A program made the position numbers and the translations under genes. Shown here piece after piece: positions 1-64,000 of a stretch of 64,000 nucleotides of DNA; positions within the stretch are counted from its first letter, which is position 1, and the number at the start of each line of letters is the position of its first letter. This DNA comes from Bdellovibrio bacteriovorus W (GTDB taxonomy: Bacteria; Bdellovibrionota; Bdellovibrionia; Bdellovibrionales; Bdellovibrionaceae), in contig CP002190.1 of NCBI GenBank assembly GCA_000525675.1, positions 1,860,001-1,924,000 on the forward strand, read 5' to 3'. A model generated the notes under the pieces. That model had not been told where the DNA came from. It made no database searches and saw only the letters and a list, made by a program, of their open reading frames with translations.

Positions 1-1074
1 CCTCAACCTTTTATCAATATTCCGCTAGAAGCGGGTTTTGATATGGAACCTGCAAAAAATGGAGTGACTCCTTGTGACCAACTTAAAGACCTCAAAATGT
101 CTGACTGGGATCAAGCAAAGCTTGATTGGCAAGCCATTGATGAGTCACAGGCAAGCGGAGTTGCACGCTTCCGCAAAAACACAGAAGCGTTTTTAAAAGA
201 ACTAGAGCAGCATATTCCAGCAGGGGCCAACGTTTTATTCGCCCACTTAATGGCTGGTGGCGTACCTCGCACAAAAATTATTATGCCGCTTTTAAACCGC
301 GCTTTTAAAGGCACCGGTGATCGCCACATCCCTACACAGAGCCTACTTGATTCTGAAATTGGTCAGTTCTGTCTTCGTAACTTCAACGAAGTCACAGCAG
401 AAACTTTCAACCACCTTCTAGATCTTTCAACACCACTTCGTAAAAAGCTAGAAAGCCAAGGGAGCCACGTTTCTTACACAGCATACGGTTACCATGGAAC
501 TGAAGTTCTTATTAACGGTGATTATAAGTGGCAAACTTACACTTGCTACTTCCAAGGCTGGGCAAAGATGGCTCTAGAAAAAGTATCCGAGAACTTCTCT
601 GCAAAAGGCGTGAATACTTGTGTTTATAACTGCCCTGAGATCTTAACGAACTCTAGCTCCGTATTCCAAGGGGTTGAAATGTCGCTTTACCCTCTGCTTG
701 AGGCATTAACTAAAGATGCTCCTCATAAAGAAAAAGCTCAGACTATTTTAAATCAATGTAAAGAACTTCTAAAAGATGAAGTTACGTTTGATGAGATCAA
801 AACATTCATCAATGCGTACCTTACAAACCCACTGACTCTTGAGTTTACAAGCTATGAAAAATGGCCTCAACATTCTCGTAAAGATCAGATGGAATACATG
901 CTTGGCAGTTCAGATCATTTGTTTGAAATGCATAAGGATTCAAAAAATCTTATCACTGCAGTTTTAAGTGAAGTTGTTTTCAACTCTTGCGGTTACATCA
1001 TGCTTCATGACTCTTGGTCTCCAAAGGCTCCAGCTGCTTGGATCGGGCACGACATCGTTGCCCGCTGTGTATAA
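1..1074 (+). CDS. Unknown protein, 5' end outside the window
   Basis: The reading frame is open from base 1, so the gene probably begins upstream; an internal ATG at 43 is only the first methionine in view. About 357 residues are visible. I do not recognise the family. The visible part is soluble-looking, without a membrane segment, and has a glycine-containing stretch (AHLMAGGVPRTKI), a TGDRH motif and an aromatic/Cys-rich centre (YTCYFQGWAKM). The stop TAA shares its last base with the ATG of the next gene, so the two are probably co-translated. The function is left open. Confidence 0.8.
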   Translation, partial: PQPFINIPLEAGFDMEPAKNGVTPCDQLKDLKMSDWDQAKLDWQAIDESQASGVARFRKNTEAFLKELEQHIPAGANVLFAHLMAGGVPRTKIIMPLLNRAFKGTGDRHIPTQSLLDSEIGQFCLRNFNEVTAETFNHLLDLSTPLRKKLESQGSHVSYTAYGYHGTEVLINGDYKWQTYTCYFQGWAKMALEKVSENFSAKGVNTCVYNCPEILTNSSSVFQGVEMSLYPLLEALTKDAPHKEKAQTILNQCKELLKDEVTFDEIKTFINAYLTNPLTLEFTSYEKWPQHSRKDQMEYMLGSSDHLFEMHKDSKNLITAVLSEVVFNSCGYIMLHDSWSPKAPAAWIGHDIVARCV

Positions 1075-1916
1075 TGTCCCTTCAGGCGGGAAAGAGCTGG
1101 GAATTTGATAAACTCAAATTCCACGGCCTTTCCCTCTCGGGAATTCGTACGGCCATCTCGATGCCAGAATTTTCTCTGAGCTTTGATGTTGCTCAAGGAT
1201 TCCCGTACCTTCTAAATCTTAAGCACTTCTTTTTATCCCACGGCCATTTAGATCATGCTGCCGGAGTGCCTTATATTATTTCCCAAAAGGCGATGACCTC
1301 ACAGGCTCCGGGCAATTTCTATATGCCGGAAAGTCTTGTTGAGCCGTTAGATCGCATTATGAAGATTTGGCAAGAGATTGAAAAGCATGAGTATCAATAC
1401 AACTTCATCGCCACTCGCCCTGATGACGAAATTCAATTAAACGCCAATCACTATCTCAAAGCCTTTCCAACGAAACATCGTGTGGACTCTTTGGGCTACA
1501 CTCTTTTTGAAAAGAATCGCAAACTCAAAAAAGAATATAGCCACTTAAATCAAGATCAGATCATTGATCTCCGCCGTCAAAACATTGATGTGCAAGAGTG
1601 GATTCATACTCCCCTAGTCAGCTTTACGGGTGATACTGAAATTGATTTTTTAGACTCTCGACCGTGGATTAAAAAATCTAAGATTCTCATCCTAGAAGCA
1701 ACTTACTTAGATGAGAGAAAGTCGATTGAGCAAGCCAAGCATTGGGGCCATACCCATCTAGATGAGGTCATACCACGACTAGATGATATTGAAAGTGAAC
1801 AGATTGTTCTCATTCATGTTTCGAGCCGCTATTCCGATCGCGATATTCAAAAAATCATTCAAGAAAAAATTCCTGTAAAGCACCGTCCTCGCATTGCCGT
1901 TTTCCCAGGGCGATGA
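1074..1916 (+). CDS. Metallo-beta-lactamase-fold hydrolase, ribonuclease Z-like
   Basis: This protein of about 280 aa carries the metal-binding signature HFFLSHGHLDHAAG (HxHxDH type) near residue 55. It also has later family motifs: SFTGDTEIDF for the metal-bridging Asp, and a C-terminal HTHLDE segment. RNase Z enzymes of this fold mature tRNA 3' ends, and the spacing of motifs resembles them, but other MBL hydrolases are possible. I chose ATG 1074 because it overlaps the upstream stop (TAATG). A longer frame reaches back to 1014 but would sit inside the previous gene. The two genes look like one transcription unit. Confidence 0.8.
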   Translation: MSLQAGKSWEFDKLKFHGLSLSGIRTAISMPEFSLSFDVAQGFPYLLNLKHFFLSHGHLDHAAGVPYIISQKAMTSQAPGNFYMPESLVEPLDRIMKIWQEIEKHEYQYNFIATRPDDEIQLNANHYLKAFPTKHRVDSLGYTLFEKNRKLKKEYSHLNQDQIIDLRRQNIDVQEWIHTPLVSFTGDTEIDFLDSRPWIKKSKILILEATYLDERKSIEQAKHWGHTHLDEVIPRLDDIESEQIVLIHVSSRYSDRDIQKIIQEKIPVKHRPRIAVFPGR

Positions 1917-1957
1917 TTTTTTTTCGCTGCCCCAATAAGACTCTGATTCCAAAAAAA

Positions 1958-1981
1958 AAGATGGCCTCTATGGGCCATCTT
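1958..1981 (-). terminator. Rho-independent terminator between convergent genes
   Basis: A perfect 9-bp stem (AAGATGGCC / GGCCATCTT) with a 6-base loop lies between two convergent genes. On the minus strand it is followed by a run of nine T, so it mainly serves the gene ending at 2007. The plus-strand side has only a short T run. Confidence 0.85.
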
Positions 1982-2006
1982 TAAAAACTCAAGATAATGT
2001 CACGAA

Positions 2007-2714
2007 CTAAAAAAGATCACCCATATCTAGCCATAGCTTGCGGGTCTTCATTTTTTTATTCTTTAAATACTCAACCCACTCAGTGCCATCTTTTTTATTC
2101 CAATTTTGCGCCAAGTTAGCTGCAAAAATCAAAGGTGAGTACCCCTGCCCCATTAAGTTTCTAGGCGAACGCAATGCTGTTAACATTTCCGGCCCATAAA
2201 AACCTGTTGGCGGTAGCCGATCTCTTTCCGTTAATTCCCCGATGATGATCGCCCCGTTTACTTGCCCCAAGACCGTGCGACTTAAAGGGCCCGATGCCTC
2301 ATTTTCTGGTGGCAAACCCGCTGTTCCAACGACCACTAAGCCGTTAGCCGTTCTTTTATTTAACGCCTCTACAAGCGCTCTATTTTGATCATTCACTTTT
2401 AAGTTAAAGTCAAAAAATACGAAACTTGTCGACTCAGGCAGAGACTCAATCTTCTTTTTAAGGCCCGCATAATCAACTTCACCAGTTTTCTTATAAGGAG
2501 TGTGATTGACAATTACACACCCCTTGCAAGAGCGAGAACGCTCTTGAAATAAAGGCTCCACCTTTTCTTGAAACTCTGTCGGAGCCACCTGCCCGAAATA
2601 AACCACCGTGGTCTTAGCCACCGCTGCATGGGCCGCTGAGTTTGTCATTAAGCACACAAAAAAAAGAGAAAGCGATCCTAAAACGATCCGAAAATTATTT
2701 TTTAAATTAATCAT
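2007..2714 (-). CDS. Putative periplasmic protein of unknown function
   Basis: The 235-aa product starts with a typical Sec signal peptide: a basic start, a hydrophobic core, and a likely cut after AAHA near residue 30. The rest has an alternating beta/alpha appearance, with TTVVYFGQV, SFVFFDFNLKV, GLVVVGTAG and GAIIIGEL strands. Two cysteines close together (SCKGCVIV) could form a disulphide. The layout loosely resembles a Rossmann or subtilase-like core, but no catalytic triad is visible, so no function is assigned. It is transcribed alone and divergently from the phospholipase D gene. Confidence 0.75.
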   Translation of the reverse strand: MINLKNNFRIVLGSLSLFFVCLMTNSAAHAAVAKTTVVYFGQVAPTEFQEKVEPLFQERSRSCKGCVIVNHTPYKKTGEVDYAGLKKKIESLPESTSFVFFDFNLKVNDQNRALVEALNKRTANGLVVVGTAGLPPENEASGPLSRTVLGQVNGAIIIGELTERDRLPPTGFYGPEMLTALRSPRNLMGQGYSPLIFAANLAQNWNKKDGTEWVEYLKNKKMKTRKLWLDMGDLF

Positions 2715-2767
2715 GAGAAAGAGTCTGCCAATGCCAATGGTTTGCTGTCGACTTTTTTAATAAACTA

Positions 2768-3925
2768 ATGAACAATCGACATATGGAGTCATGGCGTCAA
2801 GTCTCCCTCTTTTACGATGGGGATAGTTTTTTCAACAGCCTCATCAGAGATATTCGTAACGCACAAAAAAGCGTCATGATTGAATCCTATATTTTTAACT
2901 GGGACCGCCTTACTCAAAGCCTCCTTCAAGAGCTCAAATCTGCCCGTAGCCGAGGGGTTGATGTCAAAATTGTCGTCGATGGCTTTGGAGCCTACTATCA
3001 AATCCCCCATTTGGACAAATGGTGCTCCGATAATCAGATTGAATTTCGAGTTTTCCATCCACTTCCCTACCCCATGCTATGGGCGCGAAATCTTTTCGTA
3101 AAATATGCTCTTTGGCGTGGCTCGTTCCTACGGAAAATCAATCGGCGCACTCATCGAAAGATGACGATCATTGATGAAGAAATTGCCTACGTGGGCAGTA
3201 TGAACTTCGCTGAATATCACTGTGCCGAATATGTAGGCGATGCTGCGTGGAGAGATACCGGAGCAAGGGTCATCGGCCCCCCAGTGCAAAGACTTATCAT
3301 GGCCTTTCAAATTTCATATTTAAGAACATACATCAAAGGCTTGATGTCGTGGGTGAACAGATGGAAAGACCGGTCCCCACCTTACTCTAACTTCTTACGA
3401 CTTAATACGACGCAAAAAATGCGTCGCCAAATGTATCAAGATCTTTTGCGAAAATTCTTAACCGCAGAGTCTCGCATTTATATCACCACTGCTTACTTTC
3501 TTCCCAAAAGAGCCATTTTGCGAGCGATGATCAAAGCTGCTGACAAAGGCGTTGATATCAAAATCATTATCCCTGGCAAGTCGGATGTCCCCCTCGTCAA
3601 GTGGGCAGCTTTTTTCATTATTCAATGGCTAGTAAAAAAGAAGATCTCCATCTATGAGTATCAACCGAGTATTTTGCATGCTAAGACGATGATTATTGAT
3701 AACGAAGCTCACGTCGGCTCGTTTAACCTTAATCATCGCAGCCTTCTACATGATTTAGAGGTGGAAGTGATCCTCAATGACCAGTCGAGCCTTGAGAGCA
3801 TGATCCATCAATGGAACGTGGACCTTAAAAACTCCAAACCGATGACTCAAGATGATGTCAAGAACCCCTCTTGGTTCAGTCGGCAGCTTTATCGCATTGC
3901 CTTCAAATTACGTTATATGCTGTGA
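2768..3925 (+). CDS. Phospholipase D family protein, cardiolipin synthase-like
   Basis: The protein has 385 aa and two HKD motifs, the catalytic signature of the PLD superfamily: HRKMTIIDEE near residue 128 and HAKTMIIDNE near residue 303. Each is followed by a GSxN segment (GSMNFAEYH and GSFNLNHRS). Two HKD motifs and the length fit bacterial cardiolipin synthases of the ClsB/ClsC type, which join phosphatidylglycerol units. I see no N-terminal transmembrane pair as in ClsA, so the ClsB-like form or a related phospholipase is favoured. The neighbouring ATPase gene follows 55 bp later. Confidence 0.85.
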   Translation: MNNRHMESWRQVSLFYDGDSFFNSLIRDIRNAQKSVMIESYIFNWDRLTQSLLQELKSARSRGVDVKIVVDGFGAYYQIPHLDKWCSDNQIEFRVFHPLPYPMLWARNLFVKYALWRGSFLRKINRRTHRKMTIIDEEIAYVGSMNFAEYHCAEYVGDAAWRDTGARVIGPPVQRLIMAFQISYLRTYIKGLMSWVNRWKDRSPPYSNFLRLNTTQKMRRQMYQDLLRKFLTAESRIYITTAYFLPKRAILRAMIKAADKGVDIKIIIPGKSDVPLVKWAAFFIIQWLVKKKISIYEYQPSILHAKTMIIDNEAHVGSFNLNHRSLLHDLEVEVILNDQSSLESMIHQWNVDLKNSKPMTQDDVKNPSWFSRQLYRIAFKLRYML

Positions 3926-3980
3926 CTTTAAACACAAGGATTTATTGACGTGCTGGGGTTAATTGATGATCCTATAAATC

Positions 3981-4583
3981 ATGAAACCCTATGTAAAAAT
4001 CGTTGTCACAGGCGGCCCTTCGGGAGGCAAAACTACTCTCATTGATGCACTAAAAAAGGAACTTGGCCAAAAATGTGCCCTCGTTCCTGAAGCAGCTAGT
4101 ATTCTTTATCGAGGAGGTTTCCCTCGCGCCAAAGAAGACGTGACGACAAAGCATGCGCAAAGAGCCATCTACTTTACTCAAAAAGAATTAGAAGAGCTTG
4201 TTTGTCAGACTTCCCAAAAGCCCTTGATCGTTTGCGATCGAGGCTCCTTAGACAGTGCCGCTTACTGGCCTTACGATGAAGACAATTTTTTTAAGAGTTT
4301 AAACACATCTCGAGAAACCGAACTAGCTCGCTATGATTGGCTCATCCACCTGGATACAGCCCCGATTGAGTTTTACGATTCCACGAATCCCATTCGCACT
4401 GAGACCTTTCAAGAAGCATGGGACCTTAATGAAAAAATTAAAAATGCATGGAAAGGTCACCCTCGTCGTATTGTGATCTCTCACAACAATGACTTCCTTT
4501 CCAAAATGACAACATCTCTAGCTGTCATCCAAGCCATCCTCGCACACAAAAGTGCGGACGAAGTGAAGGAGCTTTTAAAATGA
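3981..4583 (+). CDS. P-loop ATPase, AAA_28/NadR-like kinase fold
   Basis: This 200-aa protein starts almost directly with a Walker A loop, VTGGPSGGKTTL at about residues 9-20. It also has a Walker B/lid-like LIVCDRGSLDSAAYWP near residue 82. This pairing is typical of the AAA_28 group of predicted ATPases and nucleotide kinases. The substrate is unknown. The stop overlaps the next start by four bases (ATGA), which implies translational coupling to the secreted protein that follows. Confidence 0.8.
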   Translation: MKPYVKIVVTGGPSGGKTTLIDALKKELGQKCALVPEAASILYRGGFPRAKEDVTTKHAQRAIYFTQKELEELVCQTSQKPLIVCDRGSLDSAAYWPYDEDNFFKSLNTSRETELARYDWLIHLDTAPIEFYDSTNPIRTETFQEAWDLNEKIKNAWKGHPRRIVISHNNDFLSKMTTSLAVIQAILAHKSADEVKELLK

Positions 4584-6481
4584 AAACACCCATCTTTGTC
4601 TTGAGTTTACTATTGAGCTTAAGCCTTCATGCTCAAACCACAGATGTAGACTCCTCTCAAACAGAAGATTCAATTACTTTCGAAGACTCTGCGGCAGCCA
4701 ATCCCCCTGCAGAAATCGATGAAACTGTCTCTTCTGAAGAAGCGACGTCTTCTACGAAAACTTCGCGCAAAAGCTCTCCGAAGTTAAAGCCACTTTACTT
4801 CCAAGCTGATAAAAATAACTTGCAAGTTTTACCTCAGCGCTTTGAGTACACTCTCTTAGATCAAAACCGCCTCAAGGTCGGAAATATCTTAATCGACACT
4901 ACTGAAATTCAATTTCAGATTGAAAGAACAAACGACAAGAAGAATCCTTATGCGATTCGCTTTCAATGGCCTGCAGGACTTATCAAAGAAGGACAACTAG
5001 CGATCAAGAATAATTCTGGGAAAGCTATCTTCAACCGAAATATCCAATCCAGTGACTTAAAGCTGAGTGGCGCCACTACGAATGAAGATGGCCTGATTGT
5101 TGAGACAGCTTCTCTGACTTTTTCAGATGTTGATGCCTCGATGATTGATGACATGAAGTACTTCCCGTTCATGACGTTTTGTATCTTCAAAGAAAGCTAC
5201 GAAACAAGATTGTATCTTTGCTCTAAAGAACTTTACTTAAGCTCTCAAGGTGGAGCGATGGTTATCAAATCGCGTGATTCAATAAAAAGAAACGCGAACA
5301 TTGACATCAACGGTAAGGTTGTCGGCAATCAAGGGATCATCTATCTCAACGATCGCAACGAGAACGTCGCTTTTAAAGCGCACACACAAACAGGGGCTTT
5401 CCTAGAGATTGAAACGCGCATGAAAGATGTGGATTTTAAGGACGTAGTTTTAAGTCCTGATGGTAAGAGAATCATTCTTACTGCTTCCGGCGCAAAACCT
5501 TTTGACACTCGCAACGTCAAAATTTTTTCAGAAGATGAGTGGCAAATAACCCTACCGCGCTCGCGTCCTGTTTTATTTCTAAAAGGTGAAGGCGACATTC
5601 CAATGCGCCAAGAGTTTTTTATTCGCGGTGTACTTCCCCGCGAGGGCAATCGTATCTTTGTAAGCCCACGCTCCCCTTCTAGAACTTACTCTTCGAGTCT
5701 TCGCCTAACGGGCGTTACTCCGAAAGGTATTGAGGCGAGCACTTTACCAAATGAAACCACTGCGGCTTTAAAAAAAACCAAAGGCCAACAGTTTCAATGG
5801 AACATTCATGATATTCCATCGGGAGTAAATAGCCGTCACTACCTTTTATCTAAGCATGGTGATGAGGCCTTCACCGTCGGCTATGACGTTTTTAGAGGAC
5901 GTCCATTTGTCTTTGATCTTAAGGCCAATTACCAAACTCCATCAGCCACGGGATACGCAAGCTTAGGTTTACAGTGGTGGATTGAAAACATGCTTGGCCT
6001 AGATGCTGACTGGGCACGCTTTCATTGGGGCTTGAGCGTTCGTTATGCAAGTCAAATCATGAAGAACGATGAAGCTCCAGAGTTTGATAAAATTAACTTT
6101 GAACTTTTATGGAGAGCCCAAGAAGGTTTCTATTTCGTAGATTCCACATGGGGACTCTACCTACCTGTTGAAATGTTGCAAGGAAGTGGTTCAAGCTTAA
6201 TGGCCTATGGAGCTGGTTTTTTCATGCACACGAAAACTCAAAATCCGATGTGGCGCAAGTGGGCTACTTGGTCTGAGCTCAAAGCGCAATACCTCTTCGC
6301 CGGAACTGGCGACGTGGAGCTAAGCTCTGCCTATCAGCTCGGGTGGACAGCCTATAAAAACATTTCATCTAATTGGTACTTCAGCTATGGCGCCTTCATC
6401 GAAGACTATAAATTCGATCCAGCCGCTCCAAAAGAAGAAATGCAAATCGGCGCCGAACTAGGCCTCCGCGCAACATTCTAA
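4580..6481 (+). CDS. Secreted/outer-membrane protein, paralogue of the 42.5-44.6 kb gene
   Basis: The 633-aa product has a signal peptide (core LSLLLSLSLHAQ), an acidic Ser/Thr-rich linker to about residue 70, and a beta-rich body. The C-terminal 170 residues alternate aromatic and polar residues like a barrel and end in a terminal Phe (ELGLRATF), as outer-membrane barrels do. It shares order and short motifs with the 686-aa protein at 42534-44594: KPLYF at the start of the mature domain, an Ile/Val-Gly-Asn strand, a TYS(S/D) segment and a final barrel-like region. I infer a duplicated family. The function is unknown. Confidence 0.8.
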   Translation: MKTPIFVLSLLLSLSLHAQTTDVDSSQTEDSITFEDSAAANPPAEIDETVSSEEATSSTKTSRKSSPKLKPLYFQADKNNLQVLPQRFEYTLLDQNRLKVGNILIDTTEIQFQIERTNDKKNPYAIRFQWPAGLIKEGQLAIKNNSGKAIFNRNIQSSDLKLSGATTNEDGLIVETASLTFSDVDASMIDDMKYFPFMTFCIFKESYETRLYLCSKELYLSSQGGAMVIKSRDSIKRNANIDINGKVVGNQGIIYLNDRNENVAFKAHTQTGAFLEIETRMKDVDFKDVVLSPDGKRIILTASGAKPFDTRNVKIFSEDEWQITLPRSRPVLFLKGEGDIPMRQEFFIRGVLPREGNRIFVSPRSPSRTYSSSLRLTGVTPKGIEASTLPNETTAALKKTKGQQFQWNIHDIPSGVNSRHYLLSKHGDEAFTVGYDVFRGRPFVFDLKANYQTPSATGYASLGLQWWIENMLGLDADWARFHWGLSVRYASQIMKNDEAPEFDKINFELLWRAQEGFYFVDSTWGLYLPVEMLQGSGSSLMAYGAGFFMHTKTQNPMWRKWATWSELKAQYLFAGTGDVELSSAYQLGWTAYKNISSNWYFSYGAFIEDYKFDPAAPKEEMQIGAELGLRATF

Positions 6482-6512
6482 GCCCGCCCTTTTTAGTCAA
6501 GAAGACCACCCA

Positions 6513-6532
6513 TGGAGGGAACTCTCCCTCCA
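6513..6532 (+). other. Short perfect hairpin without T run
   Basis: TGGAGGGA and TCCCTCCA form an 8-bp stem with a 4-base loop, 32 bp after the stop of the preceding gene. There is no T tract on either side, so it may be an mRNA 3' end stabiliser or Rho-associated structure rather than a standard terminator. Confidence 0.5.
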
Positions 6533-6600
6533 CGCCCTACTCGTTCACTAAAAAAAACTAAGAAATAGATTTTCAAAAGAACCCATTCATCAACCAACTC

Positions 6601-6723
6601 AAGGTTGATCAAAAGGGTTTGAATACAAGGCGGAGGGTTTCGCCCACAGCGCAGGCGTACCCAGTGTACGCCGAAGCGAGGACGAGGCCCGACAACGAAG
6701 TAGGCAAGCCCTTTTCATCAACC
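6601..6723. repeat. Convergent-gap palindromic element, copy A (subtype 2)
   Basis: This is an inverted repeat of about 123 bp. The outer arms are GGTTGATCAAAAGGG and CCCTTTTCATCAACC, one mismatch from perfect. An inner hairpin uses GCGTAC / GTACGC. It has no ORF. It ends 2 bp before the stop codon of the response-regulator gene. Other copies are at 17798, 20899, 31387, 31512 and 53113, with a fragment at 17747. Confidence 0.85.
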
Positions 6724-6725
6724 GA

Positions 6726-8660
6726 CTAGCGTCGCTTGAAGAAGCCGGATACTACTTGCTTCAAATCCATATTAAAGACGTCTTGCTTCTTACTCTGGGC
6801 AGAAAGCATGGAGAGTTCTCGGCGGGCTGGAATAAATCCATTATCTAAGGCCACACTCTTTTCAAAAGATTTTTTCGCAGCCATAAGATCGCCTTTGGTT
6901 TTATTCAAAAGCCCTACTACGAATGGGAAAAGAGTATCGTATCTTTCATCTGGTGGAACTTGCATAAGCTCAAGCTCCACTTCTTTAAGAATAAATGTTT
7001 TACGAGCAGGATCGACAGCCCCTAGTTTGGCCCATGATTGGTAGATATGAAGCTGACTGATCTGCGGATTGAGCTGCTCGACTTCTTTAAGAAGCTGAAG
7101 AGCTTGGGCAAACTGATTCATATGCAGGGCTTTCTTTACGTCTTCCATTAAGGTGGTCGCACGCAATTTAGACTCTGCCTCAGTACGTTTTTGCTCTTTT
7201 TTAAAGTCGTCAATTTTTTGTGAGTCATTGGCAGCACTCACCGCACCTGTAACAAGGGCATTAACTTTATTCCAAACCTCAAAAGCTTCGGCCTGCGAGG
7301 GGCTGGGCTTTTCGCCAATCAGAGTTTTAAACTCTTCAAGTGCTACTTCAACACTGGCTCCGCCGGCCCCCATTTCGATGTAGTCTACAATCTCATAGGT
7401 ACTTTTATTTTGAATATCAGAATAGATTTTCTTTAAAACTTTGGCTTGCTCTTGGGGATTTGCATAACCTGCTCGTTGAGCAAAGACAATCAGACCTTTT
7501 GTTAAAAGCAAATGAATCGCTTTATAGACAGCAACTTCACTATAACCTTTTACATCAAGTAATTGAGTTAAAGTGATTTGATTGTTTAACTTTAAAGAGA
7601 AGCCTTCTAAGGACTTCAAAAGAGACATTTCAAAAATTGGATTATCATCAGCAAAGCTTGGGCTCTTAGCGATCACATTGCCTGACCACATAATATATAA
7701 AGACTTCAGCCAATTTAGAGAAATCTTAGAAGCAATCCAATCATGCAAGAAATAGGTCAGAGTGTCTGCATCGATACTTGGGCTGCTCATGTCTACTTCT
7801 GCTGAAGCAAAATTGACACGAATCTTATCCTCAACAATCGTGCGCACAAGACGAATGTTCATCTGCTCCATTAAGATAATATCGAAAGCATGAGGACTTA
7901 ATAAGTTATTCTGAATAAGATAATTACCAATACGGCGATTGTTTTTATCGCGCAATGCTGTCTGAACATCTTCAGGAAGCGCCCAACCACTTTGGATAAG
8001 CATTTCACCTAGGAAGGTTGATTTATCATCAACGTCAACGCCGACGATATTCCCGTTACAGAAAGAAACTCCTGAAACCGAACCATCAGCGTTATAGATA
8101 TTTAAGTACCCGCTGCTTTTAGTTTCAACCAGAAGAGAATATAGAAACGGCAAATCAAAACCGCTGACTTCTTCAACGGACTCGATCACTTTTCTTTTCT
8201 GACGAGCAGTGACCGTAGGATTAGCAAACATTTGATAGAGAAGCTTACGAGCATTGACCGTTTCTTCTTTTTTAGGCTCTGCTTTAGCTGCCTTCTTTAC
8301 AATCTTAAGAACTTGCTCCATTTCAAAGGGCTTCTTAAGAAATGCAACGGCGTCTGTACTCTGAGTCGCTTCTTGAATGAATTGATTATCTATATAGATT
8401 CCACTCATCAATACGACTTTGAACTTTAAATGCGGATAATTTGTACGAGCCTGCTTGATAAAATCCAACCCCGTCATTTGCGGCAGCAGACAGTCACAGA
8501 AAACATACTCAATATCAGTCTGAGAAGAAAGCACAGCATTGGCTTCATCTGGGCGATGCGCCAAATAAACGTGATGACCTTGTCGGGTCAGAGCTTCTTG
8601 CAAAGCCTTCGCGACAGTCTCGTCATCTTCTAAAACTAGAATCTTAGTTACTTTCTCCAC
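6726..8660 (-). CDS. Response regulator with PATAN/DUF4388-like and TPR regions
   Basis: The product has 644 aa. An N-terminal receiver domain (about 1-125) has the acidic pocket EDD at 11-13, the phospho-acceptor Asp near 56 (VFCDCLLPQMTG) and the conserved Lys (FLKKPF). The middle part (about 170-300) matches the pattern of PATAN/DUF4388 domains: a GYLNIYN strand, then FLGEMLIQSG and RIGNYLIQNN modules. The last 130 residues look like TPR helices. There is no DNA-binding domain, so it probably works through protein contacts. The start is GTG at 8660 with no clear ribosome site. A terminator separates it from the STAS gene upstream. Confidence 0.85.
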   Translation of the reverse strand: MEKVTKILVLEDDETVAKALQEALTRQGHHVYLAHRPDEANAVLSSQTDIEYVFCDCLLPQMTGLDFIKQARTNYPHLKFKVVLMSGIYIDNQFIQEATQSTDAVAFLKKPFEMEQVLKIVKKAAKAEPKKEETVNARKLLYQMFANPTVTARQKRKVIESVEEVSGFDLPFLYSLLVETKSSGYLNIYNADGSVSGVSFCNGNIVGVDVDDKSTFLGEMLIQSGWALPEDVQTALRDKNNRRIGNYLIQNNLLSPHAFDIILMEQMNIRLVRTIVEDKIRVNFASAEVDMSSPSIDADTLTYFLHDWIASKISLNWLKSLYIMWSGNVIAKSPSFADDNPIFEMSLLKSLEGFSLKLNNQITLTQLLDVKGYSEVAVYKAIHLLLTKGLIVFAQRAGYANPQEQAKVLKKIYSDIQNKSTYEIVDYIEMGAGGASVEVALEEFKTLIGEKPSPSQAEAFEVWNKVNALVTGAVSAANDSQKIDDFKKEQKRTEAESKLRATTLMEDVKKALHMNQFAQALQLLKEVEQLNPQISQLHIYQSWAKLGAVDPARKTFILKEVELELMQVPPDERYDTLFPFVVGLLNKTKGDLMAAKKSFEKSVALDNGFIPARRELSMLSAQSKKQDVFNMDLKQVVSGFFKRR

Positions 8661-8707
8661 AAATTACTTTTCGGATAAATATCTGAATATCTTAGCCTTA
8701 AATAAAA

Positions 8708-8735
8708 AAGTGAGGAGCTTTGGGGCTCCTCACTT
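8708..8735 (-). terminator. Rho-independent terminator after the STAS gene
   Basis: An 11-bp stem (AAGTGAGGAGC / GCTCCTCACTT) with a 6-base loop is followed on the minus strand by TTTTTTATTT. It ends the PP2C-STAS transcript before the response-regulator gene, which therefore needs its own promoter. Confidence 0.85.
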
Positions 8736-8761
8736 AAAAACCTAGACCTTAGATCTGTAAA

Positions 8762-9232
8762 TTACTTTTTCAAAAACTTGAAATACTTGCTTTCAATGAC
8801 GTCCATTTCCATTTCGTTCCCCTCTTCGTCTTTGACCGACTCTGGTGGACGCACGCCTGTATCGTCAAACTCGACTCCATAAGTAAACAAGATATTCTTC
8901 TCAGAGCCTGAATCGTCGTTATAATAAGGTACAAAGAAAGACTGAACTTTTCCATTAGCCGGCAAAAATCCATCCACCATATTGATCTGATCTACGATGA
9001 CTTTTGGACACTGCTGAAGAGTCACCTGTGCACCACCGGCTGTACCAATCCATTTGATCCACTCGCGAATTCCACATGAGTTGATTCCGCGCAAGCCACT
9101 TAGCTCCACTTCAATCGCAGAATTGCCAGAAATATCAAATTGGTTAAAGTCGACGTCTTCATCGATAGTACCCTTCATTTGCACTTGCAACTTATCAGCA
9201 CCTTTATTGAGTTTTACATCTAGCTTACTCAT
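8762..9232 (-). CDS. STAS-like anti-sigma-factor antagonist-type protein
   Basis: The protein has about 156 aa. Its first 100 residues follow the STAS pattern: beta strand, IEVELSGLRGINSCGIREW, then an alternating helix/strand. The Ser at residue 52 (NSCG) is where SpoIIAA/RsbV proteins are phosphorylated. An acidic C-terminal tail (about 100-156) is an extra. I chose ATG 9232 because AAGGAG lies six bases upstream; a GTG three bases earlier would be too close. It begins 10 bp after the PP2C phosphatase gene, the usual pairing in partner-switching modules. No anti-sigma kinase is adjacent. Confidence 0.75.
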   Translation of the reverse strand: MSKLDVKLNKGADKLQVQMKGTIDEDVDFNQFDISGNSAIEVELSGLRGINSCGIREWIKWIGTAGGAQVTLQQCPKVIVDQINMVDGFLPANGKVQSFFVPYYNDDSGSEKNILFTYGVEFDDTGVRPPESVKDEEGNEMEMDVIESKYFKFLKK

Positions 9233-9242
9233 CACTCACTCC

Positions 9243-11120
9243 TTAAGATAACTCTTCATCACGCTTTACTATAAAAAAAGTTACGTCATCAATCAAGGTC
9301 GCCCCTTGGCGATGGCCCTGAAAAGAACTCACAAATCGATCTACGGCGTCCGCAGCTCGAGGAAAGTCTTTGTTGGCCGCGATCAATGCTTTCACGAATT
9401 CACGTTCTCCCCATGCCTCTGCCTGAAGATTTTGAATATCTGGGATACCATCAGTATAGAAAAAGATTGAATCCCCTGGCTCTACTTGCACGGTTGTCTC
9501 TTCATAAACTGAATCTCGGTCCTGTCCCAATCTGGGATTATTCACTTCATTCAACGGAACGAGATCTTTCTTTTTTAAAGCTGAATCGCTTTTTTTAATC
9601 AAGAAGGGTGCTTCGTGACTGGCATTACAGTATACCAACTCTCCAGTTGTAAGATCAAATGACGCCAAAAAGAATGTCATCATGATACGTCCCTTAGAAA
9701 CATCGTAGATCGAACGATTCAGAAGTTCTAAAGCTTTTGACGGAGAAATATTCAGTCTTTCGATAATCGTTGAAGCAGACTTTGCCGCACTGGTAATAAG
9801 GGCTGCTGGTGCTCCGTGCCCCGTCGCATCCCCAATCCAAAGAAAGATCTTGTCTCCCATTTGACAGTAATGCCACCAGTCACCACCACACTCACTGGCA
9901 GGCTCATAGAAACCTGCAATCTCTAGATTTCCAATATGCGCTTGCGTATCAGGAAACAGGGTCTCTTGCACCGTCTTCGCGGTTTGCAGTTCCGATTCCA
10001 TACGCGCTTTTTCTGCAGTCTGATCCAGCAAGCGAGAAACTTCCGCCGCCATAATATTGAAATTCTCTGCAAGGCTTCCGACTTCATCATTGGATTTTAC
10101 ATCCACACGAATATTGAAGTCCCCTTCTGCCACTTTTTCGGTTGCAAAAAATAATTGCGTCAATGCTTGAGTCAAACCACTTGAAGCAAACAAGCTTAAG
10201 ATCACAGTTACAGAAATCAAGATTCCGAAAAAGATCAAAGATTTACGAATAAGAATTTGCACAGCTCCCAGAGCTTGAGCCTTCTCTACAGCTGTGACAA
10301 CGGTAAGGTCTCCAAAGCCTGCTTTAGAAAAAGAAACTAGAAGTTCTTTTCCGTCTCCAGCTTTTACAGTCTCTGCACCTTGCGCAACAGGGCTTCCTGT
10401 ATTCTTCAAAAAACTTGGAACGAAAAGTTCTTGGATTTTTTGTCCTTGAAGGACTTGAGGCCCAAATAAGATCGCACCTGTGCGATCGGTTAGATAAATC
10501 TTCTGAGATCCTTCTGTTTTAAACATCTCAGCTAATTCATTCATGCGCACTACCGTGATGAATACCGTATTGCGGGAGGTCGCTTCGTCAGTTACTTTTT
10601 CTAAGATCACCATGCGCTCATCACCAAAGGGTGACTTCACTGTGCGCTTATCAGCATCTACCTCCACTAGATAAGATGGCATCAGTGGGTGCAGGAACTT
10701 TAAAGTCTCATCGGCTCTTCCTGGAACTTTTTCCAAGAAGGCACTCATGCGCAAAGTCTCTGTTCCTTTTGAAGAAAAAACGATGATGGATTCTAAATCG
10801 TCTTCGTTTTGAAAAATAGAATCAGAGACAGGGCTGAACTTCTGCTGTAAGAGGAAATCTTGGAACACCGGCTTTGCTGCACCCAGCACGGAATTGAGCT
10901 GTGTCTTAATTTGAGTCGCCATCGCGCCCGACATGGTGCTTGAAGAATCAAAGACATAGGCAACCTTATCCTCTTCGAAAATCTTCAACGCCAGCACCAG
11001 ATAGATGGATAGCGTGATTAGAGGAAGTGACGTTAATAATAGTAAAATCTTATATCTTATTGATATGCCACGTTTTTTCACGACTTCAGTATGCCTTCGC
11101 CGCCTCACAAGCGAAAACAA
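9243..11120 (-). CDS. Membrane PP2C (SpoIIE/RsbU-type) phosphatase with HAMP
   Basis: This is a 625-aa sensor phosphatase. One membrane helix at about 25-48 and a second at about 290-312 frame a periplasmic sensor region. A HAMP domain follows (FNIRVDVKSNDEVGSLAENFN), then a coiled coil, then a PP2C-type SpoIIE domain with SECGGDWWHY, WIGDATGHGAPAAL and FYTDGIPD motifs for metal binding. It probably dephosphorylates a STAS protein, most simply the one encoded 10 bp downstream. The first in-frame start is TTG at 11120; nearby GTG codons are alternatives, so the start is uncertain. It diverges from the FecR-domain gene. Confidence 0.85.
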   Translation of the reverse strand: MFSLVRRRRHTEVVKKRGISIRYKILLLLTSLPLITLSIYLVLALKIFEEDKVAYVFDSSSTMSGAMATQIKTQLNSVLGAAKPVFQDFLLQQKFSPVSDSIFQNEDDLESIIVFSSKGTETLRMSAFLEKVPGRADETLKFLHPLMPSYLVEVDADKRTVKSPFGDERMVILEKVTDEATSRNTVFITVVRMNELAEMFKTEGSQKIYLTDRTGAILFGPQVLQGQKIQELFVPSFLKNTGSPVAQGAETVKAGDGKELLVSFSKAGFGDLTVVTAVEKAQALGAVQILIRKSLIFFGILISVTVILSLFASSGLTQALTQLFFATEKVAEGDFNIRVDVKSNDEVGSLAENFNIMAAEVSRLLDQTAEKARMESELQTAKTVQETLFPDTQAHIGNLEIAGFYEPASECGGDWWHYCQMGDKIFLWIGDATGHGAPAALITSAAKSASTIIERLNISPSKALELLNRSIYDVSKGRIMMTFFLASFDLTTGELVYCNASHEAPFLIKKSDSALKKKDLVPLNEVNNPRLGQDRDSVYEETTVQVEPGDSIFFYTDGIPDIQNLQAEAWGEREFVKALIAANKDFPRAADAVDRFVSSFQGHRQGATLIDDVTFFIVKRDEELS

Positions 11121-11192
11121 AAACTCATATAACTTAGCCCTAAGTCCATAAAATATTTACGGAACTCTCCGATAAGCACAACGAGGAGAATC

Positions 11193-13355
11193 ATGTCTAA
11201 TTTTGCAAAAACTGAGAAAATCATCTTTGGTATTGCACTGGCGCTGCTGGTGGCGTTCTCGTATTTCCTATACGACGACTCTCTGTTGTTTCCAAAATCC
11301 AACACTCAATCTCTAGAACTCATTGGAAATGTTTCTTTTTCTCAAAACGATGTGCGCAGAAAGAATCTAGATACCTTTAGCTGGCTTCCCGCTTCCCGTA
11401 AAGACAGCGTTTTCCAAAACGACTCTATTTATACAGGCGAAAGATCTGAAGCTGTTATTAGTTTGCAAGACGGATCACAGATTCGCATCCAACCGAATTC
11501 TTTGATCAACTTGAACTTCAAAAATGGTCAAATGAATCTCGACCTTCGATATGGTCAGTTAACTGGAGAGCTTCAAGCGCAATCCTCTATCCTTGTAACC
11601 TCAGGAAAAGAAGAGTTCAAACTTGAAAGTAAATCCAACGGCGAAAAGTCCAAAGTTCAATTTAAAAAATCCCACAGTGGAAATGTTAACTTGAAACTTA
11701 TTAGTGGACAGGTTCAATACATCGACAAAAAGCAAAGTGCTGTGAAGGCACTTCCGCAAAACAGTACGGTTGCTGTGACTCAAAAAGGCGAAGTGAAACA
11801 ACTTGAGAAACCAATTCTACAGCTTCTTACTGAAAACAATAAGAAGTGGCTCCGCCTCTCACCTCAAGATCCCCTTCCATTTCAATGGGACTCAAAGGGA
11901 AGTGTTGCTCGCTATGAGTTTGAACTTTCTTCTAGTCAAGACTTTCACTCTGTCGTAGCAAGCCAGACTACCGCGAATAAAAACCTTGCCTTCACTAACG
12001 AAGTTCCTTCCGGAGACTACTTCTGGAGACTGAAAGCTTATGATGCTAATGGCGAAGTCAGTGCTGTGAGTGAATCTCGTCAGGTAGCTATTCATCAGCT
12101 AACAAGTCCACAGATCGTTTCCCCCGTTGCCGAGTCCGTTTTAAACTTTGAAGTTAAAGAAGAACCAAATAAGACGCTGTCCCAGAACTTACAAGTTCGC
12201 TGGCAAGCGCACCCCATCTTAACTCATTTCCAATGGCAAATTGCGAATGATCCTGAGTTCCAAACAGTGGTTCATCAAGGTCAAACTACTCACCACGATG
12301 TGACGACTCCTTCTCTACCGTCGGGCCAGTATTGGATTCGCGTCACAGGTCGCACGCAACAAAATAAAACGACGGAGTGGTCTCCAGCGGTGAGCTTCCA
12401 ATTGGATCTCGTAGCCCGCAAAGAAGAGCGCCCCGATGCACCTATCCTTGTTAAAAAGAATATCGATTTCAAAGTGCCAACGGACGAAAGAGCGCCCGCT
12501 TCTCTACAGTCACCACAAATCGAATGGAAGAAAGTTCCAAAAACAAAGGGTTACACTCTGCAAATTGCTAAAGATGCAAACTTTGCAAGCCCCGAGAAAT
12601 ACGAACTCAACTCGAACCGTGTTCAGTGGAGCCAATTCAAGCCTGGAAAATACTATTACCGCGTTTTTGCCAAAGGTGAAAATGACTTAGTCAGCCCTTC
12701 TAGCGAAGTCGGTACACTGGAAGTCAACGTCGATGGCATTGTTCTCCACCCCGTGAAAAACATCCATGCTGTCGGCGAATCGCCTGAACCACGTAATGTG
12801 GATGTTCAGTGGTCTGAAGTGCCATTTGCTAAAAAGTATATTCTACAGATTGATACTAACGAAAGCTTTAGCAACGCGAAAAACATGGAGTTTGAAAGCT
12901 CCCATGGAAATATTGAACTCCCTCAACCAGGCAAGTACCACATTCGCGTGCAGGCAATGGATGAGAATCAACAAAGCTTAACGAGTTTCTCGAAAGCCAC
13001 AGATGTTCTCTATTCATTCCGTTCCCCTCTTATGTCTCCAGCACTTATGGAGCCATTCAACAATGCCTCTATTTTCCTACAAACAGAGATGGAGCCCTTT
13101 GTATGGTTAGAGTGGAAGAAGGTCGACAACGCCTCTACCTACCGCATTGAGGTTTCAGATAGAGCTGACTTCTCGCGAACTCTGATTGCGCAGTCAATTC
13201 AGTCCAATCGCTTCCTGATTAAAGAGAAAATACCTCTCGGAAAAATCTACTGGCGCGTTCGCGCTGAATCCCCTACGGATTCAGAATTTTCAGAGTGGAC
13301 AGAAAAACGCGAATTCACTCTCTATCACCAAAAGAATGAGACTTTTGTAAAATGA
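11193..13355 (+). CDS. FecR-domain membrane protein with fibronectin-like repeats
   Basis: The product has 720 aa. An N-terminal membrane anchor (about 9-27) is followed by a FecR-like beta region (about 75-150; ERSEAVISLQDGSQIRIQPN and LDLRYGQLTGEL). Five beta repeats of about 90 residues come next, each with a W..V..A..Y.LQI..D..F core and a closing G.YYWRV.A strand, resembling fibronectin type III or sugar-surface domains. AGGAGA stands five bases upstream of the ATG. The stop overlaps the next gene (ATGA), so it is co-translated with the histidine kinase and is probably its envelope-facing partner. The partnership is inferred from gene order only. Confidence 0.8.
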   Translation: MSNFAKTEKIIFGIALALLVAFSYFLYDDSLLFPKSNTQSLELIGNVSFSQNDVRRKNLDTFSWLPASRKDSVFQNDSIYTGERSEAVISLQDGSQIRIQPNSLINLNFKNGQMNLDLRYGQLTGELQAQSSILVTSGKEEFKLESKSNGEKSKVQFKKSHSGNVNLKLISGQVQYIDKKQSAVKALPQNSTVAVTQKGEVKQLEKPILQLLTENNKKWLRLSPQDPLPFQWDSKGSVARYEFELSSSQDFHSVVASQTTANKNLAFTNEVPSGDYFWRLKAYDANGEVSAVSESRQVAIHQLTSPQIVSPVAESVLNFEVKEEPNKTLSQNLQVRWQAHPILTHFQWQIANDPEFQTVVHQGQTTHHDVTTPSLPSGQYWIRVTGRTQQNKTTEWSPAVSFQLDLVARKEERPDAPILVKKNIDFKVPTDERAPASLQSPQIEWKKVPKTKGYTLQIAKDANFASPEKYELNSNRVQWSQFKPGKYYYRVFAKGENDLVSPSSEVGTLEVNVDGIVLHPVKNIHAVGESPEPRNVDVQWSEVPFAKKYILQIDTNESFSNAKNMEFESSHGNIELPQPGKYHIRVQAMDENQQSLTSFSKATDVLYSFRSPLMSPALMEPFNNASIFLQTEMEPFVWLEWKKVDNASTYRIEVSDRADFSRTLIAQSIQSNRFLIKEKIPLGKIYWRVRAESPTDSEFSEWTEKREFTLYHQKNETFVK

Positions 13356-15304
13356 TAAACAAGACTTCACTCTTTGACACCTTACTAGAACCCGTCTTTG
13401 TTCTTAATAAAGAACAAAAGATTACCTACTGCAATGAGGCCGCCTCATTGATGGCTGGGCTATCTATTCGTAAGATGACTCGTGGGATGAAGTTCCTAGA
13501 AGTTTTTTCATTTAATGAAAGCATTGAAAGCCTTGAAAGCTTAGAGTCTATTCAAGACCCTACTCCGTATAAGGAACTCAACTTTAAAAATGGCGACGGC
13601 CTTGAGGGAAAGGTACAAATCACCCTTCAACCCTATGCCACAGAAAACGACAGCCAATGGATTGTTTTCTTTCGCGACGTCACCCTTGAAGAGCGCCTTC
13701 AAAAGAAATACCGTGCTGAGCTTGAACAAAAAGAAGATGTGATTTCTGATCTCGAGAAAGCCAAAGCTCAACTTGAAGACTATAGTAAAAATCTAGAATC
13801 CATGGTGGCTAAACGCACGGAAGAACTCTCGACATTAAACCAAACACTTTCAGCTCTTCTAGACAGTCTTGGTCAGGGCTTTTTCATTTTTCAAGAAGAT
13901 GGAAATATTCTCAATGTTTCGTCAAAGGCTTGCGAATCTGTGCTTGAAACAAATCCGCAAGGTCAAAAGATTTGGGATGTTTTAAAACTTCCAGCCAACA
14001 AAGTGGATGGGTTTCAAAAGTGGATGCTCACCGTTTTCCAAGAGCTTCTGCCGTTTGAAGATCTGGCTCCTCTGGGACCTGAACTTTATCCGCACACCCA
14101 AGGCAAACACGTTGCTCTAGAGTACCACCCGCTTCGCAACTCAGAAAATCAAATCAAAGGTGTTGTGGTTGTTGCCTCGGATATCACCTCTCTTGTTGAG
14201 GCTCGCAAAACAGCTGAACAAGAAAAAGAACACGCTAAATTGATTATTAATATGATCAAGAGCAAGCGTGAAATTCAAAGATTTATCTCTGAAGCAGATT
14301 CGCTATTGGCGGACCTCAATGAAGAACTACAACACGATGATCCTCAATTTGACCACGAACTCGTGTTTAGAAGTCTACACACTTTAAAAGGTGGCGCCGC
14401 TCTTTTCTCAATTCTCCCACTGGCCGAGTGCTGTCATCAGGGTGAGCAAATTCTATCTGAGCTTCATCATCAATGGAGTCTACCAGGACATATTGCCCTG
14501 AAAGGTAAAGTCTTTGAAATTCGTGATGAGTTTGAAAAATTCCTTAGCGAAACAAAGGCCATTATCGGAAAGAACAATGTCTCTGATGAACGCCAAGTCG
14601 AAGTGGCAATTAGTAAACTCAACACCATTGCGAAAAAACTTGGCAACTTGCCTGGCGGTGGTCCTCTTGCACAAGAACTTCTTTTAGATCTTGCGATGGA
14701 GCCCGTTGAGAACTACTTCACTCCATTTCGAGAGTCTCTGCCTCGCTTGGCGGAGAAACTTGGAAAAAATCTGGGCCATGTGGAGATCAACACCCACGGC
14801 ATCGGAGTGATTCCCGAAATTTACAATCCGCTTTTCTCGACATTTATCCATGCCTTTAGAAACTCTTTAGATCATGGCTTAGAATATCCAGAAGAACGCA
14901 GTCTTTTAGGAAAAACTATCGAGGGCACTCTTAAACTTGAGGCCTCGCTACTCCAAGAGCCTTCTGGGTCTTGGTTGCGCATTGAAATCAAAGACGACGG
15001 ACGTGGAATTGATCCTGCGATTATTCGCCAAAAATTAGAAAAAAATGGTCTTTCTAGCCAACACCTCTCTGATGAGGATGTGCTTCAACATATTTTTGCC
15101 AGCCAGTTCTCAACCCGCGAAGAGGTCACTGATATTTCTGGACGCGGTGTGGGCATGGACGCACTCAAAGTAGCAGCAGAACAGCTCCACGGGCGTGTTT
15201 GGGTGGAATCAGCCCTGCAAAAAGGAACGACTATTTGCATCCAAGTCCCCTACATCACAGAATTTGTCGATAAAGAGAAGAAAAAGTCACAAGAAGCTGC
15301 ATAA
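13352..15304 (+). CDS. CheA-like Hpt histidine kinase with two PAS domains
   Basis: This 650-aa soluble kinase has a PAS-like domain (about 1-110), a coiled coil (115-160) and a second PAS (160-275). An Hpt domain follows with its phospho-His in LHTLKGGAAL near residue 343. A CheA-type ATPase domain comes last, with N box HAFRNSLDHG (about 505), G1 DDGRGID (about 548) and G2 GRGVGMD (about 597). Unlike chemotaxis CheA it lacks a CheW-like C-terminal domain. The phosphate target is not fused, so the nearby receiver proteins at 6726-8660 or 17912-18322 are possible acceptors. Confidence 0.85.
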   Translation: MINKTSLFDTLLEPVFVLNKEQKITYCNEAASLMAGLSIRKMTRGMKFLEVFSFNESIESLESLESIQDPTPYKELNFKNGDGLEGKVQITLQPYATENDSQWIVFFRDVTLEERLQKKYRAELEQKEDVISDLEKAKAQLEDYSKNLESMVAKRTEELSTLNQTLSALLDSLGQGFFIFQEDGNILNVSSKACESVLETNPQGQKIWDVLKLPANKVDGFQKWMLTVFQELLPFEDLAPLGPELYPHTQGKHVALEYHPLRNSENQIKGVVVVASDITSLVEARKTAEQEKEHAKLIINMIKSKREIQRFISEADSLLADLNEELQHDDPQFDHELVFRSLHTLKGGAALFSILPLAECCHQGEQILSELHHQWSLPGHIALKGKVFEIRDEFEKFLSETKAIIGKNNVSDERQVEVAISKLNTIAKKLGNLPGGGPLAQELLLDLAMEPVENYFTPFRESLPRLAEKLGKNLGHVEINTHGIGVIPEIYNPLFSTFIHAFRNSLDHGLEYPEERSLLGKTIEGTLKLEASLLQEPSGSWLRIEIKDDGRGIDPAIIRQKLEKNGLSSQHLSDEDVLQHIFASQFSTREEVTDISGRGVGMDALKVAAEQLHGRVWVESALQKGTTICIQVPYITEFVDKEKKKSQEAA

Positions 15305-15356
15305 GCACCTTGCCAAACTCGATTTCATTCACAAAATTAAGCCATGTTCAATTAAA

Positions 15357-15379
15357 GGAGTCTTAAAGGCTCCGTTTTT
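15357..15379 (+). terminator. Probable terminator between the kinase gene and htpG
   Basis: GGAGTC and GGCTCC (one G-T pair) form a 6-bp stem with a 5-base loop, followed by GTTTTT. It sits 53 bp after the kinase stop and 15 bp before htpG, so it could also limit read-through into htpG. Confidence 0.5.
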
Positions 15380-15393
15380 CTTGGAGACCCTAC

Positions 15394-17268
15394 ATGGCAA
15401 AACAAGTGCAGAGTTTTAATGCAGAAATCAAACAACTTTTGGATATCGTTATCCACTCTCTTTATTCCCATAAAGAAATTTTTCTTAGAGAGCTCGTATC
15501 TAACGCATCTGATGCCATCGATAAACTGAAGTTCGAGTCTTTAACACAACCAGGTCTTCTTCCTGCTGGTTGGGAACCTGCGGTTCGCCTTGAACCAAAC
15601 AAAGAGGCAAAAACTTTAAAAATCATCGACAACGGTATCGGCATGAGCCACGACGATGTTGTGAACTTCATCGGCACAATTGCTCGCTCTGGCGCCAAAG
15701 CTTTCACACAAATGAATGAAGAACTAAAGAACCGCCCTGAACTGATCGGTCAATTCGGTGTTGGTTTCTATTCTGCATTTATGGTGGCTGACAAAGTCAC
15801 TTTGCATACTCAAAAAGCCGGCCACAATGACGGTGTTGTTTGGGAATCTACGGGAGACGGCACCTACTCTATCGACAATGTTCCTCGCGCCGAAGGTGTG
15901 GGCACAACAATCACGCTTCATCTGAAAAGTTTTGCTGAAGACGAAGAAGTTCAAGATTTCACGGATGAGTGGGTTCTTAAGTCTTTGATCAAAAAATATT
16001 CAGACTTCGTTGCGTTCCCAATCAAAATGAAAACCGAGAAAGAAGATGAGACTCTAAACTCGCAAAAAGCTCTTTGGTTGAAAAACCCATCGGAAGTGAC
16101 AGCGGAAGAACATAAAGAGTTCTACCAACACCTCTCCCATGACTTCAATGAGCCAGCAAAGACTATCCACTACAAAGCCGAAGGCACAATGGAGTTCAGC
16201 GCCTTGATGTATATTCCAAATAAGAAACCTTGGAATTTCAACATGCGCGACACGGAATACGGTCTCAGTCTTTATATCAAACGCGTTTTCATCATGGCTG
16301 ATTGCAAAGAGCTTCTGCCTCCTTACCTACGTTTTGTAAAAGGTTTGGTGGATAGCAGTGATCTTTCTCTAAACGTCTCTCGTGAGATTCTACAACAAGA
16401 TCGTCAAGTAACGCAGATTCGTAAAAACGTCACAAATAAGATCTTAGCATCTATGAAAGACCTTCTTTCTAAAGATCGCACAGCCTATGAAAATTTCTGG
16501 AGCGAGTTTGGAGCAACTCTTAAAGAGGGCGTTCCAAGTGATTCTGGCAATAAAGACAAGATCACAGATCTTCTTTTATTCCACTCGTCTCACTCTGACA
16601 AAATGACTACTTTGGATGAATACATCACTCGTATGAAAGAGAATCAAAAAGATATCTTCTTCATCACAGGTGATACTTTATCTCAGGTGAAAAACAGTCC
16701 TTACTTAGAAAAGCTCATGGCTAAAGGCTTTGAAGTTCTTTTCTTGATTGATCCTGTGGATGAATGGGTGATGAACTCTCTTCCTGAATACAAAGAAAAG
16801 AAACTTCAATCGATCACCCAAGCAAACTTGGATCTAGACACTGAAGAAGAGAAAAAAGCTAAAGAAGAAGAAATTAAAAAAGCTTCTGAAAAGCTTTCTC
16901 CTCTGCTTGAGACGATGAAGAAGTCCCTCGACACGCACGTCAAAGACGTGGTGATTTCAGATCGCTTAACGACAACTCCTGTGTGCCTTGTATCATCAGA
17001 AAATGATCCATCTGCTCACATGCAACGTCTTTTGGCGCAAATGGGTCAAGAGTACAACCAACCAGTTAAGAGAATCCTAGAGATCAACCCTTCCCACCCT
17101 GTGTTTGAAAAAATGCTTCAAGCAACGGCTGAGCAACAAACTCAATGGGCAGAGATTCTCTATAATCAGGCTCTTTTAAATGAAGGCTCTGCAATCCCAG
17201 ATCCTGTGAAGTTTTCGCAACAAGTAGCAAACCTCATGGTCCAAGCTGCCGACAACAAAGCCCACTAA
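15394..17268 (+). CDS. htpG: HtpG, Hsp90-family chaperone
   Basis: The 624-aa length is typical for bacterial Hsp90. The GHKL ATPase domain is complete: LRELVSNASDAIDKL with the catalytic Glu/Asn, DNGIGM, and GQFGVGFYSAFMVAD. The middle domain has the conserved SREILQQDR segment with the Arg that touches ATP, followed by the C-terminal dimerisation region. GGAG lies about ten bases before ATG 15394. It acts in the cytosol on client-protein folding. A terminator lies just after it, so it is probably monocistronic. I see no CIRCE or clear heat-shock promoter. Confidence 0.97.
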   Translation: MAKQVQSFNAEIKQLLDIVIHSLYSHKEIFLRELVSNASDAIDKLKFESLTQPGLLPAGWEPAVRLEPNKEAKTLKIIDNGIGMSHDDVVNFIGTIARSGAKAFTQMNEELKNRPELIGQFGVGFYSAFMVADKVTLHTQKAGHNDGVVWESTGDGTYSIDNVPRAEGVGTTITLHLKSFAEDEEVQDFTDEWVLKSLIKKYSDFVAFPIKMKTEKEDETLNSQKALWLKNPSEVTAEEHKEFYQHLSHDFNEPAKTIHYKAEGTMEFSALMYIPNKKPWNFNMRDTEYGLSLYIKRVFIMADCKELLPPYLRFVKGLVDSSDLSLNVSREILQQDRQVTQIRKNVTNKILASMKDLLSKDRTAYENFWSEFGATLKEGVPSDSGNKDKITDLLLFHSSHSDKMTTLDEYITRMKENQKDIFFITGDTLSQVKNSPYLEKLMAKGFEVLFLIDPVDEWVMNSLPEYKEKKLQSITQANLDLDTEEEKKAKEEEIKKASEKLSPLLETMKKSLDTHVKDVVISDRLTTTPVCLVSSENDPSAHMQRLLAQMGQEYNQPVKRILEINPSHPVFEKMLQATAEQQTQWAEILYNQALLNEGSAIPDPVKFSQQVANLMVQAADNKAH

Positions 17269-17274
17269 AACAGA

Positions 17275-17300
17275 AAGCCCCGTTAGAAATAACGGGGCTT
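17275..17300 (+). terminator. Terminator-like hairpin after htpG
   Basis: A 10-bp stem (AAGCCCCGTT / AACGGGGCTT) with a 6-base loop starts 7 bp after the htpG stop. The following tract (ATAATTTAAC) is only weakly T-rich. Confidence 0.75.
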
Positions 17301-17425
17301 ATAATTTAACAGGGGACAAACTCCCCTGCCACTTATGAATTATTTCCACTGCCCTTCTTAACTCGTTGCCACTCCCACCTCACAATAATATGACAAATTC
17401 ATTCAATAAATCTAAGGGGGTTTGG

Positions 17426-17722
17426 ATGAGAAAGATCAGTCTTTTTATTGCGACTTGTGTTTTCCCGTTAATGTCATTTGCTTGGGTTCCACCAATGAGC
17501 TTCGCCGTGAACCAAAATGTAGCCATGGTTCATGTTCAAAACCCAACACCATATCCTGCTTATTGCACTGGTTACGTTTACGGAACAAATCAGTATGGCG
17601 TTTCTGTGAACTCTTGGTTTTCTTCTTTTGTAGCGCCTTACACTTTTCAAACCGGTTACGTCTACGCCAACGGCCCTTACTACTTCGTAAATGCCTGGGC
17701 ACAAATCAACTGCAGCTACTAA
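17426..17722 (+). CDS. Small secreted Tyr-rich protein
   Basis: This is a 98-aa protein. A signal peptide (basic MRKIS, hydrophobic core, cut after SFA near residue 19) leads to a mature part of about 80 residues. The mature part is rich in Tyr, Asn, Val and Phe, with two cysteines (AYCTGYV and the C-terminal INCSY) that could form one disulphide. I chose ATG 17426 because AAGGGGG lies six bases upstream and the signal peptide begins there; the frame extends back to 17366. No family is recognised. It is followed by the repeat cluster. Confidence 0.75.
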   Translation: MRKISLFIATCVFPLMSFAWVPPMSFAVNQNVAMVHVQNPTPYPAYCTGYVYGTNQYGVSVNSWFSSFVAPYTFQTGYVYANGPYYFVNAWAQINCSY

Positions 17723-17746
17723 GTCCTCAACATTAGATTGCAAACG

Positions 17747-17785
17747 AAGCCCGACAACAAAGCAGGCAGGCCCTTTTCACGAACT
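17747..17785. repeat. Convergent-gap element, partial copy B (right end only)
   Basis: The right third of the element is present (GCCCGACAACAAAG, then CCCTTTTCACGAACT) but the left arm is missing. It sits 13 bp upstream of a full copy, so this gap once held a tandem pair or suffered a deletion. Confidence 0.75.
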
Positions 17786-17797
17786 GCACAGAGCGAA

Positions 17798-17921
17798 AAG
17801 TTCGTCAAAAGGGTTCGGATGCAAGGCGGAGGTTGGCTCTCGCAGCGGAGGCGTGCTCAATGCACGTCGGAGCGAGAAAGCCTGCCGACAACGAAGTCAG
17901 CCGGGCCCTTTTCACGAACTT
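17798..17921. repeat. Convergent-gap palindromic element, copy C (subtype 1)
   Basis: The outer arms are AGTTCGTCAAAAGGG and CCCTTTTCACGAACT. The inner hairpin GCGTGC / GCACGT sits inside a CTCGC / GCGAG stem. The right arm overlaps the last codons and the stop of the CheY gene: the stop TGA read on the minus strand lies within the element. Confidence 0.85.
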
Positions 17922-18322
17922 TTGTTGTGTTTGGCGTAGGCGCCTTTAAGCTTCTCTTCTAATATTTTCGCAGAAAAAGGCTTCACGATATACTGAGAGA
18001 CTCCAGCTAAAACAGCCTCGGTCACTTGGTCTCTTTCAGATTCAGATGTTAAAAGTACAAAGGGAAGTTGTGCCCACTCTGCGGTGGCGCGAACCTGTTT
18101 TAAAAGTTCTAAGCCCTTCATGTTGGGCATATTCCAATCGGAAATAACTAATTGAATTTGGCGATCTGTTTGATTGTTCTCAATCAAAACTTTCAAGCCC
18201 TCTTGCCCGTCTGCAGCTTCATAAAGATTAGAGTATCCCATTGCACGCAAAGTGTTTTTCACAAGATCGCGAATAGAGGGCATATCATCAATTATTAGAA
18301 TTCGTGTAGACGTTGGAAACAT
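17912..18322 (-). CDS. CheY-like single-domain response regulator
   Basis: The 136-aa protein consists of one receiver domain. It has IIDDMPS with the acidic pair near residues 12-13, the phospho-Asp at residue 62 (VISDWNMPNMKG), a Thr/Ser switch (LLTSES) and the conserved Lys (YIVKPF). This is the CheY layout, without an output domain, so it acts by docking to partners such as a flagellar switch or a kinase. The last codons and the stop lie inside a palindromic repeat element. It has no chemotaxis neighbours here; the CheA-like kinase 2.6 kb upstream is a candidate partner. Confidence 0.9.
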   Translation of the reverse strand: MFPTSTRILIIDDMPSIRDLVKNTLRAMGYSNLYEAADGQEGLKVLIENNQTDRQIQLVISDWNMPNMKGLELLKQVRATAEWAQLPFVLLTSESERDQVTEAVLAGVSQYIVKPFSAKILEEKLKGAYAKHNKSS

Positions 18323-18380
18323 GGCTTCTCCCTTACCCTCACTATTTTGAGAAAAATAAGGAAGAAGCTCAAAAGATCTT

Positions 18381-19259
18381 TTAAAGCCCTAGCCTTTGAA
18401 CGGGGGCTAGCCAAAGATAGTCTGCGCGTGGCCCTTCCGTCGGAGATGGCTGAATTTCCAAATCCAGCTCTTCCAATGTCATCCCTGTGGTGTTGACCTG
18501 CGAAAAGGTCAAAATAGGTGTTTGAGGCAGTCGGTGACGGAGGCGGTCTGGAAGTCCTCCCCCAAACTGGACGTGGAAATCCCCCACGACGATCACAAGG
18601 ACCTGCTGCGGGTGAGTTTTTAAGAACTGCTCTGCCTGCCATGCCATTGTGTCATCCCAAATAGACTGGGAAAGGAAGTAGCGCTCGCCCGCCTCTGGAG
18701 TCGGCAGATGAGGCATCATGCTTAAAAAACGGCGCTTATAAGAGTCTCGCCCCACAGTAAAAGCCGGAGGAAGAAGTGCTTTTTCCTCATTTGTAAGAGC
18801 ATCTAAGCCTCCTTTAGCAACTTTACCCGTTAAGCTGCGTGGAGCATTGAGGGCAATTGTCTTAGAGCCTTGGGTGAGGTCTGGGAAGAGAGCTTGGCTG
18901 CGATAGTAATCATAAGAAATACCTCCCCAAGCAATGGCTGTAAGGAAGTCTGCCTCACTTAAGAGACCTGCACGGTAGTCGTTCACTTTACTCTGATCAG
19001 TATATGTAAAAAATTCTAGTCCTACGGACACTGGAAGCCCGAGTGAGCGCAGAGCCTCTAAAATTTGCACTTGCTGGTCGCGATGTTTTTGAAAGCCATG
19101 GTTTTCACCGATGATAACGATGCTGCCAGGTTGAACTTTTTCAAGACTTTGAACTAATGAAACCTCTTGGAGATCTCCTCCACGAAAAATGCCTTCTATT
19201 TCGGCATGGGCACAAGCTGAAACCAGTAGAGTCGCTAGAAATAATCTAAAAGAAAGCAT
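18381..19259 (-). CDS. ChaN-like haem-binding family (Tiki/PF04187-type) lipoprotein
   Basis: This 292-aa exported protein has a short signal peptide with a lipobox-like VSAC at about residues 13-16. It shows two hallmarks of the ChaN family: an N-terminal IVIIGENHGFQKHRDQQ (GExH) and a C-terminal VIVVGDFHVQFGGGLPDRL. In between lie EFFTY and AINAPR-type segments. Relatives bind haem in the periplasm or act as metal-dependent peptidases, and the sequence alone does not decide between these. It is transcribed next to the CheY gene, 58 bp upstream of it. Confidence 0.8.
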   Translation of the reverse strand: MLSFRLFLATLLVSACAHAEIEGIFRGGDLQEVSLVQSLEKVQPGSIVIIGENHGFQKHRDQQVQILEALRSLGLPVSVGLEFFTYTDQSKVNDYRAGLLSEADFLTAIAWGGISYDYYRSQALFPDLTQGSKTIALNAPRSLTGKVAKGGLDALTNEEKALLPPAFTVGRDSYKRRFLSMMPHLPTPEAGERYFLSQSIWDDTMAWQAEQFLKTHPQQVLVIVVGDFHVQFGGGLPDRLRHRLPQTPILTFSQVNTTGMTLEELDLEIQPSPTEGPRADYLWLAPVQRLGL

Positions 19260-19424
19260 GGAAACACCCCTTCGACGCTAATTTGCCTATTGAAGTTTTG
19301 CTTTTCCTTTGATACCTTGACCCACTTTGAAAAGGTATTGTCATTTTTTCCATATTACGCATGGCGCAAATGACCAGCCTATCAATATGGATTCCGCACA
19401 TTCAATATTGTCGGATGAATGAAA

Positions 19425-19460
19425 TGCTAGTATGAGTTGCTAGTAATTATTGCTAGTAAT
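19425..19460 (+). promoter_or_regulatory. Three direct repeats at 13-bp phase upstream of rpmG
   Basis: TGCTAGTA occurs at 19425, 19438 and 19451, exactly 13 bp apart, ending 17 bp before the rpmG ATG. It could be part of a promoter (TAGTAT/TAGTAA resemble -10 boxes) or an operator or leader element. Only the repeats are seen; the role is inferred. Confidence 0.6.
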
Positions 19461-19477
19461 AGCTAAGGGGTACCGCA

Positions 19478-19657
19478 ATGGCAAAAAAGTCAGGAAGAAT
19501 TATCATCACTCTTGAGTGCACTGAAGCTCGCGCTGAAGGCAAACCTGTTTCTCGTTACACTACGACTAAGAACAAATCTAAGACTCCAGGTCGTTTAGAG
19601 AAAAAGAAATACAACCCAAATCTTAAGCGTCACACTGTACACAGAGAAACTAAGTAA
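19478..19657 (+). CDS. rpmG: Ribosomal protein L33 (bL33)
   Basis: This 59-aa basic protein begins [18 protein letters not shown], continues with [12 protein letters not shown] and ends [11 protein letters not shown], the typical bL33 sequence. There are no CxxC zinc-ribbon pairs, so it is the zinc-independent (C-minus) form. The stop shares one base with the ATG of dcd (TAATG), so the two are translated from one message. The upstream region carries three 13-bp-spaced repeats. Confidence 0.95.
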
Positions 19658-20193
19658 TGATTCTTTCGGATCAGCAGATTCTCGAGCAGATTGAGAAGGG
19701 CAATATTAAAGTAGAGCCCTTTCGCAGAGAATGCCTAGGCACGAACTCTTATGATGTTCACCTAGGTAGCACTTTGGCTGTCTATGAGGATAAAGTGCTC
19801 GATGCGAAGAAGCATAACAAGATTCGCACCTTCGAAATTCCAGAAGAGGGATTTGTACTTATGCCCGACACTCTATATTTAGGTGTGACGGCAGAATACA
19901 CTGAGACTTTGGCTCATGTCCCATTTTTAGAAGGTAAATCCAGCGTTGGCCGCCTTGGAATCGATATCCATGCGACTGCAGGCAAAGGTGACGTTGGTTT
20001 CTGTAACTATTGGACTCTTGAAATTTCCGTAAAGCAGCCTGTTCGAGTTTATACTGGAATGCCTGTAGGACAATTGATATACTTTGCTGTACAGGGAGAG
20101 ATCCTGACTGCTTACAATGTGAAGCCGTCAGCTAAGTATAACGATAAAAAACCGTTACCGGTTGAGTCCATGATGTGGAAAAATTCATTTTAA
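19657..20193 (+). CDS. dcd: dCTP deaminase
   Basis: The 178-aa protein matches the trimeric Dcd/Dut fold: an N-terminal ILSDQQILEQIEKG, a QCLGTNSYDVHLG-like strand, and the core LEGKSSVGRLGIDIHATAG followed by GDVGFCNYWTLEISV. The Glu of TLEIS is the catalytic position. The C-terminal AKYNDKK closes the active site. The enzyme converts dCTP to dUTP for dTTP synthesis, or to dUMP in bifunctional forms. It overlaps rpmG by one base, an arrangement that links it to a growth-related transcript. Cytidine deaminase (52501-52908) supplies the same pathway. Confidence 0.93.
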   Translation: MILSDQQILEQIEKGNIKVEPFRRECLGTNSYDVHLGSTLAVYEDKVLDAKKHNKIRTFEIPEEGFVLMPDTLYLGVTAEYTETLAHVPFLEGKSSVGRLGIDIHATAGKGDVGFCNYWTLEISVKQPVRVYTGMPVGQLIYFAVQGEILTAYNVKPSAKYNDKKPLPVESMMWKNSF

Positions 20194-20816
20194 AGTTATC
20201 CTCAAAATTATCTCGAGTAGCCTTACTCCTCTTTTTCACGCAGCTGATTGGCTGTGCCCCTGGAGAAGAGGGTTTTGGCTCAGGCATTGACGCCTACACT
20301 TTCGTTCAAAACAACTTTTATGAGATCTCGGACTCCAAGCTGCATGGTTCGGGCTCTATTCGCTTTATTCAATCCTATGGCACTGGCAATGGCACCTCTT
20401 TAGAGCTTCGAGGTACATTGGATCTGACCAATAGCTTTATCACGGCCGTGTTTTTTGCAGATATGGGATTGGGCGGTGGTCTTTCCGTCAACATTCAGCG
20501 CATTGGCGCAACCATCAAAGGCACGATTCTGTATAATGGTGGGGTATACAATATCATCCCTACCCTTTGGGCAAATCCGGCTAATATTGATATCGTCATC
20601 GATGCGCATCGCTGGGGTGGCACAAACCGCATTCTTATCTGGCAAAGAGATACTTATGGGTACTCTCCAGCAACAGCACTGGTGGACTCCAATCGCACAA
20701 CAGACGTGTCTCCAAGCTTACCTACAGGCGGTCAGCCGATTGGTACAGCTACAGGGTTGGTTCTTCAACAAGCTGAAGTGACAAAGGCCAACGTCGGCTT
20801 CGCTCGCGCCCTTTAA
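20175..20816 (+). CDS. Putative lipoprotein, unknown function
   Basis: This is a 213-aa product. The hydrophobic N-terminus ends in the lipobox LIGC near residue 27 (core VALLLFFTQLIGC), so it should be a lipid-anchored envelope protein. The body is Gly/Thr/Asn-rich with beta character (GNGTSLELRGTLDLTN) and no known motif. The ATG overlaps the dcd 3' end by 19 bp. This is unusually deep but keeps the full signal sequence. It is followed by a repeat element in the convergent gap. Confidence 0.75.
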   Translation: MEKFILKLSSKLSRVALLLFFTQLIGCAPGEEGFGSGIDAYTFVQNNFYEISDSKLHGSGSIRFIQSYGTGNGTSLELRGTLDLTNSFITAVFFADMGLGGGLSVNIQRIGATIKGTILYNGGVYNIIPTLWANPANIDIVIDAHRWGGTNRILIWQRDTYGYSPATALVDSNRTTDVSPSLPTGGQPIGTATGLVLQQAEVTKANVGFARAL

Positions 20817-20898
20817 TAGAAAATTTCAACATTTAAAAATTTTGGCCCTGCCCGACAGAATCATAACAATGAGTTCACTCAAAACACACGCCCAACTC

Positions 20899-21021
20899 AA
20901 GGTTCGTCAAAAAGGTTTGGATTCGAGGCGGAGGTAGGCTCTCGCAGCGCAGGCGTGCTCTATGCACGTCGGAGCGAGAAAGCCTGCCGACAACGAAGAA
21001 GACAAGCCTTTTTCACGAACC
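20899..21021. repeat. Convergent-gap palindromic element, copy D (subtype 1)
   Basis: The outer arms are GGTTCGTCAAAAAGG and CCTTTTTCACGAACC (14 of 15 paired). The inner stems are AGGCT-CTCGC / GCGAG-AGCCT and CGTGC / GCACG. It ends 3 bp before the stop of the lipoprotein gene at 21025. Confidence 0.88.
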
Positions 21022-21024
21022 GCC

Positions 21025-24000
21025 CTATTCGGTGATGAAGGAGTCGATAATAATCTGATTCTTCTGCTGACTCGTCTGATCCGCGATATAACCAAGAATT
21101 TGCGAGAGTTGGGTTCTATTCGCCCAAACATCCCAATTCTTCTGCTTACCTCTCCACTTCAGAGCAAAGCCAATTTTCTCTTTCAGAGTTTCAGGTGGTT
21201 TTCCGTATCTCAAGATATAAGTAAAGATATCCAAAAGATCTTTTTCTTTCAGCGATCCTTTGGCGATTTGATCTTTTGCAAGTTCAAACAAAATTCCACG
21301 GAAGGCAGGGAAAGCCGCCATAGACTCTGTTGTAGAAATGAAGCCGTCTTTATTCTTATCAAAACGCGCATAGATCATTTCGATATACTGAATTACGTGC
21401 GGAGCTAAAGAGATATCCTCAACTGTTGCCGTGTTCTTAGAGTTCGGCACATGCCCTGCGGCTTTAAAGACGTTATTTATATAGTAAGCCCACTCGTCAG
21501 CACTTGCAGAGTTCATATAGCGAATATACTCAGGTGTTGGCGTCATATGCTTACGCATAGAATCCTTATAAGCCGCACGAATACAGCTTAAAGTCGCCGT
21601 CGAAGTTTTTGTTAACTTCTTACCTTGAAAGCAATGGCGTGAAAGATCTTCCTCTAAAAGAGAGTTCACTTTAAGCCCTGAGAAAATCATCCCGACAAGA
21701 TCTGTCATCTCTGTGAATGAAGCGATACTATTACCATCAGAGTGAGGAACAAAAATATTTGCTTCTCTAAATCGAGAAGAAGCAAAGGTTACGTTTTTGG
21801 GGTCAAGAACTCCAAGTTCAACGACTGGGGCACGTACGGTTTGGAAGGCAGCTTCGACCTCTTCAAGAGTCACCCCTTGGTAACTTGTGAGGCGCTTGCT
21901 GTCAGTGATGAACGAGCGGATCAAGGCACGCGAAAGAGCTCTGTGCATATTGATCTGGCTCATCGTCTCGAAGTTATAGCCATGCTCAATACGATTTGAG
22001 ATCTGAACTCGCCCCAAGGCATCAAAGGTCATAGCCATTGGTGTATCAATGACCATCAACATTTCCTGCAAGCCTGTCTGGAAGTTAGACGTATTCCCCT
22101 GCTGGCGAGAAGCCTTTTGCAAATTTTCGTAGAACTCTAGGCGAGTCATTCCACGTAGTGGCGACCACCCTTGCGTCAAACTCGCGAAGTGAACTTGAAG
22201 ATCTAAATAAATACGCAACTCAGAACGCGCGACTTCCAGAGAAGTCAGAGTCAGAGCCGTTTCTGGCTTACCCGCTAAACGCTGCTCCGCAGGAGTTAGA
22301 ATATTGTTAAGCACAACGCCTAATAGCTGATTCCAAGAAGTCAGACTCATCTTAGGAATGATTTCCAACTTACTGAGATGCTGAACGATATTTAAAAGCT
22401 CTGCACGAGTGAAAGCTGTGTTGGCTTTTTTCGCGATAAGATCTCTTAAAATATTTAAGCTCTGATCCATGAGGATCGTCATCGAATCCAGAGTCAAAAC
22501 TTGAGTTTGGTCTTTACCTTTTACGAAATACTCGAAATACAGATAGTCACTGTAGAAGCGAGACGCAAAACCCAGTAAAACACTCCAATGGCCTTTTGCA
22601 AGACTGCTGTCATTGCCCCCAAGAATCATATTCTTTAGATCAATAACTAAAGGCATATAGGAAGTGGCTAACTGTTGGTATCCTCCATTTTCAGGCGGAT
22701 ACAAAGTTTCGACTTCTTTTAAAAGTTTAAGAGCATCATTTAAATCGTAAGCTCCTTCAAATAAAGCACCGGCTTCACGCAGCGTCGCCTCTAGTACGAA
22801 CTGAGAGTCCATAAAGATTTTTTGCGACTCTTCATAGGGATAGAATTCCGGCTGCCACTCACGTCCATAAATTAAATAGTATGGCAAAAATCTTTCGGCC
22901 ATAATTTTTAGACGGTTCACTTTTAAGCGCGCAGTTTCAAAATCCAATCTTGTGAAGGACTCCATGCTGCCACCAAAGAACAGCTGCTTTACCTTCATTG
23001 CTTCATTCACAAGCCCTGGAGAAGTTTTAAAATCTGGCCAAACTCCGCCCAAGGTATCCAAGAGAGCTACAATTTCAAGCTTACTGACATATCCCGCTGG
23101 CTTTTCAGCAACAAGATCTTCAAAAACAGAAAGCAAGTCTTCTACTGTGCGCGCAAGATAAGACAGCTTGTAACCAGAACCTGTCTCTGGAACTGATTTA
23201 ATGAAGTAGTAATATCTTAAGAAGAGAATATATCCACGAGAGCCTAGAACACCAAAGCGTCGCCACTCTTTTGGAGTTACGAGATCTTCATCCCCACCCG
23301 CAAGAGTCGTCTTCACTTTTTTAACAACCGGCATGTATTTTTGAATTGTCTTTGGAAAGTCCCAGTCTTCCTCAAAAAGACCGCCCATCAAAGAAACAAA
23401 AGTTACAAAGTCAGAAAGCTTATAGCTCTGACCATTTTCCTCAATAACCGTTGCCAGGGTCTTAGCTGCTAGTTGAATCTCTTTATTGGCGTCTTCAAAG
23501 AACTTGATTTCACCTTGAAGCTTTTCTTCCCCGTTAAGGCTCCACTTCAATGCCAAGATCTTCATGTAAGGATTTACATTGATCGTGATATCGCGAAGAG
23601 TCTTAAACAAAGACAAAAGACGATCTACTTCTACGCGAGTAATATGTTTGTCATCTCCACCCACGAAAAGCTTTTTTACCTTCATGAACTCGTACTGAAG
23701 CTCAACAGATACCTTTGGGCTCTCAGGATCTAAGAAGTTATCTTCTAAAAATGTGGCTAGTTCTTGAGATGAATAGCTATCGCCAGAACGACCGCGCACA
23801 TAGCGTTTAAATTTTTCGACAGCAGAACTGACACAGTCCCACGATCTCTCAAGCTCAACCTTTTTAGCTTCTCCTAGGATGAAAGCCTTTACGACAGGTT
23901 TAGTCTCGGTCAAACACTGAGTGCCGCCAAACTCTTGACTGCTTGGAGGTGGTGGTTCTTCGCCCAACTTCGCATCACATGAGGTGAGCAGGAACGAAAG

Positions 24001-24093
24001 CGTTAACATTGCAATTAGGAGCTTCTTGAAAGAAAGAGAAGCGAACTTACACTCGAAAGAATGAAGGTTTTCAAAAAACTTTCTAAAAAACAT
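21025..24093 (-). CDS. Large lipoprotein with repeated Gly-Gly-Asp motif units and a C-terminal EF-hand
   Basis: The product has 1022 aa. A lipobox FLLTSC near residue 39 predicts lipid anchoring. Five units recur about every 110-125 residues (near 138, 261, 369, 484 and 605). Each has a VKxLFxGG-type turn followed by an Asp/Ser-rich loop and a TxxE/D helix (for example FVGGDDKHITRVEVDRLL and TLAGGDEDLVTPKEW), resembling decayed EF-hands. A canonical EF-hand, DKNKDGFISTTE, is near residue 909. I infer a calcium-linked envelope protein. It overlaps the barrel gene upstream by 11 bp, so the two probably work together. Confidence 0.8.
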   Translation of the reverse strand: MFFRKFFENLHSFECKFASLSFKKLLIAMLTLSFLLTSCDAKLGEEPPPPSSQEFGGTQCLTETKPVVKAFILGEAKKVELERSWDCVSSAVEKFKRYVRGRSGDSYSSQELATFLEDNFLDPESPKVSVELQYEFMKVKKLFVGGDDKHITRVEVDRLLSLFKTLRDITINVNPYMKILALKWSLNGEEKLQGEIKFFEDANKEIQLAAKTLATVIEENGQSYKLSDFVTFVSLMGGLFEEDWDFPKTIQKYMPVVKKVKTTLAGGDEDLVTPKEWRRFGVLGSRGYILFLRYYYFIKSVPETGSGYKLSYLARTVEDLLSVFEDLVAEKPAGYVSKLEIVALLDTLGGVWPDFKTSPGLVNEAMKVKQLFFGGSMESFTRLDFETARLKVNRLKIMAERFLPYYLIYGREWQPEFYPYEESQKIFMDSQFVLEATLREAGALFEGAYDLNDALKLLKEVETLYPPENGGYQQLATSYMPLVIDLKNMILGGNDSSLAKGHWSVLLGFASRFYSDYLYFEYFVKGKDQTQVLTLDSMTILMDQSLNILRDLIAKKANTAFTRAELLNIVQHLSKLEIIPKMSLTSWNQLLGVVLNNILTPAEQRLAGKPETALTLTSLEVARSELRIYLDLQVHFASLTQGWSPLRGMTRLEFYENLQKASRQQGNTSNFQTGLQEMLMVIDTPMAMTFDALGRVQISNRIEHGYNFETMSQINMHRALSRALIRSFITDSKRLTSYQGVTLEEVEAAFQTVRAPVVELGVLDPKNVTFASSRFREANIFVPHSDGNSIASFTEMTDLVGMIFSGLKVNSLLEEDLSRHCFQGKKLTKTSTATLSCIRAAYKDSMRKHMTPTPEYIRYMNSASADEWAYYINNVFKAAGHVPNSKNTATVEDISLAPHVIQYIEMIYARFDKNKDGFISTTESMAAFPAFRGILFELAKDQIAKGSLKEKDLLDIFTYILRYGKPPETLKEKIGFALKWRGKQKNWDVWANRTQLSQILGYIADQTSQQKNQIIIDSFITE

Positions 24094-25558
24094 AGGTCAT
24101 GCCCCCGTAGACACGGTCATTGGCGCGATACTGATTCAAGAAACTAGAGGTTTTATAATTTTCATCCTGAACCCCTAGAATATCGCTGCCCATGACTACG
24201 GCCCACTTTTGATTTGGGTAATACAAGAACTCCGTGTTCAGCAAAGAACCACGTTGATCATAGTCGTATAAATATTTGATTCGAGTCACAACAGGACGCG
24301 TTTTGATCGCCGCTAACTGCCCCTCAACGCGCAGGGAAAGAGCATTGGTAAACTTCAGTCGTTGATCGAAAAGAGTGAAGTCGTCGGGCTGTCCATCAGC
24401 AAGGACATCCACAATTCCTCCGCCTTCGACTTTCAAATACTGAACTTGGCAGACAAGAGTGTTTTTCCAAAGATTGTGAACAGGAAAGTCCACCGCCGCA
24501 GAGAATGCCGTCAAAGGCTTTAACTGCTGAATCGACCAATCTTGATCCACTGACTTCTGCATCGGAGTGTCGTGCAACGCCGAAGCCGTCACTTTAACAC
24601 GCTCCCACGAATAGCCCACGTCGGCCGAATACAGACTGTGATAGGTGACTTCAGGAGAAACCGTTACATCAACACGGTCTTGAGAAACGTCTTTAAAGTT
24701 CTGGCGTTTTAAAATCAACTCATTCACAGGCAAATAACCCGCGCTGACGGAAACCCAAGGGCCTTTTTCTTTTTGCCCCAAGCGCCCCATAGCACCCACA
24801 GCTCCATTCCCAACAAGCTTTGCAGTTTCTGGGATATCTAGAGCGTAGTTGATATTATTAATACGGCTGTTGAAGTCATAATCCCTAGAAGGGGCACGGT
24901 ACCAGCGACTGTCTGCTACTAAGCCCCCACCTTCTTCGCGAATTTCAGGGCCCATGCTTGGGATAAATATAGGAGTGATAAAACCTAGGACTTCCCAATT
25001 TTTATTATTCGATTGGAAGAACAACCCCGTTAAGCCCTGCTCTTCAGGACGAAGAGTATCCATTGCAAACTGTGGTTGCCAAAGACCCAACTGCCAGCGA
25101 CGATCCATATCGCTCCAGTCCATTTTCTTTCGCCCTAGATAGAGCTTGTTGGGCCCCTTACCGTGAGTCGAAGCAAAGGCTTCGTGCACGATATAATGGG
25201 ATTGACCGCGCGTGAAGAACGTTCCCCCCGAAACGTCTCCCATAAAGTCCACCCAAGAGGTTTCCTTAATCAAAGACAAGCGCGCGGATAAAAGTTGGCT
25301 ATAAGATAATTGCGGCGACTCGGGTACAGCAGAGAAGTATTGCATTCCCTCCATACGAATCTGACCATAGAACTTTACATCCGATGTTTTAGAAGGACGC
25401 TGCAACGAAGCCGAAGTGGAATTCGTTGGACGCGACATCGCCGTCGAGTTCGTGGCAGTGTGTGCTTTTGAACTCAGTTTCGATTTACTTTGAATGTTGG
25501 CTTTCGCGCTTATCGAGGCTGCTAAAATCGCGGCTCCGATAATGGTCTTTCCCTTCAC
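24083..25558 (-). CDS. Putative outer-membrane beta-barrel protein
   Basis: The 491-aa product has an N-terminal signal peptide (AAILAASISAKA), a Ser/Thr/Lys-rich linker and a long beta-rich domain. The domain has many aromatic alternations and ends in a terminal Phe (GGMTYVF), the usual end of outer-membrane barrels. Motifs such as FYGQIRMEGMQYF near residue 65 and LYLGRKKMDW fit porin-like proteins. The start is GTG at 25558, with AGAGGG about five bases upstream. The stop overlaps the start of the downstream EF-hand lipoprotein by 11 bp, so the pair forms an operon. Substrate unknown. Confidence 0.8.
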   Translation of the reverse strand: MKGKTIIGAAILAASISAKANIQSKSKLSSKAHTATNSTAMSRPTNSTSASLQRPSKTSDVKFYGQIRMEGMQYFSAVPESPQLSYSQLLSARLSLIKETSWVDFMGDVSGGTFFTRGQSHYIVHEAFASTHGKGPNKLYLGRKKMDWSDMDRRWQLGLWQPQFAMDTLRPEEQGLTGLFFQSNNKNWEVLGFITPIFIPSMGPEIREEGGGLVADSRWYRAPSRDYDFNSRINNINYALDIPETAKLVGNGAVGAMGRLGQKEKGPWVSVSAGYLPVNELILKRQNFKDVSQDRVDVTVSPEVTYHSLYSADVGYSWERVKVTASALHDTPMQKSVDQDWSIQQLKPLTAFSAAVDFPVHNLWKNTLVCQVQYLKVEGGGIVDVLADGQPDDFTLFDQRLKFTNALSLRVEGQLAAIKTRPVVTRIKYLYDYDQRGSLLNTEFLYYPNQKWAVVMGSDILGVQDENYKTSSFLNQYRANDRVYGGMTYVF

Positions 25559-25697
25559 GTTTCCCTCTGGAATAAAGTCCAGGTGGTAGAGAATAAGAAA
25601 AGCCTATTTGAGTCAACCGAGCCCCGTGTCAGGAAGCCTCAGATCAAATATATGCGCTTATAGAGTAAAATTAACCTTCAATTTTGAAAAACTTCTA

Positions 25698-25722
25698 ACC
25701 AAAAAAAGGCTTGCCCTTTGGT
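25698..25722 (-). terminator. Probable terminator after the alpha/beta hydrolase gene
   Basis: Read on the minus strand, ACCAAAGGGCAAGCC runs into a run of seven T and then GGT, a stem of about 5-6 bp with a T tract. It lies 5 bp after the stop at 25727. Confidence 0.55.
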
Positions 25723-25726
25723 CTTT

Positions 25727-26464
25727 TTAGAGTATCTGCTCGATAATCCAATGGGGGTCATCGATGGCAATATCGTGCCCTGACCAAGGGTGCATAATCG
25801 GCTCCATCCCCCACCGTTGAGCGATTCTAAGAGTACATTTCGGATCTACGAGTTTGTCCCCGTAAGAACCAATCAGCTGGATATCTCCGGGAGCCTGATC
25901 AGGGAATGAATAGCGTGAAGCCGCCAATAGCTGCCTAAAGACGTTGCTCTTTTTCATCGGATACTTTTTAGTGACTTCTAAAAGCCTTGGAAGCTCTTCT
26001 TTTTTGCGGTCATGGCTATTCGCAACCATATCCAAGATCGTTTCTTCCCATTTCAAATCATCGCGCTTAAAGGAAAGCATTCCACGAGACTTCCAAAGGT
26101 TGATCGCGCGAAATCGCTCATAAAACACGGCGTCGTTACGAGAGCTTGTGCACATCACATAGGACTTCACCACTTCATCTGGGAACAAACGCATCCACTC
26201 AACGGTGATCATTCCTCCCAACGAAACAGAGAGTATATGCACTTTTTTACCTGCACGGATAAACTCCGAGTGAGAACGTATGGCATGGACGTAGTCTGAA
26301 ATCTGCAAAGGACTTTCTTCGTCGAAGCGAACTCCATTGCCAGGTAAATCGAGAAATTCAAATTCATCATTTGGAAACTTTTCGATCAAAAGATCTTTGA
26401 AAGAACCCCAATGCCCTGCGGCCCTTGCTAGTCCACGTAAAACGATCCAGCTTCTATTTTTCAT
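25727..26464 (-). CDS. Alpha/beta-hydrolase
   Basis: This protein of about 245 aa has a classic hydrolase core: the WIVLRGLARAAGHWGSF oxyanion strand, FLDLPGNG, and the nucleophile elbow HILSVSLGGMI with the catalytic Ser. A later Asp is in SYGDKLVDP and a His in PWSGHDIAIDDP. This fits the esterase/lipase family; the substrate is unknown. The frame can extend to 26533, but I chose ATG 26464 because it overlaps the stop of the upstream M14 gene by 11 bp and starts at the conserved WIVLRG strand. The two genes probably act together. Confidence 0.85.
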   Translation of the reverse strand: MKNRSWIVLRGLARAAGHWGSFKDLLIEKFPNDEFEFLDLPGNGVRFDEESPLQISDYVHAIRSHSEFIRAGKKVHILSVSLGGMITVEWMRLFPDEVVKSYVMCTSSRNDAVFYERFRAINLWKSRGMLSFKRDDLKWEETILDMVANSHDRKKEELPRLLEVTKKYPMKKSNVFRQLLAASRYSFPDQAPGDIQLIGSYGDKLVDPKCTLRIAQRWGMEPIMHPWSGHDIAIDDPHWIIEQIL

Positions 26465-27467
26465 ACCAAAGCTCTTTTGCTTTCTGATTGAAGTGATCCC
26501 AATCTTCGAGAGTCTGTGGAACCCATTTATCATGGGAAGCCACTAAGCGAATTAAAAATTCTAATAAAGTGTGATGACGTCGCAGGGTGCGTTTTTGACG
26601 ATGACCTTTCATCGGGTTAAACGATCCTTCCGCACTAAAAATCTGCCATGGATTTTTCTTCACCCACATCCACGAGCCCATTTCTAAACACAGAGGCAAA
26701 AAGTGTTTAGCTCCGTTTAAGTTTAAATTGCGATCATAAATATAATCCCAAAGATCCCCATGAGTCGTATAGGTTTCTGCTTGCGGCTCCACTTTGTAAA
26801 AGTGATGAGGATGGGCTTTTAAAAGCAATTCCTCAAAGCGTTTAACTAAACCCACTCCAGGAAATGCCTCTGTGGTACGCGCATAGGGAAACCAAAGACG
26901 GTCTTGAAAACCAAATCCCGAATGTAAATCCACCGTCAGAGCAAAGGCACTTTGCGTGATTTCCTGATGGATTTGATCCACCAAAAGTTGTGCTTCATAC
27001 TCCATCGGAGCATCTTTGGCGCCACGATACCAAGGAAGTTTTGGCGAATATCTCTGCCCGCCCACTAAAAAGGCGGCATTTTCGGCCTCGACAGGGGCAT
27101 TGCGCATTAAATCCACTCCGCGCCCATTGCTTCTCGTTTTATGAGCAATTCCAACGGGATTAATCATAGGGATAAAGAAGATCCGCATATTCTCTAAGGT
27201 CTTTTGAAGAGTCTCATCCCAAGTTGAAAACTCGGCTATGGTTCCTAAGAGTGCCACCGCCACTTGCGCTCCGATGCGTTCGAGCCCATGCACTCCTCCT
27301 ACGATCCCCAAAACAGGGGCCTTCGGATCCGTTGATCCAAAGGAAACTTTATGAATAGGAAAATCTTTTCCTTGATACGGAACGCTGCCGATCACTTCAG
27401 CCCGGCCCACTTTGGACATTGTCTGAATACAGTTTTCGATTTGATGAAGTTCAGGAAGTAGCGACAT
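26454..27467 (-). CDS. M14-family zinc carboxypeptidase-like protein
   Basis: This is a 337-aa cytosolic-looking protein. The metal-binding pattern is visible: GGVHGLERIG (HxxE), a downstream LTVDLHSGFGF (third ligand His) and the catalytic Glu in LCLEMGSW. MRIFFIPMINPVGIAHKTRSNGRG carries the substrate-binding Asn/Arg typical of M14 enzymes. Such enzymes trim C-terminal residues from peptides or peptidoglycan stems, and the substrate here is unknown. There is no signal peptide. It overlaps the downstream hydrolase gene, which suggests joint processing of one substrate. Confidence 0.8.
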   Translation of the reverse strand: MSLLPELHQIENCIQTMSKVGRAEVIGSVPYQGKDFPIHKVSFGSTDPKAPVLGIVGGVHGLERIGAQVAVALLGTIAEFSTWDETLQKTLENMRIFFIPMINPVGIAHKTRSNGRGVDLMRNAPVEAENAAFLVGGQRYSPKLPWYRGAKDAPMEYEAQLLVDQIHQEITQSAFALTVDLHSGFGFQDRLWFPYARTTEAFPGVGLVKRFEELLLKAHPHHFYKVEPQAETYTTHGDLWDYIYDRNLNLNGAKHFLPLCLEMGSWMWVKKNPWQIFSAEGSFNPMKGHRQKRTLRRHHTLLEFLIRLVASHDKWVPQTLEDWDHFNQKAKELWYEK

Positions 27468-27582
27468 GCCTTTATTGTTGGCGAAGTTGCTCCGCCATCC
27501 AACGATTAACGCTCAAAGCCAAGCTGAGCTTTATTGCTCAAGCACCTGAACGGGAGTATGTTTTGGCCATAGGAGACTTCCA

Positions 27583-28380
27583 ATGATGAACCTTAACACT
27601 CTTTTAGAAAAAATGTGGGTAGACTACTGCCAACTCAATCCAACAGCTAAAAATATTCATGATCTTTTCGTTGCTGAAGGTGAAACAGTTTTAAACGATC
27701 ACATTGCTCTTCGCACTTTCAATCACCCTAAACTTGGTATTGAATCGCTGGCAAAATATTTTAAAGCCCAAGGCTACGTTGAAAAAGGCGAATACTTTTT
27801 CACAGAGAAAAAGCTTTATGCAAAACACTACGAACACTCTAATAAAGAACTTCCAAAAATCTTTATCAGCGAGTTAGAGCTTGAAAAAATGTCGGACTTT
27901 GTTCGTACAGAAATCAATAAGCTTGTTGAAATGATCCCTAGCGATTTCCTTGAAAGAGATGACATCTCTATGGCCGGTCGTCCTTGGCCAATGACCCACG
28001 ATCTTTATGAGAAACTTGCTAAGGAAAGCGAATACGCTTCTTGGGTAGCGGCTTATGGTTTTAGACCGAATCACTTCACGATCAACATCAACGAGCTAAA
28101 GAAGTTCAATGATATTTTAGTCCTCAACGATTTCTTAAAGTCTAAAGGTCTTAAGTTAAACGCGTCTGGTGGCGAAGTTAAAGGTACAAAACAAGACTAC
28201 TTAGAGCAAAGCTCTACGATGGCCTCTGAAATCCCAGTAACCTTTACAGATGGTACGTTTGCAATTCCAGGTTGTTACTATGAGTTTGCAAAACGCTACC
28301 CTCTTGCTAACGGCGAACTCTATCAAGGTTTTGTTGCAAAATCTGCTGACAAGATCTTTGAAAGCACTAACAAACAATAG
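27583..28380 (+). CDS. DUF1338 family, 2-oxoadipate dioxygenase/decarboxylase-like
   Basis: This 265-aa protein carries the family's LNDHIALRTFNHPKLG (metal His near residue 38), KLYAKHYEH, and the NHFTININELK block near residue 165. Members characterised in other bacteria are Fe(II) enzymes that turn 2-oxoadipate into 2-hydroxyglutarate in lysine breakdown. This copy is shorter than many but keeps the visible His motifs. GGAGA precedes the ATG, and a second ATG three bases later is equally possible. It stands at the start of a plus-strand pair with the CxxCH protein. Confidence 0.75.
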   Translation: MMNLNTLLEKMWVDYCQLNPTAKNIHDLFVAEGETVLNDHIALRTFNHPKLGIESLAKYFKAQGYVEKGEYFFTEKKLYAKHYEHSNKELPKIFISELELEKMSDFVRTEINKLVEMIPSDFLERDDISMAGRPWPMTHDLYEKLAKESEYASWVAAYGFRPNHFTININELKKFNDILVLNDFLKSKGLKLNASGGEVKGTKQDYLEQSSTMASEIPVTFTDGTFAIPGCYYEFAKRYPLANGELYQGFVAKSADKIFESTNKQ

Positions 28381-28391
28381 TCTTTAAAATT

Positions 28392-28417
28392 GCGCGCACT
28401 CGACAAAAGCTGCGCGC
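28392..28417 (+). other. GC-rich hairpin without T run
   Basis: GCGCGCA and TGCGCGC form a 7-bp stem around 12 bases, between the DUF1338 gene and the CxxCH-protein gene. It lacks a T tract, so it could be an mRNA processing or stability element. Role unknown. Confidence 0.45.
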
Positions 28418-28464
28418 TACTCTCTTGGCACTTCAAATTTTTCGACTTAGTTTTAAGAGGATTT

Positions 28465-29595
28465 ATGAATAAGTTTTTTCTAGCATTCGCTTTTCTTTTC
28501 AGTTCTGTTTCCCACGCCGAAGTTAAAACCTATATGGATAAAATGCTGATGGAGATTTTCACTCTGAAGCCTTTCATCGTTTCTGAAGCAGACTTCAAAG
28601 ATCCAAAAAACTCTGTAGCGATTAGTGCCTCACTAAAAAACATGGCGGAGCTTAGTGATAAGGTTACTCATGAGGACAAAATTCGCAAAACAGGCTTTGC
28701 AGTACCAAGCCAAGTTCTTAGCCATCAGTTCCATGAGATCGAGCATATTTACCGTGTGGGTAACAAAGACTACTCTCTGTGGATGTTGCGTTCTACTTTA
28801 AGTGTTTGCATGTCCTGCCATACGCAGCTTCCAAGCACTTCAACAAAGTTTGATCTTGGAAACAAAAACAACTTCCTTGCTAAGGCCTTTGATGAAGCCG
28901 AGTTTCTATTTATCGTTAGAAACTTTGATAAGGCGATTCCTTTGTATGACAAGGTCATCAATAGCTATCCAGACAATGGAGCAACGGCAGAGCAAATTGA
29001 TAAGTCTCTTTCAAGAAAAGCTTATTACTTCATTCGCGTAAAACAGAACCTAAAAGACTTTGTTAAGTCTCTAGAGAAGAATGCGAAAAATCGTAGCCTC
29101 CCTACAGATCAAAGACAGCGCGTGGCAAGCTACATCGCCAAAGCTAAAAAAATGGATGGTAAAGATACATTCCCTCAGTTTACAGCACAACAGACCGAGG
29201 AACTTAGAGCCTACGCTGAGTCTCAGCTAAAAAGCGAACTCAATGGCGAATTCACTTACACTCCAGATAGAGATGTTGAGTATCTAGTGGTCTCTAGCGT
29301 TCTTTATAGTTTCTTAGATAAGAATCCCGATACGGACATCAAGCCTGATATTCTTTACTGGTTGTCATACTGTGAAAGAAGATTTGATCAACAGGCGTTT
29401 TATTCGCTACCAGAGCTTTACTTAAAGCAATGCGTGAATGACTTCCCGAAGTCTTCAGCAGCGCCTGCTTGCTTTAAAGAGTACAAAGAACTCATCACTG
29501 CGGCATACACAGGAAGTTCTGGAACTCATATGCCTGCCGATGTAAAAAAAGAATTGAAATCTATGCAAGATAAGATTTCGAAGGCAAAAAAATAA
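28465..29595 (+). CDS. Exported protein with a CxxCH haem-type motif and helical repeats
   Basis: The 376-aa product has a signal peptide (core FLAFAFLFSSVSHA). The mature domain has one CMSCH motif (C115, C118, H119), the covalent haem c signature. Further residues look like TPR or helical repeats (LFIVRNFDKAIPLYDKVI). I chose ATG 28465 because AAGAGGA is upstream and the signal peptide begins there; the frame extends to 28390. It could be a one-haem cytochrome c or a scaffold with a fortuitous CxxCH. A bidirectional terminator follows. Confidence 0.75.
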   Translation: MNKFFLAFAFLFSSVSHAEVKTYMDKMLMEIFTLKPFIVSEADFKDPKNSVAISASLKNMAELSDKVTHEDKIRKTGFAVPSQVLSHQFHEIEHIYRVGNKDYSLWMLRSTLSVCMSCHTQLPSTSTKFDLGNKNNFLAKAFDEAEFLFIVRNFDKAIPLYDKVINSYPDNGATAEQIDKSLSRKAYYFIRVKQNLKDFVKSLEKNAKNRSLPTDQRQRVASYIAKAKKMDGKDTFPQFTAQQTEELRAYAESQLKSELNGEFTYTPDRDVEYLVVSSVLYSFLDKNPDTDIKPDILYWLSYCERRFDQQAFYSLPELYLKQCVNDFPKSSAAPACFKEYKELITAAYTGSSGTHMPADVKKELKSMQDKISKAKK

Positions 29596-29614
29596 TTCTC
29601 TGATTTTTAAAAAC

Positions 29615-29653
29615 AAAAAAGCGAAAGCCTCGACAGCTTTCGCTTTTCTTTTT
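29615..29653. terminator. Bidirectional rho-independent terminator
   Basis: GCGAAAGC and GCTTTCGC form an 8-bp stem with a 7-base loop, flanked by an A run on the left and TTTTCTTTTT on the right, so it works on both strands of the convergent gap. Confidence 0.88.
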
Positions 29654-29673
29654 ATTTTCAGCTTCTTATTTTT

Positions 29674-30318
29674 CTAAGCGATGCGTTTGATCAACAAGTT
29701 CTCTGTATCGGCATCGCCCTTTTGTGGTTCCCAATGGATATGGGCCTCTAAAAAGGTTTTCACAATTTGTGAATCAAACTGCGTCCCCGAGCAACGCTTA
29801 AGCTCCGCATAGACGACATCTATCGGCAAACCTTTTCGGTAAGCTCTCGTTTCTGACATCGCATCGAAGGTATCCACCACTAGAATAATTCGCGCAAGAA
29901 GAGGAACCTCATCTCCGCGTTTCTTATCTGGATAACCAGTCCCGTCGATTCGCTCATGGTGACCACGAATACCAGGCAAAATAGAGGCAAAGAATGAATG
30001 GCTTGCTAAAGGCGCAACGATTCTTTCACTCAACTCTGGATGACTTTGCATGATTTTATATTCTTCTTCGTCCAAGCGACCAGGCTTGCCGATGATAGCT
30101 TGGGGAACGCCAATTTTACCGATATCGTGAAACAGGCCTGCAAACTCTGCAAGCTTCTGTTCATACTCATTCAGGCCCAGATCTCGCGCAAGCTTACGCG
30201 ACATCTCGCCGACCCGACAGCAGTGAGCATACGTCGCTGGGTCCACTAATTTTAAAGATTCCATTAGAGCGCGCGCGGCCTCATAGGCCCAAGGCGGCAT
30301 GTCTCCCCATGACGACAT
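29674..30318 (-). CDS. HD-GYP domain protein, c-di-GMP phosphodiesterase
   Basis: This protein of about 214 aa carries the full HD-GYP signature. HCCRVGE is in the first helix, LFHDIGKIGVP holds the metal pair, and GHHERIDGTGYP holds the GYP motif. These enzymes degrade cyclic di-GMP in the cytosol. I favour ATG 30318, which has GGGAG just upstream. The frame runs on to 30504 and could add a basic N-terminal region of 62 residues, so the start is open. No sensory domain is seen. Confidence 0.85.
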   Translation of the reverse strand: MSSWGDMPPWAYEAARALMESLKLVDPATYAHCCRVGEMSRKLARDLGLNEYEQKLAEFAGLFHDIGKIGVPQAIIGKPGRLDEEEYKIMQSHPELSERIVAPLASHSFFASILPGIRGHHERIDGTGYPDKKRGDEVPLLARIILVVDTFDAMSETRAYRKGLPIDVVYAELKRCSGTQFDSQIVKTFLEAHIHWEPQKGDADTENLLIKRIA

Positions 30319-30597
30319 ATGGCTCCCTTCTTCCCCACCTTTTAGTTCGGCGCTAGAGAGTAAAAACTTAAATAAATGAAAGGAAAAAGCCAGACTATTC
30401 GCGGTTTTCCAGAGACCTTTCGAAAGGATTGTCCAAAAGCTCGTCATTTTTTTAGAACATTTCTTCTTTTTATTCGTATGCGTGTTGACACTCTTATTCG
30501 CCATTGAAAGACTTATATTTATTCACTGTCTCAAAACGATTCATCCAATGCTAGAGGTCTAGGTAAGAATTCGCCGACTCTATTGGGGGAGATAATT

Positions 30598-31266
30598 ATG
30601 AAAAAGACGCTTTTACTTCTAACTCTTCCGCTACTTCTCAGCAGTACGAATGCCTTTGCTCAAAAAATTAAAGTAAAGCGCGTGAAGGGCAAGCAAGCTG
30701 TGGTTGAATTCTCTGGCGGTCACCTACAGACAGGCCAGGTTTACGAACTGGCTTCGGATGAATACTCTGACAGTTCTTCATCAGGAGGAAGTCGCAATTA
30801 TGTCGTCAACCTCTCTGCGTCTTTAAGTAGCACCAAAGATGATGGTCCTTCAGCAGAAAATGTAACTGCCATCGAACTTAAAACACGATTTGGCTGGAAC
30901 TTAGGACACATTGAATTGGGACCTCTACTGACTTTTAGCTCGAGCTCGCAAACCAATGGAACTGTGAGTACCTTCAGCGTAGGTGGTTTTGCAGACTATA
31001 ATCTACTCAGCAACGCCCCTGGAGAGGCCTTTCTATACGGAGTGGGCGGTCACCTCTCTATCGGCCAACACGACCCTGGCACGGGCGCAAAAAACGATCT
31101 CATGAATCTATTTGCAGGCCCATTTGTGAAGTGGTTCCCAGGAGGCGGCAACTACGCCTTCCGCGGTGACCTTGGGTTTATCTACCAAAAGATTTCAACC
31201 TCTACGGCCGGTGATATCACCAACTCTGGCCTACAAAGCTCCGTAGGCATCATCGCCTACTTCTAG
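30598..31266 (+). CDS. Putative outer-membrane beta-barrel protein
   Basis: This 222-aa protein has a clear signal peptide (TLLLLTLPLLLSSTNAFA|Q), a short KVKRVKGKQAVVEF strand and then many alternating hydrophobic strands. It ends IGIIAYF with a terminal Phe, as in small outer-membrane barrels. I chose ATG 30598 because GGGGGAGA lies about seven bases upstream; the frame extends to 30583. It faces the HD-GYP gene divergently. No family is recognised. Confidence 0.78.
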   Translation: MKKTLLLLTLPLLLSSTNAFAQKIKVKRVKGKQAVVEFSGGHLQTGQVYELASDEYSDSSSSGGSRNYVVNLSASLSSTKDDGPSAENVTAIELKTRFGWNLGHIELGPLLTFSSSSQTNGTVSTFSVGGFADYNLLSNAPGEAFLYGVGGHLSIGQHDPGTGAKNDLMNLFAGPFVKWFPGGGNYAFRGDLGFIYQKISTSTAGDITNSGLQSSVGIIAYF

Positions 31267-31290
31267 TGCGATTCACTTCTACAAAAACAA

Positions 31291-31325
31291 AAAGGCTTTG
31301 GATGATCCCAAAGCCTTTTTTTATT
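31291..31325 (+). terminator. Rho-independent terminator
   Basis: An 11-bp stem (AAAGGCTTTGG / CCAAAGCCTTT) with a 6-base loop is followed by TTTTTTATTT. It ends the barrel-protein transcript. Confidence 0.92.
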
Positions 31326-31386
31326 TCCTCATCTCATCTATTCCACTCACCCCGCTCGCCCCACCAAAAAAAACAACATCCCCCCT

Positions 31387-31506
31387 AAGGTTCGTCAAAA
31401 GGGTCTGAATGCGCGGCGGAGATAGGCTCTCGCAGCGGGCGTGCTCAATGCACGTCGGAGCGAGAAAGCCTGCCGACAACAAAGCAGGCAGGCCCTTTTC
31501 ACGAAG
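31387..31506. repeat. Convergent-gap palindromic element, copy E (subtype 1)
   Basis: GGTTCGTCAAAAGGG opens the element and CCCTTTTCACGAAG closes it. The inner hairpin is GCGTGC / GCACGT within CTCGC / GCGAG. It lies 5 bp before a second copy in direct orientation. The 369-bp gap 31267-31635 holds only the terminator and these two copies. Confidence 0.85.
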
Positions 31507-31511
31507 CGCTT

Positions 31512-31634
31512 AAGGTTCGTCAAAAGGGTTCAGATGCGAGGTAAAGGGTCGCGCCCGCAACGCAGGCTTACTCCCTGTACGCCGGAGTGAGGACGGGGCC
31601 CGACAACGAAGTCAACTGGGCCCTTTTCACGAAA
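31512..31634. repeat. Convergent-gap palindromic element, copy F (subtype 2)
   Basis: The outer arms are GGTTCGTCAAAAGGG and CCCTTTTCACGAAAC. The middle stem is GGGTCGCG and its partner CGGGGCCC region, unlike copy E beside it. It ends 1 bp before the stop codon of the minus-strand Ntn-hydrolase gene. Confidence 0.85.
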
Positions 31635-31635
31635 C

Positions 31636-32691
31636 TTACTTGAGGCCTAGGAATTTGAAAGGAGCCGACTCCTTAAAACTCGCCGTCGCATCGCCAGAGA
31701 AAATATTTCTCTGATCTTTGCCAAGATCGAGAACCATGGTTTTAGCTCCTTGTGCAAAATCAATTTTCTTTAAATCTACCCAGAAAGTATTTGGAGTAAG
31801 AGCTGACTCAAAGAAGTAAAGCTTGCGTGAGTGATCAGAAACAGTTCTCCAACGAGTTGATGAAATATTTGGTTGTCCCGGTGTTGTGATTCCATAAGGT
31901 ACTGAGACGTTACGAACAACACTGAATACACTTGCTAAAGCAACCACTGGATCTTTACTTTTCGGAATCGCATTAATATAGAACGACGCTCTCGCAAAAC
32001 GATCTGCCGCACGATTCGTCCCAGGCAACATGACGGTTCCACCAATATCTTCCCAATAAGAATTCAATGCCAATTGTTTCTCAAATGTCGGAGAGTTCGT
32101 CATCACTTGATACTTTTTATCGTGATGGATCACTTGCTTGCCATTGATGTATTCTACGATTGCACTGTCCCCTGTTGCATCTGAAATTGAAAGATGCAAA
32201 GTTGCTAAACGCTTTTGACCTGGAACTTCTGCGGTCACCACATCAAACGGCTCTTTACGAAGCTCTTCAACCGCTTCTTTCACTGTCGCATAATTATCCA
32301 AAACATACTGTGCCCATAAAGAAATTGCTAAATGAGACTTTCCTTTCACTGGCTTAGGATATTCAGACTCTGCTAGCCACAAAAGATTTGCGACTAAACC
32401 TTTCTCATTCATTCCATCTGTTGATGAAATATCATATCCCGAAGCGATCACACTTCCATATTTTGAGGTCCACTTCGCCGATGTCGCGCCCGCGGCTCCA
32501 TCTCTAGCCACTCCTCGAGGGAGAATCCAAATATTAGTGTGAACGTCTTCCTTCCAATCCATCGTTCTACCAGTGATGATATTGTTGCCAACACCGTGAT
32601 AAACGGCGCGAGTACAAGCCTCACTCGATAGTGGCATACTCGTAAAAGCAAAAACTAACCCCATGCCTGCTGACATCCATGCACTTTTCAT
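31636..32691 (-). CDS. Choloylglycine hydrolase/penicillin V acylase family Ntn hydrolase, exported
   Basis: This is a 351-aa protein. A signal peptide ends ...SSEA|C, so the mature chain would begin with Cys26 (CTRAVYHGVGN), the catalytic N-terminal nucleophile of the family. The ITGRTMDW and NEKGL motifs follow. Ntn hydrolases of this group cleave amides such as bile-salt conjugates, penicillin V or acyl-homoserine lactones; the substrate here is unknown. ATG 32691 has AAGGAG seven bases upstream. The frame extends to 32760 but lacks such a site there. It is transcribed alone. Confidence 0.88.
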   Translation of the reverse strand: MKSAWMSAGMGLVFAFTSMPLSSEACTRAVYHGVGNNIITGRTMDWKEDVHTNIWILPRGVARDGAAGATSAKWTSKYGSVIASGYDISSTDGMNEKGLVANLLWLAESEYPKPVKGKSHLAISLWAQYVLDNYATVKEAVEELRKEPFDVVTAEVPGQKRLATLHLSISDATGDSAIVEYINGKQVIHHDKKYQVMTNSPTFEKQLALNSYWEDIGGTVMLPGTNRAADRFARASFYINAIPKSKDPVVALASVFSVVRNVSVPYGITTPGQPNISSTRWRTVSDHSRKLYFFESALTPNTFWVDLKKIDFAQGAKTMVLDLGKDQRNIFSGDATASFKESAPFKFLGLK

Positions 32692-32843
32692 TCTAATCTC
32701 CTTCAGAAATAATAGGCGTGATTGTGAAATATCTTTAGAGACATTATCAAATGACTTCATATTTACTGTATGAATCTAAATAAAATGAGTCAACGCACTC
32801 AAGACCAGTTCCGATTGATTCTTGACGTAAATAAGACAAAAAA

Positions 32844-32868
32844 AAAGACCGCCCTAAGGACGGTCTTT
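32844..32868 (-). terminator. Rho-independent terminator for the lipoprotein gene
   Basis: AAAGACCG and CGGTCTTT form an 8-bp stem, with a run of nine T after it on the minus strand. It lies 74 bp after the stop at 32943. Confidence 0.85.
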
Positions 32869-32942
32869 TAAAATCACCAGATTTTGGTTGTGTGGGTCTT
32901 TTAGCATATACAAAAGTCCCAACTCAAAAGCGACTTCTGGTC

Positions 32943-33842
32943 TTACCAGTTAAAGCTGCTCTCGTCGTAACCCCAGCTAGCTAGAGCTTTTTTGTACATA
33001 CCTTTCATGAACTTTTGCGCTTGGTGAGGCTTGATACCTAACTCAGAAGCAGAACGATTTGTAAGATCTTGCATTGCTGCTTTATCGCCGAATGCTAAAT
33101 CTTTTGCCGCTGCTAAAGCGTCAGAGAATTGAACACCGAAAACTGCACGGAAAGTTTTATCCATGTCTTTTTCAGTTGTGAACCCACGCTCCGCTGCTGC
33201 TACAGCCCAAGAGTTCAAAGCAGAAGCTACAGCTACAGCTTTATCTTGTTTGAAACCATATTCAGAAACTAGTCTTTCAGAAGCAAGTTTTACGATTTTT
33301 TTATTAGCGTCAGAATTTAACGCCGCAAAGTTTGTATCTGTTGCAGACGCAGAATCCTTATCGTTCACCGCTTGACCGTAGTTAGAGTCAAATGCGTTGG
33401 CACTGTAAAGAACGCCGTTTTTCCCTAGCCAATATTGACCGTTAGAGATGTTCTCCCAGAAAAATCCAGATGTGCCTACACCGATCGTAGTTCCACCCAT
33501 ATATCCTGCGAACTCAGATGCATTCGCATAATATTGAAACTGACCAAACTCATTGTATACAGAGGCGCGACCGTAAGAATCGAAATTCACATACCACATA
33601 TCATCAGAACCGTGTCCACGACGACCATAGTCTGGATCTTCAGTAACTGTGATGCGGCTGCCATTTCTTAAAAAAGTACAACCTGGAGTTGGCTGCTGTG
33701 TGCTACAAACATCTCCGTAAACAGTTTCGTACGGATAGTAGATCACTGTTCCACCACCGCCAGCTCCGCCGCCACCGCCACCGCAGGCTGCAAACATCGT
33801 CGTCACAACTGTAGCAGCTGCTACTCTTAAGAATACTTTCAT
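32943..33842 (-). CDS. Putative lipoprotein with a poly-Gly linker
   Basis: This 299-aa product has a lipobox FAAC near residue 20, immediately followed by a run of glycines (six Gly, Ala, four Gly). The Gly run is encoded by a low-complexity stretch that could vary in length. A middle beta-rich Tyr/Gly part has a Cys pair (DVCSTQQPTPGC). The C-terminal 130 residues look helical (KIVKLASERLVSEYGF... MDKTFRAVFG). No family is recognised. It lies 42 bp after the S8 protease gene on the same strand, so it may belong to that operon. Confidence 0.8.
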   Translation of the reverse strand: MKVFLRVAAATVVTTMFAACGGGGGGAGGGGTVIYYPYETVYGDVCSTQQPTPGCTFLRNGSRITVTEDPDYGRRGHGSDDMWYVNFDSYGRASVYNEFGQFQYYANASEFAGYMGGTTIGVGTSGFFWENISNGQYWLGKNGVLYSANAFDSNYGQAVNDKDSASATDTNFAALNSDANKKIVKLASERLVSEYGFKQDKAVAVASALNSWAVAAAERGFTTEKDMDKTFRAVFGVQFSDALAAAKDLAFGDKAAMQDLTNRSASELGIKPHQAQKFMKGMYKKALASWGYDESSFNW

Positions 33843-33884
33843 ATCATTCCCCTTTTTAGATGGTCCTTATAAATAACCAATATA

Positions 33885-36800
33885 TTAGTAAGTCAAATGA
33901 ACCCTTAGTAATCGGTCCCCACAATAGTAGTCCAGCGCGTAGGCCCCTTTGCTTCCCAAGAACACTGGAGTTTCCATAGATCGACATGAAGTCGACTTGA
34001 AACGCAAACGAGCCGGTGACACCAGTTCTACTGGAGTACCATCCTTTGCAAAAACCGGTACCAACATTCTGACACCACGACTGAGCCCCGAGTTTTCTGT
34101 CGTAAAAATGCTTGGTAAACGAGCTTTGCTATTTGTCGAATCCATGACACTTAAAGGCAAGTATAGAGAAACAAACAAGTTATCTGGAAAGAACGAATAG
34201 CGATTCATACTCGTTGAAACAACTTTTGAACTGTAAAAATCGTGAAACTGAATTTCAGAGTTTGTTAAAACAAAAGCTCCGCCACGTTTATCGCCTAAGA
34301 ACGCAGCGCGCACTCTCAATGCAGAGTCAAATTGGGACCGCTCAGCCCTAAGAGCCCGATCCATCAAATCCCCTGTGCTTGGGGTGTACAAGGTCATACG
34401 CTGTTGTCTTTGCTGCCCCTCGCCGAACCAAAAACTTCCTGCATAAGGATCATTACCTAACCGTAAATTATGAATGGCATCCACACGGGTATCGAGAATA
34501 TTTCGATAGGTTTCTTCCCCTTGAAAATCATCTAACTGTCGGAAGTTCTGAATACTTCCCTGACGAAGCTCTGCCACTGCAAAGTCGTAAAGGAACGATG
34601 GTTTCGCGGCTGTGCCTTTGTTTTTAGCCAACAGTAAACTCACAGTGCCCGTTTGGTTCTGAGAAGTACTTGGCTGAATAATATCTGCGATATGATATCC
34701 ATTGAATGTTTCAAGGGATTGCAACTTGTTATCTGCATTTAAGAAATACAAACGTAGTTTGCGTGCCTCGCGACGATCTGGATTCTCCCAAAGATCCTTA
34801 AGAGAATCTTTTTTCGCAGGATCTTTTCCGCCGCCCATCCACACAGGACGCTTTGTCTTACCGATACTTTGCCAATAAATATGTCCCGCATCCAAAGGCA
34901 TTTCGCTCAACTCTGAGTTGTAAACGAATTGATCCTTCAAGCGCATATTCTCATCGAAAATATAAAAACTTGTCGGAGAAGCTTTACGATCTTCAGAGCG
35001 ATCTTCCAAAATTCCTAGAACGTACTCACTCTGCCCGTCTTGATCTAAATCCATGCGCGCAGTGACTTTGTCCAAGAAATTATCGCTATTACCTTCAATA
35101 CGGATGCGTGTGCCTCCGAAAGCTTCATAAACTGAATCTTGAGTTTGGCGAACGATCCAAACCTGCCACTGATTTCCTTGATCCAAATAAGCTAAATAAT
35201 CTCGTTGAGAGGTTTTAGCATCCAGCACCTGATCTACGGGAATAAACGAAATGCGTCCTTTGGGTAAATTGCGAATTTCCATTTGCTCAACATCAGAGCC
35301 GCGTAAGTCTGGAGTCACAGGTACAGTTACATCGGCTTCATAGACTATTCTACGATCAGCCTGTCCTTGAGTTTTTACGAAAACAGAAAGTTCTAACTCG
35401 CTGGGAATTCTGGATTTAGAGGGATCACTATGATCTGTGATCTCTAAGTGGGCGACGAACTTTCGCTCCTCCCCTTGCTTCCAGATTTTTGCGTAGGGAG
35501 CGACCTCTTGAATACCTTTGATCGCAGGGCGCACCATTTCAGCATGAGCCTTTTCAAAAGATGCCTGAAGCTTCACTTGATCTGAAGAAACTTCCGCCCA
35601 ACGATTCACAAGAGCAAACTCGAAATGAAGATTTTTATTTTGGCGATCCCAACTGATCTCAGCCTTTTCTTTGGAAGCCATGACCACTAGGGGTTGAGCC
35701 TTTACATCTAAAGCACTCTTAAGACTTAACTGTCCTGCAGAGCCATATTTTTTATAGATCAAACTCTCTGGCGATAAAGGCACTGGTCGCTCGTGGGAGC
35801 CACCTTTAAGTAAATCTAAGTTAGCCTTAAGATCACGACTCCCCAACATCAGTCTGGCGTGAACATCTTTGGCTGGAACTCCACGCGCTAAGAGCTCCGC
35901 TACAGCAGCAGTCACATAAGGAGCCGCTTGAGAAGTCCCAGACAGAAATTCATAACCTAGTGTAGAGCGAAAACGCACAGGGCGTTTCTTCTCTGGGTAA
36001 GTACTCAGGATATTCACACCCGGAGCAAAGATATCAACACCACTGCCAAAATTGGAAAAGTGCGCAGAGCCACCATCAGGGCCCGTTGCCCCTACACAAA
36101 TCACATTCGGATAAGCACAAGGTCTTAAGAGAGCCTTTGTGGAGTCGTTTCCTGCTGCTGCAACGATAATGATTCCGCGAGATTGAGCTTCAGCAATCAC
36201 CTTACGCATGAGCTCTGAGTCTGAGCTTTGTGGCCACCCCATAGAGAAGTTAATCACCTGCGCCCCTGAGCGCATCGCATAGATCACACCACGGGCAACA
36301 ATATCACCAAGACTGCGGCGTTGATTCTCTTTCCCCTGCTCGAACTGAGAATCGATCGACAAGGGTTTTAGAGGTTCACTCGGCTGCACACCGATCACTT
36401 GAACCGGTAATATTTCGACGTTATTACTAGCGCCTTGAATACCCAGGCGGTTTTGCACTTCTGCTGCAATAATACCCGCAACGTGAGTGCCATGTCCTTG
36501 ATCGTCGTCAAAATCAGGACGTCCCATGATACCCGCTTGATTGACACCACCTAAGAGACTCCACCCTTGGCAATCCAGTGGGTAACCGTTCTTATCTTGA
36601 TCAACCTCGGGATTGCTCAGATCCATCCATTTCTTTTCACAACTGGCGCGATCTTGATTGCTTACGCAATCTTGAAACTTCGCAAGAGCCTTACACTCAG
36701 ATTCATTTCTGCGAATGACATTCTTCAAGTCAGGATGATTTTTTTGAATGCCCGTATCTAAAACTGCAACAAGGACTTTCTTTGCGGCTTTAACCATAGG

Positions 36801-36983
36801 CGGTCGCTGAATGTCCTCACCCGATCTCGCAGGAACCTTTAGAGTTTGCAGAGGATCGATATCTACAATCTGAGGTTCTCCGGTATTAGAGATCGCCCAC
36901 TGTAAATGTGAAAAATCTTGAGCGACTGCAGTCAAAGTGAAAAACAACGATAAAACGCCAGCAGGGATTCTTATTTTTCTCAT
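33885..36983 (-). CDS. Secreted subtilisin-like S8 serine protease with a large C-terminal region
   Basis: The protein has 1032 aa, with a signal peptide (SLFFTLTAVAQ). The S8 catalytic triad is complete: Asp76 in VAVLDTGIQ, His164 in GHGTHVAG and Ser351 in LSGTSQAAP, plus the oxyanion Asn279 in AAAGND. The N-terminal domain holds extra cysteines between Asp and His. Beyond about residue 400 are 630 residues with beta-rich segments, including a DLDQDGQSEY calcium-loop-like motif near 650. It starts inside the last bases of the 1133-aa gene (ATGA overlap), so the two are translationally coupled. Confidence 0.92.
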   Translation of the reverse strand: MRKIRIPAGVLSLFFTLTAVAQDFSHLQWAISNTGEPQIVDIDPLQTLKVPARSGEDIQRPPMVKAAKKVLVAVLDTGIQKNHPDLKNVIRRNESECKALAKFQDCVSNQDRASCEKKWMDLSNPEVDQDKNGYPLDCQGWSLLGGVNQAGIMGRPDFDDDQGHGTHVAGIIAAEVQNRLGIQGASNNVEILPVQVIGVQPSEPLKPLSIDSQFEQGKENQRRSLGDIVARGVIYAMRSGAQVINFSMGWPQSSDSELMRKVIAEAQSRGIIIVAAAGNDSTKALLRPCAYPNVICVGATGPDGGSAHFSNFGSGVDIFAPGVNILSTYPEKKRPVRFRSTLGYEFLSGTSQAAPYVTAAVAELLARGVPAKDVHARLMLGSRDLKANLDLLKGGSHERPVPLSPESLIYKKYGSAGQLSLKSALDVKAQPLVVMASKEKAEISWDRQNKNLHFEFALVNRWAEVSSDQVKLQASFEKAHAEMVRPAIKGIQEVAPYAKIWKQGEERKFVAHLEITDHSDPSKSRIPSELELSVFVKTQGQADRRIVYEADVTVPVTPDLRGSDVEQMEIRNLPKGRISFIPVDQVLDAKTSQRDYLAYLDQGNQWQVWIVRQTQDSVYEAFGGTRIRIEGNSDNFLDKVTARMDLDQDGQSEYVLGILEDRSEDRKASPTSFYIFDENMRLKDQFVYNSELSEMPLDAGHIYWQSIGKTKRPVWMGGGKDPAKKDSLKDLWENPDRREARKLRLYFLNADNKLQSLETFNGYHIADIIQPSTSQNQTGTVSLLLAKNKGTAAKPSFLYDFAVAELRQGSIQNFRQLDDFQGEETYRNILDTRVDAIHNLRLGNDPYAGSFWFGEGQQRQQRMTLYTPSTGDLMDRALRAERSQFDSALRVRAAFLGDKRGGAFVLTNSEIQFHDFYSSKVVSTSMNRYSFFPDNLFVSLYLPLSVMDSTNSKARLPSIFTTENSGLSRGVRMLVPVFAKDGTPVELVSPARLRFKSTSCRSMETPVFLGSKGAYALDYYCGDRLLRVHLTY

Positions 36984-39900
36984 CGGAAACTCCCTTGACT
37001 GCGATCAAGCTCTATCGGCGAAATACCTGTTTTTGTAGCAAACATATTTATCAAACCTGCTGCGTAATCAAGATTCTCAGAAGGATCACCGAGTGTGTTT
37101 GAGAAATACTCTAAGTCTCCGTCCTCATCACCAGCTCTAAAACCGTTAATGCGAACAAAATAAATATAATTCTCTGCACCGATATATTTTAAAAGCTGTG
37201 ATAGAGGAATTTGCTCTTCTAAAAGATAAAGAACTTCTGTCATCCAACGCGTCTGACCGATTTTATCTTTTGGATAGCGACCAGAATAGTCGATCAACTT
37301 ATTCATCCACGGAACCATACATTCATAATTACTTCCGTGAATCCAAGCCGAAGTCACTCCAGGAGTGGATCTATCACCATTGCGTTTTTCTTCTAACTCT
37401 TCACACTGAGTACGGAAAACGCCGCGCCCTTTTTGTAAGTCGCCATTGCCAAGAACTTTAAGCATGGCTTCGAACATCGCTTTATCATTGGCTCTTGCGG
37501 GCCTTCCCATTTTCTCACTGATTTTCTGAAATCCAGCGGCTAAGAACTTCGCTCTTGGAACAGGTTTACCATTATAACTGGGCTGCAAGATCAAATCGCG
37601 CAAACGCTCCAGTCCCTTTGGCAATAAAGAAAGCTGTGCGGTGATTCTATAGAAATCCACCGACTCAACATTGGCAAAGGCTTCTTTTTCAATCAAACGA
37701 TAGCTGGCCACGGGTGTGTTCTTTAGCTCTCCTTGCACTTCATCAATCAGTTTTAAAAACTTTTTGCGACTTAAGTGCCATCCACCCCAAACTTTTTGTG
37801 AGCTTGCCACAGAAGGATACTGCGTCCCCCGAGCGGTCAAATCAGCTTCAGTTGTAACCATCTTCCAATGGGCTTTACCAAATGGAGTGTTGGCAGGATT
37901 TGGATCTTCAGAGCGTGCGACATCGATACGCGCCTTCGGAGAGAATTTATTAATAAGTCCTTCAATCCAGTCTGTGGCAAAGCCTAAAAGGTCGCGCCCC
38001 TTGAGCTCACCTTTTTTATTAGAGAACAAAGTGATCTCTTCATCCCGTGGATCTAGGTGTGGGGCTTCTGGATTTCTTGGATAGCGGATTTTTAATAAGT
38101 GATCTTCGTTAAATTTACTCACGCGCAAAGCTAATAGCTTCGTGCGCACTTCTTTGGTTTTTAACTGATGGTCGATCTCAAATTTCTTATGCTTGAACTG
38201 CGCATAGAGTATCTCTGGGTCATTGGACTTGAAGAGCGCTCTTAATGCGGGCTTTAAAGACTTCCTAGCCTGCATAAAGTCTTTTACGAATCTTTGCTCA
38301 GACTGAGATGAGTCGATCAAGTCTGCATACTCTGGGTTGTAATCCACAATAAAGGCGTCGGTTCTTAACTCTGTTGAGTTAGTTGTCGCCCTTAAACGCA
38401 AAAGATTTAAGAAGTAGTTCACGTCAAGCGTGGCACCAAGAACAGTTCCCTTTTGTGCGCGCACATAGACTTGAATACCGTCGCGCGTGCGCATGAAGCT
38501 TGTCTGACGAAGAGTCACTCGATTAGCATCAGCTCCGACAGAGACAGATGTCATAAAGTTCATCGGTGAAATTCCTAAAAGAACATCGAGCGATGATGAA
38601 AGTTGGCCATAGGTTGCAAGAACCACAGAGTCAGTAACTGTGAAAACTTCACCTTCACGCAGCTCAGCTAAAAAGGCATCCAGAGAGTCTCTCTGTGGAG
38701 CATCCCCTTGCGCTTTCGTTTTTTCATCATCTAAAACACTCGAAATCTTTTTCATGAACCCTGGAACCAAAAGATCTTTCCAAGGAACCTTTGTACCTTC
38801 TTTAATAGATAGCAAAGGACGAACATGGGTGTAATCCCTTTGCACCATCACATTGGCGCCACCCATTGGAGAAACATTAGGCACTCCATCAACGGCCATG
38901 AAGTAGCCCAGACGAGCCCCCATGCTGAGGTTATCCACAAGCTGAATAGCTGCCGAGCTTCCGTAGTAAGTCCCTGTCGTCACGTGGCGTGCGGCAGATA
39001 GAGAGAACCCTCCAACAGGTCCACCCCAAGCTTCAACCTTTTGGTAAAGTGGCTCGAGAGGTTTTTCTTTAATGTGGCGAAAAATTCTATCGGTGATCTC
39101 TTGGCGTCGACCGGCATAGAGATCACTCACTTTAAGTAAATCTAATTGTTCGTTGATATGATTTAAAGCAGTCCCAATGGCCGCTGTCTTTGCGCGAATG
39201 CCCAGATGTCTTTCAATATCCCCGTCTTGGAATGGACTTTGTCTTTCCCCATGGGCAAAGCGCTGTGGGAACCCTGGCACAAACTCTTTCGTCACCTTGC
39301 CATTCTTAACAAGACCTGAAGACGAGTTGATTTTTTGTAAGTCAGGAAGATTGAATTTCAACTCTGATTTTAAATCAAAAAGCTCTAAAGCATTATGCAC
39401 TCGGTGCTTGAGTTTAGCTAATACCAAAGACTCAAGCTCTTGCGGGAAGGCTCCTGCACGAACAATTTCTTGCAAATCAGCATCTTGAAGTTTTGCAAGC
39501 CTGCGCACAAGCCATCTGGCGTCCTCATAAGTACAAGCCGAGAACGATTCTGCCGAAGGGTGATTCATCACTACATGCCCTGAGAGAACTGAACCAAATT
39601 TTGCAGAGTAACGATTGATACTCTCTGGCACATCTACTAATGAAAATGGCAGAATCAATGCACGATAGGCACGATAACGAGAATATCTTTGCACTGCTGG
39701 AAGTTGATCTGGATTGTTTGGATCTGGAGCATAACCCCAATGAATATCAAAATACTCTGCAACAGAGGGTTCTAGAACCGCATCGGCGAACGTCACGGAG
39801 TGTTCGTTCTTGTTATCGTCTAAAATCCACCCACGACTTTCAAAGTCAGAGATCATGGATTCTTGAGCGTTCTTTAAAAACTCATTTTTTTCATCTTCAT

Positions 39901-40381
39901 TTTGAAAAACAATTTTGAGTCTTGGATAATACTTGGGTGAAGGAACGTAGTATCCCAGTTTGCGCAAAAGAGCCGATCGCATCAACATTGTGTGAGAGTA
40001 GCGACTTAAAGAGAATCTATAATACTCATTCGGATTTTCACGCGAGCGCACACGTGACATATAGGTAAATGGCAGTGCCGCTTCTTCAGATAGAAATTCG
40101 ACGCCGGTCATTCCATTGGGGAAGCTAAGGCTTGCAGAATCACTGGCCGCGTAAGTTTTATTCTGCCACATTTTATTTTCAACGGGATTCAGAAGACTTA
40201 AGTCCTCGCCTCTACCTGCAAGGACAGCCGCTTGATTGGCATCCAGTAACTCTCCACCACGAGTGATAAGATCATTGGATGGTTTTTTAATCGAGTTTAA
40301 AGGCAATGAGACGCTCTCTGCATTCGCAATGGAAAGCAGCATCAAGCAAAGTGCGCAAATAATCACTATTCGCAAAGACAT
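36980..40381 (-). CDS. Large exported protein of unknown function
   Basis: The 1133-aa product has a signal peptide (ICALCLMLLSIANA). The mature chain has no recognised domain or catalytic motif. Residues about 100-260 look mixed alpha/beta (SRYSHTMLMRSALLRKLGYYVPS, then RLKIVFQNEDEKNEF). A central part (450-660) has barrel-like alternation (GPVGGFSLSAARHVTTG, LSMGARLGYF, TSVSVGADANRVTLR). A helical C-terminus follows. It lies between a papain-like protein gene (27 bp upstream) and the S8 protease (4-bp overlap), and I infer a partner or substrate of these proteases. Confidence 0.82.
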   Translation of the reverse strand: MSLRIVIICALCLMLLSIANAESVSLPLNSIKKPSNDLITRGGELLDANQAAVLAGRGEDLSLLNPVENKMWQNKTYAASDSASLSFPNGMTGVEFLSEEAALPFTYMSRVRSRENPNEYYRFSLSRYSHTMLMRSALLRKLGYYVPSPKYYPRLKIVFQNEDEKNEFLKNAQESMISDFESRGWILDDNKNEHSVTFADAVLEPSVAEYFDIHWGYAPDPNNPDQLPAVQRYSRYRAYRALILPFSLVDVPESINRYSAKFGSVLSGHVVMNHPSAESFSACTYEDARWLVRRLAKLQDADLQEIVRAGAFPQELESLVLAKLKHRVHNALELFDLKSELKFNLPDLQKINSSSGLVKNGKVTKEFVPGFPQRFAHGERQSPFQDGDIERHLGIRAKTAAIGTALNHINEQLDLLKVSDLYAGRRQEITDRIFRHIKEKPLEPLYQKVEAWGGPVGGFSLSAARHVTTGTYYGSSAAIQLVDNLSMGARLGYFMAVDGVPNVSPMGGANVMVQRDYTHVRPLLSIKEGTKVPWKDLLVPGFMKKISSVLDDEKTKAQGDAPQRDSLDAFLAELREGEVFTVTDSVVLATYGQLSSSLDVLLGISPMNFMTSVSVGADANRVTLRQTSFMRTRDGIQVYVRAQKGTVLGATLDVNYFLNLLRLRATTNSTELRTDAFIVDYNPEYADLIDSSQSEQRFVKDFMQARKSLKPALRALFKSNDPEILYAQFKHKKFEIDHQLKTKEVRTKLLALRVSKFNEDHLLKIRYPRNPEAPHLDPRDEEITLFSNKKGELKGRDLLGFATDWIEGLINKFSPKARIDVARSEDPNPANTPFGKAHWKMVTTEADLTARGTQYPSVASSQKVWGGWHLSRKKFLKLIDEVQGELKNTPVASYRLIEKEAFANVESVDFYRITAQLSLLPKGLERLRDLILQPSYNGKPVPRAKFLAAGFQKISEKMGRPARANDKAMFEAMLKVLGNGDLQKGRGVFRTQCEELEEKRNGDRSTPGVTSAWIHGSNYECMVPWMNKLIDYSGRYPKDKIGQTRWMTEVLYLLEEQIPLSQLLKYIGAENYIYFVRINGFRAGDEDGDLEYFSNTLGDPSENLDYAAGLINMFATKTGISPIELDRSQGSFR

Positions 40382-40408
40382 CTCATGACCTCGTTTGTTT
40401 CAAATTTT

Positions 40409-41401
40409 CTATCGGCAGCGCTGACGATAGTGAGCCAATAAGGCTTTTTCAAAGGGTTCTCTTTCGCCCTCGTCCACAATAAAAGTCCCGACCGCATAAC
40501 TAGCCCGAGTTGGTTCAATTTTTCCAATGATTTCTGGAGCAAAGAAATGTTTACGCTTTATATCGTAGTAAACCAGTTGATCTTTCGATGGTTGATTGGA
40601 GTCGTAGGCCTTAATCGTAATTATATTCGAGTTGAGGAATGAATAAGATTTAGCCATGACAATGTGTTGGACAGTCTGAGCCGCTCTCAGGTTTATCAAC
40701 GTCAATCGTTTGCCATTTAAATTTCTAATAATCTGATTCATCGTGCGCGCGTTCACATCTTCGTCACGAACGCCGGATCCTAAACCCATTCCAAGATTAC
40801 GGAGTCGAAAGAAATGGCGACCTTGGCTAGCTTCGATTTCAGCTTTGAACTTTCTATCCACGTTTACAAAGTTCAGTCTTTGCTTGTATCCCGTCTGTAG
40901 ACGGCTCCACAGACCCGTGCGAAACTTTGCGGATTCAGCAAGACTGCCTTCCTCAACCGGAAAAACACTATAAGCTTTTAAATTGTATTCAGAATAAGGC
41001 GTGACATCGTGTAGAGAGCCCACGGGGATATTTTCAACAAGCCTTTTCCCACGAACCATATCTAGTATCTGAGGAATCTCTGCCTCTTGCTCTGAAGGCT
41101 TCACATAATAACGACCGAGATAGGACACCATACGTTGAGCGCTGGATAAGGCCCAACAACCTGCCAAGCTCGCAAGTCCACTTTGAAATCCCCAATTGGT
41201 GATGGGCATATTGCGACTTTCATCAAAGGCATCCTCACGGATCGCCGCATAGATATGATCCACGCTTAAATTTTGACAACTGAGATTGCGCACCAAAGAG
41301 TCGTTGATCAAACGAGGCCCCTTGGAATGGGCTTCTTTAATTCCTCCAAAAGTGGAGGATGTTCCCATAAAAAGAACTAAAGCCATATGCTTTAACTTCA
41401 T
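40409..41401 (-). CDS. Exported papain-like cysteine peptidase-fold protein (predicted)
   Basis: The product has 330 aa with a signal peptide. Sequence order fits a papain/C39-type fold: Gln73 and Cys82 in FQSGLASLAGCWALSSAQR, a candidate His246 in VQHIVMAKSY, and IKAYDSNQP near 264-271, which resembles the Asn/Asp region of such peptidases. The catalytic assignment is an inference from spacing and context; some such proteins are inactive. It opens a minus-strand operon: 27 bp to the 1133-aa gene, then the S8 protease with a 4-bp overlap. Confidence 0.72.
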   Translation of the reverse strand: MKLKHMALVLFMGTSSTFGGIKEAHSKGPRLINDSLVRNLSCQNLSVDHIYAAIREDAFDESRNMPITNWGFQSGLASLAGCWALSSAQRMVSYLGRYYVKPSEQEAEIPQILDMVRGKRLVENIPVGSLHDVTPYSEYNLKAYSVFPVEEGSLAESAKFRTGLWSRLQTGYKQRLNFVNVDRKFKAEIEASQGRHFFRLRNLGMGLGSGVRDEDVNARTMNQIIRNLNGKRLTLINLRAAQTVQHIVMAKSYSFLNSNIITIKAYDSNQPSKDQLVYYDIKRKHFFAPEIIGKIEPTRASYAVGTFIVDEGEREPFEKALLAHYRQRCR

Positions 41402-41615
41402 TCCACATCCCTTCGTTTATTGTTCAGACCTCACTTTCTAAGCAAGGCATGAACCAGGATGAGACGAAAGTTATCGTCACATGAGCTGTCAAAATCTTCG
41501 ACAGTGCCCCATTAAGGCGCTTTTTGAAGGGATTCTTGGGTTTGGGGAGTTAGGTCGATAAAGTGTCTTCGCAATAAAGACATGTACTTATTTTGTCTTA
41601 GCCAACGGACCGATC

Positions 41616-41861
41616 TTAGTTTTCTCGCAACCCTCGTCTAAGATATTCAACCATGAGTGATTGGTATTTTTTGCCATCCGCTTTGGCTTTCAACTTAATC
41701 GCTCGCAAGACATTTCCAGGCACTCGCAAACTAATGGCAACTGTGGGCTCATCCACTTCGAGAGTCATCGTCCTCATGTCTTCTAAAAAACGCAAGGCCT
41801 CTTCTGGAGAAATTTTTAGACTTTGAGTTTCATTTGTTTTTTTTGTTTTTTTATTTTTCAT
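41616..41861 (-). CDS. Ribbon-helix-helix (CopG-type) antitoxin-like protein
   Basis: The 81-aa protein has a Lys/Thr-rich N-terminus, then VAISLRVPGNVLRAIKLKAKADGKKYQSLMVEYLRRGL, the strand-helix-helix pattern of CopG/RHH DNA-binding domains. The start overlaps the nucleotidyltransferase 3' end by 11 bp. I infer an antitoxin and autorepressor. The first codons run through A5, A7 and A8 tracts, which can slip. Confidence 0.8.
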   Translation of the reverse strand: MKNKKTKKTNETQSLKISPEEALRFLEDMRTMTLEVDEPTVAISLRVPGNVLRAIKLKAKADGKKYQSLMVEYLRRGLREN

Positions 41862-42321
41862 TCAATTTTCTTTTGATGTTCTCTACATCAATAAGGTCTT
41901 GGGGCCTTGCCGCTTCTTTCTTCATTTGCAAAATTTCTTTCAAAGTTGCAACGACAATTTTTCTTCCACCTACGGAGACTTTCTCTGTTTTAATATCTTT
42001 AAGATCTTTTGTTATTAGAATATCGACTTGCCGACTTGGGTTATTAAAGTCGACAAAAGACCACGCGATTAGATTGCGCTCACTTATATATTCTTTACGC
42101 ATTTTTATGATATCTTCGGCCCGCACTGGAATTCTTGATTGAAGACCAATCTGTTTGAGAGTCTTTTCTGCTAATTCAAAATCCACTTGTTTTAGGCTGA
42201 GTACGAAATCAACATCCATCGTGGCGCGCACAAGGCCATGCAGCGCAAGAGCATATCCACCAACTAGTGCATATTTTAACTTAGCTTTTTCAAAAGCGTC
42301 TGTTAATTCATAGAGAAGCAT
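41851..42321 (-). CDS. AbiEii-like nucleotidyltransferase, toxin-like
   Basis: This 156-aa protein has the pol-beta nucleotidyltransferase signature: the GG of ALVGGYALALHGL at 21-22, then MDVDFV with the metal Asp pair at 36 and 38, and a third Asp in RQVDILIT. Length and motifs resemble AbiEii/MNT-type proteins, which modify tRNA or protein partners in toxin-antitoxin systems. It is the first gene of a two-gene operon with the RHH antitoxin, the reverse of the common order. A tandem operator lies 31 bp upstream of its ATG. Confidence 0.8.
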   Translation of the reverse strand: MLLYELTDAFEKAKLKYALVGGYALALHGLVRATMDVDFVLSLKQVDFELAEKTLKQIGLQSRIPVRAEDIIKMRKEYISERNLIAWSFVDFNNPSRQVDILITKDLKDIKTEKVSVGGRKIVVATLKEILQMKKEAARPQDLIDVENIKRKLNEK

Positions 42322-42351
42322 AAAATCCCCCTATGATCATCTTACATCACT

Positions 42352-42373
42352 TTGTATATACTTGTATATACAA
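42352..42373 (-). promoter_or_regulatory. Tandem operator of the nucleotidyltransferase/RHH pair
   Basis: TTGTATATAC is repeated back to back at 42352 and 42362. The second unit extends to a perfect 12-base palindrome (TTGTATATACAA). RHH repressors usually bind such tandem 10-bp sites, so autoregulation by the CopG-like protein is likely. Confidence 0.65.
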
Positions 42374-42472
42374 TTAAAATCTATTAATTTCGAAGGGTTG
42401 CAGTGAAAGACTGAGGCAATTACAGAGATTGTATTCATCCTCAATTCTTTGATTTTTTGGGTAGGACCAATG

Positions 42473-42502
42473 AAAAACACCCCGAATTTCTCCGAGGTGT
42501 TT
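42473..42502 (-). terminator. Rho-independent terminator of the 686-aa gene
   Basis: On the minus strand, AAACACCTCGG pairs with the GGGGTGTTT arm (one mismatch) and is followed by TTCATT. It lies about 32 bp after the stop at 42534. Confidence 0.7.
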
Positions 42503-42533
42503 CTACATTTTTTCTTAATTTTCTATTTCAAAT

Positions 42534-44594
42534 CTAGAAGTTAATACCCACGCCGACAGTGCCGTAGAAAGTATTTAACTCCGCCTTTTGATTCAGGCTT
42601 GTATTCGTGAAACCGTAGCGTTTGACACCAAAGCCAGCTTCACCAAAGAAAGTATCTGTCCAAAGAACTTTACCGTGGAAGTTCAATGACATCGAAGAGT
42701 TCAACTCTACGTTAGAATCCATAGAGCTCAAGTAATAAATAAACTCCATGTCCACCCATTTTGGATAACGCAAGAATGGAAGAAGGTTGAAGAAATCATC
42801 AAACACCTTCGGCATAGAGCGTGCCCAGAAAGCACCCACACCCATCATCGGCGCTTCTAACTGATCGAACTTAACACTTTGATAAGACGCTAGAAGCCCT
42901 AAAGACTCATCACGCCCCCATAGACCTGGAGTTAGACGGTAACGAGCATCTGCTGTTAACACGCTCAATGGAGCGCTGCCACCAGCATCGTCAATTTTAA
43001 GATCCATGAATGACTGGAAGTATTTTACACTCACTCCCCATCTTTGACGAGACAACCAGTAATTTGTCCAACCGAAAAGGTCTTCAAACCATTGGTTGTA
43101 AGCAATTTCACCCATCACAATGAATTCACTCGAAGCTTGAACCGCAGTGAATCTTCCTGAAAGTTCACGTGGGTAACCTTTGTAAAGTTCATGATACGAA
43201 CGATAGGCTTTATCTCCGAAGTCTACATTCACATAAGAGCGATTGATTTTACCGCGCTCTTTAGCTTGGAATTTCCAATAGAAATGTGCTGGATCTTTAG
43301 GATCTACACTGACAGAGATTTCATCAGAAGTAATTTCAGATACCGGCTGTTTGCGGCCTTCCAAAACGATTCCATCAGAATATGTTCCCGTCGGAGTTCG
43401 TGCACTTAAGTAAGGACGAGATTGCGCTCTTGGAATTTCAGAAAGCTCAAACTTTTGTTTAAACACTCCACCCACAACTCCAGGAAGATAAAGCTTTGGC
43501 TCTTTTGTATTAAGAGCCGCTGCCCAGAATACACGTGTGTCACCAATAGTAGATTCAAAACCAATCGCTTTTGTGAATGAACTGTATTGCTCTTTATTCA
43601 AAATGATTGAGCGACCAATCGGACGTGTCTCATAACCAACGATTCTTAGAAGTGTTGGCTTTTTTGTATCAGAAATATCCATAAGCTCCAGCTTATTCGG
43701 CATTGTCACAAACTCATACGACTCCCCAGTTGCAAGCTCTGCGTAGAAAGCTGTTGGCATATCCGCAGCTACAGGAACAGAGTTTTTCAAAGGAGCATTT
43801 TCATTTTGTACAAGAACGCGCGGATTCACATCATCGGTTCTAACTTTACCCATTACAACAGCATCGCCCGTGGATTTAGTGCCGTATTTTTGAGAGCAAA
43901 TACGCGTTGAGTTCTTTCCATCTGTTTGAGTCACACAGAAGTGGAAAACATCTTTTTGTCCCCAGAACGGAGCTTTTAGAGATTGAACGTTCTCAATGGC
44001 ATAATGAGATCCAAACACCCCACCACGCTGAACCTTCTTCGCATCCACGCCCTTAGCGATAAGAGCTTTTCTCCATTGTGCTAGATTCTTGGTCCACTGA
44101 TCTCTGTCTTTTTGAGTGAACGTATGAGTCCATAGAACCTCACCCGTTCTAGAGATCATCTCAATAGTCCCAGCACCCAATAAATGCTCTGGCCACGCCA
44201 TCACTAATGCATATTTTGACGCATCTCCACTGCTTAAAACAGCATCAAGCCCTGGATAGCTCTTTCCAAGAGGTACTAAGGCAAAAAAGAAGTTCTTTGC
44301 ACTGAGGCTAACATTACCGATTTTAAGAATCTCGCCCTTATTAGCCAATTCGTACTCTAGCTCAAGTGGTGGAAGCACCACGCCATTATCCAGCTGATCG
44401 AAATAAAGGGGCTTATTGAAGCTTTTTGTTGCAGCGGTTCTTAGGATTGATTTCTGAGGAGCTGGGATCTCTTCGACAGAATCCGCGACACTAGGTTCTG
44501 GAGTGTGAGCTGGGGTGCCTGTATTTTCCTGCGCATAAGCATTAAGAACTAGAAAAAATACCAAAGATGCAATCAGATGCTGTGCAGTATTCAC
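42534..44594 (-). CDS. Secreted/outer-membrane protein, paralogue of the 4.6-6.5 kb gene
   Basis: The product has 686 aa. A signal peptide (SLVFFLVLNAYA|Q) is followed by a Pro/Glu/Ser linker, then a KPLYFDQLDNGVV... domain and a C-terminal barrel-like part ending VGINF. It shares motif order with the 633-aa protein encoded at 4580 (KPLYF, GNV strands, a TYS segment, WGVSVKYF near the end). This is one copy of a duplicated family. The function is unknown. It stands alone, with a terminator. Confidence 0.8.
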   Translation of the reverse strand: MNTAQHLIASLVFFLVLNAYAQENTGTPAHTPEPSVADSVEEIPAPQKSILRTAATKSFNKPLYFDQLDNGVVLPPLELEYELANKGEILKIGNVSLSAKNFFFALVPLGKSYPGLDAVLSSGDASKYALVMAWPEHLLGAGTIEMISRTGEVLWTHTFTQKDRDQWTKNLAQWRKALIAKGVDAKKVQRGGVFGSHYAIENVQSLKAPFWGQKDVFHFCVTQTDGKNSTRICSQKYGTKSTGDAVVMGKVRTDDVNPRVLVQNENAPLKNSVPVAADMPTAFYAELATGESYEFVTMPNKLELMDISDTKKPTLLRIVGYETRPIGRSIILNKEQYSSFTKAIGFESTIGDTRVFWAAALNTKEPKLYLPGVVGGVFKQKFELSEIPRAQSRPYLSARTPTGTYSDGIVLEGRKQPVSEITSDEISVSVDPKDPAHFYWKFQAKERGKINRSYVNVDFGDKAYRSYHELYKGYPRELSGRFTAVQASSEFIVMGEIAYNQWFEDLFGWTNYWLSRQRWGVSVKYFQSFMDLKIDDAGGSAPLSVLTADARYRLTPGLWGRDESLGLLASYQSVKFDQLEAPMMGVGAFWARSMPKVFDDFFNLLPFLRYPKWVDMEFIYYLSSMDSNVELNSSMSLNFHGKVLWTDTFFGEAGFGVKRYGFTNTSLNQKAELNTFYGTVGVGINF

Positions 44595-44714
44595 TTTTTC
44601 TCCTCACAAATGATGATGTATTCACTCTAATAAATACGAGGTTTTGTAACAAGCTAAATTATTGGACTGTCTGGCCTTTTCGGTTTATGAAAGAGTGCTT
44701 TCAAGGGAGAAAAT

Positions 44715-45437
44715 ATGTCAGCAGCACGTAAAGTCTATCAGATGCGAGTGACGGAAATCATCGATCACACTCACAATGTGCGTGAACTCGTCCTTAGGAC
44801 CGAAGATCCTTCTGAATTTGTCTTCAAAGCCGGTCAATTTGTGATGCTCAATATTCCTCAAGGTGAAGCAAAACCTGTTTTGCGCGCTTACTCTATTTCT
44901 TCAGATGAAAGAGATAAGAACGGCTATCGCCTCCTCTTCAAGTACGTTGAAAACGGCATTGCCTCGACTTTTGTTTGGGCCCTAAAGGGTGGAGAGCTTC
45001 TGAACTTCACAGGTCCTTTTGGTCGTGTATTTTTCCAAGAGCCCCCTACACAACAAATTGTTTTCCTTAACACTGGAACAGGACTTTCTCAGCACATTTC
45101 CTATTTGCTGTCTAAAAAAGAACAGTACCCAAATCTTCGCTATCGCATGCTTTTTGGGGTGCGCTCAGAAAGAGATATCTACTACGAAAAAGAAATTCAA
45201 GAATTGCAGAAGCACCTTCCCGATTTTAAGTTTGAATTTGTCTTAAGCCGCCCTAGCGATGACTGGAAAGGCAAAAAAGGCTACGTTCAGAACTTTATAA
45301 AAGAGTTTAATTATCTCGAGATCCCAACCACGTTCTATCTTTGCGGTAACGGGGGGATGATCAAAGATGTGAAGCATCAGCTTCTTGAAGTAGATGGCTT
45401 CGATAAAACAAAAATCTGGTCAGAGGCATTTGACTAA
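44715..45437 (+). CDS. Ferredoxin/flavodoxin-NADP reductase-type oxidoreductase
   Basis: This is a 240-aa flavoprotein. The FAD-binding RAYSISS segment lies near residue 63. The NAD(P)-binding half has LNTGTGLSQHISYL, then a C-terminal FYLCGNGGMIKDV. Length and motifs match FNR/Fpr proteins, which shuttle electrons between NADP(H) and ferredoxin or flavodoxin in the cytosol. A good GGGAG lies upstream of the ATG. It is followed 47 bp later by the EamA transporter gene. Confidence 0.88.
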   Translation: MSAARKVYQMRVTEIIDHTHNVRELVLRTEDPSEFVFKAGQFVMLNIPQGEAKPVLRAYSISSDERDKNGYRLLFKYVENGIASTFVWALKGGELLNFTGPFGRVFFQEPPTQQIVFLNTGTGLSQHISYLLSKKEQYPNLRYRMLFGVRSERDIYYEKEIQELQKHLPDFKFEFVLSRPSDDWKGKKGYVQNFIKEFNYLEIPTTFYLCGNGGMIKDVKHQLLEVDGFDKTKIWSEAFD

Positions 45438-45483
45438 ATAAGTACTTCAACATCCATGGCCTCAAGAGAAGACAGGGTTTAAA

Positions 45484-46383
45484 ATGAGTTCGAAGAATCG
45501 CGCGGCCATTGAGTTGATTTTTGCCGGAGTCCTTTGGGGCTTCGGCTTTGTAGCTGCCGTGTGGGCACTCAGAGCCTTCACTCCCACTGAAACCCTCGTC
45601 TATCGCTTTATCATCGCCTCCGTATTTGGTGAGATCATTTATCTCGCTCTCCGTGGAGTGAATTTCACAACTATCCGTGAAGACTTAATACGGGCACTTC
45701 CTGCCGGGTTCTTACTCGGCTCTATGCTCCTGCTACAAACGATTGGTCTCAAATATACCACCGCCACTAAGAGCGGCTTTCTGACCAGTCTCTATGTGAT
45801 TCTTGTGCCACTTATTAATCTGGCGCTCTTTAAGAAAAAATCTTCGGCTAAGAACTATCTTTTAGTGGCTGTGGCTTTATCGGGCACTTTCATGTTGGTC
45901 GATGCCAATCTTTCAGATATCAACGTGGGCGACCTTTGGACTCTGGCCTGCTCTGTGATCGCAGCCCTGCATATAATCTATATTGGTCGTATCTCCAATA
46001 AAGTCGGCAATGCTTTTCGCTTTAATAACTTCCAGTCCTTCTGGTGTTTATTATGCTTATTGCCGCTTTTATTTTTACAAGACTCTGTGACCTATACGAC
46101 CGACATCCCCGAGGCATGGTTGGGGATTTTGGCTCTTGGCTTGGGATCAAGCATCGTGGCTTTTTACTTACAAATCAGAACCCAGAAGATTCTATCGGAT
46201 ACAACAGCAAGTATGTTGTTTCTTTTAGAATCCCCGTTTGCCGCGATTTTCGGTTTCCTACTTCTGAGCGAAAGGCTAAACACCTTTCAAACCACAGGAG
46301 CGATTATTATTTTACTAGCTTCGGTTCTTCAGACTCTGTGGGATTCCGATGCTTCAAAGACCAACAAAAAGATAACCCAATAA
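45484..46383 (+). CDS. EamA/DMT-family transporter
   Basis: The 299-aa product is mostly hydrophobic, with about ten membrane helices in two EamA repeats. The start ELIFAGVLWGFGFVAAVWAL and the inner ITLGSSIVAFYLQIRTQKIL-like element are typical of the drug/metabolite transporter superfamily. The substrate is unknown. The stop lies inside the 3' end of the convergent TerC-family gene (77 bp shared), so transcripts can form a complementary overlap. Confidence 0.85.
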   Translation: MSSKNRAAIELIFAGVLWGFGFVAAVWALRAFTPTETLVYRFIIASVFGEIIYLALRGVNFTTIREDLIRALPAGFLLGSMLLLQTIGLKYTTATKSGFLTSLYVILVPLINLALFKKKSSAKNYLLVAVALSGTFMLVDANLSDINVGDLWTLACSVIAALHIIYIGRISNKVGNAFRFNNFQSFWCLLCLLPLLFLQDSVTYTTDIPEAWLGILALGLGSSIVAFYLQIRTQKILSDTTASMLFLLESPFAAIFGFLLLSERLNTFQTTGAIIILLASVLQTLWDSDASKTNKKITQ

Positions 46384-47356
46384 TCATCGCTCCACTGAGT
46401 CCAGTCACCCATTCAGGAATATGCAGGAATGGATCTAAGAGCATTATTGTCGCTAAAACTCCAATGGCATAGAATGCTCCATGCTCTAGATATTCAAAGT
46501 TTGTCAGAGTGTCTTTTTCAACGAACATGATCGTCAAACTACGAACGAAGAAGGCACCGATACTTAAACCCAGCATGATAATAAATAAATTATGTGTAAT
46601 TGCAAAAGCTCCGACCACACCGTCAAAACTGAAAGAGGCGTCTAAAACCTCTAGGTATAAAAACATCCCCGCACTGGCGCGATGAACATCATTCATTGCT
46701 TCATCTGAAGCCTCAAGCCATGAACCAATTCCACGAACAACTGCATAGGTAATCAATCCACCCATGCTCGAATATAGAAACGGCAAAGCTTGTTCTGGAG
46801 GTAAGAAGTGCGCAATCCCTGACATCACAACCAAGGTGATAATTGCAGAGACGCTCTCAACTTTCTTCCCTAGAAAAACCGGAATCTTTTCAAAGAGTGA
46901 AATCCAGTGAACCTTTTTATCTTCATCGTAAAAGAAATTTAAGGCCACCATCATTAGAAAGGTTCCACCGAAGGCGGACACCTGCAAATGGGCATTGAGC
47001 ATCAGCTCTGCATAGCGATCTGGCTGAGTTGCCGCAATCACCAAGGCTTCCCACGGATTCACAGAGGCCATCACCGTCACAATCACTAACGGGAATACAA
47101 AACGCATCCCAAAGACCGCGATGAGCATCCCCCAAGTTAAAAACCGATGTCTCCATACATCGTTCATGTTTTTTAAAACAGTGGCATTCACAATAGCATT
47201 GTCGAACGAAAGTGAGATCTCAAGAACAGCCAAGATAGAGGCTATAAATAATGCCTCTAAACCAGCAGTCACCGTACCGCCGTAGTACTCACCTATAAAG
47301 TAAGATCCGATAAGAGCAAAAACCGTAAAAATCGTAGAGCTGCGAAAGTATTTCAT
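46307..47356 (-). CDS. DUF475/TerC-family membrane protein
   Basis: The product has 349 aa with about nine membrane helices. It carries two inverted family signatures: SLSFDNAIVNATVL near residue 50 and DASFSFDGVVGAFAI near residue 238. Both acidic motifs are the proposed metal-binding sites of TerC-related proteins (manganese or other metal export in better-studied relatives). The charged C-terminal tail overlaps the convergent EamA gene end by 77 bp. A gap of 37 bp separates it from uvrA upstream on the same strand. Confidence 0.85.
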   Translation of the reverse strand: MKYFRSSTIFTVFALIGSYFIGEYYGGTVTAGLEALFIASILAVLEISLSFDNAIVNATVLKNMNDVWRHRFLTWGMLIAVFGMRFVFPLVIVTVMASVNPWEALVIAATQPDRYAELMLNAHLQVSAFGGTFLMMVALNFFYDEDKKVHWISLFEKIPVFLGKKVESVSAIITLVVMSGIAHFLPPEQALPFLYSSMGGLITYAVVRGIGSWLEASDEAMNDVHRASAGMFLYLEVLDASFSFDGVVGAFAITHNLFIIMLGLSIGAFFVRSLTIMFVEKDTLTNFEYLEHGAFYAIGVLATIMLLDPFLHIPEWVTGLSGAMIIGLSFCWSLKHRNPTESEEPKLVK

Positions 47357-47393
47357 CCCTCAACGCTCTCTAAGGTTTGCTCGAGAATCAAGA

Positions 47394-49994
47394 TTATTTC
47401 ATAAGGGGCTTTAAATATTTTCCAGTTTCGCTTTCTTTATTTTTCGCTATCACCTCTGGAGTTCCCGCGGCAACGATGCGCCCGCCAGCTTTCCCTCCAT
47501 CAGGTCCCAGATCAATCACGTGATCAGCAGACTTAACGACTTCCATATTGTGCTCGATGACGAGGACCGTATTTCCCTGATCGGTTAAATCTTGAATCAA
47601 TTCGACAAGCTTGCGAACGTCATCAAAGTGCAAACCTGTGGTTGGCTCATCAAGAATATAAAGGGTCTTCCCCGTACCTCTGCGAGAAAGCTCTTTAGAA
47701 AGCTTCACGCGCTGAGCCTCTCCGCCAGAAAGGGTCGTCGAGCTCTGCCCCAGGGTCATATAATCCAAGCCCACGCGGTGCAGAGTCTCAAGTTTACGAT
47801 GAATGTGGGAGTGGTTCTTAAAGAACTCTAAAGCCTCGGCCACACTCATGTCCAAAACATCGGAAATACTTTTTTCTTTGTATTTAATATTTAAAGTCTC
47901 GCGATTATAGCGCTTCCCTAAACAGGTATCGCAGGTCACAAAGACGTCGCTTAAAAAGTGCATTTCGACGCGAATCTGTCCATGTCCCATACAAGTTTCA
48001 CAGCGCCCGCCTTTTACGTTGAAACTAAATCGACCTGGTTCATAACCGCGAAGCTTAGACTCTGGTAGGTGCGCAAACAGGTCGCGAATTAAAGGAAAGA
48101 GCCCCACATAGGTCGCCGGTGTTGAACGCGGAGTTCTGCCAATAGGTCTTTGATTGATATCAATGACCTTATCTATAAACTCCAACCCTTCTATAGATTT
48201 ATAAGGAGCCGGAACTCCTGAAGATCCATAAAAGTGTTGAGCCAGAATTCTATAGAGCGTATCCATCGTCAAAGTACTCTTACCCGATCCAGAAACGCCG
48301 GTAACTGCTGTAAATGTTCCTAATGGAATTTCCATCGTCACATTCTGCAAGTTATTCCCTGTGGCATTATTGAGGCGCAAAACTTTCCCATTCCCTTTAC
48401 GTCGATGCGCAGGCACTGGGATTTTTAAGGCTCCACTTAAATACTTTCCTGTTAAAGAGTTTGGATTGGCCGCCAATTCATCCGGTGTACCCTGCGCCAT
48501 CTTTGCGCCACCAAGACTTCCCGCACGTGGACCAAGATCCACGACAAAATCTGCAAAGCGAATCGTGTCTTCATCGTGTTCAACCAATAAAATAGTATTC
48601 CCACGTTCTTTCAACTCACCGATAATTCCTAATAAGCGATGATGATCGCGCGGATGCAACCCAATACTCGGTTCATCCATCACATATAAAACCCCAATTA
48701 AAGATGAGCCTAACTGAGTCGCTAGGCGAATCCTCTGCGCCTCGCCGCCAGAGAGGGTTCGTGAAGGACGAGAAAGCGATAGATACCCCGTCCCCACACG
48801 CATAAGATACTCAAGACGTGATTGAATCTGCTTCACAATTTTTTCGGCAATGAGCTGATCTTTTTTAGCCCAAGTCACCTCTTGCATCCACTCATGCAAT
48901 TCAGAAGCGGCAAGATCCGCAAGCTCTGCGATCGTTTTTTCTTTTAAGAAAACGTTCAGTGCTTCGGGACGTAGGCGGCTACCATGACAATCGGGGCAAG
49001 CAGATAAATCGATCACCTCGCCGTCTTCATCGTCCTCTTCAGAGGTCTTTTTACCTTTGTATTTATAAACGACTTTATCGAGTTTCTTCGCGCCCTCATC
49101 TGAGTCGGAAAATTGCTCGACCTCTTCAAGGTCCATCGTGCCTAAGCCATTGCAAGTCTGGCAGGCACCACGCGGATTATTAAAACTGAACATTCTGGGT
49201 TCAAGCTCTGGAAAGGTAAAACCACAGGTTGGACAAGAAGAGTGTAAAGAATAAGCGGTTCTCTCTCCATCGGTAGTTTCGATAATGATTCGACCACCTG
49301 CCATGGATAGAGCTGTATTAATACTCTCAGCAAGGCGGCCCTTCATAGTGTCTTTAAGAATCAATTGATCGACCACTAAATCAATATCGTGGGTCTTCGT
49401 CTTTGCAAGCTTCTTGGCCTTGCTAAGCTCGATCATCACCCCATCAACTTTGGCTTTTACAAAACCCTTCTTCGCCCACTTTTGAAACTCAGCTAAGAAC
49501 TCACCTTTTTTTCCACTAGCCATCGGCGCTAAAACGTAAAACTTTGTGCCCGCACTTTTATGAAAAATGTCTTCGATAATTTGCTGAGGCGTTTGACTGC
49601 TCACGGGAATATGATGAATAGGACATTTGGGATTTCCAATTTTTGCGTAGAGCAAACGAAGGTAATCATAAATTTCTGTGACTGTTCCCACCGTAGAGCG
49701 CGGGTTGATAGAAACTGATTTTTGATCAATAGCAATTGCCGGAGAAAGTCCTGTGATCGAATCCACTTCAGGTTTTTTGAGCTGCTCTAGAAAATTCCGT
49801 GCATAGGCAGATAGACTTTCGACGTAACGTCTTTGCCCCTCGGCATAAACAGTATCAAATGCCAAAGAAGACTTACCACTGCCGCTAAGGCCCGTAAAAA
49901 CAGTGATCTTGTTTCGAGGAATCACAACACTGACATCTTTCAGATTGTGTTCTTTTGCCCCTTTTACAACGATACCATCTTCTAACTTAGCCAT
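47394..49994 (-). CDS. uvrA: UvrA, excinuclease ABC subunit A
   Basis: This is an 866-aa DNA repair ATPase. Both ATPase halves are complete: the first Walker A GLSGSGKSS near 35-43 with signature LSGGEAQRIRL, and the second GVSGSGKST near 570 with TTLSGGEAQRVKL. Zinc modules appear as CPTCGF...CQTCNG and CETCMG...CDTCLG. It is shorter than many UvrA proteins (about 940), but no domain is missing by eye, so I see a compact family form. UvrA finds bulky DNA lesions with UvrB. The gene stands alone on the strand with a 158-bp upstream gap. Confidence 0.95.
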   Translation of the reverse strand: MAKLEDGIVVKGAKEHNLKDVSVVIPRNKITVFTGLSGSGKSSLAFDTVYAEGQRRYVESLSAYARNFLEQLKKPEVDSITGLSPAIAIDQKSVSINPRSTVGTVTEIYDYLRLLYAKIGNPKCPIHHIPVSSQTPQQIIEDIFHKSAGTKFYVLAPMASGKKGEFLAEFQKWAKKGFVKAKVDGVMIELSKAKKLAKTKTHDIDLVVDQLILKDTMKGRLAESINTALSMAGGRIIIETTDGERTAYSLHSSCPTCGFTFPELEPRMFSFNNPRGACQTCNGLGTMDLEEVEQFSDSDEGAKKLDKVVYKYKGKKTSEEDDEDGEVIDLSACPDCHGSRLRPEALNVFLKEKTIAELADLAASELHEWMQEVTWAKKDQLIAEKIVKQIQSRLEYLMRVGTGYLSLSRPSRTLSGGEAQRIRLATQLGSSLIGVLYVMDEPSIGLHPRDHHRLLGIIGELKERGNTILLVEHDEDTIRFADFVVDLGPRAGSLGGAKMAQGTPDELAANPNSLTGKYLSGALKIPVPAHRRKGNGKVLRLNNATGNNLQNVTMEIPLGTFTAVTGVSGSGKSTLTMDTLYRILAQHFYGSSGVPAPYKSIEGLEFIDKVIDINQRPIGRTPRSTPATYVGLFPLIRDLFAHLPESKLRGYEPGRFSFNVKGGRCETCMGHGQIRVEMHFLSDVFVTCDTCLGKRYNRETLNIKYKEKSISDVLDMSVAEALEFFKNHSHIHRKLETLHRVGLDYMTLGQSSTTLSGGEAQRVKLSKELSRRGTGKTLYILDEPTTGLHFDDVRKLVELIQDLTDQGNTVLVIEHNMEVVKSADHVIDLGPDGGKAGGRIVAAGTPEVIAKNKESETGKYLKPLMK

Positions 49995-50152
49995 AGACCC
50001 CTCGTCGGAGCATCACTTCGTTTTATTTTTAGGTATTCCAAAAGTCGTGATGCCAGAATTTTAAACTCAATTCAAAATTTCTGATATCGTTCAAAGACTA
50101 GAGCTTTCTGTAAAAAGAAAACTTCTTTGCGAAAGAATTTAAGAAATAAGTT

Positions 50153-50644
50153 CTACTTATTCTGGCACGCCGGACATACGCCGTAAAGCTCTAGGATATG
50201 ATGGGTCAAAGTAAAACCGAACTGATGAGCGACTTTTTCTTGTAAAGTCTCAATCGCTTTATTTTCAAACTCGCAGATCTTACCGCATTTAACACAAGTT
50301 AAGTGATCGTGGTGACCCGAAGGAGTCAGTTCATAACGTGCTGGCAATCCACCCATGCGGACTTCCGTGACGAAACTGCCCTCTGTCAAAGTTCTTAAGA
50401 AACGATAAACCGTCGCAAATCCGATTTCAGGGTGATGTTTATTGAGCTTTTCATAAAGCTCTTGAGCTGTAACGTGACGGCGTCCATCGTGAAGAGCTTT
50501 TAAAATAGCCATTCTCTGAGTCGTCACTTTAAGATTTAAAGCGCGAATAATACGCTTTAGTTCCGCTTCATCGAACTCATCGTGATGAACAATAATGTCA
50601 TCGTCTTGCTGTCGTGGTAAAAACGGAACTGGATCTTTTCCCAT
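50153..50644 (-). CDS. Fur-family metalloregulator (Fur/Zur/PerR type)
   Basis: The protein has about 163 aa. The N-terminal winged helix carries LKVTTQRMAILKAL and HPEIGFATVYRFLRTL, the Fur DNA-binding pattern. The C-terminal part has the HHDHLTCVKCGKICEF metal site, with a CxxC pair, and a second CPAC pair at the end. The extended N-terminus is acidic and His-rich (DDDIIVHHDEFDE). I chose ATG 50644 because GAGG precedes it. Fur, Zur and PerR cannot be told apart from sequence alone. The neighbouring folE2 hints at zinc control. Confidence 0.88.
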   Translation of the reverse strand: MGKDPVPFLPRQQDDDIIVHHDEFDEAELKRIIRALNLKVTTQRMAILKALHDGRRHVTAQELYEKLNKHHPEIGFATVYRFLRTLTEGSFVTEVRMGGLPARYELTPSGHHDHLTCVKCGKICEFENKAIETLQEKVAHQFGFTLTHHILELYGVCPACQNK

Positions 50645-50704
50645 AAATATAAACCTCAAATCAAAAGAATTTATATAGGAAACACCAGAACTTGTCTAAA
50701 CAAT

Positions 50705-50719
50705 TAAGAATCGTTTTCA
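50705..50719. promoter_or_regulatory. Candidate Fur-type box upstream of the Fur-family gene
   Basis: TAAGAATCGTTTTCA matches the 15-base core TGATAATNATTATCA at about 11 of 14 informative positions. It lies 61 bp upstream of the regulator's ATG, so it could mediate autoregulation. Short match, so only suggestive. Confidence 0.4.
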
Positions 50720-50817
50720 GTTAGTTATTATTTGGACCTTGAGAGGGTAATTTAAGACAAAGACTCAAGAACAGGCCCCCACTTTAGCTAGTTGAGAACC
50801 CTATTACGAGGGCTTCT

Positions 50818-51732
50818 TTAAAAATCTCTTAATTTCAACCCTTTAGACACGCGAGAAACCGCATTATGAGGGTGAAGACTTTCAATATGACTAAACTCTG
50901 CCACGTAATCGCGAACTCCCGCTAAAGCATCTAAATGCTTCTTTGCCCTGCGAGCTGCATCTTCGCAGAACATCAGGTTTTGACCGTTGCGAAGAGCAAA
51001 CTCTTGCTCATCTTCACGTTTTACCGCGCCCTGAACCGCTGTTTGTAGAGCCTCTTCAATGGCGTCAATCAAAGTAATAAACTCAAACTCAGGCACTACT
51101 TCGACCTTCACGCGCGCGAAACTTCTTTGCGAGTGAGGTGTCGCCACGATCCCTTGAGTAGTCCCCAGCCACGAATGAACTTGGTCAAATTCAACACTGC
51201 CACCATTGAACTGTGCCTTGAAGGCGTCCTGGATCAATTGGCGAGAAAGGGCCGCTGAGGCTGGGCATGTGCTCGAATATGTAACCGTGATTTCAACAAA
51301 GTACTGAGGAGTCCCCTTGTCATTAACCACACTGAGCTTCACCGGATAATTGCGCCAAGCTTCGTTCTCACTTTTCAAGGCCTTGCGTTTCAAAGGAGCA
51401 TCGAAGCGAACTGAAAGACGCGCCTGACTTGAAAGATCTTTATGAGTTTCCAAAAACTGCGCCGAAGCTTTTCCCATTTCTAGAAGGGTCAAAGGTTCTT
51501 TAGAAAGCTGTTCCTGCGCAATCATGTAAAGACGTGACATGTGAATGCCACGAGACGAGGCCAAATCCAAGCTCACCTTGGCTTCTACCAGAGCTGGAAT
51601 TCTGTAAATACCGTCAGCCTGCTTTAGTAAAATCGGCAACTCAATAGCATCCATCCCCACCCAATCAAGATGAGGGAAGTTTTCTGCACTGGTCTCTTTT
51701 GCAACGTCAGGTAGGCTTCTTTTCATTGTCAT
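50818..51732 (-). CDS. folE2: GTP cyclohydrolase FolE2 (type IB)
   Basis: The 304-aa protein has the family markers SSRGIHMSRLY near residue 60, the YSSTCPASAALS zinc-Cys element near 155 and ATPHSQRSFARV near 200. FolE2 makes 7,8-dihydroneopterin triphosphate from GTP, the first step of folate and pterin synthesis, and can use several metals. Many bacteria express it when zinc is scarce under Zur. Here a Fur-family gene lies 173 bp downstream on the same strand, so a zinc link is possible but unproven. MTM offers two starts; I took the first. Confidence 0.95.
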   Translation of the reverse strand: MTMKRSLPDVAKETSAENFPHLDWVGMDAIELPILLKQADGIYRIPALVEAKVSLDLASSRGIHMSRLYMIAQEQLSKEPLTLLEMGKASAQFLETHKDLSSQARLSVRFDAPLKRKALKSENEAWRNYPVKLSVVNDKGTPQYFVEITVTYSSTCPASAALSRQLIQDAFKAQFNGGSVEFDQVHSWLGTTQGIVATPHSQRSFARVKVEVVPEFEFITLIDAIEEALQTAVQGAVKREDEQEFALRNGQNLMFCEDAARRAKKHLDALAGVRDYVAEFSHIESLHPHNAVSRVSKGLKLRDF

Positions 51733-51922
51733 AGCGCTTGGGTTCTACCCCAATTTGACGATTTTGGCTCGTACTTTCTCCCTAAAATGTGCTTTTTCAA
51801 ACCAAATGAAAAACATTTCTAAATCTCCGTGACAGATGCAAAGCGTAAGAGGAGCTTGCGAGTTTTTAACGAGTTCACTCATTTTCTTACCAATTTCTCT
51901 ACGGCTCATAATCCAAATAAGC

Positions 51923-51928
51923 TATAAT
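51923..51928 (+). promoter_or_regulatory. -10 box of maf, probably giving a leaderless mRNA
   Basis: A perfect TATAAT ends 6 bp before the ATG of maf. Transcription starting about seven bases after the -10 box would begin at the start codon itself. No clear TTGACA-like -35 box is seen at the usual distance, and no Shine-Dalgarno site. Confidence 0.5.
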
Positions 51929-51934
51929 GCCCCC

Positions 51935-52504
51935 ATGTCAAAAAAAGAACTCATCTTAGCTAGTACCTCTGTTTATCGAAAAGAGCTTCTCTCTCGCTTA
52001 GGGCGCCCCTTTGTGGCCATGTCTCCACTGATTGATGAAGAAAAAGAAAAGAGCCCAGATCTGAGCCCCCTTGAGTTGGCTGAAAAACTGGCTTTCCTAA
52101 AAGCTCAGAGCCTTGCCGCTGAAGGAAAAGTCGTGATTGGCGGAGATCAACTTGTGGCCTTTGAAGGAAAAATCATAGGAAAACCCCACACAGAGGAACG
52201 CGCCGTCGAACAGCTTCTCTCGATGCAAGGCAAAGCACACGAACTGATCACCGCTGTTTGCGTTTTTGATGGACTGATCGCTCATAAAATTACCGACATC
52301 ACACGCCTAACAATGAAGTCCCTTTCTCGCACAGAAATAGAGAAATACGTTGAACGCGATCAACCTCTGGATTGCGCTGGAGCTTATAAAATTGAAAAGC
52401 ATGGCATTGGTCTTTTTGCAAAAATCGAAAGCAAAGACTTTACAGCCATCCAAGGTTTGCCCTTGATTGAACTCTCAAAAGTATTGGATACTGTAGGACT
52501 ATGA
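51935..52504 (+). CDS. Maf-family nucleoside triphosphate pyrophosphatase
   Basis: This protein of 189 aa has the family start MSKKELILASTSVYRKELLSRLG with the phosphate-binding SxxR pattern. It also has VVIGGDQLVAFEGKIIGKPH near residue 66 and LDCAGAYKIEKHGIGLFAKI near 150. Maf enzymes hydrolyse non-canonical dTTP/UTP or modified NTPs; YhdE and YceF types are not separable here. I chose ATG 51935 because the conserved region begins there; a frame extends to 51836 without support. Its stop overlaps cdd by four bases. Confidence 0.92.
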   Translation: MSKKELILASTSVYRKELLSRLGRPFVAMSPLIDEEKEKSPDLSPLELAEKLAFLKAQSLAAEGKVVIGGDQLVAFEGKIIGKPHTEERAVEQLLSMQGKAHELITAVCVFDGLIAHKITDITRLTMKSLSRTEIEKYVERDQPLDCAGAYKIEKHGIGLFAKIESKDFTAIQGLPLIELSKVLDTVGL

Positions 52505-52908
52505 CTGAAATTCAAAAAAGACTTTTCGATGCTGCATGCATCGTACAAAAAAGAGCCCATGCCCCCTACTCAGGTGCACATATCGGAGCTGCTGTGTTGA
52601 TGACGGATGGTTCCGTTCATACGGGATGCAATGTTGAAAATGCATCCTTCGGCGGCACTGTTTGCGCAGAACGCGTAGCGATCATGAAAGCCGTTAGTGA
52701 AGGCGCCCAGAAACAGATTCAAGAAATTCTTGTTGTTAGTGATGCCGACAAACCATGGCCACCGTGTGGATTCTGCCGCCAAGTGATAGCTGAGTTTGCG
52801 ACAGAAAAAACACTTGTGCACACTGCCAATTTGTCAGGTAAAGTGAAAACCTTTGGCTTCCCAGAGATCTTCCCTGAAGCCTTCACTCCAAAACATTTAG
52901 ACGAATAG
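52501..52908 (+). CDS. cdd: Cytidine deaminase
   Basis: The protein has 135 aa, the usual length of tetrameric Cdd. The catalytic motifs are visible: HAPYSGAHIGAAVL at the N-terminus, GTVCAERVAIMKA with the zinc Cys and proton-shuttle Glu, and PPCGFCRQVIAEF with the other two Cys. It deaminates cytidine and deoxycytidine. It is co-translated with maf (ATGA overlap). With dcd, it handles pyrimidine balance, which suits an organism that lives on another cell's nucleotides; that link is an inference. Confidence 0.93.
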   Translation: MTEIQKRLFDAACIVQKRAHAPYSGAHIGAAVLMTDGSVHTGCNVENASFGGTVCAERVAIMKAVSEGAQKQIQEILVVSDADKPWPPCGFCRQVIAEFATEKTLVHTANLSGKVKTFGFPEIFPEAFTPKHLDE

Positions 52909-52947
52909 ATTCTACGCGGAGTTACTAACTTAAACGGGTCGACTGGG

Positions 52948-53044
52948 GGGGAGCTAGGGCTACAATCCCCTCGAACAGTCCTCGCGACGTCCTCCCTTTG
53001 GGAGAAACTGCTGCGGAACTCGGAGCTTGCAGCCCTAGCTCCCC
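52948..53044. repeat. 97-bp GC-rich inverted repeat, distinct from the convergent-gap family
   Basis: The arms GGGGAGCTAGGGCTACAA (52948-52965) and TTGCAGCCCTAGCTCCCC (53027-53044) pair at 17 of 18 positions. The interior contains a CTCCC-TTT-GGGAG stem. It has no ORF or flanking duplication that I can see. It lies between cdd and copy G of the other repeat; together they fill the 317-bp gap 52909-53225. Confidence 0.8.
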
Positions 53045-53112
53045 GTAGCCTACTCGTTATTTTAGAAATATCTGTTTACAAAAATTATCTGAGATTTTGG
53101 AATAGTCTTTTT

Positions 53113-53222
53113 TCAAGGTCTGAATACAAGGCGAAGGTTGGCTCTCGCAGCGCAGGCGTACTTCTCGTACGTCGAAGCGAGAAAGCCTGCCGACAACGCA
53201 GCAAGCAGACCTTTTTCAACAG
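53113..53222. repeat. Convergent-gap palindromic element, copy G (diverged left arm)
   Basis: The core GCGTAC / GTACGT hairpin and the CTCGC / GCGAG stem match the other copies. The outer stem is AAGGTCTG / CAGACCTT, and the outermost left arm is degraded. The right end CCTTTTTCAACAGTC lies 4 bp before the stop of the nuclease-fold gene at 53226. Confidence 0.8.
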
Positions 53223-53225
53223 TCT

Positions 53226-54302
53226 TTAGCGGAATTTTTTGAAGTATTCGTTATGCGGCCCGACGTCTTGCCTCAACCCTTGAATCATTTTTTCGACAAG
53301 TTCGGCGTATTCTAAAAATGCCAGATCTTTCTGAACTGCGAAAACCTTCTGAGTCTCTACCAACGCTTTGATCGCTTCGTTCAGACGAATTTGCATTTCT
53401 GATTCTGTAATTAAAGACCACTCAGGATCAACTGAAAAGTTCGTGCGCACACCGAAGTGATCGGAAAGAGGTCTTAGTGGAGTGCCACGCATATTTACAA
53501 AACTGCTAAGAATTTTAAACTGCGTTTTCGACTCTCCCACATTGGAATAAAAAATATAGTCAAAGACGTGGTCTGAAAGCATCCACCCTCTCGGATTGCG
53601 CGCACAATAAGTGCAAACTCCACGAGGGTAGCCTTTAAGTTCTTCTTCTAAGGAATCTCTCATTCCTAAAACATATTTTACAAAGCGATGCTCTAAGGAT
53701 TTAGGGTCTGCGTTCAAATCTCCGGTCATGATCCACTTGGCATCTTGATTGGCTAAGCGCCATTTCAAAATATCCATAATTTGCGTCAACCTGACAGCTT
53801 GTGAACTGGGGTGAAGGTGCATATTTAAAAACAATAAGTCTTCATCAATACCGAAGAATTGATTGCGCATCACGTGGAAGGCTTTTTTTACATCCGCAAG
53901 CGAACGAGCCGTATCTAAGACTCCCCCATCGCTATTGATCTTGAATTGATGAGTTTCAGTTCCGACAATGTCCCCTTTAGTGAGACTCATTAAACCAATG
54001 CGGGATTCCTTGTTTGGCGAACTAAAGCTATAGTGGCGGCGTAAATCATCTTCGACTTGGAAAATTTGCGAATCGTTCCAAACCTCTTGAAGGTGAACTA
54101 CATCACACTTAGGCATGGCTTGAAGTTCTGAGTTCATGCGACTTGTGCGCTCAACAACATCTTTGGCATAGATGGGACCATAGGCATTGAAATTCTGCAT
54201 ACAGAACCTTGGCGGCGATGGATCAGCCACCCAAAACTGCTCTGCCGCCCCTAGTGACGGAAATAAAAATAGCGCTGTGATGATATTTTTAAATTTTCCC
54301 AT
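53226..54302 (-). CDS. Exported DNase I-fold phosphoesterase (endonuclease/exonuclease/phosphatase family)
   Basis: This 358-aa product has a signal peptide (ITALFLFPSLGA). Family motifs run in order: CMQNFNAYG (metal Asn), VVHLQEVWND (catalytic Glu), MHLHPSS, MTGDLNADP (Asp and Asn) and LSDHFGVRT (catalytic Asp-His). The fold is shared by nucleases, sphingomyelinases and phosphoinositide phosphatases. The extracellular location and the CTYCARNP Cys pair fit either a nuclease or a phospholipase that acts on prey or host material, as an inference. No special C-terminal domain is visible beyond a helix. Confidence 0.85.
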   Translation of the reverse strand: MGKFKNIITALFLFPSLGAAEQFWVADPSPPRFCMQNFNAYGPIYAKDVVERTSRMNSELQAMPKCDVVHLQEVWNDSQIFQVEDDLRRHYSFSSPNKESRIGLMSLTKGDIVGTETHQFKINSDGGVLDTARSLADVKKAFHVMRNQFFGIDEDLLFLNMHLHPSSQAVRLTQIMDILKWRLANQDAKWIMTGDLNADPKSLEHRFVKYVLGMRDSLEEELKGYPRGVCTYCARNPRGWMLSDHVFDYIFYSNVGESKTQFKILSSFVNMRGTPLRPLSDHFGVRTNFSVDPEWSLITESEMQIRLNEAIKALVETQKVFAVQKDLAFLEYAELVEKMIQGLRQDVGPHNEYFKKFR

Positions 54303-54462
54303 ACGAGCTTTTATTCAATATATGTGCTGGCTGAGGTGGCGTTTAAGAAGGGATCAGTTCATTTACCTGTTCAACTTTTTGACAGGGGCCCCTCTGGGGC
54401 TCTTCTTAAGAGATCTCGCCGAGATACGTTGAGTTTCGTTTGTGAGATTTCTAGAGCAAGAC

Positions 54463-54611
54463 TTTGTGGAGTAAGCTAGGTAAGTGTCTGGCCGAAAGCG
54501 GCCTTTGCGGGGGCCCGGACGGCCCGAACCGATGCCAAAGGCAGCGGCCGCAATTGAGCTCGGATGGCGTGCCGCCAAAGTGCTAGAGACTTATCTAGCT
54601 TACTCCGCAAA
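54463..54611. repeat. 149-bp inverted repeat with internal hairpins
   Basis: The left arm (54463-54485, core GGAGTAAGCTAG) and the right arm (54589-54611) pair at 21 of 23 bases. Inside lie GGCCG-AAAG-CGGCC, GGGCC-CGGAC-GGCCC and a GGCG/CGCC element, with much higher GC than the flanks. It starts 11 bp after the stop at 54622. It is the main content of the 319-bp gap 54303-54621; the rest shows only a GGGGCC-rich hairpin near 54390. Confidence 0.82.
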
Positions 54612-54621
54612 TCCTTCGCTT

Positions 54622-55197
54622 TTAAATCTTCCACTGTTCTGAGCGAGCGAGATCTTGCACGGAGCAAATTGTACCGGAGGGCTTTAGGGACTTGAGTGTT
54701 TTTAGGAGCTCCTCTAAAGACTTAAAACTTGTCGGCAATACAGGTTGAAGCGCATCAAGTGACGATGTCCATAAGAGTTCACAACGTCCATAACTCCCCA
54801 GAGAGTTTGGAACTTCCACATCCCATTTTAAAGTCTTCGCAAAACCATTTTGTGGGTCCCAAGAAATTTCGAACTCCTGAAAGTCAGCTTCTAACTTTGC
54901 AAGCGTCACAGACTCTAATGAGCTTTTCTGGAAAAGACTTTTTTGCAGAACGGTTAAAATCTGATGGGCCGCTTGAACCTCGTCTGCAGAGACCGAGTCA
55001 AACTCTTGACCTTGAAGCGATGCCTTTTCTTCGTGAAGCCACTGGTCTACTAAGGGAAGACTGACACTCATTCCAGTTAATGGCTCGACAGCGGCCGAGA
55101 ATCCCACGGCTAAAGAAAAAGAAAACCCCTGACGACCGTTCGTCAGGGGTTTTTTAAGTTTCAATCCAATTGAAATTTGACGATGAAAACTCAACAT
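54622..55197 (-). CDS. Pterin-synthase-like (6-PTPS/QueD fold) protein lacking the zinc ligands
   Basis: The ORF has 191 aa. The segment FSFSLAVGFSAAVEPLTGMSVSLPLVDQWL resembles the strand-turn-helix element of 6-pyruvoyltetrahydropterin synthases (the TGM turn). The His of the usual HGH metal motif is replaced (NGRQGFSF), so normal catalysis is unlikely. The start ATG overlaps the upstream chaperone stop (TAATG), but a perfect terminator hairpin lies about 45-75 bp into the ORF. The true start may therefore be downstream, for example at the Met near 55071. Family call is tentative. Confidence 0.55.
   Translation of the reverse strand: MLSFHRQISIGLKLKKPLTNGRQGFSFSLAVGFSAAVEPLTGMSVSLPLVDQWLHEEKASLQGQEFDSVSADEVQAAHQILTVLQKSLFQKSSLESVTLAKLEADFQEFEISWDPQNGFAKTLKWDVEVPNSLGSYGRCELLWTSSLDALQPVLPTSFKSLEELLKTLKSLKPSGTICSVQDLARSEQWKI
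55122..55153 (-). terminator. Perfect terminator hairpin inside the 5' part of an ORF
   Basis: AAAACCCCTGACGA and TCGTCAGGGGTTTT pair perfectly around a 4-base loop (14 bp). The minus strand continues with CTTTTTC. It lies about 45 bp after the chaperone stop, so it would end that transcript or attenuate the coupled ORF. Confidence 0.85.
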
Positions 55198-56231
55198 TAC
55201 ATTGAAAGTACTTGTTGATTCATAGAAACATGGGATTTGTCGCGGAACTGATTCACCCAGGCTTCGAACATTCCATCACCACGGCGTTTTTGTAGCATCT
55301 CAGAAGAAAGAGCTTCTAAACTCGCTACTGGCTCTACTTTTGAGTCTTTCAATTTCAAAACAAACTTATTGTTTCCATCCCTTACAAGACGAGCCAATAA
55401 AGGTTCTGACTTTTTCAATTCAAAGATCGCTTCGTTTGCCACGTTGCTAGTGATTTTTGGGAAGCTATCAACAGATAAGTCTGTCATGCCCGTTTCTTCC
55501 CAGTTCAATTTCATTTTTTTAAGAGCAGCATTTACAGCGGCTTCGTCTTTCGCCACAAGAGCATCTTCAAGACCCTTAAGTTCTGCCTCATAAGCTTCTT
55601 TACCAAGAACTTTTTCTAAAGCGGCAGAGTCCACTTTCACGAACTGAACATTGATCTTATGCGCTTTAGCTTGTTGAAGCTTCGAAAGCTCAGTCGCGGT
55701 TGGCACACTGACTGTCTCAAACATCTGACGTGTGCGCACGTTCACGATGTCTTTACGAACTTTGCCTTCAAAATTTGCAGGAGTCATACGAGTATTCTCT
55801 AAATAACGACTGTAGTATTCTCGTTGAAACATGCCATTGTCTTGGAAAAATGGAATATCTTTGACGATAAAGTCGCGAACTTCAGCGTCTGTTGCCATAA
55901 TTCCGTTTCGAGCGGCTGCTTGAGAAACCAACTCCGACCTTACAAGGTTTTCGATAGCTTGTTGGCGCAGAAGTTGACGCTGAGAGCCAAAGTCCATCTG
56001 ATCGCCAAAGAGATTTTTATAGTATTGTTCGACTCTATTTTCTTCCTGTTGGAAATCCGCAAGGGAGATCAATGCATTGTTCACGCGGGCTACTGAGCCG
56101 ATTCCGCCACCCATTTGTCCATGCATTCCAAAGAATACAAACACTAGGATAATCGCACCGAAAACAAGCATTGCAATGATGCTTTTTCCGTTCAATTTTC
56201 TTTTCAGTTTTTCCGCCATACTCTCGTTCAT
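55197..56231 (-). CDS. PpiD/SurA-like membrane-anchored chaperone
   Basis: This protein of about 344 aa has a basic cytosolic start (EKLKRKLNG), one membrane helix at about 19-36, and an exported SurA_N-like region (RVNNALISLADFQQEENRVEQYYKNL, LRQQAIENLVRSELVSQAA). Such proteins chaperone outer-membrane proteins. No clear parvulin catalytic domain is seen, so it may be chaperone-only. I chose ATG 56231 because AAGGGA is upstream; the frame continues to 56300. Confidence 0.78.
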   Translation of the reverse strand: MNESMAEKLKRKLNGKSIIAMLVFGAIILVFVFFGMHGQMGGGIGSVARVNNALISLADFQQEENRVEQYYKNLFGDQMDFGSQRQLLRQQAIENLVRSELVSQAAARNGIMATDAEVRDFIVKDIPFFQDNGMFQREYYSRYLENTRMTPANFEGKVRKDIVNVRTRQMFETVSVPTATELSKLQQAKAHKINVQFVKVDSAALEKVLGKEAYEAELKGLEDALVAKDEAAVNAALKKMKLNWEETGMTDLSVDSFPKITSNVANEAIFELKKSEPLLARLVRDGNNKFVLKLKDSKVEPVASLEALSSEMLQKRRGDGMFEAWVNQFRDKSHVSMNQQVLSM

Positions 56232-56447
56232 ATCAATCCCTTCTTTGGAAGACATATCTTGATGCGATATCATTACCCAACTATTTTTATTTTTTTTCAA
56301 GGGGAAATTCTTGAATTATGTGCGTCTTTTGACTAGCGTTTGATTAAAGCCCAAGGACCTTTCAAAAAGCCACTTCGGGAACTGACTTTCGAGATGACGG
56401 ATTGAACATACTGAGAAGACATACATTGTGTACGCAGAAGGTGACTT

Positions 56448-57338
56448 TTGAACTTTTTCAACTTTGATTTTAAAAAACTAGTGATGATTGGGATCGTCCT
56501 GGCTCTTCCCCTGATCTCCATCAATATGCAACAACGCCCCCAAGAATCTCCTTGGCTGGAAAAACCCTTCCAACTTCTTGGCAGTTCCCTTTCTGAGGTC
56601 TTCTTTACCTTTAGCGCTGGCGTCAAAGACACGACGGGAATGTACGTCAATTTGATCGATGTCAAAAAAAAGAGCGAAGATCTGACAAGTCAGAACAACG
56701 AATTACGCTCTCGTTTAGAACGCATGAAGGAAATCGTTCTAGAAAACGACCGCCTGCGTGAATTACTGGAGTTTAAGCAACAATCCAAAATGACTTTGAA
56801 AGCCGCCCAAGTTATTGGCAGAGACCTTGTCATTGATCACAATACGATCTCTATCAACAAAGGTGCGCAAGATGGAATTAAAGAAGGCCTAGCCGTTATT
56901 ACAACAGGCGGCGTTCTTGGTTACATCTATAAAGCAGAACCCTTCACCTCTAGTGTCATTCTCATCACAGATCGCTATGCGGTAGTCGATGGAATCGTGC
57001 AAAGAACTCGCACGCACGGAATCGTTGAGGGCAAAAGCCAGTACGGCAGTACTTTGAATTTAAAATACGTCGAAAAAGCCGAGGACGTTCAAGTGGGTGA
57101 CCTCATCGTTACCGGAGGCTTGGACAATATCTTCCCTAAAGGTTTACCGATTGCCGTTGTTGAAACAGTCGAAAAGAAAAACTTCGCCATCTCCGTCAAA
57201 GTTGAACTGCGCCCTGTGGTGGATCCCTACAAAGTGGAGGAAGTTTTTGTTGTTCTGAACTCCAACGCCGAAGACTTTGGCGAAAGGTTTGCTCCAAAAC
57301 CTACTGAAGAGCCCGCTCTTGAGGAGAAAGCACAGTGA
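56448..57338 (+). CDS. mreC: MreC, rod shape-determining protein
   Basis: The product has 296 aa. A short cytosolic start and membrane helix (KKLVMIGIVLALPLISI) are followed by a coiled coil (about 68-105) and the two beta-barrel domains of MreC (QVIGRDLVIDHNTISINKGAQDGIKEGLAVIT, then DLIVTGGLDNIFPKGLPIAVVE). It couples MreB, RodA and PBP2 in lateral wall synthesis. The start is TTG at 56448, with AAGGTGA five bases upstream. It overlaps mreD by four bases (GTGA). Confidence 0.92.
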   Translation: MNFFNFDFKKLVMIGIVLALPLISINMQQRPQESPWLEKPFQLLGSSLSEVFFTFSAGVKDTTGMYVNLIDVKKKSEDLTSQNNELRSRLERMKEIVLENDRLRELLEFKQQSKMTLKAAQVIGRDLVIDHNTISINKGAQDGIKEGLAVITTGGVLGYIYKAEPFTSSVILITDRYAVVDGIVQRTRTHGIVEGKSQYGSTLNLKYVEKAEDVQVGDLIVTGGLDNIFPKGLPIAVVETVEKKNFAISVKVELRPVVDPYKVEEVFVVLNSNAEDFGERFAPKPTEEPALEEKAQ

Positions 57339-57871
57339 AGATTCGCTGGAACTCCATTCTTAACTTTTTGATTCTACTGGTGACGGCACTCTTTTTGGGT
57401 GCCTTCCAGACGACCTTTTGGTTTCAACTCTTTGGCGGAGTTCCAGGGCCGCTTCTTTGGTTGAATCTTATTGTATATGTGACTTTATATCGCAAACCGA
57501 TGCCGGCCATTTTAACTGTTTACGCAATTGGCTTTGCGCTTCTTACATATTCTGCCATGCCGCTAAAGATGATCTGGATCAACTCTTTGATCATCTTCAC
57601 TTTGGTCTATGTGATAAAAACTAGAGTGTTTTGGAGCGGTTCAGGCTACTATACAATCATGTGCGCGTTTTCATCTGTGGCATTCCAAGTATGCTACTTT
57701 TTGACGTCACTGCTTTTAGAAAAGAATTCGACAAACCTCGAATTCATGGATCGCCTTGTACAGATCATCTTGACTCCCTCCTTTGCTTTCCCAATGTATT
57801 GGGCGCTTTCAAAATTAGACAGAGCTTCGGACAATCATCTCATGCATGAGGCCGGAGGATTGGAAGTATGA
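57335..57871 (+). CDS. mreD: MreD-like membrane protein
   Basis: This 178-aa protein has about five membrane helices, with the MreD features of small size, a hydrophobic profile and position between mreC and mrdA. The sequence itself is weakly conserved, as usual for MreD. The start is GTG, overlapping mreC by four bases. The stop also overlaps the next start by four bases, so the set is translationally coupled. Confidence 0.85.
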   Translation: MKIRWNSILNFLILLVTALFLGAFQTTFWFQLFGGVPGPLLWLNLIVYVTLYRKPMPAILTVYAIGFALLTYSAMPLKMIWINSLIIFTLVYVIKTRVFWSGSGYYTIMCAFSSVAFQVCYFLTSLLLEKNSTNLEFMDRLVQIILTPSFAFPMYWALSKLDRASDNHLMHEAGGLEV

Positions 57872-59853
57872 ATAATTACGTAAATAATCCCGATGAAGCG
57901 AAGGATTACCATGGTCGATATAAGATCTTTTACTTCGTAATTGCTTTCACACTGGCTATTTTCACAATGCGCCTTTGGTATCTACAGGTCATTTCAGGAA
58001 ATGAACTTCGTGAGTTCTCTGAGAAGAATCGTATCAAACAAAACAAAATTGCTGCACCTCGCGGAATGATGCTCGATCGCGACGGTAAGGTCTTGGTTGA
58101 AAATCTACCGGGCTTTGAGGCGATCATCTCTCCACAGTACGTTGAAAGTCTTGATAAGTTAGCTAAAACCGTAGGCCCTGTTCTTGGAATGGAGCCAGAT
58201 AAGCTTTCTGCAAAAATCACTAAAGGTCGCCGTCAAAATGGCCCCTTTGCGCAAATTCGCCTAAAAGAAAACTTAAGCCGCGATGAAGTGATCCGACTTA
58301 AGAGAATGCGCTTGGATATTCCGGGGCTTGAAATCCGCGAATCCATCGTCAGAAATTATCCTCTTAAAGAGAATGGCGCCCAACTTTTAGGTTATGTAGG
58401 TGAGATTTCCAAACGCCAACTTCCATTACTGAACGAGCAATACAAAGGTGAGATGCGCTTTGAACAAGGTGATATCATCGGAAAGAGCGGTCTTGAAGAA
58501 ACCCTTGAACGCGATATTCGTGGGGCCGACGGTGTTAGCTTTATTCAGGTCGATGCCCATGGCCGCGAAGCCGTGACGCAAACTCCAAATATCTACGGAC
58601 AAGAAATCAAAGATCAGATGGCAGTTCCTGGCGACAACGCTGTTTTAACCATCGATCGTGATATTCAAGAAGCAGCTTACAAGTCTTTCACTGCCAATAA
58701 TCGTATCGGCGCTGTTGTTGCCATGAAAACAAATGGTGAAGTCTTGGCTTGGGTGAGCAACCCTTCCTTTGACCCTAATGAATTCTCTACAGGTATTTCT
58801 TCAGCGACTTGGTCAAGATTGATTAATGATCCCTTCAAACCACTTCGCAACAAAGTGATTCAGGACCACAACTCCCCTGGGTCTATCTTTAAACCTTTAG
58901 TGGCAGTTCCTGCTCTTCAAGAGAAAATCATCACACCAACAACGATCGTGGCCTCCCCAGGAGTGTTCCACTTCGGTCGTCGCCCCTACCATGACCACTT
59001 ACGCGGTGGACACGGTAACATCACAGTCTATGAAGCTCTTGAGAGATCTTCGAACGTCTTTTTCTACAAGATGGGTATCGCACTTGGGGTCGATAAAATG
59101 TATGACTACATTCACCTCTTGGGAATTGGCCAAAAAACGGGAATCGAGCTTGCTCGTGAAGTTTCCGGTACTATGCCGAATTCAGCTTGGAAGAAAGCCA
59201 CTGTAGGCGAAGAGTGGCAACCCGGTGAGAATCTAAGTACCGCCATCGGTCAAGGCTTTGTGAACGTCACACCTTTATCTATGGCGATTGCCTACAATAC
59301 AATTGGTACTGAAGGAAAAGTAGTAAAGCCATTTATCGTTCGTAAGATCATTGACCAAAATGGCAAAGTCTTACGTGAAAACTTCCCGCAAGTGGTTCGC
59401 GATCTTCAAGAAACGCAACCCAACGGCGTTCGAATTTCCGAAAGTACTTTCAAAGTTGTCAAAGAAGGTATGCGTCGCGTGGCCAATGGCGAACGCGGTA
59501 CTGCCCGTCATTGGAAAGTTCCTGGCATCGAAATGGCCGGAAAAACAGGAACCGCTCAGGTCATGGGGTTTTCAGCAGATCAGATTTATGCGAAATGCGA
59601 GAGCCGCCCTATCCATATGCGCCATCACGGCTGGTTCGTAGCCTATGCTCCTGCTGACAAACCAGAGATCACTATTGCTGCGCTAGCTGAACACGCCTGC
59701 CATGGAAGTACGGGAGCGGCTCCCATCGTTCGCGACATTGCTTTAGCTTACTTCCAAAAATACCATCCTGAAATTATCGAAGCTGCGAAAAACAAACCTG
59801 CTCGTAAGGCAGCCCCTGTTGTAGCCCCTATTGCTGTGGAAGAGGGAGATTGA
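57868..59853 (+). CDS. mrdA: PBP2 (MrdA), elongasome transpeptidase
   Basis: The 661-aa product has an N-terminal membrane helix (FVIAFTLAIFTMRLWYLQVI), a pedestal region (RGMMLDRDGKVL...) and a transpeptidase domain. Active-site motifs are SPGSIFKPL near residue 337 (SxxK), SSNVFF near 394 (SxN) and GKTGTAQ near 557 (KTG). It cross-links peptidoglycan during rod elongation with RodA. The start overlaps mreD and the stop lies 3 bp before rodA. Confidence 0.95.
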   Translation: MNNYVNNPDEAKDYHGRYKIFYFVIAFTLAIFTMRLWYLQVISGNELREFSEKNRIKQNKIAAPRGMMLDRDGKVLVENLPGFEAIISPQYVESLDKLAKTVGPVLGMEPDKLSAKITKGRRQNGPFAQIRLKENLSRDEVIRLKRMRLDIPGLEIRESIVRNYPLKENGAQLLGYVGEISKRQLPLLNEQYKGEMRFEQGDIIGKSGLEETLERDIRGADGVSFIQVDAHGREAVTQTPNIYGQEIKDQMAVPGDNAVLTIDRDIQEAAYKSFTANNRIGAVVAMKTNGEVLAWVSNPSFDPNEFSTGISSATWSRLINDPFKPLRNKVIQDHNSPGSIFKPLVAVPALQEKIITPTTIVASPGVFHFGRRPYHDHLRGGHGNITVYEALERSSNVFFYKMGIALGVDKMYDYIHLLGIGQKTGIELAREVSGTMPNSAWKKATVGEEWQPGENLSTAIGQGFVNVTPLSMAIAYNTIGTEGKVVKPFIVRKIIDQNGKVLRENFPQVVRDLQETQPNGVRISESTFKVVKEGMRRVANGERGTARHWKVPGIEMAGKTGTAQVMGFSADQIYAKCESRPIHMRHHGWFVAYAPADKPEITIAALAEHACHGSTGAAPIVRDIALAYFQKYHPEIIEAAKNKPARKAAPVVAPIAVEEGD

Positions 59854-59856
59854 TCT

Positions 59857-60981
59857 GTGTTTTCATCTTTGAATGTTCAAGAACGCAATATTTTTAAACG
59901 TCTTGATTTTAATCTGATCATTGTCATCTTTGCTCTAAACCTGATTGGCCTTATTAATTTATATAGTGCCACTCATGGTCCAAGCTCTACAGATGTCGCC
60001 TCTTTATTTATCTCTCAAATCATGTGGTTGATTGTAGGTTGGGTTGTCTTCTTAGTCGTCACGTTAGTGGACTATAACTTCGTGAATAGACTCGCCATAA
60101 TTATTTACATCCTCAATCTTCTAGCGATCATTTATGTGACCTTCTTTGGTAAAGTTGCACTTGGAGCTCAGCGCTGGATTGATCTTGGTTTTTTCCGCTA
60201 TCAACCTTCAGAGACAATGAAGCTAGCACTCATCATGATGATGGCGAAAATCCTAGCCAATAGAAACCCTTTGGGGAACGGCATGGGCTTTAAAGAGCTC
60301 GCTGCCCCTCTTATCACTCTTGGTATTCCCTTTGTCTTTGTCGTCGAGCAGCCGGATTTAGGAACTGCGATGATGTTGGCAGCCATCGGCGGAACACTTC
60401 TCATTTTTTCAAAAGTAAAAAAATGGATTCTTGCGACCATCTTTGCCTTAGGTATCATTGCTCTTCCAATTGCATGGAAGTTTGTTCTTCATGATTACCA
60501 AAAGAATCGTGTCCTTACTTTCCTTTCTCCAACAAGCGATCCTCGCGGGACTGGTTACAATAGTATTCAATCAAAAATTGCAGTGGGTTCAGGAAGACTC
60601 TTTGGCAAAGGTTTTATGAAAGGCACTCAGTCTCAACTTGAGTTCCTGCCAGAGCGCCATACGGACTTTATCTACTCTGTTCTTAGTGAAGAGTATGGAT
60701 TTGTGGGTTCAATCTCTGTTGTCGGTCTTTTCATCTTCTTGTTTCTTATCGGCATTCGCATCGCCATGAATGCTCGAGACAAGTTCGGAGCCTTGCTAAC
60801 CGTGGGTGTACTTGCCTATGTATTCTGGCACATGTTTGTGAATATCGGCATGGTGATTGGACTGTTGCCTATCGTGGGAGTTCCACTTCCTCTACTCTCG
60901 TATGGTGGCTCTAGTATGCTCACGACCATGGCAGGTTTAGGATTAATTTCAAGCGTTTCTTACAGAAGATACTTCTTCTAA
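59857..60981 (+). CDS. rodA: RodA, SEDS glycosyltransferase
   Basis: This 374-aa polytopic protein has about ten membrane helices. SEDS motifs include RWIDLGFFRYQPSE near residue 108, VVEQPDLGTAMML, the RVLTFLSPTSDPRGTGYNSIQSKIAVGSG loop and the C-terminal PLPLLSYGGSSML. RodA polymerises lipid II with PBP2. The start is GTG with GGGAG upstream, just after mrdA, so the four genes form one operon. A weak hairpin (GTCTAA / TTAGAC, 60990-61007) may end it. Confidence 0.94.
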   Translation: MFSSLNVQERNIFKRLDFNLIIVIFALNLIGLINLYSATHGPSSTDVASLFISQIMWLIVGWVVFLVVTLVDYNFVNRLAIIIYILNLLAIIYVTFFGKVALGAQRWIDLGFFRYQPSETMKLALIMMMAKILANRNPLGNGMGFKELAAPLITLGIPFVFVVEQPDLGTAMMLAAIGGTLLIFSKVKKWILATIFALGIIALPIAWKFVLHDYQKNRVLTFLSPTSDPRGTGYNSIQSKIAVGSGRLFGKGFMKGTQSQLEFLPERHTDFIYSVLSEEYGFVGSISVVGLFIFLFLIGIRIAMNARDKFGALLTVGVLAYVFWHMFVNIGMVIGLLPIVGVPLPLLSYGGSSMLTTMAGLGLISSVSYRRYFF

Positions 60982-61086
60982 AAACGGAACGTCTAACACT
61001 TTTTAGACAGTGTTTAAAGCTTCTACGGTGTACTCTTACTTGTTCTCAGTTCCATATTGAGAAGTATTAAAAATCAATAACTTAAG

Positions 61087-61133
61087 ATGACGGCACAACC
61101 CTTGAAATAATCCTCCTTCAAGGAGGCCGTCAT
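61087..61133 (+). promoter_or_regulatory. Nested hairpin burying the Shine-Dalgarno and start codon
   Basis: The outer stem ATGACGGC / GCCGTCAT (8 bp) and inner stem CCTTGAA / TTCAAGG (7 bp, 10-base loop) place the AAGGAGG site and the first two bases of the ATG in paired arms. CCTCCTT just upstream could pair with the same site. This looks like a translation switch or thermometer; the mechanism is inferred. Confidence 0.65.
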
Positions 61134-61854
61134 GCTTACTCAAAATCTCAGAATTGGATTAACGATCAGCGCACTCACTGCGACCTCGCTTCTATTCAAT
61201 AACATGGATTTCTTTAAATGGGACACGATGATGCTTACACCTCTTGAGGCTGTGAACGAAACCCATCGCGCATCCCACGCTAAGGAGCTTCTGGGCGCAA
61301 ACTATGAATTCAGTGATGCTTCCAAAGTTGCTGGAAGCGCCCGCCTGAATGAACACATTCACGATAAAGTTCTTAAAGGTCTTCCGCCTCAATGGAAAGA
61401 TCAGGCCCGTGCCATTTCTAGAACTTTGATTTTGGAAAGTGAAAGATACGCTATGGACCCCGTGCTTTTACTGGCTGTTATTCGCACAGAAAGCCGCTTT
61501 AATCCAACGATTCGCGGAGGGCATGGGGAAATCGGCCTTATGCAAATCAAACCTGATACCGCTCAGTGGATCGCCAAAAAGTTCGACCTCGAACTTCCAA
61601 GTGAAGAGTCCCTTTTTGATCCAATTCAGAATATCAAATACGGCACGGCTTATTTAAGTTACTTGCGCTCGCAATTTACTGGAAATGCTACAAACTATAT
61701 TTCTGCTTACAACATGGGCCCTAGAAATGTAAAACGCTTGCGCGCACAGAATATCAAACCAGAAATCTACTCCGGCAAAGTGATGGGGAACTATGTAAGA
61801 TATTATAAAAAGATTTCTCACTCTGATAACACTCTTCTGGCGTCGATAAACTAA
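61132..61854 (+). CDS. Lytic transglycosylase (SLT/GH23 family)
   Basis: The protein has 240 aa. An N-terminal hydrophobic stretch (RIGLTISALTATSLLF) acts as signal or anchor. The catalytic domain starts near residue 100: LLAVIRTESRFNP with the catalytic Glu (about 118), GEIGLMQIKPDTAQWI, and NYISAYNMGPRNVKRL at the end. It cleaves the MurNAc-GlcNAc bond of peptidoglycan. It follows the mreC-rodA operon, so wall cutting and synthesis sit together. Its ribosome site is hidden in a hairpin, which suggests tight translational control. Confidence 0.92.
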   Translation: MLTQNLRIGLTISALTATSLLFNNMDFFKWDTMMLTPLEAVNETHRASHAKELLGANYEFSDASKVAGSARLNEHIHDKVLKGLPPQWKDQARAISRTLILESERYAMDPVLLLAVIRTESRFNPTIRGGHGEIGLMQIKPDTAQWIAKKFDLELPSEESLFDPIQNIKYGTAYLSYLRSQFTGNATNYISAYNMGPRNVKRLRAQNIKPEIYSGKVMGNYVRYYKKISHSDNTLLASIN

Positions 61855-61968
61855 TGTTTGTTTTTATCATTCAGTTTTAGACATCTTAATTACATGTCTG
61901 AAAATCTTTGGGATCTTTCATACAGCATTTAAAATCCCTGTCATGATCAAACACGGAAGGAGGTACTC

Positions 61969-62679
61969 ATGAGTACTTCACCTGTGCACGATTTCAGGTA
62001 CGTTCTATGTCCTGGCTCTCAACCCTTGGCGGACTATCGTTTTCTTCACGAACAAATTTTTCGATGTTGGGAACTTGTATGGAAGGAGACCTACCAAGAA
62101 CTCAATATTGACAAAAAACTCACTTCCGATGTTTTCACTCGGCAGGACTATATCGGAGCGCTATTTTACGAAAACAAATGTGTCGGTATGGCTTTTTTTA
62201 GGTGGTCCTATGCCTATGGCCCTGAGTTTTCCGAAGACAGCTATTTTTCCAATTGGGAAAAAAACCACATCAACGAACTTTGCTCACGAGGTCCCGAGAT
62301 TATCGTCTGCAGCAACTATACAATTCACCCCTCAGCGCGTGGCAACCAACTCCCTTTGCCTATGCGAGATCTTCTCTTAGGTATGATCATCGAAACTTTT
62401 CTAAACTCCAATGCTGATGCGATGACAGCGGCCACTCGACTCGATCGGAAGGTCAATGAAGTCTGCACTCGCTGGGGAGCTCACCCGATCGCCCGCGACC
62501 TACCTTCAGGTTTTGGAGAAGCTCGCGTCGATCTTTTAGGTTTTTTCAAAGACATTATTCTCTCGCAAAAAGCTCCACCTTTAAAGGAACACACGGAATT
62601 CCTCTGGGCCAATCGCTTAGAGATTCCCCGCGAGAATCATCATGTCTTCCCTTCAATACCAATTTTAAAAGTAGCTTAG
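61969..62679 (+). CDS. Putative GNAT-fold acyltransferase (N-acyl amino acid synthase-like)
   Basis: The 236-aa protein has a beta-alpha order that resembles GNAT-type acyltransferases. YENKCVGMAFFRWSYA is followed by EIIVCSNYTIHPSARGNQLPLPMRDLLLGMIIETF, where the IHPSARG segment sits like the acyl-CoA pyrophosphate loop. FeeM-type autoinducer or N-acyl synthases share this feel. The acyl donor and acceptor are unknown. A strong GGAAGGAGGT precedes the ATG. It lies 8 bp before the haem-oxygenase-like gene, so the two are one operon. Confidence 0.6.
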   Translation: MSTSPVHDFRYVLCPGSQPLADYRFLHEQIFRCWELVWKETYQELNIDKKLTSDVFTRQDYIGALFYENKCVGMAFFRWSYAYGPEFSEDSYFSNWEKNHINELCSRGPEIIVCSNYTIHPSARGNQLPLPMRDLLLGMIIETFLNSNADAMTAATRLDRKVNEVCTRWGAHPIARDLPSGFGEARVDLLGFFKDIILSQKAPPLKEHTEFLWANRLEIPRENHHVFPSIPILKVA

Positions 62680-62687
62680 GAGAATAT

Positions 62688-63338
62688 ATGTATTCAAATA
62701 TTGAAAAAATTAAATCGGCCATTCAAGACGAGATCAATACCCTAGGAAACAAGATGGTGGATGCCCCTTGGCACGATCCAGAGTTTTACAAAATGTGGCT
62801 CGCACAGACACACTATCTCATTCGCCACACGACAAAACTGCTGGCCCTCGCAGCGGCTTATGTAAAAGTTGAGAACCGAGATCATCACTATGTGATGCTT
62901 GAACATATCAAAGGGGAACTTCATCACGATCTGATGCCCTTAAAAGATCTCAAGGACTTCGGTGCCCATATTTCAGAGTTTCCTGAACTTCCTGAAACAG
63001 AAATGATTCATCAGCTTCAATACTATTGGATCGCTCATGAGAATCCACTTTCACTCTGTGGATATGCATTTCTATTAGAAGGAGCCGCTAAGTTCTTCGG
63101 TCCGCAATTACTTAAAAACCTTCAAGAGAAATATGGCACCAAGGGTTCTTTGTTTTTAAAAGTCCATGTGACCGTAGATCAAGATCACTATGAAGAGGGC
63201 TCTCAGTTTCTCAACACTTTAAACCTTGAAGAATGCCGATACATACTGCGCAATATGCAACAATCCAACATTCTCTATAGTCGTATGATTGATAGAATAA
63301 AGGACGAATACTTATTGCAGAAAAAATATGCCGCCTAG
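62688..63338 (+). CDS. Haem-oxygenase-like diiron oxidase family protein
   Basis: This 216-aa all-helical protein has the metal-ligand pattern of haem-oxygenase-like oxidases (HDO/PF14518 type). EHIKGELHHDLMPLKDL is near residues 72-88. EGAAKFFG lies in the middle, and KVHVTVDQDHYEEGSQFL is near 165. Such enzymes use a diiron centre in N-oxygenation or C-C cleavage of small metabolites. AGGAG precedes the ATG. It is 8 bp after the acyltransferase gene, so the pair may make or modify an acylated small molecule. A bidirectional terminator follows. Confidence 0.72.
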   Translation: MYSNIEKIKSAIQDEINTLGNKMVDAPWHDPEFYKMWLAQTHYLIRHTTKLLALAAAYVKVENRDHHYVMLEHIKGELHHDLMPLKDLKDFGAHISEFPELPETEMIHQLQYYWIAHENPLSLCGYAFLLEGAAKFFGPQLLKNLQEKYGTKGSLFLKVHVTVDQDHYEEGSQFLNTLNLEECRYILRNMQQSNILYSRMIDRIKDEYLLQKKYAA

Positions 63339-63464
63339 GAGGTGAGCTTTTAAGTCGCCTACAGAAAATGATTTCAGGCGATGCCACGAAGACATGGGGC
63401 ATAGAGTGCAGAACCATCGTCGCCCAAGCTTGAAACTCGGCGATGGCAACTGACTCGAATAAAA

Positions 63465-63493
63465 AAAGGCTTTGAGGTTCACTCAAAGCCTTT
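63465..63493. terminator. Bidirectional rho-independent terminator
   Basis: A perfect 12-bp stem (AAAGGCTTTGAG / CTCAAAGCCTTT) with a 5-base loop has A on its left flank and T on its right. It serves both the diiron gene and trxA. Confidence 0.93.
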
Positions 63494-63518
63494 TTGATTT
63501 TTCTAAGTTTAATAAAAA

Positions 63519-63845
63519 CTAAACGTTCTTATTCAGGAAATCTACGATCGCCTCTTTTGGATGATTTCCAACTAGCTGACCCACTTCGCTGCCACCTTTG
63601 AAAAGCAACATCGCAGGGATGCCACGGATTCCGTATTTACCTGGAGTCGATGGGTTTTCATCAACGTTTACTTTTACGATTTTAACTTTTCCACCAAGTT
63701 CTTGAGCTACTTCTTCAAGCTTTGGAGCAAGAGCACGACAAGGCCCACACCACTCAGCCCAGAAATCTACTAGTACCGGTGTTGAAGAGTTTAAAACCTC
63801 TGTATCAAATGAACTGTCTGTGACAGCAGTTGTAAATGTGCTCAT
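63519..63845 (-). CDS. trxA: Thioredoxin
   Basis: The 108-aa protein has the [13 protein letters not shown] active-site motif (CGPC) near residues 30-42 and the cis-Pro loop [11 protein letters not shown]. The C-terminus is RGIP...FKGG-type as in thioredoxin 1. It reduces protein disulphides in the cytosol. A promoter-like TATAAT lies about 50 bp upstream. The gene stands alone, with a terminator shared with the convergent neighbour. Confidence 0.96.
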
Positions 63846-63894
63846 TATCGCCCTCCATTGGGATCAAAACCCAAAGTCATCTAAATCAATAAGT

Positions 63895-63923
63895 ATTATA
63901 GCCCGAAAAGGGATAACCCCAAA
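63895..63923 (-). promoter_or_regulatory. Promoter candidate for trxA
   Basis: On the minus strand a perfect TATAAT (63895-63900) stands 17 bp after TTTGGG (63918-63923), a weak -35. It lies 50 bp upstream of the trxA ATG. Confidence 0.5.
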
Positions 63924-63938
63924 GCACTATGCGTGCAA

Positions 63939-64000
63939 TCACTTTTTGAAGAGGGCTTTTGTGAATTGACGGCGCAAACTATCAAGATCTTTCAGGTTTT
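63939..64000 (-). CDS. C-terminal end of an unknown protein, continues past the window
   Basis: The minus strand reads NLKDLDSLRRQFTKALFKK and then TGA, which looks like a true charged C-terminus. Only 20 codons are visible, so neither the frame nor the identity can be settled. Confidence 0.45.
   Translation of the reverse strand, partial: NLKDLDSLRRQFTKALFKK

Follow-up and report, generated by a model that had tools for sequence, protein, structure and literature searches.

A gene unit conserved in predatory bacteria and its apparent coupling of a STAS switch to a CheA-like kinase and two response regulators

In a 64,000-nucleotide stretch of the Bdellovibrio bacteriovorus W chromosome (the window), genes for a PP2C phosphatase, a STAS protein, a FecR-domain protein, a CheA-like Hpt kinase, a PATAN regulator and a CheY-like protein appear to make up a single signalling unit that is conserved among predatory bacteria, its partner switch apparently wired to the kinase and to two response regulators. 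Bdellovibrio and its relatives enter other bacteria by way of the envelope, and to our knowledge only a few of their sensory pathways have been worked out. If an envelope sensor is indeed coupled to a PATAN protein and a CheA-like kinase, the unit would make a tangible candidate for the sensing of prey or of surfaces, and histidine kinases would be added to the outputs of partner switching. No description of the locus was found among the matches listed from the mostly open-access literature on Bdellovibrio switches, kinase-phosphatase pairs, FecR and PATAN, and those listed for STAS, PP2C and anti-sigma proteins did not mention Bdellovibrio.

Gene content and active sites

The five genes that the first-pass annotation had placed between positions 6726 and 15304 were confirmed in position and domain make-up by Pfam and by a structural model of the STAS protein. 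The PATAN response regulator (6726..8660), the STAS-fold switch protein (8762..9235) and the membrane PP2C phosphatase (9243..11120) are encoded on the minus strand. A divergent intergenic region of 72 bp (11121..11192) separates the PP2C gene from the plus-strand genes of the FecR-domain protein (11193..13355) and the CheA-like kinase (13352..15304). The start of the kinase gene overlaps the FecR stop by 4 bp, and the same overlap is present in 15 of the 21 listed loci having both genes.

Because neither Pfam (E 0.1) nor NCBIfam (0.01) gave a match for the STAS protein, its label was at first unproven. Its AlphaFold model (pLDDT 95.6) resembles SpoIIAA/RsbV-type antagonists, with 1thn_B as the best Foldseek hit (E 2.1e-4) and a VIA Z score of 11.7; these comparisons span residues 1-100, and the C-terminal extension of 57 residues has no assigned fold. 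The identity as a STAS protein is thereby confirmed. The putative phospho-acceptor is Ser53 in the motif INSCG. It is present in all 104 rows of the STAS alignment, including those from loci that lack gene X, a kinase gene described below; near-copies were kept in the residue-conservation alignments and fragments below the score or length limits were excluded. As predicted from fold and alignment, the protein combines the SpoIIAA fold and the phosphorylatable serine that characterize the RsbU/V/W systems.

The phosphatase carries a SpoIIE/PP2C domain (2.9e-36) and a HAMP domain by Pfam, and its dCache-like periplasmic part matched dCache under the cut-off. Its metal-binding residues are invariant in 82 of 82 rows; all 45 rows drawn from X-less loci, a set that takes in loci with short flanks, keep them. 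The invariant metal residues and the STAS serine fit the earlier proposal that the phosphatase resets the STAS protein, and dephosphorylation is what we infer from them. The FecR-domain protein shows a FecR match (4.7e-7) and Ig/Fn3-like repeats by Pfam, together with an N-terminal membrane anchor recognized by eye.

The kinase consists of two PAS domains, Hpt and HATPase_c by Pfam, and matched CheA in the Protein Data Bank with E 5e-37. His343 and the N and G boxes are invariant in 54 of 54 rows. It shares the Hpt (P1) domain and the P4-type ATPase of CheA, whereas the P5 CheW-like domain and the CheA dimerisation domain are absent by Pfam and two PAS domains are found instead. Pfam detected no receiver in it either, bearing out the annotation of a kinase without a fused receiver. 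The PATAN protein contains a receiver (2e-15), a DUF4388/PATAN domain (1.5e-5) that lies just over the cut-off (25.5 bits vs 25) and a TPR-like C-terminus, and its receiver is intact (D12, D56, S86 and K110). The annotation had spoken of two receivers, the PATAN receiver being one of them. The second is encoded by a CheY-like single-receiver gene that it had not listed (17912..18322, minus strand, assigned by Pfam), which lies beyond htpG. This gene belongs to the unit on the basis of its place next to the kinase in relatives. Its receiver residues are invariant.

A secreted protein of 633 residues (4580..6481, plus strand) with a barrel-like C-terminus, as judged by eye, is encoded convergently with the PATAN gene within the family. 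Homologues were found at 30 loci and Pfam gave no match over the cut-off; its membership of the unit is uncertain. The 499-residue secreted proteins of lineage g2 were considered as homologues and rejected, giving no match at E 0.1.

Linkage in relatives and the loss of a switch kinase

Every one of the 24 genomes of the genus has the five genes linked, and in 42 of the 84 STAS-bearing genomes of the class the PATAN regulator, PP2C, FecR and kinase genes lie within 12 kb of the STAS gene. These counts take the single best STAS location in each genome and do not include all weaker paralogues, and contig ends may mask linkage (for example in genomes G113, G108 and G035); the named-locus tally covered 79 of 80 loci. 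The FecR gene adjoins the PP2C gene in 63/67 genomes and the PATAN regulator is linked to STAS in 68/84. The cluster is thus conserved in relatives, and the linkage counts did not show the two divergent halves to be separate in most of them. The enzyme beside PP2C-STAS varies by lineage between Hpt kinase, HisKA kinases, PAS-GGDEF and PAS-cyclase proteins; the PAS-GGDEF protein was seen in the qaytius locus L157, and in L160 it is assigned by size and position only.

In many relatives, gene X lies between PP2C and STAS and encodes a SpoIIAB/SiaB-like GHKL kinase with the invariant motifs E..N, D..G and G.G.G; in genome G083 it is a plus-strand ORF. X has no Pfam or NCBIfam match to the curated SiaB family, and a sequence-only search of its alignment against the Protein Data Bank returned noise plus a weak SpoIIAB match (E 0.97). 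Its identity was settled by the fold search, in which SpoIIAB (Z 12.7) and SiaB (6kko, E 2.8e-4) were closest. X is absent from the locus in 24/24 genomes of the genus. The first-pass statement that the usual anti-sigma kinase is absent therefore holds at the locus, but the absence is a clean secondary loss and not the original state; the reading that such a kinase never existed in the system was dropped, X being present in relatives. X was lost more than once, the kinase tree being a quick tree, and the module therefore tolerates its absence.

The invariance of the STAS serine and of the PP2C metal residues despite the loss of X implies a kinase acting in trans. Among 13 HATPase_c_2 matches in the genome the eight strongest were scanned for an RsbW-type kinase, and 8/8 carried HisKA. 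The only X-like domain found in the genome resides in an unlinked cNMP-binding GHKL protein, most likely the trans kinase for STAS, whose gene is interrupted by an IS element.

Proposed mechanism and rival explanations

With moderate confidence, we read the unit as a SiaABCD/Rsb-type partner switch joined to a CheA-like two-component branch, with the CheA-like kinase as the output enzyme. The envelope would be sensed by the FecR/Fn3 protein together with the Cache-HAMP phosphatase, and the phosphatase would strip phosphate from Ser53 of STAS. X would rephosphorylate STAS in many relatives; in the window's genus a kinase in trans, most likely the cNMP-binding protein, would take its place. Unphosphorylated STAS would then bind and control not a sigma factor but a signalling enzyme with PAS domains, in this case the Hpt kinase, a contact suggested by gene order. 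Phosphate would pass from the kinase to the CheY-like protein and to the PATAN regulator, the latter giving the output, perhaps at pili, as for other PATAN proteins, or at the envelope.

That the kinase feeds the PATAN regulator, as first proposed, is made likely by the joint loss of kinase and PATAN receiver in lineage g2, which, being confined to a single lineage, counts as one evolutionary event. Some genomes without the kinase retain an unlinked PATAN regulator carrying a receiver, so PATAN does not need the kinase everywhere. A PATAN protein tree, for which 20 unlinked loci were fetched and L199 (no ORF) was left out, does not settle the orthology of the linked copies of families f1 and f2. 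A broader version of the mechanism is tentative: a phylum-wide envelope-sensing switch whose STAS protein drives exchangeable enzymes (CheA-like or HisKA kinases, diguanylate or nucleotide cyclases), the Bdellovibrio STAS being phosphorylated in trans either by the cNMP-binding GHKL protein, which would couple cNMP to envelope sensing, or by the Hpt kinase, whose GHKL domain would then act on serine. The natural losses, of X and of kinase plus receiver, are ready-made tests of the signalling partners.

The locus could also hold two neighbouring systems, a phosphatase/STAS switch acting on an unlinked sigma/anti-sigma partner and a separate Hpt kinase-CheY-PATAN pathway, which we consider unlikely. 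The PP2C match is apart from STAS-Hpt kinase in 12 of 20 family f2 genomes, and genome G059 has kept STAS, kinase and PATAN regulator with PP2C and FecR missing from the locus. However, STAS remains within 12 kb of the kinase in 20/20 family f2 genomes, where the kinase gene directly follows it, so the split cuts through the partner switch and not between two systems. Split units separate as X-STAS-Hpt kinase-CheY-PATAN and FecR-PP2C; in family f2 the kinase retains STAS as its neighbour while PP2C stays beside FecR, and the first-pass partition into PP2C/STAS and FecR/kinase halves is not supported. Two systems are likewise disfavoured by the FecR/kinase overlap, present at most of the loci from the window's family, and by STAS-kinase neighbours that recur, with different types of kinase, in a second class.

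It is less probable still that STAS became an unphosphorylated adaptor after the loss of X and that PP2C acts on another phosphoprotein. The lack of a dedicated kinase at the locus throughout the genus would agree with this, as would the interruption of the best trans-kinase candidate in the window's own genome, which counts against our preferred mechanism. Against the adaptor stand the serine and metal residues retained in loci without X, and the tight spacing of PP2C and STAS, which overlap or are separated by no more than 36 bp in 18 of the 19 listed loci lacking X. An ordinary RsbU-RsbV-type switch that acts on a sigma factor, while the Hpt kinase governs FecR or the phosphatase, seems the least probable arrangement. 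X and STAS do resemble the anti-sigma factor SpoIIAB and SpoIIAA, and sigma regulation is a known setting for FecR domains, yet the ORFs scanned at the locus included no sigma gene and the STAS neighbour is a signalling enzyme in several lineages.

Relation to known systems

The preferred mechanism shares the STAS and GHKL folds and the phosphatase class with the SpoIIE/RsbU-SpoIIAA/RsbV-SpoIIAB/RsbW systems, but shows no sigma gene among the locus ORFs scanned and has lost the kinase gene in the genus. In the HptB-HsbR-HsbA-HsbD system, a receiver-PP2C-kinase protein connects the phosphorelay and the STAS branch, whereas in Bdellovibrio the PP2C protein is a membrane sensor that lacks a receiver, and the kinase itself contains the Hpt domain. 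An Hpt phosphorelay, a STAS protein and a signalling enzyme are joined in both, as outlined for the HptB system in excerpts of PMC5085249.

According to excerpts of PMC7647112 and PMC8457831, the SiaABCD unit of Pseudomonas aeruginosa brings a signalling enzyme together with a HAMP-PP2C phosphatase, a GHKL kinase and a STAS-like phosphoprotein. The same combination of a membrane HAMP-PP2C, a GHKL kinase (X, in relatives), a STAS-like protein and a signalling enzyme is found here; X matches SiaB by fold, and SiaA is the best NCBIfam model for the PP2C protein, a weak match at 63 bits against a cut-off of 700. In contrast, the SiaABCD output is a diguanylate cyclase and not a CheA-like Hpt-ATPase kinase, the FecR/Fn3 partner is an addition, X is missing from the window's genus, and the STAS protein has no Pfam or NCBIfam match to the curated SiaC family. 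The phosphosite also differs, being Thr68 in SiaABCD and a putative Ser in NSxG in Bdellovibrio. The cyanobacterial PATAN-CheY regulators PixG, PixE and LsiR combine receiver and PATAN domains (PMC7690835, in excerpt), as does the Bdellovibrio regulator, in which, unlike in these proteins, the receiver is N-terminal and a TPR-like tail follows; a role at pili, through the type IV pilus motor, would be assigned by analogy only.

Layout, conservation and linkage of the unit

All five genes named in the first-pass annotation were found: a PATAN regulator (6726-8660, minus strand), a STAS protein (8762-9235, minus), a PP2C phosphatase (9243-11120, minus), a FecR/Fn3 protein (11193-13355, plus) and an Hpt kinase (13352-15304, plus). 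The window spans G000:C1:1860001-1924000 of a genome that forms a single contig of 3.0 Mb. The divergent PP2C and FecR genes are separated by 72 bp, and a 4-bp overlap between the FecR and kinase genes suggests that these two are probably translationally coupled. A Pfam scan gave the domain order PAS-PAS-Hpt-HATPase_c for the kinase and found neither a CheW domain nor a receiver. In PDB matches its Hpt domain resembles CheA P1 and its ATPase part CheA P4 (E 5e-37); the kinase shares these two parts with CheA but lacks the CheW domain.

Each of the five proteins served as a query against one set of 118 genomes from the class, with thresholds of 0.001 for STAS and FecR and 1e-20 for the kinase, PATAN regulator and PP2C. 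Matches were obtained in 84 (STAS), 99 (FecR), 89 (kinase), 105 (PATAN regulator) and 87 (PP2C) genomes. Measured from the best STAS place in each of the 84 STAS-bearing genomes, the PATAN regulator lies no more than 12 kb away in 68, the kinase in 63, PP2C in 61 and FecR in 52, and 42 genomes have all four partners at this distance; these linkage counts rest on manually copied positions and fragmented assemblies. All four partners are near STAS in every one of the 24 genomes of the window's genus, the window included, and PP2C and FecR are at most 5 kb apart in 63 of the 67 genomes matching both. A separate scan of named genomes covered 80 loci, 79 with a scored STAS ORF and many on short contigs; these 79 contain PP2C (49), the PATAN regulator (48), the kinase (44), a GHKL kinase gene designated X (43), a CheY-like gene (40) and FecR (37). 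The genes are a real, conserved unit, of which no account was found in the literature searched.

The first-pass annotation had treated the genes as a single set with two divergent halves, PP2C/STAS and FecR/kinase. These halves are not separate in most relatives, but they are not the natural pieces either. Of 20 genomes in one family (f2), all have the kinase close to STAS and 7 have PP2C there; PP2C has a match elsewhere in 12 and no position entered for one. The natural pieces are therefore X-STAS-kinase-CheY-PATAN and FecR/PP2C. Of the 19 listed loci that carry a kinase as well as a CheY gene, 16 have them 0-60 bp apart, unlike the window, where htpG (15394-17268) sits between the kinase and the CheY-like gene (17912-18322, minus).

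Two neighbouring genes recur with the unit across the family, a 200-residue gene (3981-4583; 19 loci with a match) and a PLD-family gene (2768-3925; 17 loci). Runs of two or three genes of 350-430 residues precede X in f2-type loci (L130, L134, L135, L138, L140 and others). In the FecR/Fn3 proteins of genomes G030, G038, G050, G061 and G099 about 100 residues (around 514-609) are without a match, one repeat apparently being missing or diverged.

The STAS protein and the loss of its neighbouring kinase

The STAS protein matches nothing in Pfam or NCBIfam. The top PDB rank for a profile of 53 relatives was the anti-sigma factor antagonist TM1442, a weak match (E 0.014). Its AlphaFold model (pLDDT 95.6) resembles SpoIIAA (Foldseek E 2.1e-4) and other antagonists (VIA Z 11.7 over 96-97 residues). 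Ser53 is retained in 104/104 rows, in all but a few within an NSxG motif, and marks a helix start, as the SpoIIAA phosphosite does. By eye, cysteine pairs resembling a zinc ribbon occur in the C-terminal extension of some distant members and are absent from the window's protein. A second, solitary paralogue (G000:C1:2128122-2128670; L073 5123-5671, minus) adjoins, by eye, an aconitase-like gene; it retains the motif as NSLG and has neither the phosphatase nor a kinase gene of the unit beside it.

In f2 and elsewhere PP2C and STAS are spaced by about 700-870 bp, and this interval contains X. Pfam barely detects it (HATPase_c_2, E 0.0043 in one member), and its 41-row alignment retains E150, N154, D203, G206, G236, G238 and G240, which correspond to the N, G1 and G2 boxes typical of GHKL ATPases. 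The model (pLDDT 92.8) resembles SiaB (6kko; Foldseek 2.8e-4) and SpoIIAB (Foldseek 3.7e-4; VIA Z 12.7 over 130 residues). A nine-row X profile matched in 82/118 genomes. In the window's genus this search found no X at the unit locus, and the matches are mostly partial and to a different, cNMP-binding GHKL protein, the exceptions being second modules in G034 and G092 and weaker copies in G085. Nineteen X-less loci with both PP2C and STAS were listed, and in 18 of them the two genes overlap or are at most 36 bp apart; the loss of X is a clean deletion. In a quick kinase tree the window's kinase falls within a nine-row X-less clade (99% SH-aLRT), and several losses are required overall.

The PP2C metal residues are invariant in 82/82 rows, including 45/45 from X-less loci, and STAS would likely be phosphorylated by a putative kinase in trans. 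The candidate is the cNMP/GHKL protein (476 residues in G028; frames of 477-557 residues in most genomes of the genus besides the window's), which joins a cNMP-binding domain, a receiver-like stretch lacking, by eye, the usual acidic pocket, and an X-like GHKL domain. Against a trans kinase counts that the window genome's own candidate, its only match to the X profile, is broken: at G000:C1:2631676-2634482 (L176 677-3482) an IS3-type element, its transposase recognised by eye, separates a 133-residue piece with the cNMP domain from a 363-residue piece with the GHKL part. Of 13 HATPase_c_2 matches in this genome, the strongest eight are HisKA histidine kinases.

Exchanged putative output enzymes and proposed signalling from the Hpt kinase

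The enzyme adjoining PP2C-STAS differs among lineages. Most Bdellovibrionia have the Hpt kinase; two loci of another class (L182, L183) have HisKA-type kinases and a receiver gene. In L167 a PAS-nucleotide cyclase, another exchanged output enzyme, immediately follows STAS (4528-5667). In a lineage without the Hpt kinase, FecR and PP2C flank a PAS-GGDEF gene, identified by Pfam in B. qaytius (L157 3899-5278) and by size and position in L160 (3947-5320). This resembles systems in which SiaC acts on a diguanylate cyclase (PMC7647112, PMC8457831) and HsbA on HsbD (PMC5085249). Given this likeness and the changing enzyme, we propose from gene order that STAS would act on the Hpt kinase. We judge the unit to be a novel form of partner switching in which a CheA-like kinase would take the place of the output enzyme.

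The Hpt histidine and the N and G boxes are invariant in 54/54 kinases, as are D13, D62, T92 and K114 in 46/46 CheY-like proteins. The PATAN receiver retains D12, D56, S86 and K110 in every one of 49 nearly complete rows, among which one protein appears twice; the nine remaining rows are receiver-less proteins or fragments. The proposed signalling from kinase to PATAN regulator is supported by a joint loss in a single lineage, genus g2, where the genome search gave no full-length kinase match and the linked PATAN proteins of six genomes begin past the receiver, in agreement with the loci. Against it, a receiver-bearing PATAN regulator persists, unlinked, in kinase-less genomes, and the PATAN tree does not settle the orthology of the linked copies in the families f1 and f2. 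Because the window genome has four Hpt domains in total, other phosphorelays could also feed the CheY and PATAN receivers. Control of pili by the unit would be an analogy from cyanobacteria only.

In L151 (6445-9402), L152 (4109-7111) and L169 (645-3191) a receiver-less PATAN protein is fused in frame to a barrel-like protein bearing a signal peptide, which in L156 and L158 is encoded by a separate, neighbouring gene.

Follow-up and report, generated by a model that had tools for sequence, protein, structure and literature searches.

A conserved gene pair encoding an exported kinase-like, barrel-like protein and a subtilisin-family protease in Bdellovibrio bacteriovorus W and its relatives

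A minus-strand locus for exported proteins

The window analyzed here, 64,000 nucleotides of Bdellovibrio bacteriovorus W (bases 1,860,001-1,924,000 of a single-contig genome of 3,006,992 bases), carries four consecutive genes for exported proteins on its minus strand, with all open reading frames lying where the initial annotation had placed them. In order of transcription, they encode a 330-aa papain-like protein (40409..41401), a 1133-aa protein, referred to here as the orphan (36980..40381), a 1032-aa S8 subtilisin-family protease (33885..36983), and a 299-aa lipoprotein (32943..33842). The first two genes are separated by 27 bp, the orphan and S8 genes overlap by 4 bp, and 42 bp lie between the S8 and lipoprotein genes. 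A putative unit end is marked just 3' of the lipoprotein gene by an intrinsic terminator-like hairpin on the same strand (32843..32869; a 12-pair stem, a 3-base loop, and a T-run). Since the same gene order and 4-bp overlap recur in many relatives and in the locus (L129) that we take to be that of B. bacteriovorus HD100, the arrangement is not due to chance.

Both the orphan and the S8 protein begin with a Sec-type signal peptide. The latter belongs, by profile and triad, to peptidase family S8 and is thus a predicted protease: it matches Peptidase_S8 (PF00082) with 147.5 bits against a curated cut-off of 21.8 (E 6.5e-43), its catalytic domain spans residues 68-366 (35886..36782, minus strand), and the triad D76/H164/S351 is intact in all 34 S8 relatives. 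The other three proteins matched no Pfam, NCBIfam, or PHROGs family above noise, in line with the earlier description of the 1133-aa protein as a giant of unknown family.

The proposal that the locus holds two proteases of different classes is secure for the S8 protein and extends to the 330-aa protein at the level of motifs. Specifically, an alignment of 22 relatives shows no change at C82-W83, H246, or D267, giving a Cys-His-Asn/Asp set that fits a papain-like hydrolase with a candidate papain fold. The same CW, His, and Asp elements follow one another in this order in the C1 papain-like peptidases, from which the protein nevertheless differs in having no PF00112 match in a Pfam profile search and in aligning at the CW site only (hhalign against 10 C1 sequences from the phylum: 11 columns, Prob 3%; against a single C1 sequence: 15%). 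Its profile found nothing meaningful among the sequences of solved structures.

Conservation of the orphan-protease pair

The orphan was present in 40 of 60 relatives, and all 40 of these genomes carry an S8 homolog immediately next to it, sharing its contig and strand. By profile, it was found in 129 of the 241 Bdellovibrionota genomes sampled, representing 68 of 142 genera. A species-wide pattern scan of 84,980 species, each represented by a single genome, returned 41 orphan loci, all with Bdellovibrionota-type labels except for a few differently labelled metagenome bins. An S8 gene adjoined the orphan at 38 of these 41; at two of the others (L098 and L101) the locus stops at a contig edge, leaving one true exception (L119). 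In nearly all loci, the stop and start codons of the two genes lie only a few bases apart, and adjacency is kept even where the order is reversed (L115, L117, and L123). Further, the orphan, S8, and lipoprotein genes have been lost as a block in one genome that retains the papain-like gene and both flanks (L133), and in another (L128) the orphan-S8 pair lies a megabase away from the papain-like and lipoprotein genes, which remain in place. Two Bdellovibrio genomes (G011 and G021) lack the set, which is therefore not essential for the genus. These patterns identify the orphan and S8 genes as an obligate, translationally coupled pair, and hence a unit smaller than four genes. A search for further conserved partners around the pair found local synteny alone.

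The lipoprotein is the usual third member. It has a lipobox (MFAA|C20) followed by a Gly-rich linker, and 20 of 21 relatives retain this lipobox. The protein itself was present in 30 of the 60 relatives, encoded downstream of the S8 gene in most Bdellovibrionia and upstream of the orphan in many other lineages. The papain-like gene, by contrast, is an optional neighbor and not a fixed member: it neighbors the orphan in part of Bdellovibrio and nowhere else, so that in other genera and in Bacteriovoracia the pair has no papain-like gene next to it. Its paralogs occur elsewhere (L130 and L131), and the gap between it and the orphan widens from 27 bp here to 188 bp in the putative HD100 genome. 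The initial annotation had raised the possibility that the four genes form one system; that view holds for the orphan and S8 genes, usually for the lipoprotein, and fails for the papain-like gene.

A simpler account would be ordinary co-transcription of unrelated exported proteins, with the S8 protein acting as a general digestive enzyme. Predators do secrete many proteases, and the placement of the lipoprotein and papain-like genes varies. However, the orphan-S8 pairing spans two classes and survives inversion of gene order, and three genes have been lost as a block; we therefore regard simple co-transcription as improbable.

The HD100 ortholog and predation

The delivery and control of the large protease arsenal of Bdellovibrio are poorly known, and the S8 gene of the pair offers a link to predation. 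We take genome G006 (3,782,950 bases) to be that of B. bacteriovorus HD100, and its S8 gene at 2,168 kb was taken as Bd2269. The S8 domain encoded by a second gene, at 2,614,972, covers residues 124-366; this gene fits BspE/Bd2692 because the S8 domain of the latter has been described with matching limits, S123-T365 (PMC6510308). Interpolation between these two anchors puts Bd2428 near 2,336 kb, and the interval from 2,219 to 2,455 kb holds a single S8 gene, that of the pair, at 2,332.6-2,335.7 kb. By map position, the S8 gene of the window is thus the ortholog of HD100 Bd2428.

Bd2428 has been listed in the bdelloplast secretome, as one of the S8 proteases detected in the empty bdelloplasts that dead prey leave behind (PMC11003981). 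A second report names it as a gene hit when mini-Tn5 mutants were screened for deficient predation and as up-regulated 30 min into predation (PMC2797640). This literature supports the prey-directed role suggested in the initial annotation. As a caveat, a transposon in Bd2428 may be polar on the lipoprotein gene. Published work has treated Bd2428 as a lone S8 protease, and its neighbors Bd2427, Bd2429, and Bd2430 (tags inferred from gene order) are not named in the main texts of the papers searched. A predation-linked protease thereby gains an obligate, conserved partner that those main texts do not mention.

Lifestyle offers a further hint, from very few genomes of putative identity. The orphan, lipoprotein, and papain-like genes are all absent from G025, which we take to be the epibiotic B. 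exovorus JSS, and the orphan is present in G066, presumably Halobacteriovorax marinus SJ. The same contrast, with the set present in the putative HD100 and H. marinus genomes and absent from the putative B. exovorus, fits a reading in which the orphan itself would be delivered to the prey and inserted into its membrane with help from the protease. Such a fate would parallel that of PopA, the major Bdellovibrio outer-membrane protein, reported to insert into the prey inner membrane (PMC12228718). Given how few genomes of known lifestyle, with putative identities, underlie the contrast, we consider prey insertion of the orphan very unlikely.

Predicted folds and a possible envelope complex

The initial annotation had named structure prediction as a check on the 1133-aa protein, and AlphaFold2 with 36 sequences gave a confident model of it (pLDDT 85.2, pTM 0.81), in which a kinase-like domain precedes a barrel-like half that is in turn followed by helices. 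The N-terminal domain lies at about residues 54-338 (39368..40222, minus strand), and residues 23-442 modelled alone reached a pLDDT of 89.8 and a pTM of 0.83. Nearly all Foldseek rows for this domain were kinases (best E 5e-3), as was every VIA match listed, led by the Fam20 Golgi casein kinase (231 residues aligned with a Z of 7.9 and an rmsd of 4.9) and including actin-fragmin kinase (Z 6.9). Although these scores sit at the edge of background, the rows agree with one another and cover the domain, and we describe the predicted fold as kinase-like. The canonical Lys, Glu, and DFG-Asp of active kinases are not conserved in the family alignment (column 122 is R/T/I, column 250 is D22/N7/E4, and column 278 has no conserved DFG-Asp), and for this reason the domain is read as a pseudokinase-like module; R237, N256, D287, and W290 are invariant. 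The domain does not show the conserved beta3-Lys, catalytic Asp, and metal Asp of an active protein kinase. The secretory kinases of the Fam20 type share with the orphan a kinase-like fold in an exported protein, but the orphan has no sequence relation to them and lacks a conserved ATP-site Lys or metal Asp. A RAP-domain match (E 0.0089, in 8 of 36 members) was set aside, as it falls below the Pfam cut-off in a region that forms the N-lobe in the model.

Residues 450-1083 (37133..39034, minus strand) were modelled as a sheet of 14 long strands resembling an outer-membrane β-barrel. All 50 VIA matches listed for this half were outer-membrane barrels, the best being the 14-strand CymA (Z 11.7, rmsd 7.7, 260 aligned, against a background of 7-8), with OmpG (Z 10.9) also above that background. 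Foldseek was weak (best E 0.012), though nearly all of its rows were again outer-membrane barrels. The orphan profile found nothing meaningful among the sequences of solved structures. Significant in/out alternation of hydrophobicity was confined to strands 479-498, 579-596, and 636-655. Several strands also bear strong charge, and the barrel may therefore fail to span a membrane; moreover, the orphan carries a lipobox in two relatives (L115 and L123), a feature for which an integral barrel has no need. The predicted fold of the C-terminal half is, in sum, closest to outer-membrane β-barrels, and membrane insertion is putative. To our knowledge, no described protein joins an exported kinase-like domain to a barrel-like half, and the orphan would add this combination.

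The barrel-like half raises the possibility of a dedicated exporter, in which it would form an outer-membrane pore for the S8 protease, as a split autotransporter or a new form of two-partner secretion. The autotransporter translocators NalP, EstA, BrkA, and EspP are among the fold neighbors of the orphan, the orphan-S8 pairing is obligate, and the protease reaches prey. Further, subtilisin autotransporters of the NalP type (type Va) likewise combine an S8 domain with an outer-membrane barrel in one system. In type Va, however, passenger and C-terminal barrel form a single polypeptide, whereas here they are separate open reading frames in all loci seen, and the barrel part, predicted to have 14 strands, lies between a kinase-like domain on its N-terminal side and helices that follow it. 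Two-partner secretion (type Vb) relies on POTRA domains and a 16-strand Omp85 barrel; the orphan has a kinase-like N-terminal domain instead, and a search for POTRA, ShlB, or surface antigen (Omp85) matches in 36 orphans found none. The weak amphipathicity of the strands, and the many other secreted Bdellovibrio S8 proteases that have no such partner (18 S8 matches in the putative HD100 genome), also speak against an exporter, which we judge unlikely.

The closest functional parallel is dentilisin of Treponema denticola, a protease that is associated with the outer membrane, acts against another organism, and is likewise encoded in a single operon with a lipoprotein and a large partner (PMC8167434). 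By analogy, the orphan, S8, and lipoprotein set may work in a similar way, although by the tests made it is not a member of that system: gene order differs, the large partner joins a kinase-like domain to a barrel-like half, and the S8 domain matches the NCBIfam denti_PrtP equivalog at 92.5 bits, below its cut-off of 300. If the likeness extended to assembly, the S8 protease would cleave the orphan, and the fragments would remain with the lipoprotein as a surface protease complex. The cast is the same as in prcB-prcA-prtP, which supplies a lipoprotein, a large S8-cut protein, and an S8 protease (PMC8167434). The sub-threshold denti_PrtP match also favors this scheme, as do the lipoboxes, like those of PrcA and PrtP, borne by both orphan and S8 in L115 and L123. 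The orphan and lipoprotein have, however, no sequence relation to PrcA or PrcB in Pfam or NCBIfam, and its confident model shows the orphan as a single fold in which no linker stands out as a cleavage site, leaving cleavage during assembly a doubtful option, if one of some weight.

We instead favor, at about even confidence, a single envelope complex of orphan, S8 protease, and lipoprotein that is used in predation. The orphan would sit at the predator outer membrane via its barrel-like half, with the kinase-like domain serving as a non-catalytic module for docking and control. It would be made first, with the 4-bp overlap leading to production of the subtilisin together with it; it could then capture the exported subtilisin, keep it folded and silent, and present or release it at the prey interface, where the freed protease would attack prey envelope proteins. 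The lipoprotein may tether or stabilize the complex, and the papain-like gene, a neighbor in location, would encode a secreted hydrolase of its own, separate from the complex. Among the roles first suggested for the orphan (substrate, scaffold, or inhibitor), scaffold is the best fit. More tentatively, and with rather less confidence than in the complex as such, the exported pseudokinase-barrel fusion could be a dedicated platform for a prey-delivered subtilisin. It would then represent a new surface machine for protease delivery that is widespread among the Bdellovibrionota and, judging from the single species-wide scan, essentially confined there.

Two features of the proteins bear on how such partners might act together. 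First, S8 members outside Bdellovibrio mostly carry ~80-125 extra residues before the conserved QWGLxNxGQ start, whereas in Bdellovibrio the signal peptide runs directly into this start and the mature form begins at the catalytic domain. The Bdellovibrio architecture suits a putative outside partner for folding or silencing. Because S8 members with long extensions also have an orphan, the orphan cannot be merely a replacement propeptide, and this was rejected as its sole role. Inhibitor I9 had no Pfam match in any of the 34 S8 members, which says little, as control Bdellovibrio S8 proteases likewise gave no I9 match. Second, the two loci in which both partners carry lipoboxes have ricin-type lectin domains inserted in the kinase-like domain of the orphan, and the S8 protein of one of them (L123) has a weak ricin-type lectin match, below the Pfam cut-off, near its C-terminus. 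This parallel change in lectin domains and lipoboxes supports a shared workplace at the cell surface.

Departures from the orphan-S8 pairing

The sole clear exception to the adjacency of the orphan and S8 protease genes is the locus L119, where no S8 gene lies within 10 kb of the orphan homolog (9857-13225). Distant paralogs of the orphan, of about 1135-1156 aa (E about 1e-34), occur in two further loci, L132 (2226-5696) and, as a tandem pair, L128 (1-6920), and no S8 gene adjoins them at either. Separately, the orphan gene of B. bacteriovorus strain kdesi (L090, 10001-12963) is broken by internal stops into pieces of 216 and 746 aa, while the S8 gene adjoining it is open.

Lectin domains in the orphan and, weakly, in its partner

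Ricin-type lectin domains are inserted in the orphans at the loci L123:6069-14047 and L115:9989-13609; the S8 partner in L123 matches such a domain too, albeit weakly.

Genes flanking the module

In the window, the module is adjoined by a gene for an exported choloylglycine hydrolase-family protein (31636-32760, minus strand; CBAH match, E 1.3e-46). Directly upstream of the papain-like gene lies a 156-aa ORF (41851-42321, minus strand) with a weak AbiEii/nucleotidyltransferase match. This site is variable, since different small exported ORFs occupy it in the relative genome taken as HD100. The gene for a 686-aa exported protein (42534-44594, minus strand) is kept upstream of the module in Bdellovibrio; its product, for which a Pfam search returned no family, looks similar to a 633-aa exported protein encoded at 4580-6481 (plus strand).
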